This document shows, piece after piece, positions 1 through 64,000 of a stretch of 64,000 nt of DNA. A model generated the notes under the pieces. That model ran no database searches. It saw only the letters and a list, made by a program, of their open reading frames with translations, and was not told where the DNA came from. Both the position numbers and the translations under genes were made by a program. Numbering within the stretch: position 1 is the first letter of the stretch; each line of letters opens with the position of its first letter. This stretch comes from Antitrichia curtipendula (Eukaryota > Streptophyta > Bryopsida > Hypnales > Leucodontaceae): the NCBI GenBank assembly GCA_951230915.1, contig OX579635.1, forward strand, positions 20,460,001 through 20,524,000. The letters run 5' to 3'.

Positions 1-176
1 ATTAGAATGGCTTGTTTTAATTGTGTTAACAGGCATGAAAATCAGTCACAGTTGTGATTTGTAATGATGGGATAGATAGCTGAACTGATGTATTTTAAGC
101 ATGAGCATAACTGCTTAACTTGCAGTAAATAATATCGTAATTCCAAAAATACTCATCTTATGAGCCATTGAGGTAA
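1..176. other. AT-rich spacer, left flank of the LINE
   Basis: No gene or repeat is recognised here. It is the pre-insertion host DNA that continues at 7938 on the other side of the LINE. Confidence 0.6.
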
Positions 177-192
177 TCTGTCATAGTCATAT
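177..192. repeat. Target-site duplication of LINE, left copy
   Basis: The 16-mer TCTGTCATAGTCATAT lies directly before a T10 run (194-203), the poly(A) tail of a minus-strand element. The identical 16-mer recurs at 7922-7937, beyond the LINE 5' end. Length and position are typical of target-primed reverse transcription. Confidence 0.93.
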
Positions 193-755
193 CTTTTTTT
201 TTTGGAAAACGGTGGCCAAGGCATTAAAAAACACAAGAAAACAATCAGTCCGGCTCACTAGGCCGGGTCAGTCCGAGCGGGTAGCTAAAGGTCATGTGCC
301 ACTTGGGCCTGTTTAAACTACCAGAACAAAACACCTGGTTTTTACACCAAGTGTCTTCAAATTCTTGCGCAATCAGTCTTTGTCTGTCGTCACTACACTT
401 GTGCAAGTAAGTTAAGATGTGGCTTCTGTGGGCCATGCCGGCCAGGATGGTATCACGCCACGCCAAGGCGCTCACGCTCATAGGATTAAAGTCTTTGTTT
501 TCAAAAATCTTGCTACACCGTGCCCGCCAAATTCTCCAGAGGATTGCCGAGCGAAGCGTGTCTGAGGCGATGTTGAAAGGTTGCTGCGACGGGGAGTACG
601 TGCCGTCCCGAGAGAAGGCGCCTGGCCTCACACCTGTGATCGCTTCCTTCCAGGAGGGGAGCTCGTTGAGGCCCAACTGCGTCCGGGTGAATCTGAATAG
701 TTGCCACACACGACGCGCTAACCTGCAAGCAAAAAGAGTGTGCTCCGTGGTTTCC

Positions 756-1080
756 CATTACAAAAAATTTCAGCCCTCGGGAGTGCCGCGAGTTTTGCAG
801 GGCTGTGTGCAATTAGGGAAAAAAATATTTTTTTAAAATATTTTTTTTAATTTTTTTAATTTTTTTTTGGAAAATCTGACGTGGAACTACTAGTTCCACG
901 TCAGACTGGAGAATTTTTTAAATTTTTTTAAATTTTTTAAATTTTTTTATTTTTATTTTTATTTAAAAAAAATTAAAAAAAATTAATTTTTTTTTTTTTT
1001 ATGTTTCTGTAACTGCACCGCGGGGGGTGCCGAAAAAACTTTGTAAACAGCATTGTCGAGGGCCGAAATTTTTTGTAATG
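756..1080. mobile_element. Foldback/MITE inserted in LINE ORF2
   Basis: The 24-bp terminal arms are inverted with one mismatch: 756-779 begins CATTACAAAAAATTTCAGCC and 1057-1080 is its complement. The centre is A/T homopolymer-rich and holds a 29-bp palindrome at 876-904 (CTGACGTGGAACTA, one-base loop). It interrupts the zf-RVT zinc-ligand region of the LINE, and reading across the empty site restores a canonical zf-RVT stretch. The superfamily is not assigned because no clear target duplication is seen. Confidence 0.8.
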
Positions 1081-1287
1081 CTAATTCCCAACCTGCAACA
1101 CATACAATGAGGAGAGAAACCCATCACTGAGCTCCAACTTGCTGTCGGGAGGCCTCCAGAGTTAATCTGCCACAAGAATTTTTTTAATTTGTTGGGACGT
1201 CTGTTGTCCCAGATAGCATGAATCGTCTGTTTGGATTCTTGTTCAGTAAGGTCCAACTGATCCAGCTTGGATCGGAGTCTTGACTTA

Positions 1288-1459
1288 CACAGGGAACTTT
1301 GGACGATTTACTGGGTCATGAATGGCACAAAAAAGGGGGTGAATGGGGAGTGAAAGTTTACTATCTTTAGACAAGTCCAAAGATAGTAAACTTTCACCCC
1401 CCATTCACCCCCTCTTTTGTGCCATTCACTGCCCAGTAAATTGTCCAAAGTTCCGTGTG
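1288..1459. mobile_element. Snap-back MITE with ~80-bp arms, nested in LINE
   Basis: The right half (1379-1459) is the near-perfect reverse complement of the left half (1288-1368) around a 10-base loop. Termini are CACAGGGAACTTTGGAC and CACACGGAACTTTGGAC. TTA occurs on both sides (1285-1287 and 1460-1462), consistent with a 3-bp target duplication (Harbinger or CACTA type). It would fold into a very stable hairpin RNA. Confidence 0.8.
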
Positions 1460-4400
1460 TTAACGGTTTTCTTGTTAAGACCAATGTAATAGCCCATGCG
1501 GGTGGAGTAGCCAAAGAATTCCTGGTGCTGTCCGGATTCTGAGTGCCATCGCCATTCTCCTGGGTCGAAATCTAGGTCCTACACCCTCCCACACACCCAC
1601 ACCTGGCCAGAGAAGTTCTGGTCGGGGTTGATTTTGGTAAGGTCCAGTTCTCCTCCACACGTGAGTACTCTAACCCTCTAGAAGTTCTTTCCTGTGAGAT
1701 CGATTAGTTCTTCCTCTGGCTGGCTCTTGTAGAAGCCTACGTAAGAGCGATGAAACTTCCTACCTGTGTGGGGGGCTTGTACTTGATAAATGGCTGTATT
1801 ACCCTGCGTCGGATGTTCAGTGATCCATTCGAATTGGCTAATTGGTGGTGAAGTTGCTAGGGACCAGGTGTCTGGGATATTCTTGATGATCTCCTCCAGT
1901 CTTTCTTGGGTGAAATTGCGGCCTAGGATTGGCTTTAGTACCTGTTTGTTCTTCCATTTGCATTGGTTAGTATTCCATAAATCACTTAGTTTGCTGATGC
2001 CTCGGTTCATCCACGTTCTGCCATACGCGTATGGTGTGTCACCTAGCATGTCATTGTGATCCCCATATAGCTCACCATTCCAAAAGATGTTTTGTCTGGT
2101 CGTTGCTTCCCAGTGGACGGGTTGAGTAAATATAAAGCCCTCTTTGGATTGACACCAAGCTTTCCACACTGTCCACCATATGTCAGAACCGTTACCGTTA
2201 ACTCTTGTAGCAAACAGAATAAAGTGAGCGTGAAGGGGCCACTTTCCACCTCTTTTTGGTCTAATTGACTTTAAACGGTATTGTATTAGTGTTCTCCAGA
2301 GGGCGTTTCCTGGCATTAGGCCTCTTACCAACAGCTTGGTGAGAAGGGCCTATATTTGCAGGGCGGGGTCGATAAGTTTAATTCCCCCTTGGTTCCATGG
2401 TTGAATGAGTGAGTGCCATTCAACCTCGGCTCTACATCTCCTTTCACCGTTCTCCCCTGACCATAAGTAATTCCGTATGAGACTTTTTACTTTGGTTACA
2501 GTGTTAGCATGTGGTGCCCAACATGATGAAAAATACCATATTGAGGCTAAGAGTACCTGGTTTGCGATTAGAATTCTACCTGCTAGAGAGAGTTTTGATG
2601 TACTCCAGTAAGCTAGTTTCCTCTTTAAGTTTTGTAATGCTGATTTGAACCTTAGTTCTGTGGGGACTTGATATCCCATCAAAAAACATAGGTATCTAAT
2701 AGTCTCCCTGGTGCTAACCAATGCAATTGCTCTTCTGAACCCCATGAGAAGGGCATGGGAGAGTTGGCAACCCAGATAGCGTTTGATTTGTGCCAGTTGA
2801 TCTTGGATCCTAAGGCGAGAGAGAAGAGGTCTAAGGTGTTTTTTACTCTATTGAGATTTTCTGTAGTTCCTGCCAAATAAAGGTTGGTGCCATCTGCAAA
2901 TTCTTGGTCTATAATGCTTACTTCCGTTCCCGGCAGCTTCAGGCCCACTACCCCTTGGTTTTCTAACAGGTAACCGAGGCTATCTGCTATAAATAGGTAT
3001 AGAAAGGGGGCTAGTGGACAACCCTGTCTAATGGATCTGGTTAGTTGGAAGGGTGAGATGTTTTTGTTATTAATACTTACTGTGCACCATGAGTCTATAT
3101 ATAGGGTTCTAATCCATTTAATCCAAGTGTGGTTAAAACCGATGGCGTTTAGTGTTCCTTCAAGGAATCCCCACTCAACCCTGTTATAAGCCTTTTCAAA
3201 ATCTAGGAGTAACATTACCATTGGTTGAGCGGATTCTATGGCCCACTCCATGGATTCTAATGCTAGGAAGACATTGTCTATGATGCTTCTTCCTTTAATA
3301 AAGCTAGTTTGATTAGGTCTGATTAGGTTGTCTAGCATGGGCTGTAATCTTCTGGCAAGGGTTTTGGCTATAATTTTGTAAATTGTACCTAATAGGGTGA
3401 TTGGTCTCCAGTTCCTTATATTAGTTTTTGAGCCACCTTTGGAGATTAAGCATACCATACTAGTGTTAAGGGTATGGTGTAATTTACCTGTGTTTAGGGC
3501 CTTGTAGCAGACTTGGAAGATGTCGTCGCCAATTGTGCTCCACATTGCCATGAAGAACTCCACCGATAGACCGTCCTCACCTGGGGCCTTTCCCGCTGGT
3601 AACTCCTTCAAAGCATTGAGCAACTCTTCCTTCGATATTGGTGCAGTTAGGCTCTCATTCTTGGGTTTGGTCACTTTTTTGGGTATGGTGGCCCAGCAGC
3701 TCTGGCGCGCCTGGATGCATTCCTCCGATTCTCCTTGCATCGTAAAAGATTGATGATAGTAATTGGTTGCGTATTGGAGGATTTCGTTGTTTGTTGAGTA
3801 TTCTTTACCTTCCTCATTGACAAGTAGTTTAATTGGAGGGTTTGACTTCAGTTGTTGTACGCCCATGAAAAATTCCTTCTTTATGCGTCCTTCAATTTGT
3901 AACCATCTGGCCGAGGTTCTGATGCAATCCCATTCGGCTTGCTATAGTTCCTTCTCGGACAGCTCTTGCTGCGCCTTGTCCTGTGCGGTTTTTAGAAATG
4001 GGTCCTTCGGATTTTGGTGGAGGAGTCGCTCTGCCGATGCAAGGGTCGATTTTATCTGCTGTAGCCTCTCTCTCCTAGCTCGTGCCTTCTCCCTTCCGAT
4101 CTTGGCGCAACATGTCTGGGTTCTGTTGATTGCCTCCGCCACCCACAATTCCCACCCCTCTTGCCCTTCTAACGATCGGGGCGAATTGTTCCAAGTTGTT
4201 TCTAACTATTGCTTTAGTGATTCGTCTTCTAGAAACGAGAGGTTGAATTTGAAGTTTTTTGTTGCTTCCTCGTTCCTGTGTTGTTTTCTAATAGTTACAA
4301 GGATTGGGAGGTGGTCTGATAGAGTGCTATAATCTTCTAGGATTTGTGATTTTCTTCCTCTTTCTTGAGCCCAATCTCATGTGTAAAAATGATCTAACCT

Positions 4401-5094
4401 AGCCATGCGTAGTTCATTGTCCCGTTTGTTGGACCATGTAAATTTTAGTGAGCTGGTCGATTCATAGTCGTCACTAGTGTGCACATCTTCTAGGCTGTGT
4501 TTGAAAATTAGGTTTTTCCACGCTGTTAATTCGTCTCCTTTTATCAGTTTTTTGTTTCCGCTTCTATCTGATTCTACCTCTACCATGTTAAAATCTCCCA
4601 CTATTGTCCATGAGGTTGCTGCTGGTAGCTTCGTGCTAATTAGTTCCCAGAATTTTGCTCTGTCCCTTCCTCTTTTAGGTGCATATATGTTGACAAACCC
4701 TACCTCTAGGCCATCTAATTTGCAAATTATGAATTGGGCCTTTCCCTCGCTAATGATGCCGTGACTGATTATTGTATGTGCTAATCTGGCTGTTAAGATG
4801 ATCCCGGTTCCTCCCTTGTATCTCTGCGTTTCTGAATTGAGAACTGCCCCATTCCAGTACGCCTTCCTTCTTCTTATACCTAGTGAGCCTATCTTCTCAC
4901 ATAGTTCCTGTTTCATTTTATGTTCTTGAATCATAATAATGTTAGGTCTAGGTGAAATGGAATTTACCTGGTTCCTGAATTGCCGTCTTTTTGTTGGACC
5001 TTATGTCTTGCATGAGAATCCTCGTACGTTCCAGGAGAGCAAGTTTATGTCCATGTCAGTCATACAGAGAGATGGGTGGAGGGTCGATTAGGTC

Positions 5095-7560
5095 CTAGGA
5101 TGGGGACAGAGTATTATTGCTCTTGAGTAGGTTAAGACCGTAAAATCTAAGGTCCGTTCGCCATTTTGTTGATTGGTTCGCAAATATTTGAGCAATTAGC
5201 AGCACCAACGTGTGCTGGTCACCTTGTCTCATTTGCTTCTTGACATCAAGGTTGTTGATCTTGAGTGTTGGGAAGTTTTTGGGCAGGTCTTGTTTCTGGA
5301 GCCACGTTGAGAGTTCCTGAAAGATTTGGTTCTTTAACATCGCTAGGTCGAACCATGCTGCCTGTGGAATTTGGATTTTCGGCTAGCTGATGGAGTCTCC
5401 TTTCCGTTGGATGAGCTCGCACTCACTTAATTGGTTGATTCTTGCTTGTATGACGATGTTGGTCCAGATCTCCTCCTGAGTGCTGGGGAGGTTTGTTGGT
5501 TGGTCAATTGCTTGTTTGTGTGCAGGTTCGGTGTTTTGTTGGGATGTTCTACAGGTCTCTATCGATGAAAGAGGGCGGTCTTGCCCCCTGTGAATTGCCG
5601 CTACTTGAATTGGATCTAGCTCCGGTGTATCTTGGGCAGATCCTCCTTTGTTGGTTGTCCGTTTTTTTAGAGTTGGTCGACTTGGGGATAAGTCCTCGTT
5701 GGTGTTGTCTCCTTCTTGCTTGGTCTGCGAGATGATCATGGTATTTTTGTCTGGCTCTAGTTGTACCTGCCACTCTGCCAGTGGTTAGCGAGCATCTGAA
5801 AAAAGAAATCTTGCATCATGTTCCATTTCCCAGTCTAAACTAATCCAGATTTTTAGATCTTTTTAAATAGTCCATTGGTGGGTGGATTCTTGTATGTAGA
5901 ATTGGTCGTCATTTGCCATGTGTTCCATCAGAGCTATCACATGGCAAGTGTATGGGCCTTCCTCTGTCTGCTGCTAGTTACTAATCCATTCTACAGAGTC
6001 CCACCTTCTGCTAGCTAAGCTTCTACTACCTGCTCCCGTGTTTTTTTCCAGGTCCATTTGCATCTGTCCCCCAAAACTGGCTCGTAGTGATTCGTTATTC
6101 TGTTCTAGGCCTGAGGGAAGGGTGATTCGGGTGCCTTGAAGCTCCCCATTAAGGAGGCTAAGGTATCGAAGGGAACCTCCACATTGTGTATAAATAATAG
6201 GCCATAGTTGGAGGCGTTTATCTCCTATGGGAGTGTTGGGGAAGTAAAAGAGGTCCAAGACTACTTCCTCCAAGAGACTTGAGTTTATTGTTCTTTTTTT
6301 GCTAGTATTGTGGTCCTTCCTAGCTGGGGTTGTGGATTGGGTTGTGTGAACGATTTTCCCTTTTGGGCCTACTGTATGCCATTGCTCGGATTGAGAATCC
6401 GCTACTAGGTTTTTCCCCATAAATTGGGCTATTTCGTATTCTAGGGTTTCTGTGGCAGCTGAAATTCCTGAAAATTACGAGTTGTGGTTCCTGTCTACAC
6501 TCTGTGCACCTAGCTGCGAGGCGCCTTGAGGTGGTGTTACTGCAGTCGATGTCTGGTTTACACGTTCCATTAGACGTGTTTGAGTTGTTGGATTGGTTCT
6601 TGCCTGAATCCGGATTGGTGCATGACTAGTGTGGTCTTGCAGTGGCACGGATGAGCTAGAGTTGGGATTTGGCCTTGGGTTGGGGTTTGGTTTCTCTACC
6701 AGAGTTGGTCCTTGTAACTCTTGGCGATTTCCTACTATTGGCCGTATTTGTGTGTTTGCGATCTGTTGGTTCTGCTTTGTTCTATCTGTTTCTTTCCTTT
6801 TGTTTAGGGTTTTGTGGTTTTTTTGGTTTGTGCAGTTTTCTATAGCGTGTCCTATTTTGAGGCAGCCTTCGCATTGGAAGGGGATCCCCTCGTATTCAAA
6901 AAGAATTTCTACCTCTCCTGATCCTCTTGGGATTGGAAGGATTACTGATGCGGGCAAATTCCAGGTGTTTTTTATCAGGACGCATACCCTAGGTGTGGAG
7001 GACTTCTTCAGATAGTCTTCTTCTTTCCCACTCCAAACTATGTCACCAATGGCTGTGCAGATTTCTCTTAGTGCTTTGTAGTAGACGTCATCGAGTAAGG
7101 GGAAGCGGACCCAGATAGGGATCTTAATGTCTTTGGGCACCTTAGGATCAAACTGAGGCTGTCAAAGGTGTAGGTACAACTGGTGTGTACCGAAGGCGAG
7201 TGGGCTTTGTTGTAGGGCAGCTGAAGCTCCTTCTTCCTAGATGAACGTGAGGACAAAGTATCCCTGTTGCAGCATTCAAATTCTGCCGATTTTCATGTGG
7301 GGCTCTACCAAGTTCACGTTAACCCACTCTTGTAGTTCTATTCTGGAGGGATGTTTAGTGGGTGCGAATCCTATGAAGGCTACACGAGATAGCGCTAGTG
7401 CTTCCTGGTCGAGGATGGCTATGGTATTGGCAGATAGGTTAGGTCGCAGTTGATGCCCAGACGGAAGGCACATGGTTTTGACGGCCCTTGGGGTCTTGCC
7501 CCAAGCGACTGACTTCGCGGGGGCGGTGGTATTTTCCATTTCGGAGATACCTCTAGGCAT
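5095..7560 (-). pseudogene. LINE ORF1: DUF4283-like, CCHC zinc-knuckle RNA-binding protein (broken)
   Basis: The frame opens at 7560 (MPRGISE). Segments at 7276-7560 and 6475-7140 resemble the DUF4283-type domain of plant LINE and retroelement proteins. A zinc knuckle FQCEGCLKIGHAIENC (CX2CX4HX4C) lies near 6835-6885, followed by a Gln/Asn/Pro-rich low-complexity tail. Further fragments at 5974-6420, 5383-5739 and 5095-5340 carry the tail on in other frames. The intact family protein coats the LINE RNA. Frame changes between the blocks show this copy is broken. Confidence 0.85.
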
Positions 7561-7921
7561 ACTACGATACTAATCTAATTCAAAACGAGCATCCCAGCTA
7601 TAGGGTACTTGCTAATGTCATAAATTTTGTCGTGACCTAACCCTAGTTACTATTGTCCTACTTCTACTCACGATCAAAGCAAGACGACAAGGATTCAATG
7701 ACAAAGCAAACGACAAGGTGGTGATACGGTTACCACTTTTTGCAGCGTGCGGTGGCAGCTTGCAGCGTGCTTCTTGGATTTGGTTCGTCACTCCTCCGTG
7801 CTAATGTTTACCGAGGGGAGCCTCGATCGGCCCTCCCGGACGCCTGCCTTCGGAACTTCAACTCACCTTATTCTCCTACGCGCAACGGTCCTCGCTCCGT
7901 CTCCTCCCTCCCATACAGTTC
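7561..7921 (-). other. LINE 5' untranslated/promoter region
   Basis: This lies between the first ORF1 methionine and the 5' target duplication. The outer 180 bases are GC-rich compared with the AT-rich host flank that begins at 7938, which marks the element boundary. No TATA box is evident, as expected for an internal LINE promoter. Confidence 0.6.
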
Positions 7922-7937
7922 TCTGTCATAGTCATAT
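7922..7937. repeat. Target-site duplication of LINE, right copy
   Basis: This is identical to 177-192 (TCTGTCATAGTCATAT) and marks the LINE 5' junction. Confidence 0.93.
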
Positions 7938-9683
7938 TTTAATCTTTGGTGATTAAAGATATAAAATCAGCACGATAAAAAAAATTAAAATAATATAAAA
8001 ATATATATACATGACCAATTCTATGTCAAGATATTTGTACTTCGATACAAAATCTAGAAAAAAATAAAAAAAAATGAAGAAAATTGAAAAAATATGACAT
8101 GGCGGTTGTTTTGCCATATTAGGCAGCTGCTGTAGCGCACTTCCAGCCAGTTTTAGAGTTTGGAAACCCTAGGGGAACTCACAACCCTTTACAGGGGATG
8201 AAAAACATGTAATGGCACAAGCTTCGCAAAGGCTTGCTTTCCAGGCATTTTTGTAGTAAATGTTTTAAAGGCAATTCAATTTTTCTGAGGTCATCACAAT
8301 TTGTGTGTCATAAGCAACGTACATGATGGAGGAGGATGGTAATTCACAAGCATGGAACAATGCAATGAGGAGTTGGGATTCAAAAATTGACCCCTTCACT
8401 TGAATCTCATTGAACTCTTTACGTAGCTCCTTAAGTTCTTTGAGTATGTTTTCACCAAAAATGCTCCCAAATTGCCATTTCTAGTACAAGTACAAAATTT
8501 TGAAAAAAACTTTTTTGACACATGTAACTGTAGAATGTTGTACTATGCTGGCTTAGAACATGTGGTAAAAATTTCAAAAATTTCCATTGCATGGATTGCA
8601 AGTATAAGCATTCAAAGTCATTGAAATCATTTTTTTGGCCTTGCAAAAAACAGGACAGCTACACTTCACAAGCTCACTTTTCTATGAAAAAGTGTCCCTA
8701 ATGGTGGTGCTTCTTTGGATTATTTTTTCTAGACAAGTTGGTTGCATGCTTAAAAATTTTCACATCATTTGAATTGTACAACATATAGGAAAAAAATAGT
8801 AAGTAGAAAGAAGTAGAGAATGTTTCAAAGTACAAAATTGTTAAGATTTTAGTTATGGAATTGAAAAATGCCAATCCCTATGGTTGCAATATTGTAATAA
8901 ACAATCAACATCTTACGATTTTTTTTTTTTTTTTAAATATTGAAAATTGAGTAAAATAATGGGCTTCAAAGTTTATTTTAAGTATAGAATTCATAAATGC
9001 CCATAAACTAAAACTCCTCATAACTTATGACTCATTGATCAAATGGAATGATTAAAAGCTTTCCACGTATATATAACTCTAAAAAACCAATATCGAATTT
9101 TTTGTTTCTGAAAAAAGTGATTTTTTATATATTAGATCATAACTTTGTATTCACATTTTCAAATGTCATGAATTTTAGTGCATATGAAAGATATTCGTCG
9201 CGCACAACTTCTATTAAAATTTCAACCAAAAATATGCAAATCTCTAGTCACAAGTACCTGTCCAAAATTTATATGTTGCGAAAAAATGCAAACTGGTCCT
9301 TTAGGGGTTCCAACATAAACCATGGTCACGAATCGTCTTTTTCATTTGTGGGGCAGGTTCTATGTTGCAATGAAGTCGTAATGTCCAATTATGCAGGCAA
9401 CACTGCATAATCGGATATTATGCATTTTTCATCCAAATTGTTGATTCCCGCCCATGGTTTCATCCAAATTGTTCAAATTTTTCATTCCCACCCATGGTTT
9501 ATGTCAGACAATTGTTGCTCATCATTAGGGATTGCGGTAAACAAATGGCTTCTTTATCAGGCTCCGCCCTCTTTGTCAGCCCTTTGTTTATTGCAATCCC
9601 CTCCCCCTTGGGCATTGTCCTATACAAAGCACAACTAGGGTTGACACCATGATCGAAGCATCGATTTATCCAGTGTTAAAATC
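7938..9683. other. AT-rich spacer
   Basis: No gene is seen. A short degenerate tandem duplication lies at about 9424-9500: CATCCAAATTGTT and CCCATGGTTT each occur twice. The rest is homopolymer-rich unique-looking DNA. Confidence 0.5.
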
Positions 9684-9686
9684 TTA

Positions 9687-10936
9687 GGGCATCCCCACTC
9701 CAACTCAACAACTGACTCAAACTGGGCAAATGGCCGTGCCCAGCCAAAATGCGTGCTCCACGGCAGGCACGCCAAGTCCAAGAGAGTGGCCGGGCGCGGC
9801 AGAAACTGGAGAGCGGACGGAAAAGTAGTGTTCGTTCCCCGTGGCTGGGTATGTCAGAGGACACATGAATCGAGGTACGGAGCGCATGTTTCCAGGCAAC
9901 GAACGAGCTCCAGGCTACGCATGACAACCTACTGTATTAGGCACACCAGGCTACTGCCATATTCCTAATAACTAAGAAATAAATCAACTTAAATGATTTA
10001 TATACCAATGTCACTATTCCTATTACAATCAATTATCATCAATTTAAATTGGGTGACAACATGAATGAATAGTTTCATGGGTAGATGGTGAAAAGTAATG
10101 TTGGAGAGGTAGCTTTTATAGAGAAATCCATTGTTCATCGTGAGCCCTCAAAAAGTATGGGATAATTAGAATAAAAGAGCTTGACTCCTCATTGTAAAAA
10201 GTTAGAATTGTGTTGAAAGTAGAATTTTAGACCTAATTTAGTCACAATAGAATAATTTTTTCTAAAAAAATTTGAACTAAGAAAAGTTGTTAAATAAATA
10301 TAAATTTCACCTCCAAAAATCTGTTTGAGATTTGGATTTTCTAATCAAAATTTATGGACAAAATTCACAAAGGGGGTGGAAGGGAATTTTTTTTGACATT
10401 TTCAAACATCCTCTCTGAAATTTGTCCATAACTTTTTATTGGAGGATTCAAATCTTAAACGGATTGTTTGAGGTGAAATTTATATTAATTTAACAACTTT
10501 CTTTAGTTCAAATTTTTTTAGAAAAAGTTATTCTACTATGCCTAAATTAGGTCTAAAATTCTATTTTTAACACAATTCCTATTTTGACTTAGCTATGAGT
10601 GGTTGAGCTCTTACCAATTCTAATATTATTTATCCCACATGGGTTGTTCTACTTCCTACCACCCCATGTGTATATAAAGAGATTCTCTCCTCCTTCTCCA
10701 TCAATATTTCAAAATGGAATTGACTTCGGAAGCAAAGGAAGTTAGTCACTTAATTCATTTCTCTCAATGAATTAAAATTTTAATAGTTAGTCTTTTAAAT
10801 CGCGAAACAATGTTGCAGTGTGGGGTTCACCGTGTTGCTGTGGACCACACTCCCTTCCCACGACCCGGCCGCATTTCTCGAACACTCCAAAGAGCCACTT
10901 GGAGTGTCTTTTTGCCAAGTTGGAGTGGGGATGCTC
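9687..10936. mobile_element. Harbinger-like non-autonomous element (1.25 kb)
   Basis: Termini are GGGCATCCCCACTCCAACTC on the left and, as reverse complement, GAGCATCCCCACTCCAACTT on the right. TTA flanks both sides (9684-9686, 10937-10939). TTA duplication plus GRGCATC-type ends are characteristic of PIF/Harbinger. No transposase is encoded. The GC-rich outer segments (9700-9930, 10810-10930) surround an AT-rich foldback core. Confidence 0.85.
10150..10645. repeat. Large foldback inside the Harbinger-like element
   Basis: The left arm (about 10155-10330) contains GGGATAATTAGAATAAAAG, TTTTAGACCTAATTTAG and AAATTTGAACTAAG. The right arm (about 10465-10640) contains the complements CTTTAGTTCAAATTTTT, CCTAAATTAGGTCTAAAA and TTCTAATATTATTTATCCC. 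The arms are about 180 bp and imperfect, so this may be a second MITE nested in the first. Confidence 0.7.
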
Positions 10937-11127
10937 TTAGAGCTTCCCAACAACGACTTAGCAAACCAGCCCTGCCAAACAAATCAATGGCAAAGAATCT
11001 CTGACACAAAGCTAACAGTAAAGGGTTGGTTACAAACCCCACCCGTCTACTGTAAATTGAAAATTGATAGAGCGACATGGAGATTTTCCAGCGAGTTTCA
11101 CTGTTTCAGTTATTCCCCGACTGAAAC

Positions 11128-11223
11128 ATTCGAAATTTCGAGAAGTATTGTTGTGTGTGGCTCCAGTTTCTGGATCTTTCGAAATTTCGAGAAGGAATGC
11201 TGTGTGTGGCTCCAGTTTCAAGA
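11128..11223 (+). promoter_or_regulatory. Duplicated heat-shock-element module
   Basis: Two direct copies of a ~47-bp unit each contain a perfect three-box heat-shock element GAAATTTCGAGAA (GAA-nn-TTC-nn-GAA) at 11132-11144 and 11181-11193. Each copy is followed by TGTGTGTGGCTCCAGTTTC. They lie about 250-310 bases upstream of the TATA-like box of the gene at 11653. HSF binding is inferred from the motif only. Confidence 0.6.
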
Positions 11224-11443
11224 TTCCAAAATCTCAAGCTTAGCTGGCGGAATAGCTGGCCTGCAAACCAACCATACGTCAATCTGCAAAGCTCTCTGAG
11301 GCCGCCATGTGTCTCGGAACGAACTCCAAAGAGATCACAAAAGCCCACTTCGCAACAACTCTCTTTCTGACGCGTGGCAGTACCAGCTGGAGTCCGACTG
11401 GCCGACCCTGCTCAGTAACGAACTCGAGATATTAAGCTAAAGG

Positions 11444-11451
11444 TATTTAAA
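11444..11451 (+). promoter_or_regulatory. TATA-like box of the small membrane protein gene
   Basis: TATTTAAA is followed about 30 bases on by a C/A-rich likely start region (about 11475-11485). That gives a 5' leader of about 170 bases containing a GA repeat (11601-11616) and a telo-box (AAACCCTAA, 11640-11648) just before the ATG. Confidence 0.55.
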
Positions 11452-11652
11452 GCCCAGCTGCACCCAATCACCGTAGGTCCGCAGCAATCAAACTTCTCGA
11501 GCCCTAGATCGTCGTCGTCATCTGAAATTCCACTCTTCATCTCGCAAGCGTTCTGCAAAGTCGACAGAGGGCACTCGTTCCTGGTCCGAGAAAGCTTGGA
11601 ATCGAGAGAGAGAGAGCAGGATTGGGCCCTGAGTCCCCTGAAACCCTAAACG

Positions 11653-11874
11653 ATGGCCATTCCGTTGTGTGTGCAGTGCGGGACACGGCAGAACCCTTGC
11701 CATTGCAAGGTCGTCGGCCCAACCCTTGGAGTCGTAGCGTTTCTCATCACGGCCGTGGTGGAATGGCCGCTGGGAGTAGCAATGTACTGCTTCAAGAAAC
11801 AGAAGGCTCGGCGTCTGTTGCACCACCCCAATCGCGTGGTTTACCCTCGCGTCGCCAGCGCCATCCCGTTCTGA
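11653..11874 (+). CDS. Small Cys-motif single-pass membrane protein, conserved-looking plant gene
   Basis: The product has 73 residues and begins MAIPLCVQCG. The N-terminus has a compact cysteine motif (C6, C9, C16, C18; CxxC...CxC), which could bind zinc. It is followed by a hydrophobic segment at about residues 21-46 that contains a Trp-Pro pair and could span a membrane, and then a basic tail with KKQKARR. The ORF uses GC-rich third positions unlike the AT-rich surroundings. It starts right after a telo-box, has a TATA-like box and a possible AATAAA signal (12214-12219), and is intron-free. From memory of plant proteomes, short uncharacterised proteins of this layout exist, but no function can be assigned. 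This is the best candidate for a normal host gene in the left half. Confidence 0.72.
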   Translation: MAIPLCVQCGTRQNPCHCKVVGPTLGVVAFLITAVVEWPLGVAMYCFKKQKARRLLHHPNRVVYPRVASAIPF

Positions 11875-12213
11875 ACCTTCACAACCTTCTCAACCTCTGG
11901 AAGCTTGCTTGCATTAGATCTGCTCTTCTTTGTTATTCTAATTAGCGTCGTCATTCATGATTTATTGTGCCACCAAATTAGGGATACCGAAGCTTCTTTT
12001 GCCGATTAGAGTTTTAGTCTTTTCCATGGTGATTGAATTAGCATCAATCCTCCACAATAGTGTATCGTACACACAATTTACTGGCAGCTTGCGAGACGTG
12101 GCTTCAAGGCAGAATTTCATATTCTGCTTGTAGGTCTCTTTTGAGTATATGATCACCATTGTTGCACACTTTGGCGAGGCACCGATGTAGTTATTTTTGT
12201 AGCTATCAGAAAT

Positions 12214-12219
12214 GAATAA
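12214..12219 (+). terminator. Possible polyadenylation signal
   Basis: AATAAA lies 340 bases after the stop codon of the gene at 11653-11874. Position is plausible, but no transcript evidence is available. Confidence 0.35.
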
Positions 12220-12714
12220 ATTCTGTTAACTTTTGACATGACGTGTTTCATGTTTATACTTGAATGGCTGTCGATCGGTAGTTTTTTCCATTGCTGTGGA
12301 GGGGCTTGAATTCTCGAAATCTGCGTTGTTGCACAATGTTATTTAAACTTGTGTGATCAAGGATCCAAGCTTTTGATCCAAGCTTTTACTATTTCGGAAT
12401 TGCGCCTGTGGAGCACATCTTCTATTTACGTATCGTGTGTTTGATTGCTAAATGTTCCTGTGCTTGCTTGCTTGCTTATTCTGGATTCATGATTGTTCGG
12501 TTTTCGTTGAATTGGGGAGTGTGGGATAGCAGCTTTGGGGTAATACTGGAGCTCTCTCCTTGACGTTGAACATGAACACTGCCACCATCTCTTCTAATTT
12601 CTATTGAGCATTCAAATTTAAACTTCTGGGGCATGGCAGGTTGACTCATAAAGCTCGTCAATCTAAGCTAACTGCACCTAATTGCATCCTGGTCTAAAAT
12701 TGAACAATTTGTAG

Positions 12715-13680
12715 AAGTCATTACAAAAGATGCAAAGGATGTCATTTGTGCAAAGTACTATTATGGAATGGTCAAACCAACTTGATGCTCCTCATCTTCA
12801 AGTGTGTTTGCTCAAGGCAATATCTAGAGGTGGGAAAGCATTGTATATTCTACAAGAATTCTTCTCCAATGTGCCAGCCTTGCAATATTTAGATCTCTCA
12901 AAAAATTACTTTGATGAAAAGCTTTTTGAGATTTGTAGATTACGATGTCTTTTGGTTTTGGATCTAGGATGGTATACATCTTTGAAAGAGCTTCTGGAGT
13001 GCATTGGAGAGTTGAACTTTCTTAAAGAGTTGAATCTTGGAGGATGTCAATCCTTGAAAGTGCTTCCTCAAAGCATTGGAGGCTTAAAATGTCTTGCTAA
13101 GTTGGATCTTCAAGAGTGTGAATCCTTGAGTGAGCTTCCAAAGAACATCGGCCAGTTGAAATCTCTCATTGAGTTGGTACTTTGGAGATGTGAATCTTTG
13201 AAAGTGCTTCCTCAAAGTATTGGAGGCTTGCAATGTCTCAACAAGTTGTATTTTGGAGATTGTGGATCCTTGAGTGAGCTTCCAAAGAGCATCGACGAGT
13301 TGAAATCTCTCATTGAGTTCAATCTTGGATGGTGTATATTCTTGAAAGTGCTTCCTCAAAGTACTGGAGGCTTGAAATGTCTTACTAAGTTGGATCTTGG
13401 AAACTGTGGATCCTTGAGTGAGCTTCTAGAGAGCATCGGCGAGTTGAAATCTCTCACTGAGTTTTACCTTCAAGGATGTTCATCCTTGAAAGTGCTCCCT
13501 CAAAGCATTGGAGGCTTGAAAGGTCTCAACAAGTTGGGTTTTAAAGACTATCAATTTTTGAGTGAGCTTCTAGAGAGCATCGACGAGTTGAAATCTCTCA
13601 TTGAGTTGAATCTTGGAGGATGTAAATCCTTTAAAGTGCTTCCTCAAAGTATTGGAAGTCTCAAATGTCTTACACGATAG
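12715..13680 (+). pseudogene. 5'-truncated NLR copy, LRR part only
   Basis: This is an open frame of ~320 codons with no NB-ARC domain. It matches the C-terminal half of the NLR at 22759-25863 starting exactly at AAGTCATTACA (12715, equivalent to 24322). It has the same 48-residue double-LRR units (…LKVLPQSIGGLKCL…), about 4.5 of them against 8.5 in the full gene. Homology runs past the stop for another ~850 bases, so this is a DNA-level segmental duplicate and not a retrocopy. There is no promoter or ATP-binding part. A short LRR-only protein from the ATG at 12730 is possible but unsupported. Confidence 0.88.
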
Positions 13681-14540
13681 GATGCAGAAATGTGTGAATC
13701 TTTCAGGTAGCTTTTGGAGAGCATTAACGTGTTAGATTTATCTCGACAAGTTGAATCTTTGAAAGTTCTATCAATGATTAATAGAGAACTCAAATCTTTT
13801 AGAATTTGAGGTTTGATATGTGATAGTCTTTGAATTAGCTTTCTAAGGAAACTGGCAACTTAACCCATCTCATATGGTTGGATTAAAAAAATTACATATT
13901 CATTAAAAAAATTCCAAAATGGATGAAGGTTTGGAAATCTTATATCTATTGATATATGAGAGTGTAAACCTTTGAATGACTTCCAAAATCTACTTATTAG
14001 TTGATCAATCTTCAAAGAAGTTACTAGCATTAACTTAGACACCTTTTATGAGGCTCTATTGGGTGCACTTTTTGTTTTGAACCTATGGATACTTTAGACT
14101 TTGCCTAGATATATAATAGAGTAGATGTATAGGTGATATTGTTTTTCAAGACAAAATGGACATGATAGGATGGTATTAACTCCTAAGAGACCAAACTACC
14201 TTTTCTGGCAAAATAGCGATTTGGAATAGTTCACTATAAATGGAATTTTTTTTTAAATTAAAATTTTTCACACAATATGTACTCAAGGAATAGCTTTAAG
14301 ATCTAACATTTTTCATAACTTTTGACTAGTACATGGTTAACAAATTCTTGTATGATATATAATTTTCTTGAATTGCGAGGAACTTGGGCAAGTCAAAAAA
14401 ATTCTCAAAAAATTCTAATTTTTTAATGTAAAAAATTGAAATTGATTTTCTAAATTTATGTGTACATGGAAAATTTTAAAACATTCCATTTTGAGTGAGG
14501 AGATGAAACTTATGAAAAGTTTTAGTTTTAAATAACCATT
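13681..14540 (+). repeat. 3' flank of the NLR segmental duplication
   Basis: This AT-rich non-coding sequence is colinear with 25864-26715 downstream of the full NLR. Examples are TTTATCTCGACAA…TTGAATCTTTGAAAG and GAGGCT(C/T)TATTGGGTGCAC at both places. Divergence is modest. Confidence 0.85.
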
Positions 14541-15424
14541 TTTTTAGACAAATGTGAATTTGTCAAGTGTAGTCGCCCGATTCTTCATAGGGTCCACAAA
14601 AAAAGATTTTTTATCACTTCAAACACTAAATATCCTAAAATCCACAAGGTGGAAGTTTGTGAAACTTTTCCACATCTTTTCTAACTAGCTCACTACAAGG
14701 TCCTACGGTTACATGTGTCGAAAAATTATTATCTTTTCTATAATTTGGTACTTGTACTGAAATTAATAGTTTTGAAGTGTTTTTGGTGAAAACATAGTCA
14801 AAGGCCTCTAGAGGTTAATGTTGGATTATAGTTTTTAATTATCTATATTTCCTTGCTTTAGTATCATAACAATAAAGATATCCAAGAAATTATGTATCCA
14901 TATATTGTTTAAATGTGGACATGGTATATAATAAACATGAAATACTAAAGCTCAACAAACTCTTGGATCATTGCAAGGAACACTGACCAGTTTGCGTAAC
15001 TTTTTACAAAACTGATTTTGTCCAAGCTATAACTTTTGAATTTTAAACCAAATGCCCAAAACAAAAAATTTATTTCTAAATGTTTTGATTGTAATGGATC
15101 CCTTATTTTTCAAAAGAATAAAAATCATTTTATATTTGAAAGTAAATTTTGTTAATTTGACACACTTTTGGATTTAGGGGTTTTGAATACTATTGAGTGG
15201 TTTAAATGAATGATTTTTAGCTGAAAATTTTGTGGTACATTTCTATAGTAGGTAGACATGATCCTACCAAAGGACATCCAAAAATACACTATTTTATATC
15301 CTCCACGTTTGTGCAAAGAGACTTCCCATGTGCGTGCATTTCTAAACATGAAAAATGGTTTTGACCTCAGTTTTTGGTCAAATCTCATCACCATCAAGTT
15401 CTCTGAAAGGTCCAATTTTTAGTT
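14541..15424. other. AT-rich spacer
   Basis: No gene is recognised. Confidence 0.45.
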
Positions 15425-15580
15425 CTTTAAAATTTTGTTTTTCATATTTTCTACAAATTAAAACACCAAAGTATGTATTTTCTACCTATAATTCTAGGTC
15501 AAAGAATATGTACTAGAAAATACATACTTTGGTATTTTAATTTGTAGAAAATATGAAAACCAAAATTTGAAAAGCTCTAT
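15425..15580. repeat. Inverted repeat with ~54-bp arms
   Basis: The left arm contains CATATTTTCTACAAATTAAA and AAAGTATGTATTTTCT. The right arm (15519-15573) is the near-exact complement, and the spacer is about 27 bases. It is probably a MITE remnant. Confidence 0.7.
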
Positions 15581-15637
15581 GAAAGTTGGATCTGGAGAGG
15601 ACCAATCTACTGCCGCGAGAACTCCAGAGCTTGATTA

Positions 15638-15909
15638 AGGTAGGCACCCCCCAAATGGCACCTGACCTTAAAGCGCCATCTACAGGTTGTGTACATTTCC
15701 AAAATCAGTTATGTACCTATTTGAATGGAGCGCTTTCAGAAACAAACTTTGACCCTTAATAACTTTTGCTTACGATGTCCAAATGCCACGTTCTCTGGTG
15801 CGTTGGAACCGCCTTTCACTTGCCAACAAGAATATATGAAAATTTGACCAGTCTAATAGTAGTAACTAGGCTCAGTAGCAAAAAGTGGCGGTTTTGGGTG
15901 TACCCACCT
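15638..15909. mobile_element. TA-flanked MITE, copy 1 (272 bp)
   Basis: Termini are AGGTAGGCACCCCCC and, reverse complemented, AGGTGGGTACACCC. TA lies on both sides (15636-15637, 15910-15911), as in Tc1/mariner (Stowaway-type) MITEs. An inverted second copy lies at 18063-18335. Confidence 0.8.
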
Positions 15910-15989
15910 TAGCTGCGTTTTGTTGGTAACAAGGACTTGATGGTGCTGCTTCAATCTTGGAGATCCTCTGTCAAGGTTGGATCTGAAGC

Positions 15990-16078
15990 TCATGTCACGG
16001 CACGTTTTCGGACTTTCGAGGAAGACTTTGTGGACCTTCAACCGCGTCCTTGTTGCCGGCCCTTCACCTTCTGTTTCC
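15990..16078 (+). repeat. Direct repeat, copy 1 (~75 bp)
   Basis: This shares ACTTTGTGGACCTTCAACCG and CCTTGTTGCCGGCCCTTCAC with 20026-20098. It lies just upstream of the GDSL relic and may mark an ancient duplication or a mobile fragment. Confidence 0.7.
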
Positions 16079-16233
16079 TTCTGTTCACTCAGACATGTGA
16101 TGTCTACAAAACTCATGGTACCTTTCATCAGAATCCTTTTTCTTCTTTTCCATTTTTGTATCACACGATTTACCCGGCACTTAGGCTTAATCCAGGTGAA
16201 TGCCTAGGGGATGGTTGTTTCAGAACGGGATGG

Positions 16234-16458
16234 CCAGCCTCAAAGCAACTTCAGATGTTTGATGAGTACAAGGTGAAGTTATCGAGTGTTATAGGGCCAC
16301 AAAAGGCATCTTCTATTATCTCCGAGGCGCTCTACATTGTGAGCTCTGGGAGTAATGACTGCATTCTCAATTACTTAATCAATCCTGCGGTGCAAAGCCA
16401 ATGCTCACTCCCACAGTTTCAGTCTTTGTTGATGTCAACGCAAACCTTGTTCGTGCAG
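16234..16458 (+). pseudogene. GDSL esterase/lipase relic, middle exon
   Basis: The translation resembles the block III region of plant GDSL lipases: Gln-Leu…Phe-x-x-Tyr, then ALYIVSSGSNDCILNYLINP, equivalent to the family ALY-x-x-S-x-G-x-ND-x-x-x-NY. It ends at a consensus splice donor (CAG|GTGGGT, 16458/16459). The first exon with signal peptide and the catalytic GDS serine is not found upstream, where a MITE and unrelated sequence lie. The next exon is at 18336-18525. Intact family members are secreted serine esterases, and this copy is not functional. Confidence 0.8.
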
Positions 16459-16965
16459 GTGGGTTGACCCTAAGATTGTGCACCCAAGAATTAACATAAT
16501 TCTTGTTGATTTACCTTGAAGAGTCTCAACTCCATATTCTGTATGATGAACATTCTGGTGTTTCTTACAAGTCCGTAATTTCTCATTCATTAACCTTGGA
16601 AGGACGCCGAGGGCAATGAGTGTCTGATGGATGACTTTCTTTGTTCATGTGGAAACATGGAGTGCACCTATTGGTTCAAAAATTGAATCTTTTTGAGCAA
16701 GTAAGTATCACCCAGGCGGTGTATTTCCGCGATTAATCTAAAGTAATGTTTAAACCTTCTCAAAAAAGTAATACTTCATGTCCAATTAAATGAACTTGAG
16801 GTATATATTATATTTGCACATAGATATATGCAGATACTTGCAAACATGTGAAGTGTGCACTAGATTTCTAAGACAAGAGTCTGGTTGTTCAAGATCCCAC
16901 AACAACAAGTCCACTAGATAGTGACAGGAAATTACAAGAACTCCATTCCCCATTTTATTGGAGTA

Positions 16966-17383
16966 AGGTAGTATGCTCTTAAAGCAACCATTTAAGGACT
17001 GGTCCACCTTTTTCACAGGCTTCAATGGACAGAAATATTTTTAGATCATTTTTCAAAGAAAGAAAAATAGATGTGGAACCTAATACAAGATTACAAGTGG
17101 TTTTGTATTTTTCCAAGCATTTTTGAATTACTTATAATTTTTCAAAGATTCAGGGCGTAGGCACCTATTTGTGAACATAGGTCTTCCAAAATCTGTCTAC
17201 TTGCAATTTATAAAGAGATGTGCGGAAATCAAAGACAATGAGTGGCTCTTGCAATAGAAAAACAATTTTTTCTCAATGCATTCAATTGCTAAACTAGTCC
17301 ATTTAAGGATCACTCCATCTCCATTCTCCACGTAAAAATAGGGGCAGTTTAAAGAAGATGGGCGCTTTTAGAGCACACTACCT
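16966..17383. mobile_element. TA-flanked MITE in GDSL intron (418 bp)
   Basis: Ends are AGGTAGTATGCTCTTAAAGC on the left and, reverse complemented, AGGTAGTGTGCTCTAAAAGC on the right, with TA at 16964-16965 and 17384-17385. The AGGTAG end is shared with the 272-bp MITEs, so the families may be related. Confidence 0.78.
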
Positions 17384-17385
17384 TA

Positions 17386-17640
17386 ACATTGAATAGTGAA
17401 ATTAGGTTGCCCCTCACTAATTTCTCGACATTCCACACTATTTAAATATTTATTGTTTCTATACAAGAAAATACTACTTTTGAATTAGTTTTTTTAATGT
17501 AGTTGGAACTCATGAACCTCCATGTATATAAATGGAAGTACTTGTAGAGATATTTTTGACTTTGATGACTTACACAATAATTTTTTGGGGGTAAGGCAAC
17601 CTAATTGTAAAAGCAACCTAATTTCACTATTTAGTGTAGT
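17386..17640. mobile_element. MITE-like inverted repeat abutting the previous MITE
   Basis: Left arm AATAGTGAAATTAGGTTGC (from about 17391) is complementary to right arm GCAACCTAATTTCACTATT (about 17616-17634). The spacer is about 200 bases. It sits directly against the right end of the 418-bp MITE. Confidence 0.65.
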
Positions 17641-18062
17641 TTCGAAGTTCCAAAGACGAGGGACTGCTTGATACTGGTCCAACTCTGGTTTAGAATCGAT
17701 CCTTACTTTCTGGCATAAAAGTCTACCTGTACTTCCAGTCTTCTACTGCATGTGACATGGCCAGGGAGGATTGACCCATGTATTGCCCCGTGTCTTACCC
17801 CTGCAGATAACATTGAATTTTTTTATTTCATCCCTTAAATTTTGTATTTCATCGCGTCTCCAAGCTAATGAATTATTTTAAACCTCTGCAGGTTAAACTA
17901 TCAATTGATCTTGCCTAAATTTCACATAGAAATAAATTCATATTGGCATTCATTTGTAGTAGGATACGTCCTTATTTTATGGTGGTTTCTTGTTCTACAG
18001 AAATTACATGAAGCAGGAGCCAGACAGATTCGGATTTTGGGGATGCCCCCCCTTCGGGTGTA

Positions 18063-18335
18063 AGGTGGGTACACCCAAAACCGCCACTTTTTGCTACTGA
18101 GCCTAGTTACTACTATTAGACTGGTCAAATTTTTCTTATATTCCTGTTGGCAAGTGAAAGGAGGTTCCAACGCACTAGAGAACGTGACATTTGGACACCA
18201 TATGCAAAAGTTATTAAGGGTCAAAGTTTGTTTCTAAAAGCGCTCCATCCAAATAGGTACATAACTGATTTTGAAAATGTACACAACTTGTAGATGGCGC
18301 TTTAAGGTCAGGTGCCATTTTGGGGGTGCCTACCT
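18063..18335. mobile_element. TA-flanked MITE, copy 2, inserted in a GDSL exon (273 bp)
   Basis: This is a full-length inverted relative of 15638-15909. TA lies at 18061-18062 on the left, while the right flank reads TG. Its right end falls directly against GDSL coding sequence at 18336. Confidence 0.8.
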
Positions 18336-18525
18336 TGTATCACCCTCTTTGGTACTAAAGATCAAACAGCTTGTGTGGAGGACCAGAATGTGGTCGCAGT
18401 AGCCTACAACCAAGAGACGCAAGTTGTGGTCCCCAAGTGGCCGGCCAGTTTGCCAAATTCGAAGCTTCTGTACTTGGATGCGTGCTCGCTTCTGTACGAG
18501 ATTTTCAACAACCCTTCGAAATACG
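18336..18525 (+). pseudogene. GDSL esterase/lipase relic, later exon cut by a MITE
   Basis: The frame starts CITLFG, matching the family ...LPAAITLFG... block, then has CVEDQN, YLDACSLLYEIFNNPSKYG, equivalent to the family D-x-Y-x-x-L-x-x-x-x-x-NP-x-x-YG. It ends at a donor-like TACG|GTAAAG. The residues that should precede CITLFG are replaced by the MITE end. The last exon with the catalytic Asp/His is not found downstream. Confidence 0.8.
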
Positions 18526-19995
18526 GTAAAGAGTTTAATATTCCCTTTTCCTCGTACTTCGTACAAAAATCAATTCAGCTAATTGGTAGTATTGGCGACT
18601 TGGCACCAGTTACTTTTGCTTTTGACTGTAAGCATAAGAGCTGCACTAAATATGGTATGTTGAGTTAGTGACATCGATTACGAAACTCCCACACTGGATG
18701 TCCACTACTATATAATCAGTGACAAGTGAAAACATACTTTCATGTAGAATAACAATTGGATGATGCCCATTTAAAATGTAGCTTACAGGCAGGTTGTATC
18801 TACATCCATGATTGCTCTTCTAAGTTGCAATGGTATGCAGTTTTTAAGAGGACATCTATAGGAATGCTTGCAAGCATGGTATGCATTATGCATTGTGTAG
18901 ATATTCTATCTGTAAGAGTTTCATGATCAGTTCCAATTGCTTAGTTTCATTCTTCCTACAAATAGTTTGTTTCAAGACATTGGGCTAAAATCTGAGCTGA
19001 ATTCTCTCTCAAGTTACGTTGTGCTTGATTGATCGATCCTTTGGCAAGCTACTTGGAAACAAGACGTGCTTGCTGTGGAGAGGGTCTGTTTTCTACAGCT
19101 ACGTTTTGCAACGTGAATAGCCTGGGAACGTGTTCAGATGCATCCAAACACGTCTTCTTTAATTCATTGCAACCCCACACAATCTGTCTCCAAATGAGGA
19201 GCTTATGAGTACCACGAGAAAGTAATCTCTTACTTCAAGTTCAAAAGGCTTTAAATACATGCTAACTCTAATTTACGCCCTGAATCTATGTATATACTTG
19301 GAAAGAGAAAAAGCGAGTTATAAATGAAACTTGTGGATTTATTAGCAATGTTAATATATGGTGCATTGGCAAGGTTAGAATTCCCAGATTTTGCTCTTAT
19401 GGAGGTTCATTTTGCACAGTATTGGATGAGAATACATTTAAATGATAGGCTAGAAGAGGTGTCAATGTGAGCTCAGCTGATGTCACTAGTGCCAAAGGGG
19501 TATTTAAATGACATTGTTGAAATGACAAAAGTGCTTACATGACATGTTGATGTAATGGAAGTGCGAGTGCAAAATTTAATTGACATTCCTGCAGCAAGAC
19601 AAATAGAGTGTATATATATACTGGATTTGAATTTGTGGACCCTTGCAAACTTGACTGAAGTGCTCACTTCACACAAGGAGGCTCATCCCCCAGGCAAGGA
19701 GCTCACTTTCACTTCAGAAGTTCCGCAAGCCGGGTATGAGCGGAGCGCCACGCCGTCGGAAGGGCAGCTTGGCAAACCTCTGTCCGGGCCGGGCAACGAC
19801 GAAGACAGGATGAGGCGGGGCCCGAGGAAGTCTCCCGGAACTCAAATTTTCCAAGGTTTTCCAAGAGCGGCCCTGAAGTTCGAGCTGGCTCCACTGACCA
19901 GGTCCTTCCATTGTGTCATTTTAGCAGTAAAGAACTGGCGAATCCCCCCTTTCTTTATTATATTCGAAACACTGTGCTAATATCTGCGCTGCATG
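18526..19995. other. Spacer with a GC-rich island (19720-19900)
   Basis: No gene is recognised. The GC-rich stretch has overlapping ORFs on both strands, which is expected from composition and is not evidence of coding. Confidence 0.4.
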
Positions 19996-20025
19996 ATGGC
20001 CGGCCCACGTGGTCAAATGCGCGTT

Positions 20026-20270
20026 TTGAGGTTTCGAGAAAGACTTTGTGGACCTTCAACCGCGTCCTTGTTGCCGGCCCTTCACCTTCTGTTTGCTTCT
20101 GCAGTGCTTCGCAGGAGACTGTCTCTGCGGTCCGTCGGGAGAGTTGGTGCTTGCGAACCTTTGTTTCGGTGCTGTTGTTTGCTTCTGGAGTGCTTCGCAG
20201 TGGGCTGTTTCTGCGGTCCTTGGGGAGAGCTGGTGCTTGCGAAACTCTGTTTCAGTGCTGTTCGGGTGCC
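20026..20270 (+). repeat. Direct repeat copy 2 plus an ~85-bp tandem pair
   Basis: 20026-20098 repeats 15990-16078. From 20099 an ~85-bp unit occurs twice in tandem (GTGCTTCGCAG…CTGCGGTCC…GAG(A/T/C)…TGGTGCTTGCGAA). All three forward frames stay open across it, so ORF length is uninformative. No function is assigned. Confidence 0.6.
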
Positions 20271-20880
20271 CAGACGAGGTGGATTGTGTGGAAGTTGGCA
20301 TGCTGGAGGAGATTGTTTGTTACAGGGATCTAGCGGTGTACAGTACTTCTGTTTCCACGACGTTGGTTGGCTGGAGTCGTTTGATTCCTTCGCTTGGGCC
20401 GCTGGGCGAGCTTGGGAGGTACGTGAGGTTGGAAGCGTTTATCTGCAGCTGCGCAGAGGTGGTGGACTCTGCTGAGAATTGGATTTGCTGTGGAGTGAAG
20501 AACATCCATTTGCTCAAGAACACGCACGGCTTCTGCCGATTGTCAGTGTGTTGAAGAAACCGGCTTGGAACGGGTTGGCTGCAACGAAGTGCTCCGGGAA
20601 GAGCGCAACCATTTCTTGGTATTAATTCATTCCTTCTTTCTCATGGGGTAGGTGTGTTCCTGTCTTTTGAACGCATATGTGCATAGTCACTCACTCATTC
20701 TGATTAATTACATTAATCAGATATAGGGAATGTTCTTTTATTTTAGTACACCCTCCCCTTGTATTTGTATTTTCCAATAGCAATCTGATGAACAAAAATA
20801 TGGGTTAATGCCATTTGAGTTCCGTATATATTTTGTATTTTGTACTTTGTATATGTATTCCGTATGGTTCGTATGGTCCG

Positions 20881-20970
20881 TATTCCGTATATATATTATA
20901 CCATATCTCGTATTCCGTATATATATTATACCATATTTCGTATTCCGTATATATATTATACCATATCTCG
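20881..20970. repeat. 30-bp minisatellite, three units
   Basis: Three consecutive 30-base units contain TATTCCGTATATATATTATA, with a single base difference in the second. Degenerate GTATTCCGTAT and CGTATTT pieces surround it (20820-21000, 21360-21490). ORFs rich in Tyr/Ile here are translated repeat. Confidence 0.9.
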
Positions 20971-21145
20971 TATTCATACCCGTATTTCTTATTTTTCAAG
21001 ATCAACAATGTCAGAGGGGGGGAGGGGAAATTATTTTTTGAATATCAACGGCTCTCGTTTTTTTACATTGAGGGGGGTGGGGTATTATTTGTCAATTAGA
21101 GGGGATGCATCTTGTAGGGATGTTTGGCTGGTACAACCATTTTTT

Positions 21146-21180
21146 AGTGCATTGTGTGACGAACTGTGTCACAATGCACT
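21146..21180. repeat. Hairpin AGTGCATTG…CAATGCACT (1)
   Basis: An imperfect inverted repeat brackets a short loop. A similar hairpin with the same AGTGCATTG arms is at 21639-21681. The intervening DNA has G-rich runs (21017-21030, 21068-21082). Confidence 0.55.
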
Positions 21181-21638
21181 GAAACACATATCCTCCCCCC
21201 CTTTGTATTTAAATTAATAAATTCTTTTATACCCTCCCTGCTCCTTTGTATTTAAATTAATAAATTTATTTTAAATTAAATTAAATTAAAATTTAAAAAA
21301 TTTCAAGAACCCCCTCCCTATTTTGTAGTTTCCAGGTGGGGGTGGGGTGATAATTGATATGGGACATATCGTGTATTTCGTATTTCGTATTTTAACCGTA
21401 TTTTAAGTCCTGTATAGTATATTGAAGTCATATCTTGTATCCATATCATTTCGTATTTATACCATATCCGTGTTCAATATTGTATTTTGGATTCATATTT
21501 AGATGGCTTGGATTGAATCTCACAAAGATCAAGGGCTTGTGATTTTTTGAGAAATCAACGGCATCTTGGAGGGGAAACATTTTTTTGTTTTTTTAAATCA
21601 ACGATCTGTGATTTTTTTGAGAAAGGGGGGGAGGAACT

Positions 21639-21681
21639 AATGCACTGAAAAGAGGTGACAACCTCTTTTTAGTGCATTGTA
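21639..21681. repeat. Hairpin AATGCACT…AGTGCATT (2)
   Basis: Arms AATGCACTGAAAAGAGGT and ACCTCTTTTTAGTGCATT surround a 4-base loop. It is related to the hairpin at 21146. Confidence 0.6.
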
Positions 21682-22758
21682 ACTTAAATTTGGGGACTTT
21701 GGGACATGTCATTTTTTAATTGAAGAGGATTAAAATATGAGATATAAGTTGTAAGTTGAATTGTATGTAGATAAGCAAGAACAAAAGATATGGAAGTATG
21801 TATCTATATAACAACATATGTATGCTTTGTCCCATGCTCCTATACAATTATATCTATTTATCACATTTTGTATATCTTATGGGACTTGGGTTAGAGCATG
21901 CATACATAGTTGGTATTTGGGTGGTCATAATATTGATGTGCTTTTTTAGCTTATTACAGTTTAGTTTTGAGTGGTTACGAGTATTCTTCTTATTCAGTTT
22001 GGTATGTTATATAGTAGTGTGTAGAAATGCTTCAAATTTGTATTGTTCAAAAATGCATATTAGATTTGAGTTTTGGGATTCTTTTAGTTTAACATGAGTG
22101 CTACATTAGCTAAACCAATTATGTCATGAATTGAATGAATATACATTTTTAATGGATATGGTAGAAAAAGTCCATTACAAACCCTCTTAAGTTTTTTCCA
22201 TCACTTTTTCCATCCTAATGCTCCAATCTAATGTTGAGTGTGCATATAGAAAAGATCATGATTGTATAAGGCATGTTGGATGACTATTATGATGTAGATA
22301 TTTTTTGACTTCTTAATGACTTTGGGTTGGGGAAGAGCTAGTGACTCTTTTGGTCTACTTGTGCAAAAAATGTCAAAAACTCAACATCATATTCATACAT
22401 TCTTAGGAAATATCAATTTTGATCAATATTAGTAGCTCATACATTTGTCTATTTGTAGATTCATTCAAATTGATTTTAATGGTGTTGCTTAAAGGTGTCA
22501 ATTTTATTGATCATGGAAATTGATAAACTTATGAATGATTTGTTGTGTTGGAAGTTACTAAATTGACCAATTCTATTAGGCTTTATTACCAATTAGGTAC
22601 ATTTGAATATTTTCATTTTATATTGAGGTGTGTAAAAAATTAGTGACAATTATATCCTTGCATATATTCTTGAGTTTTTGTTGTGGGTGAAATGTTTGTA
22701 TTAAGTTATCATAGTCTAAGATGTTCTTTTTGGCAATTTTATAGGTTGCCAATTTGCC
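21682..22758. other. AT-rich region upstream of the NLR
   Basis: No gene is recognised. TTTTATAG at 22736-22743, just before the NLR ATG, could be the acceptor of a 5'-leader intron. Confidence 0.4.
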
Positions 22759-25700
22759 ATGGATCCACTTTTTACTCCAGCAGTGGTAGGATTCGCTGTA
22801 AGTTTGTTGCTCACAAAGGTGATTGATGCTGCCAAAGGGGAAATAAGAATCAAACAAAGTTGCAAAGCTCTCAAGGTGAAGGTGGATAACATTATACCTC
22901 TATTAGAGGTTGTTGAGGAAAATCCAAATATTTATGAGCCAGCTCACAAATATTGGTTGATTCAATTCAATGAAATACTAATCAAAGCTCAAAAAGTTCT
23001 TGAAGAATTTTTGTTGGAGTCAAGAGGTACCACGTTGATGAGACTTACGAAAGTGTGGCAATGGCGCAAGTTACCATCTCGCATAAAAGACATTAATGAT
23101 CAAATTGATGAGGCAAGGTTGAATGCAATTCTAGCCACACTTGGTGTGAATATCCCATCTTCTAACTCAGCTCAAAAGCAATCAAAGTCAAAAGTTGATT
23201 CTATAACACAATCAACTCCTCTATTGATTGTCGGGGAAGGAAAACTGTTTAACAAATTGAAGACATCCATATTGGCAGGCTACACAAATGACAAGCCTAC
23301 TATCCTTGGTTTGCAAGGAAGAAGTGGGTCTGGAAAAACTTTGCTTGCTGGGCAACTAAATAATGATGAAGACATCAAAGTCAGGTATGGATCATTGGGA
23401 ATCTTGTGGATCACGGTTGGCTTGGATGCTCAAATCCCAGACTTGTACAAAACCATGGGAAAGTTCTTGAATGATGGCGTATTTGAAGACAAGTATGTTC
23501 ATTGCAACCAAGAAGACCAACGCACATATTTGTGGAATGCATTTGCAAAGAAGAAGGTGTTTTTAATTTTAGATGATGTGTGGGAGAAACAATGTGATCA
23601 TCGAGAGATGATGTATTGGTTGAATATTGCCTCAGCTCCTGGGTCTACCACTTTGATAACAACCCAAAATGCAATAGTCCTCTCCAAAGTTCATGCGGAA
23701 GTGGAAGTGGTATCATTGCTCTCCAATGAAGAGAGTTGGACATTGTTTTGTGCTCATGCATTTGAAAATGGCCTACTTCCACCAAATATACCAAAAGACT
23801 TGGCAAGAGAGGTTTGTAAAGAATGCAAAGGTCTTCCTCTAGCCTTGAAAGTGATTGGTAGTGCCATGCTAGACAAGCATGAAATGGATGGGTGGCGTTT
23901 TGCTTTATCTGAATTGAAGCAATCAAAGCCATTATTGAATTCTAATGTAAATGATGAGTTGTATCACCGTTTACAATTGAGTTACAATAATTTGCACGAT
24001 GTGACAAAGACATGCTTTTTGTATTGTGCCGCATTCCCAGAAGACTACAAGATTCAAATTGAAGATTTGTGCAAGATATGGATTACAGAAGGATTATTTG
24101 GTGTACTTGATGTAAATAATCTAGAGGATGTAGCCATGGCTCATCTTGAAACTCTTGTGAAGCGGTCCATGATTGATTGGAATCGTGAACTTGGATACAT
24201 TACTGTGCATGACATTTTGCGAGATCTTGCAATATATATCATTGACACAGCCAAACTGGATGATTGTGCATACAAATCCTGGTTTCAATCAGGGAAAGAA
24301 TTGATATCACCTTTTGCAAACAAGTCATTACAGAAGACGCAAAGGATGTCATTAGTGCAAAGTAATATTATGGAATGGCCAAACCAACTTGACGCTCCTC
24401 ATCTTCAAGTGTGTTTGCTAAGGGCAATATCTAGAGGTGGAAAAGGATTGTATATTCCAGAAAAGTTCTTCTCCAAGTTGCAAGCCTTGCAATATCTTGA
24501 CCTCTCAAGAAATTACTTTGATGAAAATTTTCCTGAGATGTGTGGATTGCAGTCTCTTTTGGTTTTGGATCTAGGATGGTGTAGATCCTTGAAAGAGCTT
24601 CCGGAGAGCATCAGCGAGTTAAACTCTCTCATTGAGTTGAATCTTGGAAGGTGTAAATCCTTGAAAGTGCTTCCTAAAAGCATTGGAGACTTGAAATGTC
24701 TTGCCAAATTGGATCTTAAAAACTGTAAGTCCTTGAGTGAGCTTCCAGAGAGTATCGACGAGTTGAAATCTCTCATTGACTTAAATCTTCAAGGATGTAA
24801 ATCCTTGAAAGTGCTTCCACAAAGTATTGGAGGCTTGAAATGTCTTACAAAGTTATACCTTCAAAGGTGTGAATCCTTGAGTGAGCTTCCGGAGAGCATT
24901 GGCAAGTTGAAATCTCTCATTGAGTTGAATCTTGGAAGGTGTAAATCCTTGAAAGTGCTTCCTCAAAGCATTGGAGGCTTGAAATTTCTTGCCAAATTGG
25001 ATCTTGAAAGATGTGGATCCTTGAGTGAGCTTCCGGAGAGCATCAGCAAGTTGAAATCTCTCATTGAGTTGAATCTTGGATGGTGTAAATCCTTGAAAGT
25101 GCTTCCACAAAGCATTGGAGACTTGAAATGTCTTACAAAGTTATACCTTCAAAGGTGTGAATCCTTGGGTGAGCTTCCGGAGAGCATCAGCAAGTTGAAA
25201 TCTCTCATTGAGTTGAATCTTGGATGGTGTATATCCTTGAAAGTGCTTCCTCTAAGCATTGGAGGCTTGAAATGTCTTGCCAAATTGGATCTTAAAGATT
25301 GTAGATCCTTGAGTGAGCTTCCAGAGAGCATCAATGAGTTGAAATCTCTCATTGAATTGAATCTCGGAGGATGTAAATCTATAAAAGTGCTTCCTCAAAG
25401 TATTGGAGACTTGAAATGTCTTACAAAGTTATACCTTCAAAGGTGTGAATCTTTGAGTGAGCTTCCGGAGAGCATCGGCAAGTTGAAATCTCTCATTGAG
25501 TTGAATCTTGGATGGTGTAAATCCTTGAAAGTGCTTCCTCAAAGCATTGGAGGCTTGAAATGTCTTACAAAGTTATACCTTCTAAGGTGTGAATCCTTGA
25601 GTGAGCTTCCAAAGAGCATTAGAGAGTTGAAATCTCTCATTGAATTGACTCTTGGATGGTGTAAATCCTTGAAAGTGCTTCCTCAAAGCATTGGAGGCTT

Positions 25701-25863
25701 AAAATGTCTTACCAAATTGGATCTTAGAAACTGTAGGTCCTTGAGTGAGCTTCCGGAGAGCATCGGCGAGTTGAAATTTCTCATTGAGTTGAATATTCGA
25801 GGATGTAAATCCTTGAAAGTGCTTCCTCAAAGCATTGGAAGTCTGAAATGTCTTATAAGATAG
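22759..25863 (+). CDS. NB-LRR (NLR) immune receptor with RPW8-like N-terminus, intact
   Basis: The product has 1034 residues in a single exon. Residues 1-130 form a helical RPW8/CCR-like domain (GFAVSLLLTKVIDAAK…IIPLLEVV). The NB-ARC domain follows: P-loop GRSGSGKT (187-194), kinase-2 VFLILDDVWE (267-276), GSTTLITT (296-302), GLPL (358-361), RNBS-D-like CFLYCAAFPED (419-429) and VHD in place of MHD (483-485). From about residue 560 to the end there are LRRs in 48-residue double units (144 bp), about 8.5 copies, strikingly similar to one another. All nucleotide-binding motifs look competent. Family members sense pathogen effectors or relay such signals, often forming membrane-associated resistosomes. 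The start at 22759 is preceded by an in-frame break. Its 3' half and downstream flank are duplicated at 12715-14540. Confidence 0.93.
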   Translation: MDPLFTPAVVGFAVSLLLTKVIDAAKGEIRIKQSCKALKVKVDNIIPLLEVVEENPNIYEPAHKYWLIQFNEILIKAQKVLEEFLLESRGTTLMRLTKVWQWRKLPSRIKDINDQIDEARLNAILATLGVNIPSSNSAQKQSKSKVDSITQSTPLLIVGEGKLFNKLKTSILAGYTNDKPTILGLQGRSGSGKTLLAGQLNNDEDIKVRYGSLGILWITVGLDAQIPDLYKTMGKFLNDGVFEDKYVHCNQEDQRTYLWNAFAKKKVFLILDDVWEKQCDHREMMYWLNIASAPGSTTLITTQNAIVLSKVHAEVEVVSLLSNEESWTLFCAHAFENGLLPPNIPKDLAREVCKECKGLPLALKVIGSAMLDKHEMDGWRFALSELKQSKPLLNSNVNDELYHRLQLSYNNLHDVTKTCFLYCAAFPEDYKIQIEDLCKIWITEGLFGVLDVNNLEDVAMAHLETLVKRSMIDWNRELGYITVHDILRDLAIYIIDTAKLDDCAYKSWFQSGKELISPFANKSLQKTQRMSLVQSNIMEWPNQLDAPHLQVCLLRAISRGGKGLYIPEKFFSKLQALQYLDLSRNYFDENFPEMCGLQSLLVLDLGWCRSLKELPESISELNSLIELNLGRCKSLKVLPKSIGDLKCLAKLDLKNCKSLSELPESIDELKSLIDLNLQGCKSLKVLPQSIGGLKCLTKLYLQRCESLSELPESIGKLKSLIELNLGRCKSLKVLPQSIGGLKFLAKLDLERCGSLSELPESISKLKSLIELNLGWCKSLKVLPQSIGDLKCLTKLYLQRCESLGELPESISKLKSLIELNLGWCISLKVLPLSIGGLKCLAKLDLKDCRSLSELPESINELKSLIELNLGGCKSIKVLPQSIGDLKCLTKLYLQRCESLSELPESIGKLKSLIELNLGWCKSLKVLPQSIGGLKCLTKLYLLRCESLSELPKSIRELKSLIELTLGWCKSLKVLPQSIGGLKCLTKLDLRNCRSLSELPESIGELKFLIELNIRGCKSLKVLPQSIGSLKCLIR

Positions 25864-27230
25864 AATGTAGAAATGTGTGAATCCCTCATGTAGTTCTTGA
25901 AGAGCATTAACATGTTAGATTTATCTCGACAATTTGAATCTTTGAAAGTTATATCAATGATTAATAGAGAACTCAAGTCTTTTAGAATTTGAGGCTTGAT
26001 ATGTGAGAGTTTTTGACTTAGCTTTCTAATGGAAATGTCAACTTGAACCATCTCATATGGTTGAATTTAGAAAATTATATATTCATTAAAAATTCCGAAA
26101 TGGATGAAGGTTTGGAAATCTTATATCTATTGATGTATGAGAGTGTAAACATCTGAATGAGTTCCAAAATTTACTTATTAGTTGATTAGTCTTCAAGGAA
26201 GTTATTGGCATAAACTTAGATACCTTTTGTGAGGCTTTATTGGGTGCACTTTTTGTTTTGGATCTATGTATAATTTAGACTTTGCCTAGATATATGATAA
26301 AATAGCTGAATAGTTGATATTGTTTTTCAAGACAAAATGGACAGGATAGGATGTTATTAACCCCTAAAAGACTAAACTGTGTTTTTTGGCAACATAGCGA
26401 TTTGGGGTAGTTCACTATAAATTGATTTTTTTATTTTATTTTATTTTAAACTTTCACATAACATTTACCTTAAGAATAGCTTTAAGATCCAACAATTTTC
26501 ATAACTTTTGACTACATGGTTAAAAACTTATTGTATGATATGTAATTTTCTTTGAATTGCGAGCAATTTGGGCACCTCAAAAAATTTCTTAAAAAATCCC
26601 TTTTTTTTAAGTAAAAAATTGAAATTCGTTTTCTAAATTTATGTGTATGTGGAAAACTTTGAGTCATTCCATTTTGATTAAGGACATGAAAATTATAAGA
26701 AGTTTTAGTTTGTAGGTAGTTATAGAATCACGGTTGCTAGCATGTGAGCCTAAGATCTTGAGCCCATGAGCCTAGAAACCTAGGCTCCTATATTGTAGAC
26801 ACCTTCTATGGCTTTAAGATATTTATATAATAGGTGTTTACATTAGAGGTACCTATATTATAAGCACCTCCCATGGTTATAGGATACTTATGTTATAGAT
26901 ATGTCTAATATAAATTTTATCTATTTAACAAAACCACAAGACAACTAGTATAGGGGGTAAATCCTTTGGAAAGGTCAATAAGTCTAACGTTTATGTGACT
27001 AAAGTCACTTGATTCATATTTTGGATACTTATCTATGTATTTTTAAAGTTGTTTCAAGGAATAAATCCAAGAAAATATACCTAATGTCAATTTGTCACGG
27101 TCCAAATTCCAATGCTATAATATAGACACAATGTATGGCGTCACAGTCTTGTTTAGTGTGTGGCTCATGTCAATTCTCAAGTCAATTTATCAAAGAATTG
27201 TCAATTTATCTTTATGCATGCTTTAGCCAC
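25864..27230. other. NLR 3' flank and AT-rich spacer
   Basis: Up to about 26715 this is colinear with 13681-14540. Beyond that lies unique AT-rich DNA with a locally repeated GAGCCTA motif (26745-26790) and no gene. Confidence 0.55.
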
Positions 27231-27234
27231 TTAA

Positions 27235-28148
27235 CCCCTAAAACCCCGAGGCCTTTTCTCCATCAAAACACACTCAAAACTGCCACTTCTACTGCAAAGA
27301 GCAAAAAACTATAAAAATTGTTTTTTTTTGCATATCTAACCATAGGATCTTATACTAGACTAGTATGAGAATGTGTGCAAGAAATTTCAGAAACTTTGAA
27401 CAAATAGATTGCAAGATATTTGCATTCAAAGTGAAGAAAACAAGTTTTTTTGCACCTTGCTTGACTAGATTTTTGGGCTTTGAACCTATTTAACTTAAAT
27501 TTTTTGTATTGTTGATTTTGATTTTTTAAGTTTATATGTTGAATACTTCAGTTGAGAATCTAAGAAAAAAAATTCAAGAAAAAAACACTAAATTTTTACT
27601 CATTAAAAAATTGTTAAGTAGAAGTAGGTTCAAGATTGAAGGAACAACTAAATCGTTAATAGCTCTAAGACAAAATTGAAATACCATAATCCCAACGGTG
27701 AGATTGTTCTAGAAAGAAAATTCAACCTTGTCTAAAAAAAAATTCTGAAAATTGTAAAAATTGCATTCAAAAATGAATTCTACAAGTTATTTTTTTAAGA
27801 AGATGCTTAGATTGCCCGAAAAACTAAGATTGTCCATAACTTTTTCATTATTAGTTCAAATAGAATGAATCAAAGCTTTAAATGTAGACAAAAAGACATA
27901 GACTTTGAAAAAATTATTTAAGAAATTTATTTTGACTTTTTGTGATTTTTTTGTGCTGCCCACCAAACTCTATTTTTGGCATAACTTTTTCTCTCGGGCA
28001 CCAATTGAAATAAAAATTATATATCCACAAAGCTCTCGCAAAACTGCACAACCTCAAAAAATCCCAAAAAATTTCACTACAAATTGAAGTCACGGGAATC
28101 TACCCAGACCCAAATTGTCCCCCGAGAGGACAAACGGGATTTTAGGGG
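27235..28148. mobile_element. TTAA-flanked element with CCCCTAAA ends, copy 1 (914 bp)
   Basis: Left end CCCCTAAAACCCCG and right end, reverse complemented, CCCCTAAAATCCCG. TTAA lies immediately outside both (27231-27234, 28149-28152). No coding capacity. Related sequences with the same internal blocks (for example GGATCTTA/GATCCTACGGT and GCTCCCGGGCACC-type motifs) occur at 30623-31251, about 40480-40794, 54799-55722, 55770-55995 and 59149-59729. TTAA plus CCC-type ends recall piggyBac, but a simple TIR with terminal TTAA is also possible. Confidence 0.65.
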
Positions 28149-28152
28149 TTAA

Positions 28153-28695
28153 TGATATATTATATATTTATTTATTTCTATAGAACACTATAATTATTTA
28201 AATATATAATTTATTAAAAAATTTCGTCTTTATCCTATCCAATCTAGTAATAATAATTTATAATTTTTATTATAATGCCATATTTAACTACTTCTGGACT
28301 TTGCTGAGTCCAGAATTAATAAAAACCACAAATCCCCCAATGCACCGGATCCTGAGATCTCTCGATGATTAGTGCAAACTGGAATGTTTTACAATTGTTG
28401 GCCGTGCACGAATTTACACAACTGTACTAGGTGATCTCCCAATGCGTAGTGCAAAATCCAAGTTCAGAAAATGATTCCTTGGGTGTGCAAGAGTTTTATT
28501 TTACGACTGGCAGTTGTATTGGGAGATCACCTGAGGTTATCCAACGAGAGATCTCTCGATGTATCCAATAGGCTTAAGAAAATCTCCCAGTACCGGCAGG
28601 TTTCTCAATGTCTACAACGATACCTCCAGGATCCAACGAGACCCTAAGATCTTCCGATGAATCCAACAGGAAATTGTCCAATACATTATTACTCC
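28153..28695. other. Left half of the pre-insertion locus, with AGATCTCTCGATG motifs
   Basis: GAGATCTCTCGATG occurs at 28354-28367 and 28548-28561, with relaxed versions (GGGAGATC, ATCTTCCGATG) between and after them. The same motif family occurs at 49833-49848 and 50154-50173, on the other side of the 20.7-kb element. No gene is recognised on this side. Confidence 0.6.
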
Positions 28696-28703
28696 AACAA
28701 GAG
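28696..28703. repeat. 8-bp target-site duplication, left (AACAAGAG)
   Basis: AACAAGAG directly precedes CAGGGTTG. The identical octamer follows the opposite end at 49387-49394. Confidence 0.85.
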
Positions 28704-28843
28704 CAGGGTTGTCCCCGTCACGTCCTGTCCGTCCGTCAGCATGTCCGGACGGACGTCAGGATTCAACCCCGGCGTCCGTCAGGATGAAATCTGGACGAGA
28801 ACCGTTGACAGAGGATGAAAACTACGGAAATGGATGGACGTTC

Positions 28844-29335
28844 TTTGCCGACGGGCGGCGAGCTTCCGTCTACGGGCACGGAACGGGCATGATGGACGGG
28901 TATCTGGACGGGCGGGATGGACGGGTATTTGGACGGAAAACTGGACGACCATGTGGACGGGCGGGTGGACGGGCATCTGGACAGGCATGTGGACGGGAGG
29001 GGGGGCGGTTGTGTGGACGGGCGGGATGGACGGGCGGGATGGACGGGTATGTGGATGGAAAACTGGACGGGCGGGTGGACAGGCATGTGGACGGGCGGGT
29101 GGACGGGTAACTAGACGGGCATGTGGATGGGCGGGTGGACGGGTAACTGGATGGGCGGGTGGACGGGCATCTGGACGGGTAAGTGGATGGGTAATTGGAC
29201 GGGCGGGTGGACGGGTAAGTGGACGGATAATTGGACGGGCATCTGGACGGGTAAGTGGACGGGCGGGTGGACGGGCATCTGGACGGGTAACTAGACGGTT
29301 CTGTGGACGGAAAAATAGATTGGACGGGTGGGATT
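28844..29335. repeat. GC-rich array 1: TGGACGGGCGGG-type 12-bp units
   Basis: Roughly 40 near-tandem units of 12 bp alternate TGGACGGGCGGG, TGGACGGGTAAC and TGGACGGGCATC. There is strong G over C strand skew. Long Gly/Arg/Trp-rich ORFs across it are repeat translation. It lies 140 bases inside the left transposon end, so it can be read as a subterminal array. Confidence 0.92.
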
Positions 29336-30622
29336 GGATTTTTGGCTTAAATGCCCGAAGCACCCAAATCTGGTGTTGGCAAAATTTTGAAGTTAAATAA
29401 AACCTAACCAAGTTGCTATTTTTAGTAGTATCCAAGTTGCTATTTTTAGTAAGTTCTTCTTGAAGTCTAGTTATAGCATCAATAGTCTATTCTTAAAAAT
29501 AAATGATAGTGATTTTTCGTTTCAAGACTTTGTGCAAGGGTACCCATTGCAATCTTGACTTCTTGTAGCATTGAGAGCTTTTGGAAATGTGCCTCGAAAA
29601 CACAAGATCTTGAAGAAAAAATCACATTCAAATTTTTTTTTTAATTTAAAAAAAAATATGGATTATATTTTTAAAAGCCATAAATTGTTTGGGGTTATAC
29701 ATGTTCGGCAATTTAACCTCATATTTTTGTGGTCTAAATTTTTTTTAATTTTACTTGTGAAAACTGAAAAGAGGATTGGAAGACTTCACATCATTTTTGT
29801 AGTTTTAACACCCTCATGTTCAAACATTATAATCATTTACTCTATAAGTGATATTGTTGTGTTTTAGCAACCTATGAGCCCCTAATATGTCTTATTTGAA
29901 TTTATATGGTTACAATTTTTTTGGAATTGATACGCCTAGTCACCTAATCAAAATGTTAACATTTTGTTCAATTTAGAGCAAATTTGTAGAAGCTCAAAAC
30001 ATGCCTTGGGCATCTAGGATTCTAGGGATTAAAGTTTGTTATTGAATTTCGAATTAGAGAAGTTGCTAAATTGATTTTACATTGACTATATGGCAAGAAA
30101 TTCAAAAATATAAATCCATGTAGCTATGTAGGCCCTATGCTAATTATTGCCAAAAAAAAATCCAAGTTGGCATTTCTCCATGTTCACCTTGAAATGAAAT
30201 GAAAAAAAAAAATTAGAATCTATTCAATTTAAGACTTTCAAGTATAGGATCGCCATTCATAAAGTCATTTATTTCAATTGATTTTCAAATAAATTTCATG
30301 TAGTGTGACCTTATCAAGTTAGCAATTGCAAGATATTAAACTTTGATCATTTGATTTCCATAATGCCATTTGAGAAAAAATGGAAAATGTTCAATACTTT
30401 AATTTGTAAACTTTGGATTTAAAAATAAACATGAGGGAGTAGTCAATCAATAGTCCAACTAAAAAAACATTAAAACTAATAAAACAAAAGTTACAAAACG
30501 TGAATTATTTTTTGGTTTAATTCTAAAGACTTAAAGGAGATTTCATCAAATATGAAGCAATCAAATAATTTGTTACTTATTTCTTGCTTTGGTAAAGAAT
30601 TTCCATTGTTTTTATTTCTTAG
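29336..30622. other. AT-rich interior of the giant element
   Basis: No gene is recognised. Confidence 0.45.
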
Positions 30623-31251
30623 CCCCTAAAGTAACATACTCTCATTGTCCTTTCTGCCAGGGACAAAATGGATTTTCGATAGGCTCCTATGATCTCATTT
30701 TTTACTAAAACTTTTGAAAACTTTTTCATAAGAATGATAAAATAGAATGATAGATAAACTTATGAGTTTATTCATAATACAATTTCTATTCCAATCGGTG
30801 CCTAGGAGCAAAGGGTATGCCACAATAACCTCAAACAGGGGAGATCGGGACACCGGGCGGTCCAAGACTCCGGGTAGACAAAAAAATCCACAAAAAAATG
30901 AAATACAAATTTGTATATTTTTTTTCCAGTTGGATTGTATTTTCTTTTAAATGGGAGGCTTTCATTCATCCCATTTGGATTAGGAATGGAAAAGTTATGG
31001 GTTTTTTGTGGAGCGGGCAATCCTAGCAACTTCTTAAAATAAATTTGTTTCTTTCACTTCGAATGCTAATAACTTTCAATCCATACGGTCAAACATCACA
31101 AATTTTTTATCACGTCATCTAAGACAAGTGTAGAACAAGATCCTTTGGTTCGATTCAAAAAATAAATTGGAAAATTTAATTCATAGGTGAACATAGCAAA
31201 AGTGGTGATTTAGGGTGGTTTGGGCCAAAAAATGGACTTCCGACTTTAGGG
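30623..31251. mobile_element. TTAA/CCCCTAAA family element, copy 2 (diverged)
   Basis: It begins CCCCTAAAGT and ends ACTTTAGGG, in reverse orientation relative to copy 1. Flanks TTAG and CTTC have drifted. It lies directly downstream of gene A. Confidence 0.5.
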
Positions 31252-31519
31252 CTTCACCAAAAATAAAATAGAACACTCTTTTACCTACCATCTAAGCATA
31301 CAAGCTTCTTCTATACTATTACAAAAAGGTCCAATAGATTACAAAAATTGACAAAGGCGAAGCAACAATACACGAGGTGGAAAGAAAACAATAAATGTAC
31401 ATATTTTATAAATCCGTTGAAGTATATGGTAAACTAATAAAGGCTTTACATAATTACATACGTTCACTTTGTACAACTTTCGGTATTTAATTCTATACAT
31501 CTATCTAGTTATATACAAT

Positions 31520-33814
31520 CTAGTCTACATCTTCGATTACAACGCCGCGTGCTATGCTATTTCTCAAAAATCGCTGCAGTTCTTCTTGCGATTTGAAAGT
31601 CCTCAGAAGCTGAAGTGCTTCTATATCGTATCTATCATGTAAGTGCCCAAAAATGTCATTCACGAGGGCTGGCTCATGGAAGGTATTGTCTTCAATGTAC
31701 GCCATTTCTTCCTCATAGTTCAATTCCCCCTCAAATCCGACTGGCTGGCCTTGAGAGTTAAACATGATGCGTAGTGGATGTGGTGCGCGTATAAAAATTA
31801 AGCGTTTTGGGTCCCAATGTCCACCGGCAATCTGACCAAAATATAGTCGACGCCCTGGATCACTGTCTCCAAACACCCTCCTGATCACCTCTGTCACTTG
31901 GTTGTCACTTGTCCATGGTATGTCAGCCACCGTTCCTGCCGGGAGGTGTCGGTTGTGGTGGCCCCACTTCCAAAGCCATGTCATGTCGGACCCCCAATGT
32001 ACTCTATTACAGGGGCCCGGTAAATTTTCTTCATTGTACTCGTAATGTTGAGGCATGTGGTCTTCAAGGCCAAACGTTTTGTACAGTCGTGCATGAAATG
32101 GAGCCCTGCATTGCGCACATCTCTTTCTGGTGACCATGTGTGGAATAAGACACACGGGGTGGTATAGATGGCCACATGTACCAAGATTCCATCCACCCTC
32201 GGGGCCAAACGGTTGTTGGCACATTATACATGTTGTTCCATTTTTTACAAAATCTGGAACGGAAGGCCACACTAGTGGCGTAATGCCATCGTTGTTGGGT
32301 GGCCCGTACCGTTGGTGATCAATATTATATTGGAATTCCAAGTCTGGACGGGCATTCCAATCGATGCTTGAATTCTCCCTATACGCTGGCAAATCATCGG
32401 TGAACATTTCTGCCACCCGAGGCCACGAGGTCAAGCCAAAATAACGTTGACCGCCATCATTGAATTCTGCAGCCACTCTCCTCACTTCACGTTGCATTTG
32501 CTCAGCCTCTTTTAGCGCTAAGATGCATGTCAACTTCATGTTGCACATTTGAAGCAGCCTCTGCTCCGTCTGAGGATTTTGAACCAACCGCATATTTTCA
32601 GCACTCAATGCGGTCATGGTCTGCTCCAAGGTTGTTCGAGCTGCAGTAACCACCGCCACCTCTGCCTCGGCGTTGTTGGCACGAAGTTCCAAAGCACGCA
32701 TGGCGTTTGTTAATTCTTCCACGTTTGTGCGAGTACTTCCAAGCTCTGCTTCAACTCGCTCAGCACGTGCACGCATAATATCCAATGTGGCACTTTCTGC
32801 ACTTGGAAAAGTGGATCGTGATCGCAGCACAAACTCAGATGTATTGCTCGGGCCTGGTGTGTCTTCGTCTGCACCGTATATAGCACGTTCCACTACAAGA
32901 TCGAGTGGTGGAACTGAGTCTGTGCTGACCCGCCTTTCACGCTCTACGAGCTCGGCTTCACGTGCGATGAGGCGCACATTTTCATCTTGAACGGCCCGCA
33001 TCCTTGCATGATGAACTTCCAACACTGCAGCATGTTGTCGTCGTGTTTCTTCTTTTTCTGCTTGCAGTGTTTGTACTAATTGGCGCAAGCGAATTACTTC
33101 TTCACCGTCAGCTTGCACTCCACCAATCACAGCTTGTTGGTTTACATCTGGACCGCTGCCCTGACCAACTTCTATCTCCATCAACTCCGTCCCTGGACGC
33201 TTTGCCAGTGGAACCACGTCCATTTGCACATTTTGGACATCATCCAATGGCACGGCAAGATTTGGTACATTGTCCAACGGCACAGTAGGATTTGGTGCAA
33301 TGTGGCGAGTTCGATTTGGAAATGTATTATTCCGCGATTTGCCCAAAAAGCTGCTCCAGTCCACATCCTTGCCAAGAAAAACCTCCGCATATGCCATTTG
33401 GCACAATGAAAGTGTCCCGTCTTTCTTGGATCTTGCCCCCCAAAGTACCAATGACATTTCAATCATCCTCTTCTTGAAGTGCGGATGTTGGCACTGGTCA
33501 ATATTTACCACGCCAGATTTCACGTGCACCTCGTACCGGTCATGTGGCCAATGGCGGTTGATGTGGGCCCAATCTATATATTGACGGCATATCACTCTTG
33601 TCCATGGGCCATCTGCCTCCAACCACCCAAGCTTTGCCATAACCTCTTCGGCATTAAGTGTGCCCCAATCCAAGGTTGCTCTGTTTCCTCTCTTCCTTCT
33701 ACCTGGGGGTTCACCTGCAGGTACCAAACCTCCTGGGGGGTCACCTCCAAGTCCCAAACCTCCTGGGGGGTCACCTCCAGGTCCCGAACCTCCTGCTACA
33801 TCCTCTACGTCCAT
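31520..33814 (-). CDS. Gene A: coiled-coil RING-H2 protein carried by hAT-like element
   Basis: The product has 764 residues from MDVEDV (33814). A longer in-frame start at 33943 is possible, but TTTTACAG (33826-33833 on the complement) just upstream looks like a leader-intron acceptor. Layout: Gly/Pro repeats (GGDPPGG) at 8-38; a conserved domain with GPWT…YIDWAHI and AYAEVFLGKDVDWSS at about 60-160; coiled coils at about 240-300 and 345-450; then FGLTSW…EMF. A RING-H2 at about 529-569 has CX2CX14CXHX2HX2CX10CX2C spacing, and a C-terminal domain follows. All eight zinc ligands are present, so ubiquitin-ligase activity is plausible, but the target is unknown. D (51562) and E (58798) are paralogues. 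The frame is fully open, in contrast to the broken D. Confidence 0.85.
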   Translation of the reverse strand: MDVEDVAGGSGPGGDPPGGLGLGGDPPGGLVPAGEPPGRRKRGNRATLDWGTLNAEEVMAKLGWLEADGPWTRVICRQYIDWAHINRHWPHDRYEVHVKSGVVNIDQCQHPHFKKRMIEMSLVLWGARSKKDGTLSLCQMAYAEVFLGKDVDWSSFLGKSRNNTFPNRTRHIAPNPTVPLDNVPNLAVPLDDVQNVQMDVVPLAKRPGTELMEIEVGQGSGPDVNQQAVIGGVQADGEEVIRLRQLVQTLQAEKEETRRQHAAVLEVHHARMRAVQDENVRLIAREAELVERERRVSTDSVPPLDLVVERAIYGADEDTPGPSNTSEFVLRSRSTFPSAESATLDIMRARAERVEAELGSTRTNVEELTNAMRALELRANNAEAEVAVVTAARTTLEQTMTALSAENMRLVQNPQTEQRLLQMCNMKLTCILALKEAEQMQREVRRVAAEFNDGGQRYFGLTSWPRVAEMFTDDLPAYRENSSIDWNARPDLEFQYNIDHQRYGPPNNDGITPLVWPSVPDFVKNGTTCIMCQQPFGPEGGWNLGTCGHLYHPVCLIPHMVTRKRCAQCRAPFHARLYKTFGLEDHMPQHYEYNEENLPGPCNRVHWGSDMTWLWKWGHHNRHLPAGTVADIPWTSDNQVTEVIRRVFGDSDPGRRLYFGQIAGGHWDPKRLIFIRAPHPLRIMFNSQGQPVGFEGELNYEEEMAYIEDNTFHEPALVNDIFGHLHDRYDIEALQLLRTFKSQEELQRFLRNSIARGVVIEDVD

Positions 33815-34020
33815 TCTTGATACCTGTAAAATGACACACACAATATTGTATGCGAATACAATGACAATTTGCTTTGCCTTCTCTTGCGTGAAGGCAACTG
33901 AAATGTGGCAAAACAATGTCAAATGTATAACACTTCCCCTCAAATTGCAGAGCGAAGCTTTCTCAAGCTCGGATAGTGCAACTCAAAAGAGGAAGCACGT
34001 AAACTGTCCAAAAAAGTTTA

Positions 34021-34026
34021 CTTATA
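34021..34026 (-). promoter_or_regulatory. TATA box of gene A
   Basis: On the minus strand this reads GGGGTATAAGT, about 205 bases before the ATG and about 215 bases from GC-rich array 2. It resembles the GGGTATATAAG boxes of genes B and E. Confidence 0.6.
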
Positions 34027-34112
34027 CCCCCCAATTACCGACCCGATTAGGCAGGGTAATTAACATAACATCATCCCGTCCCCCCCCGAATCTAGATCGT
34101 CCAGGCGTGGGA

Positions 34113-34163
34113 CAACCCTGGAATGGATGGCCGATACGTCCACAGAGGTCCGACACAGGGTTG
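34113..34163. other. Back-to-back hAT-type ends (CAACCCTG … CAGGGTTG)
   Basis: A right-type end CAACCCTG (34113-34120) and a left-type end CAGGGTTG (34156-34163) are separated by 35 bases. This is the arrangement expected where two separate elements lie side by side. Confidence 0.6.
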
Positions 34164-34239
34164 GGATGTCGTCAACGGGTTCGGGGCGCCGTCGATAGGT
34201 TCGGGAAATAATTACACCACCGCCCGAGACTTGAACGGG

Positions 34240-34648
34240 CGGATTTTTCGTCCTCTCGGCGGTCTGCTTGTCCCCTCGACGGCCTGCCCATTCCGTCGAC
34301 GGCCTGCCCGTCCCCTCGACGGATTGCCCGTCCCCTCGACAGAATACCCGTCTCCTGGACGGCATACCCGTCTCTTCGACAACATACCCCTCTCCTAGAC
34401 GGCATACCCATCTCGTGGACGGAATACCCATCTCGTGGACGGCATACCCGTCTCCTCGACGGAATACCCGTCTCGTGGACGGCAAACCCGTCTCCTCGAC
34501 GGGATACCCGTCCTCTTCGACGGCCTACCCGTCTCTTGGACGGAAAGGCTGTCCAAAAGGACAGGGTGCCCGTCTCTTCGACGGCCTGTCCCTGGTCGGG
34601 AACGGCCCGCCCATCCTCTTGACGGCCTGCCGAACGTCCTGGACGGCC
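34240..34648. repeat. GC-rich array 2: 20-bp GACGG…CCGTC units upstream of gene A
   Basis: About 20 units follow GACGGCATACCCGTCTCCTC. Each contains a GACGG and a CCGTC half, so each can form a small hairpin. It starts about 210 bases upstream of the gene A TATA box. Confidence 0.92.
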
Positions 34649-34659
34649 CTTTAAAATTT

Positions 34660-37140
34660 TTATGGGTATTCTTTTGAAAATTGATTTTTTATTTTTAGTA
34701 AAAAGCAGTTTTTTTATTTCTTCATGTCATGTCCATGTTAGAAAGTCTTGTAGCCATCTTAGAAAATGTTATGACTGTTTTAAGTGGGAAGATGACCATC
34801 ATGGAAACAATTTTCTGCTGATTTGGGGTAGTCTACAAACTCTTTTGGGCTTACTGGACAGTACACTTCAAAAATTTAAAAAAAATCATATTTAATCCAA
34901 AAAATAAAATTCCAGTTGCGTTCTTCATTTCTCACATGTGTCTTTGTATGGAAAAAATTTGATTATTTTTGCTAAAGGCAATACAACAAATCAGTCATTC
35001 TGCCTGTCATAGGCAGGTTTACCTTATATCACAAAGATAATGACATTAGAATCGATCATAGCATAAACTTAATTTCCATTTCATGATTTATTTAGAATGT
35101 ACTAAATGTAGTAGACATTAAAAACACATTCGAAGTGCAAATCGCAATAATGAAATTTCATTTTTAGGGTCGTGTTGGGGGATTTTACATAAAATAGGAA
35201 CTAGAGAAAATGAACTTTTGCCTTATAGTTAGACTCAAACTCAGAAAATATCAATTTGGGGGATAAATTTCAGATTTAGACTAAGGAGCAACAACTTCCC
35301 AAGATACACTAAAGTAGCATTTTTTTTTTTTTTTTTTTCCTAAACTCTAAATTACGCAGAGGCAAATATCGGAAAGACTACAAAATCATTTGGATACACT
35401 TTGGAACTCAACATGGAAGGTCCCCGAAAAATGAATTGAACGCTTCCACAATCTTTCCATCTCATTGAAGTGATTGAATTGCCATCAAATTGGCACTAAA
35501 TGATGTCGTTGGGCGTTCCAAGGTTGAAGTTTATTGTAAATATCTTGCAACCTACAATTCTATATAGGCAAAGTTTGTGAAATTTCTTCCGGTCAATTGA
35601 ACACTACTCTAGTACTCTAGTATGAGATCTTACATACTACAAGTAGATGTGCACCTTAAAGGCCTAAAGTCCTAAACACATTCATTTTTTTTTTTTACAT
35701 TCTTTACTATAGAAATGGCAATTTATTTCAGATATAGGATGCAAAAGAGGCCTTGGGACTTTAGTCAGTTTAGTGGTTAACATACGGTACTACATAAGCA
35801 ATTAATAAACAATCCATATGAAAAACTATAATAATTCACCGTTAGTTGCTTTATAGTTTAGAAGCCATAAAAAAAATATAGAGACCACAAAAATGTGAAG
35901 TTCATGTACTCAATGTTGCATTTCAATTTTATTACACCAATCCACTCTTATTTGCTATAGTTACATAAACTTGAACATCAAATACTCTTAAAATTGCAAC
36001 AGTGAAGAGGGTTTAGGGTTTAGGGTTTAGGGTTTGGGATTTAGGGTATTGTCCTATAGGATTTACTTCAAAACCTAGCATGGACCGGAAACCACAAAAA
36101 ATGTTCTTCCTTTTTTTAGTTGGCATTATAAGTGTAAAACTTGATCGAGATGTAGTCTTTGAAGTTTGAATTGGAAAAAAATAGATTAATGATTTAAAAT
36201 CAAAGTTTTATAAAACATATTGAAGACACCAAAAAACGGCATAACAATATCTTTAGAAGGTAAAACATTCTTAAGTTTAGATGTATAGGGCTACATTCTT
36301 TTTCTGTAATGTATGAATGGAAAGCCAAAACAATGTTTTACATTAATCAATGATATGCATATGACATATGTTGTTTAGGAGGTCTTTCACTTATTTCATA
36401 ATTAACCATTTCAAAGTTTTAATCTTACTACCTTTAACTAGAGCATTTAGAGGGTGGTTTATTGTCTTGGTCTTTGTATATTTGATCCGGGCTTAGTAAG
36501 TTATTGAATGTTTGTACGTTTGAGACTTTGAGTTGAGTATATTAGTGTAGCCAGGGTTTAAAATTCAACAAAATACTAAATTGTCAGGTGCACTTACATG
36601 CAGGGAAGGATGGAATCAAAATACAATAATTCCAAAGGTGAAATTGTTCGAGTTATAATTGATAAAATTCATTTGAATTCGAATTTGAGCCCTACAGAAT
36701 ATAAATTATTTTAAGGGATTGAGAGATTCTGGGATTTTTGTAAAAAAAACATTGCCCAATGCCAACAACTTTCGTGAAAATGGGTGCAATTAGAATGAAT
36801 CAAATATTAACATGAACATCCAAATAGAACATTCTAGGACTGACATTAAGAAGTTTTCAATTTGACCTTCTATGGTTTTTGCTATGTTTTTTCCATTATT
36901 TACGTGCAACAAAATATAATTCCATTCTATATGAGCATTAAACCTTGTTTTTTGAGCATTTGAATGTCATCTCTGGTATTTATTTGTCCTCTAATTGAAA
37001 CAAGTGTGAACATTAAGTTAGCACTCTTAAACTACCCGCCACCGTAGTCTAATGCCCGATTGAGAGGGAGGACACCTGTCCTGACAAGTCCGAGAGTGCC
37101 AAACCACATAAATGAAAAATTCTCCGAACAAGGATTAGAA
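34660..37140. other. AT-rich spacer with TTAA-family remnants
   Basis: No gene is recognised. Fragments such as GGGACTTTAG…GTGG-TTAA (35766-35795) belong to the CCCCTAAA family. A T18 run is at 35320-35338. The telomeric tract is listed separately. Confidence 0.5.
36008..36047 (+). repeat. Interstitial telomeric repeat (TTTAGGG)
   Basis: About four perfect GGGTTTA units are followed by one TTTGGGA variant and TTTAGGG. This is the plant telomere heptamer with the G-rich strand on the plus strand. A matching CCCTAAA tract in the opposite orientation is at 44245-44269. Confidence 0.92.
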
Positions 37141-37169
37141 ATGAGTTACACTCGGCCAGCACTGTTTTG

Positions 37170-37580
37170 AATGGCCCGCTCGACGACCTTCCCGCCCTCT
37201 CGACGGCCTTCCCGTCCTCTCGACGGCCTTCCCGTCTCTCGAAAGTCTTCCCGTCCTCTCGACGGCCAGTTCGCGGGCTGGACGGCTTGGCCCCCTGGAC
37301 GGCCAGTCCGCGGGCTGGACGGCCTTCCCGTCCTCAGGCCTAAAACCGCAGGCTGGACGGTCTCCCCCCCTGGACGCCCTTCCTGTCCTCTCGACGGCCA
37401 GTCCGCGGGCTGGACGGTCTCCCCCCCTGGACGGCCTTCCCGTCCTCTCAACGGCCAGTCCGCGGGCTGGACGGCTTGGCCCTTAGACGGCTTGGCCCTC
37501 TGGACGGCCTTCCCGTCCTCTGGACGCCTTGGACGGCCCTGGACGCTCTGTCCGTCCTCTCGATGGCCTGTCCGTCGACG
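37170..37580. repeat. GC-rich array 3: GACGGCCTTCCCGTCCTCTC units upstream of gene B
   Basis: About 20 units of 18-22 bp alternate with GACGGCCAGTCCGCGGGCTG. The same GACGG/CCGTC hairpin design occurs as in arrays 2 and 4. The array ends about 220 bases before the gene B TATA box. Confidence 0.92.
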
Positions 37581-37590
37581 TGAATGATTG

Positions 37591-37785
37591 GGGTGGATTG
37601 ACCCCCTCGTTCGGCCTTACCAGGGGTGCATGTAAAAAAAAGCCCTCTATTTTCGGCCGATCCAGGGTTATTATTTGATGTGATTGAACTAATTAGGGGT
37701 CTTTATGAATTCAGAATTTGCAAAAAAGGAATGGTGCGGAAAACAGGGTCGGCCCGGAGGGCCGAGCGAGGGGGTCAATTCACCC
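37591..37785. mobile_element. MITE-like inverted repeat between array 3 and gene B promoter (195 bp)
   Basis: The 26-bp arms start GGGTGGATTGACCCCCTCGT and GGGTGAATTGACCCCCTCGC, with 24 of 26 bases matched. It ends five bases before the G-box. Confidence 0.7.
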
Positions 37786-37789
37786 TGGC

Positions 37790-37810
37790 CACGTGAAATG
37801 GGTATATAAG
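37790..37810 (+). promoter_or_regulatory. G-box plus TATA box of gene B
   Basis: CACGTG (37790-37795) is followed by GGGTATATAAGA (TATATAAG at 37803-37810). The spacing puts the transcription start near 37835 and gives a leader of about 175 bases to the ATG at 38011. CACGTG is the classic bZIP/bHLH site of plants. Confidence 0.65.
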
Positions 37811-38010
37811 ACTGTTTTTAGGGTACTTTCGCCACAGTCTCTCCTGCTCTGACGGTGCTCTCTTGTCTTGGATTGGTTGCAGTCCTTGCTTGCGAGCGCG
37901 AGTGCTGGGTAGAGGCTTTTTTGAGGAATAAGGGGGGCGGTTTTTCACTTTGTGGAAGACGAATTCCTAATTCCTTTTATTTTGATTATTTATTACTTGT
38001 TACTGTCACG

Positions 38011-39601
38011 ATGGCTGGTCGCGATTTCTCGAAGAGAAAGGTTGATGATTGGTGGACAGGTGTTGGAGATGCACCGGTTATGGACCCGGATGCGGAATCA
38101 CCAGAGTCCGTTTCAGAGGCCGTAGCTGCAGAAGGGTCTGTAGCTGTTGTGGGGGGCGGAGAGTCTTCGAAGGGGAAGAAAAAACAACGAAGGAGGCACA
38201 AGGCTACAAATCCGGAGAAGTGGCCAAGCAAGGGTGCAACGCGCAAACTGCATGAAGTGGCGTTGGAATTTTTTGATCAGTATTCGATTTTGCAGTTGAA
38301 CTCAACATATGTCTCATGCGGATTACAGGGAGTGGATAAAATTAAACAAAAGTTCCACCACATGTTCTGGACAACAATGAGCGCGGATGAGTGGCATGAA
38401 GACCGCACGAAAAAATGCTTCGATCATTGGTTGGAGTCACAAGTGCAAACGTGTATCTTCAACCTTGCACAAGAAGGTGTATTGGTGGCATGATGCAGTG
38501 CGTGGATTGTCTTCAAGCAACATCCATTCCGCTCCGTGGTTTCAACGAAGTCAGAACTTGGCCTTTGGTCAACAAGCTGCAGGAGGAGTGGTTTTCCTTG
38601 AAAGAGGAGTGGTGGTGGTTCCTTTGTCTGGCCATAGCAAACAAGGGGGGCATGGGAGGATGCGCAAAGTATGTGTTCAAAATTCAAAACATATTCCCGA
38701 GAATATGGAATTAGCTGGGAAGTCAGCCTTGCGCGTGGATGAATTGAAGAAGTCCAGGGAAAAGTTGTCCATCGAGGCATTGGTATGTCCGTGCGAGCAT
38801 CCAGGGGTCATCAAATTCTTTGCTATAAATGACATGACCATGGAGTGTTATTCGCAATGGTGGAATGGCGGTACTCTCGGCGCCATGTTTACCCTTGATG
38901 AGAAGAACCGAGATCCAGATGAAATTGGGGAGTTGGCTTACCATGCAACTCCCCAATCAATGCAAGAAGCCAAACGAATCATGGCATATAGACGCAAGCG
39001 CACTGAACTTGCGTGGGCGATGATTTGCATTGTGGATGCAGTGCAACAGTGCTCTGTATTGCACAACGACATCACACCGGAGAACATTATGCTTCAATTT
39101 CCGAATGATGATGGAAGAACCGTGTGGATTGGTCTATGTGATTGGGGAATGGGTAGCCGCATCAACGAAGAAACCCCTTCTCTTTACCAATTCAATTGTC
39201 CAAGGAAGTTTCAGGCAACCCGAGCGCAACGTTGGTGGGTGGCTCCTGAGTTGATGTACTTGATTGGAGAGACAGGAACTTCATCATCTCCTACTCGTAG
39301 GGTTAAGCCACCGTGTGTTAGTATACACACGGACGGATACTCCATAGGGAAATTGGCTATGAAGGTATGGAAAAAAGATCGCGGAAATGTAGATATGATT
39401 CCGGACCTTACGGCATTTGGTACGTTTCAAACCATGTTGGGTGAATTGTGCAAGGGAGAGCCACTACAACGACGCTCGGTGACTGGAGTCGTGCAACGTC
39501 TAATTGGTGCTCCAACGTTTTGGACACCACCCATGGATTGCTACCGCGAGGCCCGCAAAGAACAAGACCTTCAAGAAGAGAAGGCGCGCAATGAAGATTA
39601 G
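38011..39601 (+). pseudogene. Gene B: protein-kinase-like protein with frame break
   Basis: The frame starts MAGRDFSKRK (38011) with a basic, NLS-like KGKKKQRRRHK at about residue 68. It continues to CIFN (about 38465), then the frame changes near 38470-38490 and runs to 39601. Compared with F, about 25 codons are missing at the change, so this is a deletion/frameshift or, less likely, an unusual intron. The kinase core has a glycine-rich QGGHGRMRKV, AGK lysine, an αC-like EAL, catalytic loop LHNDITPENIMLQF (HND for HRD), metal-binding DWG for DFG, and APE in RWWVAPEL. Lys, Asp and Asp are all present, so catalysis is conceivable if the break were absent. It lies inside the giant hAT-like element, divergent from A. 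Confidence 0.75.
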
Positions 39602-40470
39602 ATAATAGTGTATTACCATGTAGTTGCAAAATTAGTGTTCACTTAGTACATGCGGTTATTATAGTATGGGCTTGAGGACATCCATAGCAATGTAGCACAC
39701 TTTGTGGCTTCAATGCATTTTGTACTCATTTTGGTTTATATAAAGTTATAAACGTATTTTACCTAAACATTGAGTTGTAAAAAATTTCTTGTCTTCCCTA
39801 ACTTTATCATTTAAATTGCGTGTAAACACACATCTTATATCTTTAGTACTAAAAACTTTGAATTGTATATCACTACAAGAAATTTCAATTAGTTTTGTGC
39901 AAAATTGTAATTGTCAACATTTTTGTTGCACTTCATGCCATAAATAAGTAAAAATAGAAAAAACAATTCAAGAGATTCTAAATTTTTAGTTTTTTACAAG
40001 AGGTACAAATATCAATAGAGATTTCTAGTCAGAAAAATTTTCAATTGTTTATTTAATTTTTCATGCCCAAAACTAGTAAACAACCACAAAGAAAAGCTTG
40101 AAGTCAAATTTGACTATCAAACCAAATTTATATTTTTATTGAAAATCAGCATAATATTTTAATATTTTTCAACATACGTAAGAATTCATTTTCTATTTAT
40201 GCTTTTTTTTTCCAGAAAATTCAATGGAAAATTGATTTTATTGTGATTTTATAAAGCTAAACGTGGAAATCAGATTTTATCAATTATAATATGTATGAGA
40301 ATAATCTGAAACTGGGGCCATAAATGAATGAATGAACACAAATTATAGTTTTATAATTTTAATTTTAATGAAATTTGAAAAAAAGAAAACATACATGAAA
40401 AAAACACCACACTGTGTTATTTGGATTGCAAACATAGTTTCCAATTGCAATAATTCTTTCAAATTTTGAC
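39602..40470. other. AT-rich 3' flank of gene B
   Basis: No gene is recognised. A CACTACAAGAAA heptamer-type motif at 39871-39882 resembles a CACTA transposon tip, but no partner end was found. Confidence 0.4.
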
Positions 40471-40479
40471 CTCGATTCT

Positions 40480-40794
40480 TGAATATTCAAAAAAATAATT
40501 CAAAAACAATAGTGCCCCGAAGGCCCAATTTTCCATAAATCACACTCAGTGAAAGTTAATCTGAAATTGCAAAGCTAGCATTCAGAAAACTAGTTTTTTC
40601 AAGTTTGAATGCTAATATCTTTCAATCTATTCGGTCAAACTTCATGAAAATTTTACCATGTGATAAAAAACATCTGAAGTATAAGATCTTACGGTTAGAT
40701 GTTGTAAAAAATATTTTTTCCGTATGTTGAGGCAAATGCAAGAGAAAAGACAATTTTGCGTTTTTTTTGTGTAATGACTTCGGGACTTTAGGGG
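40480..40794. mobile_element. TTAA/CCCCTAAA family element, partial copy 3
   Basis: The right end ACTTTAGGGG (to 40794), followed by TAAA, and an internal GGTCAAACTTCATGAAAATTT block match the copies at 30623-31251 and 54799-55722. The left end is not identified. Confidence 0.45.
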
Positions 40795-40927
40795 TAAACA
40801 GTTCTATGAGAATGAAAGGAACAAAAGTCATATTTCATATTAATGCTGATTTCAATATGCAAGGTATTGAGCCGCTAAAACCATTGCATTTGAAAACATG
40901 AAGACCCTATTGTCTTTTCAAAAACAT

Positions 40928-43900
40928 TCAACGTCTTCCATGCCTAAGAATGCGCATAGAAGTATTTGCATTTGCTTCTTGTACTATTGGTTCACCACTA
41001 CCCATTTCTTCGAGTGGACCTTGTCGAGGCACCGGCCCTCTATAATCACTATCTCCTGGAACCTCACCATCTTCACCTATAGTACCACCGATGGATTCAC
41101 CATCATCATTGGATGTTGCACTACCACTTTCGCTGGAAGCCTCGGAATTGCGGTTTCGTTGTGGTCGAGCTATAGAAGACAACGTCCGAAGAGGTCGTTG
41201 GCCCATTGCGTCCATAATGCCATCTGTATTGGGTCCTCCTGTTTGAAATTCTCTTGAAAATGGTTGGGAAGCCGCTTCTTCCCTCCTCAGCCTTCTACGC
41301 GTTCTACTACTTACACGTTCACTAGTAGTACCTTGTGGTCGTGGACACTTCCTTTGATTATTGGCATGCACAGGTGGCCGCAATGAAGTCGTATTTCTAG
41401 TCACACGCTGTGACACCATACCAGCCAATCGTGTACCTAATGACGAAGTTGGTTCGTGTGGACGGCCATCGGAACTAGACGGCCTTGATGAACTTTGGAT
41501 TTGTAGATTTTCCAATATTGGCATTTGCCTTTGTGCAACCGAGACTCGATTTGGAGGGGCCATATGTGCTTCTCCACCTTGAGGGGGCCCTTCACTGCGG
41601 GTGGTCCTCATGGGCAATGACGGTGGTACTACTACGTCTTCTTCACGTCCTCTTTGAACGTCAACACCATCTCTTTCTATTGTGGCATCAACTTGTACAT
41701 CCATAGGGTCTGGACTTAGTGGTCTCGGTGCCACAACGTCCTCGTTTGTATTGCCCCCACTTGGCCCAGCATTCCACGTTTGTGGCATTCGTGGTGGACT
41801 TCCTTGATGTCCCTCGTAGTCATTGTCGATGTTATCCCCCTCTTCAAAGTCAAATACGGATGCATCAATTAGAGGACGCATTCCTCCCGCCCCACGAAAT
41901 CTATCAAACGGTGGCTCATCGTCGTCATTGGAACTATCATCTGAATCGTCATCATTGGGATCAGAGAGAACCAAACCACGGTCTAGACCATCAGATTCAT
42001 CTGTCATGGAATCCTCTGACATCATGTTTTCAATATATCACCTTGTCGGATTTGCTGCAGCCCTTTCTCTAAGAGTCTTGGAATTGGTATAAATGTAAAT
42101 CAATTCCTCAATATGCTTTGATGTCAATCTATTGCGTGATTTGTTGTGGACAAACAAATACATGCTCCAATTGCGTTCACAGGATGATGCAGAACACACT
42201 TGCGCGAGAATCTTTCTGGCAATCGGTGCAAGTGTACGAGCACCGGCTCCGAGAAGGTCCCACCATTCATGAGGTTGCAAATTCAAGGCATTTACATCAG
42301 GAAGTCCACCGAAAATGCCTCGCCGATCTCTAAATGCTTGGTACTCAGACAAAGCTGAAGCAAATGCTTGATCTCCAACAGCCAATTTGCGCAAAACTCT
42401 CAGTATGGCTTCTCTTGCCTCATTATCATCCATTAGCATGACTTCGTCAAGTAAAAAGGGATTCAATAGAGCCCCAGCGTAATGCAAATCAGTCCTGAGC
42501 ATGTCCCAGCGCTTGTAGAAATCATCGGTGCCGGAAATTGCATATCTCCGCTCTAATGAAAATGGTGAATCCTCCAAAGATAAAACATGCTTTTCCACCT
42601 TTTTCATTACAAGCCATGCCTTGTCTAAACACGAGTGCTTGCCATCAAACTCTCGAAGAGCAATCAACATGGGCTCCACTATGTGCACAAAGTTCAAACA
42701 TTTCCTCCAAAATTCATCCGTTCGCACATATCGTCGCACATCGTTAGCTTTTCTTTGCTTTTGATTGGATGCCAATCTCGCGTGTATTCATTCCACTGCG
42801 GATCGTGGACTGTCGATTCTATCGCTTCCCTCACCTCCACCAAACGTTCGATCATGAGGAACATGGTAGCAAAGCGTATTTGAACGGGATTTTTCAAAAC
42901 GTGATTAGGAGAATGTCGTCGAAAGATTGCAAGTGGCATGTGATGCGTTTGAATGTATTTCACAATTGACTTGACTTTCTTGACCATACTTGTAATCCAA
43001 TCTTGTTTTCCCCAATCTTCAAATAGAAGGTCAAGTGCATGTGCTGAACGCCCTTGAAAATATATGTGTGGAAATCTACGAAGTAACAGAGCGCCAGCGG
43101 TCAACATGTTTGCTGCACTGTCTGTACAAACTTGTACCATGTTCTGTGCCCCTACCTCGTCAATGTAATCACCCATGCAATTAGCCACGTAAGTAGCATC
43201 TTTGCATTTGCCTGTTGTGTCTATCGATCCAAGAAAAACCTCTCCACTTGTACATGCCAACATGACATTCATCAATGGTCGATGTGTAACGTTGTCCCAT
43301 CCATCAGAGCATATTGTAACGCCATATTTGTGGATTGGTGCCCTCGTCTTCTCTGCTACAATTGCTGCCACTTTGTCTTTTGTAGATTTTATGAGCTTTG
43401 TACGAAGTGCATGGTACGCTGGAGGTTTGTAGCCAACTCTTGATTCCGATGTTGATTTCACTGCATCCAGAAAAGCAGGATGCCTCACTACATTGAATGG
43501 TATATTGGCTTCGTAGAAAAACTTAGCCCACTTCTTGTCAAGTACTTGCTTGTTTGATGCGTTCAGTCCTTCTTGTAGAGACAGTTGCCTCATCGATCGA
43601 CTGTGGGTCAAACTAGGGTTGGGCGCCTCCGATGATCGTACTTGAGAGCTTTGCCCTCCAGTGTTTTCTCCTCCATCGTTTGCCGAGATTGAAGCATCAT
43701 GTTGTTGCTCACCACGTACTACACTTGGTAGTATCGTTGATGGTGATGTCACTTCCACGTCGCGTCCAGTTCCGTGCAAAGTGTCCGTAGGTATATGTCC
43801 TCCACAATTAAAAAACATTACCTTCACGGCTGCATTGACTTTAGTGCATGCTCTCACTCCAAGGAGGGTGTCATTTCGTCTATATCCCAAATGGAAAAGC

Positions 43901-44007
43901 AACCGATCCTTTCGATAGCTTAGCAAAGCTTCGCAAAACTTGCAAACAACTTTTCCATCTGGCCGTAGTGTGTACCAAGGTTCCCACTGTGATCTTGCTC
44001 CACCCAT
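40928..44007 (-). pseudogene. Gene C: hAT transposase (BED/DUF659-like, hAT dimerisation), decayed
   Basis: The start MGGARSQWEPW is at 44007. Order: BED-type finger (CKFC…HL, residues about 8-40); linker; transposase core with CSDGWDN, LGSIDTTGKCKDATY, VQVCTDSAANM, GRSAHALDLLFEDWG and RFATMFLMIERL. The hAT C-terminal dimerisation block near 42200-42330 has EWWDLLGAG, CSASSCERNWS and NRLTSKHIEELIYIYTN. A frameshift lies at about 42775-42800 between core and C-terminal part, and an in-frame TGA at 42038-42040 is followed in the same frame by a 365-codon Ser/Asp/Arg-rich tail (42025-40928). The first two acidic catalytic positions are present. A minor chance of sequencing error remains for the frameshift. 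Its presence identifies the superfamily of the giant element. Confidence 0.88.
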
Positions 44008-44221
44008 TGCTCTTATCTGTCCTCCTTTACCTGCCCCTGCACCAAAAAAAAGATTAGTATTCTGTTTGAAATGTGATGTGGAAACAACACTTGTTGCTCT
44101 CACAACAAGTGCCACCACAACACACTCTTCTTGGACTTCACTCTACCCCAATGGTTGTACTCCAACCAAGTCATGAAAGGCAAAATCAGCAAGGGAAAGT
44201 AATCTTGAATAGGCAGAAGTC

Positions 44222-44230
44222 CTTAATATA
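44222..44230 (-). promoter_or_regulatory. TATA-like box of transposase gene C
   Basis: GGTGTATATTAAGG on the minus strand lies between the telomeric/telo-box tract and the ATG (215 bases away). Confidence 0.5.
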
Positions 44231-44244
44231 CACCTTGAAGCCCT

Positions 44245-44269
44245 CCCTAAAACCCTAAACCCTAAACCC
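44245..44269 (-). repeat. CCCTAAA telomere-type tract (telo-box cluster)
   Basis: Three to four CCCTAAA units lie between the 5-kb array and the gene C TATA-like box. Their orientation is opposite to that of 36008-36047. Such telo-boxes also occur as promoter elements in plants. Confidence 0.85.
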
Positions 44270-44275
44270 AGCTAG

Positions 44276-47200
44276 ACGGAGTGACGGCTGATGGGGTAGA
44301 CCCTAAACTCGCAGCCTTGCCAACGAAACCGTCCAAGGGCCGACTATCCCATCCTGTAATATTCCGGTCCAGGGACGGGACGGTCTCCCGTCCACAGGAC
44401 GGAGAGTCCGTCCAAGGGACGGATTACCGTCCTGAAGACAAGAATTCCGTCCAGAGACGGGCTCTCCGTCTAGGGGACGGCTTACCGTCCAGCGACGGAC
44501 TCTCTGTCCAGAGGACGGCTTACCGTCTAGCGACGGACTCTCCATCCAGAGGACGGCTTGCTGTCCAACGACGGACTCTCCGTCCAGATGACGGCTTACC
44601 GTCCAACGACGGACTCTCCGTCGAGTGGAGGGCTTGCCGTCTAGCGATGCACTCTCTGTCCAGAGGACGGCTTACTATCCAGCAACGGACATTCCATCCA
44701 GCAGACGGCTTACCGTCCAGCGGCGGACTCTCCGTCCAGAGGACGGCTTACTATCCAGCGACGGACTCTCCATCCAGCAGACGGCTTACCGTCCAGCGGC
44801 GGACTCTCCGTCCAGAGGACGGCTTACCGTCCAGCGACGGAGTCTCCGTCCAGAGGACGGCTTATTGTCTAGCGACGGACTCTCCATTCAGAGGACGGCT
44901 TGCCGTCCAGCGACGGACTCTCCGTCGAGCGGAGGGCTTGCCGTCTAGCGACGGACTCTCCGTCCAGAGGACGGCTTACTATCCAGCAACGGACATTCCA
45001 TCCAGCAGACGGCTTACCGTCCAGCGGCGGACTCTCCGTCCAGAGGACGGCTTACTATCCAGCGACGGACTCTCCATCCAGCAGACGGCTTACCGTCCAG
45101 CGGCGGACTCTCCGTCCAGAGGACGGCTTACCGTCCAGCGACGGAGTCTCCGTCCAGAGGACGGCTTATTGTCTAGCGACGGACTCTCCATTCAGAGGAC
45201 GGCTTGCCGTCCAGCGACGGACTCTCCGTCGAGCGGAGGGCTTGCCGTCTAGCGACGGACTCTCCGTCCAGATGACAGCTTACCGTCCAGCGACGGACTC
45301 TCCATCCAGCGGACGGCTTACCGTCCAGCCACGGACTCTCCGTCCAGATGACAGCTTACCGTCCAGCGACGGACTCTCCATCCAGCGGACGGCTTACCGT
45401 CCAGCCACGGACTCTCCGTCCAAAGGACGGCTTATCGTCCAACGACGGACTCTCCATCGAGCGGACGGCTTGCTGTCTAGCGACGGACTCTCAGTCCAGA
45501 GGACGGCTTACCGTCCAGCGACGGACTCTCTGTTGAGCGGGCGGCTTACCGTCCAGCGACGGACTCTCCGTCGAGCGAAGGGCTTGCCGTCTAGCGACGG
45601 ACTCTCCGTCCAGAGGACGGCTTACCGTCCAGCGGACGGCTTACAGTCCAGCGACGGACTCTCCGTCGAGCGGACGGCTTGCTGTCCAGCGACGAACTCT
45701 CAGTCTAGAGGACGGCTTACCGTCCAGCGACGGACTCTCCGTCCTGAGGACGGCTTATTGTCCAGCGACGGACTCTCCGTCGAGCGAAGGGCTTGCCGTC
45801 TAGCGACGGACTCTCTGTCTAGAGGACGGCTTACTATCCAGCAACGGACTCTCCATCCAGCAGACGGCTTACCGTCCAGCGGTGGACTCTCCGTCCAGAG
45901 GACGGCTTACTATCCAGCGGACGGCTTACCATCCAGCGACGGACCCTCCATCCAGCGGACGGCTTACCGTCCAGCCACGGACTCTCCGTCCAAAGGACGG
46001 CTTATCGTCCAACGACGGACTCTCCATCGAGCGGACGGCTTGCTGTCTAGCGACGGACTCTCAGTCCAGAGGATGGCTTACCGTCCAACGACGGACTCTC
46101 CGTCCAGCGGACGGCTTACCGTCCAGCGACGGACTCTCCGTCGAGCGCAGGGCTTGCCGTCTAGCGACGGACTCTCTGTCCAGAGGACGGCTTACTATCC
46201 AGCAACGGACTCTCCATCCAGCAGACGGCTTACCGTCTAGCAACGGACTCTCCATCCAGCAGACGGCTAGCCGTCCAACGACGGACTCTCCGTCCAGCGG
46301 ACGGCTTACCGTCCAGCGACGGACTGTCCGTCGAGCGGAGGGCTTGCAGTCTAGCGACGGAGAGTCCGTCGAGCGGACGGCTTACCGTCCAACGACGGAC
46401 TCTCCGTCCAGCGGACGGCTTACCGTCCAGCGACGGACTGTCCGTCGAGCGGAGGGCTTGCAGTCTAGCGACAGAGAGTCCGTCGAGCGGACGGCTTACC
46501 GTCCAACGACGGACTCTCCGTCCAGCGGACGGCTTACCGTCCAGCGACGGACTGTCCGTCGAGCGGAGGGCTTGCAGTCTAGCGACGGAGAGTCCGTCGA
46601 GCGGACGGCTTACCGTCCAGCGACGGACTCTCCGTCCAAAGGACAGCTTATCGTCCAGCGGACGGCTTACAGTCCAGCGACGGACTCTCCGTCGATCGGA
46701 CGGCTTGCTGTCCAGCGACGAACTCTCAGTCTAGAGGACGGCTTACCTTCCAGCGACGGACTCTCCGTCCAGAGGACGGCTTATTGTCCAGCGACGGACT
46801 CTCCGTCGAGCGAAGGGCTTGCCGTCTAGCGACGGACTCTCTGTCTAGAGGACGGCTTACTATCCAGCAACAGACTCTCCATCCAGCAGACGGCTTACCG
46901 TCCAGCGGTGGACTCTCCGTCCAGAGGACGGCTTACTATCCAGCGGACGGCTTACCGTCCAGCGACGGACCCTCCATCCAGCGGACGGCTTACCGTCCAG
47001 CCACGGACTCTCCGTCCAAAGGACGGCTTATCGTCCAACGACGGACTCTCCATCGAGCGGACGGCTTGCTGTCTAGCGACGGACTCTCAGTCCAGAGGAT
47101 GGCTTACCGTCCAACGACGGACTCTCCGTCCAGCGGACGGCTTACCGTCCAGCGACGGACTCTCCGTCGACCGGAGGGCTTGCCGTCTAGCGACGGACTC

Positions 47201-49320
47201 TCCGTCCAGATGACAGCTTACCGTCCAGCGACGGACCCTCCATCCAGCGGACGGCTTACCGTCCAGCCACGGACTCTCCGTCCAAAGGACGGCTTATCGT
47301 CCAACGACGGACTCTCCATCGAGCGGACGGCTTGCTGTCTAGCGACGGACTCTCCGTCCAGAGGATGGCTTACCGTCGAACGACGGACTCTCCGTCCAGC
47401 GGACGGCTTGCCGTCTAGCGACGGACTCTCCGTCCAGATGACAACTTACCGTCCAGCGACGGACTCTCCATCCAGCAGACGGCTTACCGTCTAGCAACGG
47501 ACTCTCCATCCAGCAGACGGCTAGCCGTCCAACGACGGACTCTCCGTCCAGCGGACGGCTTACCGTCCAGCGACGGACTCTCCGTCGAGCGGAGGGCTTG
47601 CAGTCTAGCGACGGAGAGTCCGTCCAGCGGACGGCTTACCATCCAGCGACTGACTCTCCATCCAAAGGACGGCTTATCGTCCAACGACGGACCCTCCTTC
47701 GAGCGGACGGCTTGCTGTCCAGCGACGGACTCTCAGTCCAGAGGACGGCTTACCGTCCAGCGACGGACTCTCCGTCCAGAGGACGGCTTGTTGTCCAGCG
47801 ACGGACTCTCCGTCGAGCGCAGGGCTTGCCGTCTAGCGACGGACTCTCTGTCCAGAGGACGGCTTACTATCCAGCAACGGACTCTCCATCCAGCAGACGG
47901 CTTACCGTCTAGCAACGGACTCTCCATCCAGCAGACGGCTAGCCGTCCAACGACGGACTCTCCGTCCAGCGGACGGCTTACCGTCCAGCGACGGACTGTC
48001 CGTCGAGCGGAGGGCTTGCAGTCTAGCGACGGAGAGTCCGTCGAGCGGACGGCTTACCGTCCAACGACGGACTCTCCGTCCAGCGGACGGCTTACCGTCC
48101 AGCGACGGACTGTCCGTCGAGCGGAGGGCTTGCAGTCTAGCGACGGAGAGTCCGTCGAGCGGACGGCTTACCGTCCAGCGATGGACTCTCCGTCCAAAGG
48201 ACGGCTTATCGTCCAGCGGACGGCTTACAGTCCAGCGACGGACTCTCCGTCGAGCGGACGGCTTGCTGTCCAGCGACGAACTCTCAGTCTAGAGGACGGC
48301 TTACCTTCCAGCGACGGACTCTCCGTCCAGAGGACGGCTTATTGTCCAGCGACGGACTCTCCGTCGAGCGAAGGGCTTGCCGTCTAGCGACGGACTCTCT
48401 GTCTAGAGGACGGCTTACTATCCAGCAACAGACTCTCCATCCAGCAGACGGCTTACCGTCCAGCGGTGGACTCTCCGTCCAGAGGACGGCTTACTATCCA
48501 GCGGACGGCTTACCGTCCAGCGACGGACCCTCCATCCAGCGGACGGCTTACCGTCCAGCCACGGACTCTCCGTCCAAAGGACGGCTTATCGTCCAGCGAC
48601 GGACTCTCCGTCGAGCGGAGGGCTTGCAGTCTAGCGACGGACTCTCCGTCGAGCGGACGGCTTACCGTCCAGCGACGGACTCTCCGTCCAAAGGACGGCT
48701 TATCGTCCAACGACGGACCCTCCATCGAGCGGACGGCTTGCTGTCCAGCGACGGACTCTCCGTCGAGCGGAGGGCTTGCAGTCTAGCGACGGACTCTCGG
48801 TCGAGCGGACGGCTTACCGTCCAGCGACGGACTCTCCGTCCAAAGGACGGCTTATCGTCCAACGACGGACCCTCCATCGAGCGGACGGCTTACCGTCCAG
48901 TGGCGGACTCTCCGTCCAGCGACGGACTCTCTGTCGAGCAAACGGCTTGCCGTCCAGCAACGGACTCTCCGTCCTGGGGACGGCTTACCGTCCAGTGACG
49001 GAGTCTCCGTCCAGTGGACGGCTTACCGTCCAGCGAACGGTTTACCGTCCAGGGACGGACTCTCAGTCGGGCGGAGGGCTGACCGTCCAGCGACGGACTC
49101 TCCGTCCAGATGACGGCTTACCGTCCAACGATCCACTCTTCGTCCAGCGGACGGCCTCTTCGTCCACAGACGGGCTCTCCGTCCAAGAGACGGATGTCCA
49201 TTTGGCGACGGAGTCACCGTCCAGGAGACGGCCTGACGTCGTCGCAGAATGGACAGACTTCATCCGCGCTCCGGATGGTCCCGTCAGTACCGACGACGGG
49301 CTGTGACGCGTCAAAACGCG
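44276..49320. repeat. GC-rich array 4: 5-kb minisatellite of GGACGG/CCGTCC hairpin units
   Basis: There are about 130 copies of a ~38-bp unit made of two half-units, GGACGG-ACTCT-CCGTCC and GGACGG-CTTA-CCGTCC, joined by AGAG/AGCG spacers. Each half is a six-base-pair stem with a 4-5-base loop. Variant half-units (GAGCGGAGGGCTTG, AGCGGACGGCTTAC) recur in larger blocks of several hundred bases, indicating unequal exchange. ORFs up to 446 codons across it arise only because the unit lacks stops. It lies between the right transposon end and the transposase promoter. Confidence 0.95.
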
Positions 49321-49386
49321 TTAGGACGGACGCGTCCTGACATCCGGACGTGAAAAGCCCACGTCACGTTCGGATAGAGAACCCTG

Positions 49387-49394
49387 AACAAGAG
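49387..49394. repeat. 8-bp target-site duplication, right (AACAAGAG)
   Basis: This is identical to 28696-28703 and immediately follows AACCCTG at 49380-49386. Confidence 0.85.
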
Positions 49395-50076
49395 ATCCCT
49401 CGACACCTTAATGGTAGTAGTTCAAAGTGATGTTGAATCATGACATAAGCTAGTGCATGTAGCCTTCACTGCGGACGGTGGTCACTAGTCAGTTGCACAA
49501 CCAAACAAAACATAATGCAAATTCAAATCGACAACACTGTACCCAAGAAAATATTCTCAACAAAACATAAAAATATCAAAACAGGACTTCAAAATAGGGA
49601 GCAAACACAGCTACACGTTCCTAATGTGACATACCAATATTAAAGAACTTGCTGGATGCAATGACTGACTAGCATGAACATTTTATCACCTCTTCATTCC
49701 ATACATTTAGACAAATCCAAAGCAAAAGCTTCGTCTCCTAAACAACAGACTTGAACTACGTCAACTTTGCATAACCAAAGACATTCAATATGTAGTCTGC
49801 AAATTAAGAGACCCACAAACTTGAAAGACATTGGGAGATCTCCCGATGTCAATGATGAAACGGACTGGGTTCTCCAAGAACATATATTCTTAAAACACAA
49901 CTCAACTTCAAGACGGGAGAGCAAGCACAACTTAAAGGTCTCAACACGACAGAAGTTGATGTCACAAAAGCAATACATGGTGCAATGAGTGACTAGCAAG
50001 AACTTCCTATTCACTTTCTCATTTCGTCAATTGATTCAAATCCTAAACAAGTCCTTATAGAAACAATAAACAAAAT
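49395..50076. other. Right half of the pre-insertion locus
   Basis: It contains the palindrome GGGAGATCTCCCGATG (49833-49848), with a second, CATCGGGAGATCCCCCGATG, at 50154-50173 inside the H frame. No gene is recognised; it may be the 3' flank of H. Confidence 0.5.
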
Positions 50077-50814
50077 CTAATCTACAAATGACCTTGCCGA
50101 ACCATGTACATTGAAACCTAGGCGACGATCCCTGACGCCAAGAACATGAGAAACATCGGGAGATCCCCCGATGATAGTAAAACCCTGAAGCCAGGTACTC
50201 GATCCGGGGGCAACTTTGTTGGCCCTAGTCAAATTGAATAACGCAACATTACGGCATCTTTTAGAAATCGTCCGTGACTTTGGATCCACAATCTTAGACC
50301 AATTGGAAAATACTACACAAGTTGCATCCACCCAAGTGGGGGGACTATTTTCAACAATCCATTTCCCGTCCCAGCAGTTATGGTACTTTACTTCAAGATT
50401 AGTTTCAGAGTTATCCGATTGCTAGTATTGAAGTAGGAACTTCCCGTTATTCACATCCTCCTCCACTCTGCAGACAGTGGACAACGCTCTTCCTAGCCAA
50501 ACAACACATATCACGGGGTTCTCAGGTCTCTAAAGAACCCATGAGCCAGGTCGTATATCCAACCACGGATTGAAGCTTTCCCGTAGCGCTTCATTTGTAG
50601 GGCCGCAATAAGGTTCCAGCTCTTCTTCCTCAGGGATGACATCCACGGGATTAACCGTTGTCCCTGGGCGAGACATATTGTCAAACGCCAGTCTCCAATC
50701 GTGTTTAGGCTAGAAGCCTTCCACCAATTCCATTGGACAGTAAAGTAAAGGCTCCTTAAGCTCACGCAACACGCGATTTCGTAATTCAACATACGGACCA
50801 AATGTAGTTGCAAA
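50077..50814 (-). pseudogene. Gene H: decayed unrecognised ORF cut by a transposon
   Basis: Read from 50814 leftwards there is one continuous frame of ~245 codons to a TGA/TAA stop near 50077, broken only by three TAG codons (near 50710, 50525 and 50425). It includes ELRNRVLRELKEPLLYCPME, NPVDVIPEEEELEPYCGP, CVVWLGRALSTVCRVEED and HNCWDGKWIVENSPPTWVDA. The Trp/Cys-rich tail vaguely recalls C-terminal regions of large plant transposon proteins, but the family is not recognised. The frame runs straight into the CAGGGTTG end at 50815, so that insertion removed its 5' part from view. Confidence 0.6.
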
Positions 50815-51000
50815 CAGGGTTGTTCTGCGCGACCTGGCGACATCGCGACAAACAGACGTCACGCGACATCCAGGAGACCCTCCGCGACGTCACATAAAGT
50901 CAAATTTACCTTTGACTTTTCAAAAAATTACCCCCTTTTTACCTAAGCTACATGGATGCCATGTGGGGTCCGCGTAGCACATTTTAGGGGCGCATGCGGG

Positions 51001-51357
51001 TGTGACGTGGACGGGCGACTTCGGGTACACAGCGACCGTGGGTAGGGGCGACTTCGTGTTAGGGCGACCTCAGGTAGGGCAACCTCAAGTAGGGCGACTT
51101 CGTGTAAGGGCGACCGCGGGTAGGAGAACACGCATGGAGGCGACCTCGGGTAGGAGAACACAAGTATGGGAGAATGCGGGTAAGGGAGACCGCGGCTGAG
51201 GCGAACGCTCGGACCCGCGGTCGCCTCCTCTTGGACCCGAAGTCGCCCTATTCGACCTGAAGTCGCCCCTCCTAGACCCGCGGTCGCCCATATTGGACCC
51301 GAAGTCGCCCCCTCCTGGACCCGCGGTCTCCCAAGCTGGACCCGAAGTCGCCTAGAA
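51001..51357. repeat. GC-rich array 5: GCGACC units, inverted halves, around gene D promoter
   Basis: The first half has GGGCGAC(T/C)(T/C)CGGGTA-type units. From about 51205 the units turn to GGACCCG(A/C)(A/G)GTCGCC, the reverse complement. The array therefore forms one large palindrome of small palindromes. It ends 35 bases before the D TATA-like box. Confidence 0.9.
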
Positions 51358-51392
51358 CACATGCTCAAAGAAGCGTACCCGTGCTCGCCCAC

Positions 51393-51402
51393 CTATATAT
51401 CC
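51393..51402 (+). promoter_or_regulatory. TATA-like box of gene D
   Basis: CTATATATCC lies about 165 bases before the ATG at 51562, directly after array 5. Confidence 0.55.
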
Positions 51403-51561
51403 ATGCGCCCGTACGGTCTTCTTCACCTTCATTCTCCACTTTGGCTCTCTGTCTTGTATCATTTATTGGCTGCATGCGTGATCCCTGTGTTGAATGTTTC
51501 CTTCTTACTTTTCATTCATCCCAGCTTGTGTTATCGCAAGTTCTCGACGTATAGAGATTCC

Positions 51562-54028
51562 ATGGCTACCGGAGGCAACAGTGAGGGGTCACTTCCTCTT
51601 CCTCAGACAACGTGCACTCCTGGTTGCCTGAGCAAGGCTGCCAAAGACAGGACTCGGAAGCGCAAGGGCACCATTCATAAGAAGCGGTTACATGTATTGA
51701 ATAGTGAAAATCACATTGCTTTTAAAGGGTGGAACGAGGAGCCACAGCCATGGACAATGCAGACCTGCGAAGACTACATCAAATGGTGTCACATCAGCAA
51801 GATGTTTCCGGCGTGGCGCCATTATCACAACCGTCACACTAACAAGGCAAATCTGAAGCATTGTGAAAATGCAGACTTCACTCAAAGGTGTATAGAATTG
51901 TGGCAGGCTATTTATAAAACTCCCAACGTAGACAGGAATGAAGTACCTCTCTTCATCGCTAGAGGAGCATATGCTGAGGTGGCCCTACAAAAGGAGGTCG
52001 ATTGGAGCACAGTCAAGGAAACTACATACGTGGCACGTCCAACAAGCGGATCAATACCAAGAGGTGTTATGGCTTTTCCAGACGGAGGACTTGGGCCTAC
52101 TCGAAGTGCTCCTAGAAACAGAATAGCTACTGAAGTTCACAGTGATGATTCCAACGAAGATCCTGATTCTGACGGTACGCGGAAGCCAAAGATAGGACAA
52201 GACAAAGAAGACACTGTGGGCCCCGCCGAAGTTCAGATTGAAAATGATAAGGATCGTTCAGCGTCACAAGGTCAAAGAGTGAAAAACCTCCCAAAGGTGC
52301 GACGTTCAACCACGCGAATTGGGCCAGGATCAACTTCAGCAGCAGGTCCGCATCCACCGTTGCCAGCACAAGATGCCAACAACGTCTTCGAATTTGGTCC
52401 AAGCGATGACATGCCCATGGGAGCAGTTGTTCGTGCTTCCATCCCTCAATCTAGAGTGACTCGAACTGACAACGCTATGACTCTAGCTAAGGCTCTCGAC
52501 CTCCTAAAGACCAAGGACATTAATATTGCTTTGCTGCAAAGCAATGTCAGGAAGTTGCAATCTCAGTGTGCACACAAAAATTGTCTCCTCTCTCAACAAT
52601 CTATAGAACTGCAACGCCTCAGAGACAAAGTACAAGACACTTTTACTTTGTCAGACATGGATGACGCCTTTCTTGAGCCGGATTCACATCATTTGGACAA
52701 GGTTGTAGGCGACCTCACCGATGATTTGCTTCACCATTCTCCTGTTGCCAAGCGTGCCAAGCATTCTTCAATGACTCCAAATGCGCTTCTTACGGCAATT
52801 CTGGAAGATACTACCACAAATGATCTCCAGGAGACCCAAGATTCACTCTCGTTTCCTGTGATTCCTCATTCCGTACAGTCGCAGTTGAGATTGGACCTCG
52901 AAAAGAAAATAGAATGCTTCGAGATCGGTTGTCACAGTTGGGGGCCACATACTATCATTGGAAGGGCGCGTGTATCCTCTCAGTGGACAGAGCACAACAA
53001 GTTGCAAAGGAATTGGAGAAAATTTCAAGAAACTTCGTTGCACAAGAGTCTAAACGAGAGTGCGGTCTCACGTCATGGGCATTGATGGAGGACATGTTCC
53101 CCACTAACATGGACTTGGCGGAAAAGACCGACACTGATTGGACAGAAAATGGTTGGGACCACAAAAAACAAATGTCCAGCCATATCGAAGTGGAGGAAAA
53201 AAAGCTATTGTGGCCACATCCTGCACCCTTTGTTTTGGACCACACCAAATGTCCCATATGTCTAGAGCAATTTGGTCCCGAAGGTGGCTGGGCACTTGGA
53301 TCATGTACACATGTGTACCATCCTCAATGTCTCATCACGCACTGTTTGATTAAACGTCGTTGCGTTTTGTGTTCAGCACCATTCCATGATCGTTTGTACA
53401 CCATGTTCAACTTGACGACTTACATGCCTCCTTCTTGGGAATACAGCAGTGATACCATAGAAGACACCAGAATGTGGGGACGAGACTTGCTCTGGAGCTG
53501 GAGACAAGGAAACCATGATTTGGAAAAGGGAGTTACTAGTTCCCAATTGAATTGGGAAACAGATCTAGAAGAAATTGCCAGAGTTGGAGTCAAGTTGATG
53601 GGAAAAGGGCCACAAGGCGAAGGGCATTCTTCTACCAGTGCGTTGGTGGATATTTCAATAAGACCTCCGGAACCTTCAATTGGGGTCCTCATCCACAACG
53701 ACACCGTTGGAATTTTCAAGGACTGAGGGTGGCCAATCAAGATGCAACGGCCTCCATAGATGAATTGGACAGCATGTTTTACTTAGACTCTGTATACGGG
53801 CCTTATTACCAAACTCAAGCCCTCGACTATCTGTTGGAAGAACACTCTCCAAAGACCACAAAGACCCTCGAAGCTCTAAAGAATTCCAAAGTCCTGGATT
53901 CCATTTTGAAGGCGGACGGACCAGCTTCACAAACTCGTGCCAAGCGTAAGCTTGATGTTGGGGAGTCATCCACCTACGAACGTGGCGAAAGAAGTGGTTC
54001 TCAAAACGACACAGATGTTATCATCTAA
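51562..54028 (+). pseudogene. Gene D: RING-H2 coiled-coil protein, two frameshifts
   Basis: It starts MATGGNSEGS (51562). The shared N-terminal domain has RKRKGTIHKKR, FKGWNEEPQPWT, YIKWCHI and AYAEVALQKEVDWS; a Ser/Asp-rich linker and short coiled coil follow. The frame shifts near 52905 in an A-rich run (GAAAAGAAAATAG) into FGLTSW-like CGLTSW…EDMF and the RING-H2 (CPICLEQFGPEGGW…CTHVYHPQC…CVLC), with the same 14-residue C-C gap as A. A second shift near 53600 leads into the C-terminal block, which aligns with A (GGYF…GPHPQR against GGHW…APHPLR). Both breaks could be indels or homopolymer errors. Zinc ligands are all kept. It lies next to the left end of the second hAT-like element. Confidence 0.82.
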
Positions 54029-54798
54029 ACATTTTTGTTCTTTGTTTACGTGAACATCTTTTTGCATAATAGTATACGTGTTGTAAGGCCCCTAGCATAT
54101 GGTCATACTATATCTACACTAGCAATGGCGAGCAGTGTTTAGTAGTTTTGTTTTTCTTCTTTGATTCCACTTCTGTGGCTTCGTTTTATAATTTATACTT
54201 ATGTACTGCAATTTTATATTGCTTTGGTTTTCAATATATACTACCTTGCCTTTCTTGTTTAAAAATGAGGCCATCCATACAAAATTTGGAAATCATCATC
54301 AATATTTAATTCTAAACCGATGCAACCCAAACTATTTTCTGCTTCACTTATTCAAGTACATTGTTCAAAAATTTGTGATTCATCATTCTAGCCAATTGCC
54401 AGTTCAATGTGCCTAAAATTGAAATTGTACACTTCTCTACCTTGTATTGATGGTGAAGTAATGTCGTCCAACATTTATAGAAAAAAAAACGTACGTCTTG
54501 TAACTTCTGCAATTCAATGAATAAGTAGGAAAACGGGTTCACAATACATATAAAAAAATTGAACCACAAATCTCTTGCTAGAACAATCTCACCAATGAAA
54601 TTATTATATTTCAATTCCATCTTAGAGCTTTTAACACATTAGTTCTTCCTTCAATCTTGAACTTACTTCTTCTTAACAGCTTCTTAACAAGTGAAAATGA
54701 AGTGTTTTTTTTTTTTTAATTTACTAAACTCTGAATTCAATTCTTCAACATAAAAAAATAGTAGATTCAAAATCAGTATTGCCCAAATTCTAAGTTAC
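54029..54798. other. AT-rich 3' flank of gene D
   Basis: No gene is seen. Blocks such as CTAGAACAATCTCACCAATG recur in the TTAA family copy at 54799-55722, so part of this may be a degraded relative. Confidence 0.45.
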
Positions 54799-55722
54799 TC
54801 CCTAAAGTCCCATTGTCCCCTTGGGGGACAAATGGGATTTCGGGCAGGAACGTATAGGCTGAATTTTTGTTCTGATTTTTTTAAACTTTTTTTGAAGAAA
54901 GAAAAATTGATTATCTTCGTGGGAATATAATTTTTATTTCAATTGGTGCCCGGGAGCAAAAATTATACCACAAAAAGCTCCAAACCAAACTCGTCGGGCA
55001 GCACCAAAAAAATCACAGGAAGTCAAAAAAAAATTTAATTTTTTTTTCTTCCTAAAAGATTAAATTTCTATATACGTGTGAAGCTTTGATTCATTCTATT
55101 TGGACAAGTATTGAATTAGTTATGGACAATCCTGTTTTTTGGGCAATCTAAGCATTTTCTTGGAAAAATAACTTTTAGGATTCATTTTTGAATGCAATTT
55201 TTAGAATTTTGAAAAAACAAACATTAGATAAGGTTGTTCTTTCTTGCTAGAACAATCTCACCGTTGGAATTATTGTGTTTCAATACAACCTTGGAGCTAT
55301 TAATGATTTAGTTTTTTATTCAATCTTGGACCTACATCTACTTAACAATTTTTTAAAGAATGAAAATCGAGTGTTTATTTTTTGAAATTTTTTTCATAAG
55401 TTCTCAACACAATTCTTTAATACAAAAATTTTAAACTTGGAGTCCATAGAGTAAATTTTTGTTCCAAATGGCGACCAAAGTCAGCTGAAATTGGAAAAAA
55501 AAGCATTCAAAAACACTACTTTCCAACTACAAAATGCTGATGTCTTCCAATCCGTACGGTCAAATTTGATGAAATTTTTATCACATGATCTTAGACAAAT
55601 GAAGTACAAGATCCTACAGTTTAATTTTTTTTTTAATTTTTTTTGGGTTTCTTGGATGAACGCAGCAGAAATGACAGTTTTCAGTGGTTTAGGGCCAGAA
55701 AATAGCTTTGGGACTTTAGGGG
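54799..55722. mobile_element. TTAA/CCCCTAAA family element, copy 4 (924 bp)
   Basis: The left end is TCCCTAAAGTCCCA and the right end, reverse complemented, CCCCTAAAGTCCCA. TTAC lies on the left (54795-54798) and TTAA on the right (55723-55726). Its length is close to copy 1 (914 bp). It is non-coding. Confidence 0.65.
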
Positions 55723-55769
55723 TTAAGATGATTCAAAGCCAAAAAATATATTCAAGCATGGTATAAAAA

Positions 55770-55995
55770 AAATCGCTTACTTCACTTTAAATGTAAATAT
55801 CTTACAATGAACATAGTAAAATATTTTTCAATTTCTTCTACACATTTATATACTAGTCTAGTAAAAGATCCTACGGTATGATTACTTAGATATGCCGGAA
55901 CAAAAAATTAAAGTTGTCAACACCTTCGCCACCTTGCAATAGAAGTGATACTTTTGAGTGGTCTTTTTGAAAATAAGGCCTTCGGACTTCAGCGG
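55770..55995. mobile_element. TTAA/CCCCTAAA family element, fragment 5
   Basis: The end CGGACTTCAGCGG is followed by TTAA (55996-55999). The internal AAAGATCCTACGGT block is shared with the other copies. Confidence 0.45.
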
Positions 55996-55999
55996 TTAA

Positions 56000-57352
56000 C
56001 TTAAGTTTTCTAGCAATACTAAGTTATAAGGTTTGAATCCAAATAATAAAGAACTGAACTTAGAGCAACGTGTAGGAAAATGAAATTAATTTGTGCAATT
56101 TTTTTTTAATGCTCAAAATTATTTTTAAGTTGAAGTCCATACGAGCTTGAAATTTTTTTTAATACTTATATTAGCAAGATAGAATTAAAACTCACTAATT
56201 CCTAAGGTAGCAAGCCAAAAAATGATTGTCCAAAAACCAAGATCCTCCATATCTTTCACATCATTTAATATCAAAATAGAATTAATCAAAACTTTTCATG
56301 TAGCAAAGAATATAATGTATGAGAAAATCTATTTGAAACAAGAAAGAAAATTTAGGTCAATTATATCTATTACTCTATTAGTGTCTAGTCTCATTGGTTT
56401 TTAAACTCTTTGGCATAAGTCTTACTTCTTTAGGACTTATTCAAATTAAAAATATATATTCCTAAGAAGATGATATGTTCAGATATTCTTCAAGAAAGTT
56501 CCAAGATATATTTACAAAATTAAAGGCACATGTATTTGGAGTTTTGCACAGAATCCTTTTTATCCATCAAGAGACTAAACGTTCTTTTATGGGTTATCAT
56601 TCTTTATTTTTTAATTTGGAAATTTTCAAATAAAAGAGCAAAAGACAAATTAGACCAATTCATAAGCTTTTCCTTCCTTCAAGGTCCGCAAAATAAAACT
56701 CCTTATTTTAACTTTCATCGGTGTCATTTGGAATTCCGCAGTTCAAGTTTTCGGTAATCCGTACCAACTACCAAGCCATGAATGTAAACAATCTAAAAAA
56801 AATAATTAATTTTTTTTGGTAATTTTTTTATTCGCTCTCCGATTTCACAGCAAATCTTTGAAAATCTGCTCTAACGTCTACAATATTTTTGGAGACATGA
56901 AACAAGCTTTCACAACTACATTATGGGGGGTGCGGTGCCATCATTCCTATAATATTCATGCCAAAATTTCAAATTATTGTATCAATAGAGCATGAAAGAA
57001 TTATCAGAAATACCAAACTAAACTCCATAGTCCTTCAAGGATTACAATTCATATCTATAAAAGTTATCTTCATTTTGTTATCAAAATTCTTTTTTAACAC
57101 AAACATTACAACTCAAGTTTCATAGATCCTTTGAAATTTAGAGCTCTACACTTCTCATAAAATGTCTTCACCCCCATATGGGGCAACATGCCAATTAAGA
57201 AGTTTTCATACACACGCCATAAAAAAGAAATATAAACACTTTTGAATGAGAAAATATTATATTTATTTATTTACTCAAGGTAACTGATAGTCTAACATCC
57301 CAAACAAGGGTGGGCAAAATGTAAAATTCCCACTCTGCTCCTATATGTACCA
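56000..57352. other. AT-rich spacer downstream of gene E
   Basis: No gene is recognised, and no RING segment that would complete E was found. Confidence 0.45.
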
Positions 57353-58798
57353 CTAAGTGCTAAAAACAAAGTCGCTTTCAATGGGACCCGGCCCCATTGC
57401 GTCCACCTCTGCCTCTGTTTTTCCTATGGTACTCATCTGAAACTTCCGCCATTCTTTGTGAAAACGAAATTCAGATTCCAAATGGCGTAGCGATTCTTGT
57501 ACCGCCATTGCATTCATGGAGTGTAGCTTCACCAATGAACGAAGCCTTGCCACTTCTTCAGCACTGGTACTTGGCTCATGTTCAACAGCGGCGATGCAAT
57601 ATTCTTTTTCTTTTTTCTTTATTGCTACATCGAGGTCTCGCCTTTCATTCTCGTAAATCCAACGTTCACGTTCCAGGAGATCGCGCTTTGATTGCCATAC
57701 CACATACTCGTCCATGTAGTGCACCCTTCCACTTTCACGCTGCTTGAAATAAAAATCGCGATTTTTTTTCAAATCCTTCAAGTACTTGTCGTTTTCTTGG
57801 ATGCTTTTCGTTACTCCCTCCAACTGCTTCTTCAAATCATCTACGACAACGGGACCCACTTGTACTGAGAGTTCATTCTCATTTAATTGACGGAGTTCGT
57901 TCATCTTCTCACGCAAAGCAGATCTTACACTTGCCGCCTTGACACTCAACAACTCTATGTCGTCTTCCGAATCGCTTCCATCAACGCTGCGGTTCCGCTC
58001 TAGAACAACATGTTCCACTTCCATAGGCCCTGCATCTTCCATGCCTTGCACATCAACGTGGGATTCTGTGATGGGCTCGTCAACCTTCATTTTTCCCTTC
58101 CTATCCATTTCCAAACCCAAAGCCTTGTTCATGACTTCCATGAGAAGGTCGTCATCGTCACTGTGGAAAGAATATCCATCGTATTCATGGGTGTGTTCAT
58201 CTTTGCTAGAAGTTGCCGACCACACTACATTTTCATCAGAAATGAAAAACTTCCCAGGCTTTGCCGATGTCACCGATTCCTTCACATCCGGCGCTACATC
58301 TGCCCAAAGAATACTTGATTCGCCTGGATGGGTCCCGATCGGAAGATCCTTAATGCTTGACCAATCCACCTCTTTCTTCAATACAACTTCAACATACACC
58401 ATTCCTGCAAGAAAGAAAGAAAAATTGTCGTTTCGATACGTTTGTAGGCCTTTATAGAGTTCCTTCCACACCTCGCAGCATCTTTCTTGGAAGGCTCTGT
58501 TCTTGCAATATGCAAGATTTACCTTGTTCGACTTCAAGTGGAACTTGTGACGATACAACGGAAATAACTTGTCGATGTGGCACCAATCCACATATTTCTG
58601 AACCGTCTTATAAGTCCAAGGCGTGGGTTCATCTCTCCAACCCTTGAAAGCCTTAATCTTCGGATGGATCAAGATGGCCTTGCGCTTCTTGTGGATTTTT
58701 CCTTTCTTTTTTCGATCCTTGCCTCGAAGCGCCTTGGACTCTTTCCCAGCTTCTGATCTCGGTACAGCAGGTGGCGAAGGTTGGGCCTCCTCTTCCAT
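57353..58798 (-). CDS. Gene E: RING-less paralogue of A/D, coiled-coil protein
   Basis: The product has 481 residues from MEEEAQPSPP (58798, good context GCGATGG). The N-terminal domain matches D closely: GKIHKKRK, FKGWRDEPTPWT, YVDWCHIDKLFP, LAYCKNRAFQERC and VYVEVVLKKEVDWSS. Acidic linkers (SDDDD, DSEDD) follow, then a long charged coiled coil (about 320-440), with a stop before any RING. It therefore lacks the zinc domain of A and D and is a natural short version or a 3'-truncated copy. The frame is intact and the TATA box is well placed. If expressed it could heterodimerise with A/D-type proteins through the coiled coil, but that is inference. Confidence 0.8.
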   Translation of the reverse strand: MEEEAQPSPPAVPRSEAGKESKALRGKDRKKKGKIHKKRKAILIHPKIKAFKGWRDEPTPWTYKTVQKYVDWCHIDKLFPLYRHKFHLKSNKVNLAYCKNRAFQERCCEVWKELYKGLQTYRNDNFSFFLAGMVYVEVVLKKEVDWSSIKDLPIGTHPGESSILWADVAPDVKESVTSAKPGKFFISDENVVWSATSSKDEHTHEYDGYSFHSDDDDLLMEVMNKALGLEMDRKGKMKVDEPITESHVDVQGMEDAGPMEVEHVVLERNRSVDGSDSEDDIELLSVKAASVRSALREKMNELRQLNENELSVQVGPVVVDDLKKQLEGVTKSIQENDKYLKDLKKNRDFYFKQRESGRVHYMDEYVVWQSKRDLLERERWIYENERRDLDVAIKKKEKEYCIAAVEHEPSTSAEEVARLRSLVKLHSMNAMAVQESLRHLESEFRFHKEWRKFQMSTIGKTEAEVDAMGPGPIESDFVFST

Positions 58799-58935
58799 CG
58801 CAATACACAGGAATATTCCTTCCCCTGATGCCAAAATGATCAAAATACGCCCTCCAAAACTCTGACCCCTAGCTCACGAGCAAGCACTCAGCCACTTCAA
58901 GGCGGATGAGAGACAATGCGCAAAGCCAGGAGTGG

Positions 58936-59135
58936 AGAACGCGGATGATGGGCGACCTCTTATATACCCGATGTCGCCTGGGGCGCGTACGGAGGGCGAC
59001 TGCGGGTCCGAAGGCAGGTGAGGGCGACTGCGGGTACCAGGCGACCGCGTGTCCAGGGCGACCGCGTGTCCAGGCGACCTCGTGTCTAGGGCGACCGCGT
59101 GTCCAGACGACCTCGTGTCCAGGGCGACCGCAGTG
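58936..59135. repeat. GC-rich array 6: GCGACCGCGTGTCC units around gene E promoter
   Basis: About ten units of AGGGCGACCGCGTGTCC type (15-18 bp) follow looser GGGCGACTGCGGGT units. The TATA box of E lies within the array's proximal edge. Confidence 0.9.
58959..58966 (-). promoter_or_regulatory. TATA box of gene E
   Basis: The minus strand reads GGGTATATAAGAGG, the same core as gene B. It lies about 160 bases before the ATG and is flanked by GGCGAC units on both sides. Confidence 0.68.
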
Positions 59136-59148
59136 GCCCCTTGTTTAA

Positions 59149-59729
59149 CTTAAAGTCTCAACAACTTTTTTCCATCAAAATTTGCTCGAAACTGCCATTT
59201 CTATTGCATTCACTTAAGGAAGTAGGAAAAATATATCTTTTTAGAATCCAAACGTAGGATCTTCTACTACACTTATTTCACATCATGTGGTAAAAATTTT
59301 GTGATTTTTGACCTTACAGATTGAAGATTTGAAGGTTATTAGCATTCAAGGTCAAAGAATTTTTTTTTTTCAAGAAAATGCTTTCATTGTCTGGAAAAAA
59401 AAAGAATCTCCAGAACTTTCACATCAATAATCTAAATGGAATGAATCAAAGATTCCCATTTAGACAAACATATAATGCATAAGAAAAAAAAAAAATGATT
59501 TCAACTTTTTGTAGATTTTTGTGGGCTACTCGGTCTTGCCCGATTTAAGGTTATTATAGCATAACTTTTGCTCCCGGGCACCGATTGAAGTAAAAATTAT
59601 ATTTCCATAGAGATAATAAGTTGCTCTATCTTATGAGACAATTTCAAAAAGTTTCACCAAAAATTGAGCTCATAGAAGCTTGCCCAAACTTTCAAGAGTC
59701 CCCCAAGGAGACTTCCGAAACTTTAGGGG
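59149..59729. mobile_element. TTAA/CCCCTAAA family element, copy 6 (581 bp)
   Basis: The left flank is TTAA (59145-59148) followed by CTTAAAGTCTC. The right end is ACTTTAGGGG (to 59729), then TCAT. The internal TAGGATCTTCTACTACAC and TTTGCTCCCGGGCACCGATTG blocks are family marks. Confidence 0.55.
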
Positions 59730-60098
59730 TCATAGGATAAAGTCCGATTATTTATAAAAGACATTACGAGAAGGCATCTTTTGGATGAAAATCTTTTGAG
59801 CCTCAAATTTAGTTTCTGTTTCCTAAACTCTATGGCACAATAGTTTGGAAGCAAACGTGGCCAAGTACATCTGAACCAACAATTCTATGAAGTTTGAACA
59901 CCAAAATCCAAATTCAGCATTCAATATATGGAAGTAACGGAACGGGGTGGTCTGCATTCAACATACTTGTTTTTTTGGAAGACATTATGCATGGTATAAA
60001 AACTTTTTGTATATTGACATTGCTATTACAAAATGAAAGGCGCACAATGTGGCCAACAATTTGAAGCCGACTTGATAACATCAGTTCCTATAGTCCTA
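59730..60098. other. AT-rich 3' flank of gene F
   Basis: Nothing is recognised. Confidence 0.4.
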
Positions 60099-61394
60099 CT
60101 ACAAAATTGAGTCACGGAAAACTACTTCCGGGGGCTTCATGTACCACGGTTTATCCATGAGCAACTTTATAACCTCAGTACATGTCGGTCTCTTCTTTGG
60201 ATCAGGGTTAGTGAGTTCACCTAACTTGATGGCAAAGTACATGGATCCCTCGCGCCTCTTGAATAAGTCCGTATCGTATTCGACCATATTAAGAAGATTC
60301 ATCCATTCGGTCAGCTTTCCAATAGAATACGAGTCTGATTGCACTGTATATTTATATTGTGATTGCATAATCTCTAGGCTCGTACTGGAATTTCGTGGAC
60401 CAAACGTATAAAACAACTCCGGAGCCATCCACCAACGGCTTCGTAAGGATTGCTGCTTCTTCTCCTCAGAATCATATCCATAATGTGAAGGAGCTCCTTC
60501 ATCAAAACGACTTGAAATTCCGAAATTACAAATCCCGACGTTGATTACTTCATCCAAATAATCGGAGAAATGCAGCAGTATGTTTTGAGGGTTTAGGTCA
60601 TTGTGTAGCACCAAAGACTCGTGCATGAGATGTATCACATACACTAAAGCCCACGCCAACTTCGCCTTGTGCCTTCGGAACAAGCTAAGATGTTTTTGAT
60701 TGTCCTCTGTAAGTTTCCACACCCGCTTCATTTCTTGCCAATCAACGCTCTCTGACACCTTCTCATCCAATCTTCGCATTTCAAGCCATGTACCGCCATT
60801 CCACCACAGTGTGTACGCTTCCATAGTTTTGGCGTGAATACCAAAAAACTTAATAATGCCAGGATGGTTTACGGGGCATGCCAAGGCCTCTACGGATCGT
60901 TGCTCCCTCGCTTCACGCATGTTCTTTGACTTTGGCACTTTCCCAGCAAAAGCAACGTATGGCGGGATTGTTTGCATCCCTTCAATGCGCACCTTGCGCA
61001 CCATTCCATACCCACCTTGACGATCAAATCCAGTGAGGGCAATTACTTTTGCCTGAGGAGAGATCCATGTGACAGTGGAGCCAGCCTCTCGTGCAAAACC
61101 CGCCTTCAATGCGTCCGTTTTCCACTTCATACCCCTCACATGATTCTTCGAAAGTTTCTTTACAACTTCATGCCACCACGCCATCTTTTCACGGAATTCC
61201 TTGGCTTCATCATCTCCTGCAAATCCCGGCACTTCCGGTCGCATCTGTAGCATTATTTCCTTGGTGTTGAATATGCATGTCTTTACAGTGTTCTCAATCC
61301 ACAATTCGTATTGGGAAAAGTACGTCTCCTCCACGTCTCCAAAATCTTGCGATGCTCTGCACTTGCTTAAAATTCTTGCCTCCAAATGTCGCAA
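60099..61394 (-). CDS. Gene F: protein-kinase-like protein, NFG variant, N-terminally short
   Basis: The open frame has 431 codons from 61394. It aligns with B from just before CIFN to the end. Core motifs: RQGGYGMVRKV glycine loop, AGK lysine, VEALACP αC, catalytic loop LHNDLNPQNILLHF, NFG in place of DFG (VGICNFGISS) and APE in RWWMAPEL, then a DSYSIGKL F-helix segment. The Mg-binding Asp is Asn, so it is probably a pseudokinase. The N-terminal ~150 residues of B, including the basic NLS-like run, are absent. TTTTTTAG just upstream (complement of about 61415-61422) could be an acceptor of a lost first exon, or the region was cut by unit G. Its cellular partner is unknown. Confidence 0.75.
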   Translation of the reverse strand: MRHLEARILSKCRASQDFGDVEETYFSQYELWIENTVKTCIFNTKEIMLQMRPEVPGFAGDDEAKEFREKMAWWHEVVKKLSKNHVRGMKWKTDALKAGFAREAGSTVTWISPQAKVIALTGFDRQGGYGMVRKVRIEGMQTIPPYVAFAGKVPKSKNMREAREQRSVEALACPVNHPGIIKFFGIHAKTMEAYTLWWNGGTWLEMRRLDEKVSESVDWQEMKRVWKLTEDNQKHLSLFRRHKAKLAWALVYVIHLMHESLVLHNDLNPQNILLHFSDYLDEVINVGICNFGISSRFDEGAPSHYGYDSEEKKQQSLRSRWWMAPELFYTFGPRNSSTSLEIMQSQYKYTVQSDSYSIGKLTEWMNLLNMVEYDTDLFKRREGSMYFAIKLGELTNPDPKKRPTCTEVIKLLMDKPWYMKPPEVVFRDSIL

Positions 61395-61439
61395 CCAGGA
61401 TTTTTGGTTTTCAGTTGTTTATCTAAAAAAGGGAACGGA

Positions 61440-61660
61440 AACTATCCATTAGTATCTAGGTTTTGTTTAGAAACAGCAGAGGACGGAAAATTAGGAACGA
61501 CATTGAAATAGTGGAATAGTTGGAACAAATCCGATCCTAGCGTTGGAATCGGATCCTTGTCCGAAAGTAGTAGTGGACCGGATTGGGGATATAGAACCGG
61601 ATTAGGGTTAGTCCGGATTGGTGGGACCGGACCGGTAAACATCATCATGACGGCTTTTAG
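61440..61660. repeat. CCGGAT-rich region upstream of gene G
   Basis: Loose repeats of ACCGGATT, TCCGGATT and GGACCGG occur. Similar CCGGATC motifs recur downstream of G (63590-63665), so they may be subterminal motifs of one unit. Confidence 0.5.
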
Positions 61661-61672
61661 GTCAGGAGAGAC

Positions 61673-61680
61673 TATAAAAG
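61673..61680 (+). promoter_or_regulatory. TATA box of gene G
   Basis: ACTATAAAAGCCC is followed by a likely start near 61705 and a leader of about 230 bases. Confidence 0.6.
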
Positions 61681-61933
61681 CCCAGGACCTCCTCAGTCAC
61701 TCTCCATTTCCAAACGCTGTTTGGTGAGTATTTTTGGCGCTCCTCGTTTTCTAAGCGTTGTGAGCGTGCGCTTGTGTGTGTGAGCGGTAGAGGTGTGCTG
61801 CAGGGTAGGTTTCCGGTAGCATACCGATCGCTCTACAGGTTTTCGGTTGAGATCGGAGAGAGAAAGTGAGAACGGGACGTGCGGCTAGGACTGTGTGAGG
61901 TAGAATCGGAAAGGACTGTCTTAGATCTAGTCT

Positions 61934-63574
61934 ATGTCCATGCCGCAGCTCAGGCGGAACAGACCAGGGCCATCCACGTCGTCGGCTCCGGTCAAACTCC
62001 GGAAGGTAGTTCCGGTTCTCCCTTCGACAGAGGAGGAGATGGAGATGCTCCGGTTGGATCTCAACCGGATGGGGTGCCAGGGTTTGTTCGACAAACCCTG
62101 GGGTTTTAAGAACGAGCGGATGGTGAAGGAGATCCAGGGGAAGTGGACGAACCAGTTCGACAACACCATCCGCTGTGTTCCGGCGCAATGGACGGAAGAG
62201 ATCTGGAGAGAAGTCTACAAATTTCGGGCAGGAGGGCACGGAATGGCGAACCGGAAGGATGAGTACGTCCGAGGCAAGTTCCGAGGAGTGGTCAACCCCA
62301 AGGACGGATACGCGGTGGAAGATTGCATCGACGACCGGCACCGGAAGCTGTTGCAGTTTCTCATTCCGATCCTGCATCCGGAGAAGCCGACAAGGGTAAC
62401 AATCACCCTCGGCAACACTATTTTTGGTGCCCTGAGCGGTGACCGGAAAAAGCGGACTGGGCCCGGATCATGTTCGATCTGGTGGCCCAGTTGGCGACGA
62501 GGGTTGGAAGGAGTAGGCCGACACCCGTGTATCCCTACCTTTTCCACCTCTATGAGCAACACCAGCTCCTGTTGGACTCGGAAGAGAAGGAGTGGAAGGC
62601 TCAAGAGAATCTCCTGAAATACGGAGAATCGGAAACGGACGAGGAAGAAGAGGAAACCGGATCCGAGACAGAAGAAGAAGAAGATGAAGAAGAGGCGGAG
62701 AGGTAGATCAAGCGCCACAAGACGACGTCTCCAACCGGAAGAGGATCTCCACTCGGCGACAAGACCGGAAAGGAGAAGACACCGGAAGGCGAGAAGGCAG
62801 GCTGTTCGAAGAAAGGACCTGCTGATCTGTTCGAGAAGCTTGTCAAGACCCTCTGCGACATCCGTGCGAACTGGGAGGCGAAGAGAATCGCCCTAATCCA
62901 GATCGGAGAGTTGGTGCAAGCAACACCGGATAGCAAGTTGCCGGGGAAGGTAGTTTAGTGCATCACCAATCCGGTCGAGATCCGGAAGCAGGAAGCGGAG
63001 ATCCGTCGACTTCAAGAGGAGATCGACATGTTGAAGGCGGAAGTGGCCACCTTCAAGGAAGACAAGGCCGCCACCCGGATAATGGCGGACGAGACGCAGA
63101 AGGTGGCGGAATCGGTGAGGCGACTTTCGGTGAGACCGGAAGCGTGGCAGTCAGGGCCAGACTCTTCGACGAGAAGGTCTTGGAGGAGAAGAAACTATCC
63201 GGTACCCGGATAGTTCGGATCCTGACTGACTTCTCCGAGCAGGTGGAGAAGAATTTGGTCTTAGTACGAGGAGCGGCGGACCGGATGGAGGAGTGTACAC
63301 AAAATTGACCGGATTGATGAGGGTCCACCTATCGGACATCTCCATGCCGGAATCGTTTCCGGAAGTGCCAGACCCAAGGGAAGGAAGGGACCAGACTCCG
63401 CAGTCAAAGCCGAGTTAGCCTTCCCAAACCGCGCCGATCAACATCGAAGACTCTCCCGGTTCCGACATGCCGAATCCGATGGCCAAAGAGCGGAACAGGA
63501 ACTTGGAAGAAGTCTTCGAGCAATTAGAGGCGGAGCCCAAGAGTCCTTCGTTGGGGCGCGGGATAGCGATGTAG
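61934..63574 (+). pseudogene. Gene G: unrecognised element-associated coiled-coil protein, frameshifted
   Basis: The frame starts MSMPQLRRNR (61934) with a folded-looking domain: FDKPWGFKNERMVKEIQGKW, VPAQWTEEIWREVYKF, YVRGKF…NPKDGYAVEDC and FLIPILHPEKPTRV. A one-base change in an A5 run near 62450 leads into DWARIMFDLVAQL…YPYLFHLYEQHQLL and an acidic tail (to 62706). Further frames carry FEKLVKTLCDIRANWEAKR (to about 62958), the coiled coil IRRLQEEIDMLKAEVATFKE (about 63000-63120) and a C-terminal tail to 63574. Several breaks make it non-functional as written. The layout recalls gag-like or transposon-borne proteins of plants, but no family is assigned. Confidence 0.6.
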
Positions 63575-64000
63575 AATAAGTTAGGAAGGATAGGACATGA
63601 ACGGATCTGGATTGGTAATCCGATCCGGTAGTGTTAGGAGGACCGGAAGTTAGGATCCGGATTTAGGTTGACTTTTAACGGCTCTTTTTGCCTTTGTTAT
63701 TTTTGGAAGTTCTCAAAGTGTATATAATTCAGTCCTTGTGCTGAGGACTGGGAGTCTTTTCCTCTGCATCTTTCTTTGTGTTTTCTCCTTGTGCTTCTTT
63801 GTTGTACAATCTCCCATGTCTTGGCAGGATTGTGCGTGAGGGAGTTCGAAAGGCGCGAGTGGATGCGATGGGATTTCTCCCCTTGGTGTTTTCTTGGTTC
63901 TAAGTGCATGTGAGCGGATAGGATAGAGTTGGGAGTGAACTTCAGTGCCTCAGCGTGTCTAGAGTTTGAGATTCCGGGTGAGAAAGCCGTTGTTAGGCTA
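63575..64000. other. Downstream flank of G to window end
   Basis: CCGGATC motifs (63590-63665) are followed by a TATATAA at 63721-63727 that could be another promoter. No coding frame is supported before the window ends. Confidence 0.4.

Follow-up and report, generated by a model that had tools for sequence, protein, structure and literature searches.

Ordinary hAT elements are usually regarded as a transposase gene with two ends. Fungal Starships use a tyrosine recombinase, the captain, and carry variable cargo. Among hAT elements, Ac/Ds, Tam3 and Slide are named in PMC9033089. PMC5735166 describes Arabidopsis VANDAL elements as carrying accessory genes besides the transposase and, in noncoding DNA near genes, a short family-specific motif in dense tandem array, and Arabidopsis VANC as binding such tandem motif arrays.

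Here we analyse an element in the window, by which we mean the whole 64-kb stretch of DNA under study (C3:20460001-20524000), against a genome of 400,189,583 bp in 303 contigs. With its 8-bp duplication, CAGGG-type ends and hAT transposase domains, the element belongs to the hAT superfamily, and the kinase and RING genes beside its transposase look unusual for that class. It is very probably one now-defective copy of a high-copy, multigene hAT family in a land plant, probably a moss.

Ends and mobility of the element

The features of the element, in positions of the window, are as follows.

28696-28703, no strand: left target-site duplication AACAAGAG, from an octamer search of the window and from empty sites
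28704-28725, + strand: left terminal repeat CAGGGTTGTCCCCGTCACGTCC, the same end recurring in other copies
28730-29330, no strand: left subterminal array of 12/36-bp units with GGACG, from tandem-repeat and motif counts
31520-33814, - strand: gene for a coiled-coil RING-H2 protein of about 764 aa, from open reading frame, Pfam and alignment, start codon assumed
34250-34640, no strand: array upstream of the RING gene, 20-bp units with CGTCC/CGACGG
37174-37590, no strand: array upstream of the kinase gene, 20/57-bp units
38011-39601, + strand: protein kinase gene, from Pfam (PF00069) and copy comparison, frameshifted in the window copy
40928-44007, - strand: hAT transposase gene (DUF659, hAT dimerisation domain and acidic tail), from Pfam and copy alignments
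44360-49185, no strand: long array, 38-bp unit repeated about 125 times, upstream of the transposase and adjoining the right end
49362-49386, - strand: right terminal repeat, reverse complement CAGGGTTCTCTATCCG, likewise recurrent
49387-49394, no strand: right target-site duplication AACAAGAG, from an octamer search of the window

The first-pass annotation had reported CAGGGTT ends framed by identical octamers, and both are present exactly at the positions it gave. The element starts with CAGGGTT at 28704 and closes with AACCCTG at 49386, a length of 20,683 bp. When the 37 CAGGG words of the window are paired with its 36 CCCTG words, this is the single pair whose flanking octamers differ by at most one base, and AACAAGAG is absent from the rest of the 64-kb window on both strands. 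The core of the terminal inverted repeat is 7 bp in the window copy, and at its right end the first base past this core is unlike that observed at right ends elsewhere. Other copies have CAGGGTTGTC at their left ends and at the majority of their right ends, while three right ends have CCCTA in place of CCCTG.

That 28704-49386 is one mobile hAT-like unit, with the bounds first proposed for it, is shown by three independent tests: empty sites, recurrent ends with octamers, and a collinear copy elsewhere. For the first of these, the joined flanks (204 + 180 bases, 28500-28703 and 49395-49574) were searched against this genome. The six matches comprised the two flanks themselves and four sequences contiguous across the junction. 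Three of the latter were extracted; they are 84–87% identical to the flanks, and each carries the octamer once, as AACGAGAG, AACAAGAG and AACAAGAG. Within this one genome, the empty site that had been suggested as a check is thus found. A second empty site comes from a copy on C4, with GTGTGTGT on both sides, which is inserted in the 5' part of another copy's RING gene; its joined flanks align gap-free over the junction.

The suggested search for further CAGGGTT-ended copies with 8-bp duplications at new sites, again in this genome, was also positive. Right ends (best 40 of 505 candidates scored) were extracted in 30 cases including that of the window, and in 26 of them the end was identified where it should lie, next to differing flanks; one more, L056, was recognised in addition. 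Left ends were taken from 12 of the 13 end pairs outside the window (C2:53172073 was left out), and 11 of the 12 were found, every one preceded by a different octamer. In nine further copies both ends could be compared, the octamers agreeing at 8/8 positions in seven, at 7/8 in one and, counted by eye, at 6/8 in one. The sequence inside the left end is 99–100% identical genome-wide among the best 40 of 2,816 candidates scored, and across 14 end pairs the elements measure 15.9–20.7 kb.

The collinear copy, C3:4558049-4574482, is 16,434 bp long with ATATGTAC on each side. Its difference in size from the window element lies mostly in the right array, and the two diverge by 1.1–1.7% in three AT-rich spacers.

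The surroundings of the element hold other repeats and genes. Its insertion site sits in an old dispersed repeat, of which four other contiguous copies exist at 84–87% identity. To the left, NLR-type genes can be made out by eye at 12715-13680 and 22720-25863, containing long runs of tandem 72/144-bp leucine-rich repeats, and fragments of a non-LTR retrotransposon, with reverse-transcriptase-like and endonuclease-like reading frames recognised by eye, occupy 245-7161 on the - strand. A short run of TTTAGGG-type units lies at 36010-36036, between the RING and kinase genes of the element.

Genes and arrays

The three genes that the first reading had named (hAT transposase, RING-H2 and kinase) are all present by Pfam, but the transposase and the kinase of the window copy are broken, whereas transposase-intact copies exist elsewhere. 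The window transposase matches PF04937 (E 8.9e-37) and PF05699 (E 6.5e-10), and an intact copy matches the same two profiles (E 4.9e-39 and 3e-6, respectively). Relative to one other copy (L077), the window gene lacks one base near 42779; it is also interrupted by a stop at 42038-42040, a point at which the 16.4-kb copy reads through, and the seemingly separate acidic reading frame at 40931-42037 is the C-terminus of the transposase. A frame of 1071 codons (1026 aa from the ATG) is open in all four extracted copies, which had been picked for stop-free frames in the genome search, where the best 88 of 1,649 candidates were scored. Candidate D-D-E residues were located by eye in the motifs SDGW, CTD[NS] and CERNWS. 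A protein database returned 39 transposase matches, including a DUF659 transposase of Ceratodon purpureus at 41% identity. Together with the NLR-type genes left of the element, this match makes a moss the likely host.

Five copies differ by about 2–3.5% over the transposase region, and dN/dS within the family is 0.53–0.85 (six pairs). Counting each difference once per copy pair, the six pairs show 408 transitions to 81 transversions in the coding sequence, whereas the spacers yield 38 to 26; the excess would fit decay of methylated cytosines.

Compared with L003, the kinase of the window copy (PF00069, E 1.2e-8) is missing 71 bp after 38464, which shifts its frame; in other copies the protein is 553 aa long. 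The genome search scored the best 102 of 1,504 kinase candidates, which are 91–97% identical apart from the window's own. Thirty copies, comprising the 29 best-scoring loci (L003–L031) of the 102 plus one extracted copy, were inspected, and 13 of the 30 are free of stops and indels; dN/dS within the family is 0.62. Ten aligned kinases all keep the AGK lysine and the glycine loop. Other motifs vary: the catalytic D is replaced by N (HND to HNN) in L004, which is otherwise counted intact, and in the database protein P0042, and the DWG motif reads NFG in the window's second-family kinase and NWG in a third kinase (both described below). From these residues, the kinases of the first family are on the whole likely to be active, though not in each copy. 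Eleven kinase matches were found in the protein database, eight at 59–81% identity and three at 30–37%; one transposase match and one kinase match each lie on a 6,480-bp contig, probably the same one. A profile of the kinase retrieved 39 sequences with solved structures, and those shown, FUS3, IRE1 and MAPK1 among them, are general kinases.

The RING gene of the window copy has an open frame, running stop-to-stop from 31523 to 33982. Its match to PF13639 (E 2.1e-4) is under the gathering score, and the eight zinc ligands of RING-H2 are invariant in an alignment of five proteins. Three database proteins match it at 50–67% identity. A structure prediction (mean pLDDT 43) was too poor to use. In the genome, 55 RING loci including that of the window were scored, the best of 2,432 candidates.

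GC-rich arrays had been noted next to both ends. They do lie there, and arrays are additionally internal, upstream of each gene. GGACG/CGTCC words reach 10–25 per 500-bp bin at the densest point of each array, compared with 0.76 per kb outside the element. In all eight genes that could be placed (the three of the window element, four of the second family plus the third kinase), a family-specific GC-rich array precedes the assumed start codon by 210–537 bp. The motif is GGACG in the window family, GGCGACC in the neighbouring family and GGAGTC beside the third kinase, and subterminal repeats are present at both element ends. This placement is the pattern expected of binding platforms for promoters and ends, and proteins may bind there.

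Recurrence of the gene set in two families

The set of transposase, kinase and RING-H2 genes recurs in fixed order and orientation in the window family. A transposase match lies on the opposite strand at +2.5 to +8 kb from 64 of the 102 kinase matches, and a RING match on the opposite strand at -9.5 to -4 kb from 44; both are as expected in 31. Seen from the partners, a kinase stands beside 64 of the 88 transposase matches and 44 of the 55 RING matches, the RING total excluding 13 of 68 matches that were short second pieces. As controls, the wrong strand gave 2 transposase and 0 RING matches, and the mirrored interval 0 and 0. A listed right end accompanies 26 of the 102 kinases, a listed left end 30, and all four parts occur together in 4. 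Since only the best candidates were scored, these counts are lower bounds, and the 38 kinases with no transposase listed at the expected place and the 58 with no listed RING gene are not read as lacking them. In total, at least 146 loci (clusters) hold at least one part of the element.

Some kinases also occur as close pairs. Nine of the eleven pairs within 80 kb are inverted, 11–69 kb apart. The pairs L004/L011, L022/L030, L023/L024 and L019/L028 have 43, 7, 9 and 6 mismatches, respectively, in about 4.1 kb; two other copy pairs, taken for comparison, have 77 and 80 over about 3.7 kb. Inverted segmental duplications and assembly fold-backs are candidate readings of the inverted pairs.

A second family begins 1.4 kb to the right of the window element, with these features.

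50815-64000, + strand: second-family element with left end CAGGGTTGTTCTGCGCGACC and GGCGACC arrays, its right end beyond the window
about 51562-54028, + strand: second-family RING gene, in three frames
57356-58798, - strand: second-family gene with a RING-like N-domain
60102-61418, - strand: second-family kinase gene

Its left end at 50815 is confirmed by a second copy with a different flank, and its hAT transposase was found beside one copy. Genome searches scored the best 96 of 1,398 candidates for the kinase, 131 of 1,490 for the RING gene and 113 of 1,247 for the transposase. A RING match stands where expected for 72 of 97 kinase matches (wrong strand 2, mirror 0) and a transposase match at -16 to -6 kb for 61 of 97 (controls 0 and 0); among the 97, one locus is represented by two pieces, and four matches have 55–56% identity. 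Conversely, a listed kinase is found beside 73 of 134 RING and 61 of 114 transposase matches, totals that likewise include pieces. Between the two families, the proteins share about 30–39% identity (kinase 33%, RING about 32%, transposase 39%). With gene directions aligned, the RING and transposase positions are swapped, so that the gene set has been kept and its order has not. The kinase and RING genes, which had been called cargo, are therefore better described as standing genes of the high-copy family, and of the second family alongside it, than as an occasional load.

A second identical kinase at C3:20622107, with a possible mirrored empty site, had suggested an inverted duplication (palindrome) around the window. 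This was rejected: the homology in 4 kb ends at the 50815 element end, and the locus is thus read as another copy of the neighbour.

A third kinase, L085 (C3:18194720-18196399), adjoins a GGAGTC array and shares 33% and 28% identity with the two kinases above. By eye, it lies close to a possible CATGGTTGTC-like end.

Interpretation and known systems

We propose that transposase from intact copies would cut the CAGGGTT ends, helped by the subterminal GGACG arrays, and would mobilise intact and broken copies alike. With the same motif before each gene, an element-encoded protein could locate the promoters of the element and control them. The E3 ligase-like RING protein and the kinase may in turn work on the element's behalf, whether they counter host silencing in a VANC-like manner or modify the transposase. 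Such a regulatory or anti-silencing role, argued from analogy, is a serious possibility that we hold at somewhat below even chances. Against the overall reading, the dN/dS values above indicate weak constraint among copies, some kinases have altered motifs, and one end pair agrees at no more than 6/8 positions.

The same weak constraint would be expected if an ordinary hAT element had by chance acquired kinase and RING genes of the host, which were then copied along without a role, and the many broken copies and the kinase motifs altered in some of them point the same way. However, the same two types of gene accompany the second, 39%-identical transposase family in a different order, the third kinase adjoins a third array motif, and the RING ligands, kinase lysine and glycine loop are invariant across families and database relatives. 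A one-off capture predicts neither recurrence across families nor invariant residues, and this alternative, already weakened, appears improbable. Far less probable again is that the window element is only a non-autonomous carrier, moved solely by transposase from elsewhere, its three genes inert. The broken transposase and kinase agree with this for the window copy, for which it may hold, but the family has intact transposase frames at four loci, and at that level there is no conflict with a multigene hAT family of which the window holds a defective copy. A stack of independent elements with coincidental outer octamers, which the internal arrays and the CAGGGTT/AACCCTG words resembling inner ends at 34120, 34156, 36552 and 37663 might suggest, is rejected for the unit as a whole and is just as improbable, as no inner pair has octamers within one base of each other, the independent copy with its own duplication is collinear, and the empty sites hold none of the unit.

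Beyond the defective copy in the window, the multigene family may exemplify a class of hAT elements in which an element-borne kinase and RING ligase disarm host silencing or license transposition, in convergence with VANC, with the family's own array motif before each gene examined, letting elements of 16–21 kb reach more than 100 places. We offer this wider proposal more tentatively still than the role of the two proteins. To our knowledge, the regulation between DNA transposons and their hosts is little studied in this plant lineage. Kinase and RING genes with a transposase in two diverged lineages, and motif arrays for each promoter, make a testable system for the regulatory dialogue between transposon and host and its evasion. 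Genes annotated as kinases or RING proteins in such genomes may also, in many cases, belong to transposons.

The element resembles hAT elements of the Ac/Ds, Tam3 and Tol2 type in its 8-bp duplications, short CAGGG-type ends, transposase with DUF659 and dimerisation domains, and subterminal repeats; it differs from them in its size of 15.9–20.7 kb, its three recurrent genes and the arrays upstream of every internal gene. In searches of one open-access library, whose results included PMC9033089, PMC13317346 and PMC5735166, we found no hAT element with conserved kinase and RING genes. As with fungal Starships, to judge from the portions of the literature available, this is a large DNA element with non-transposase genes, but it has a hAT transposase and, in the window family, a recurrent gene set. 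With VANDAL elements and VANC, as the available portion of their description presents them, it shares additional genes and family-specific motif arrays in noncoding DNA near the element's genes. Among the proteins scanned, only hAT, kinase and RING domains rose above background, with no Mutator-type transposase or VANC-like domain. Thus, in contrast to the Mutator-like VANDAL elements, the transposase here is of the hAT type, with a kinase and a RING protein as accessory products.
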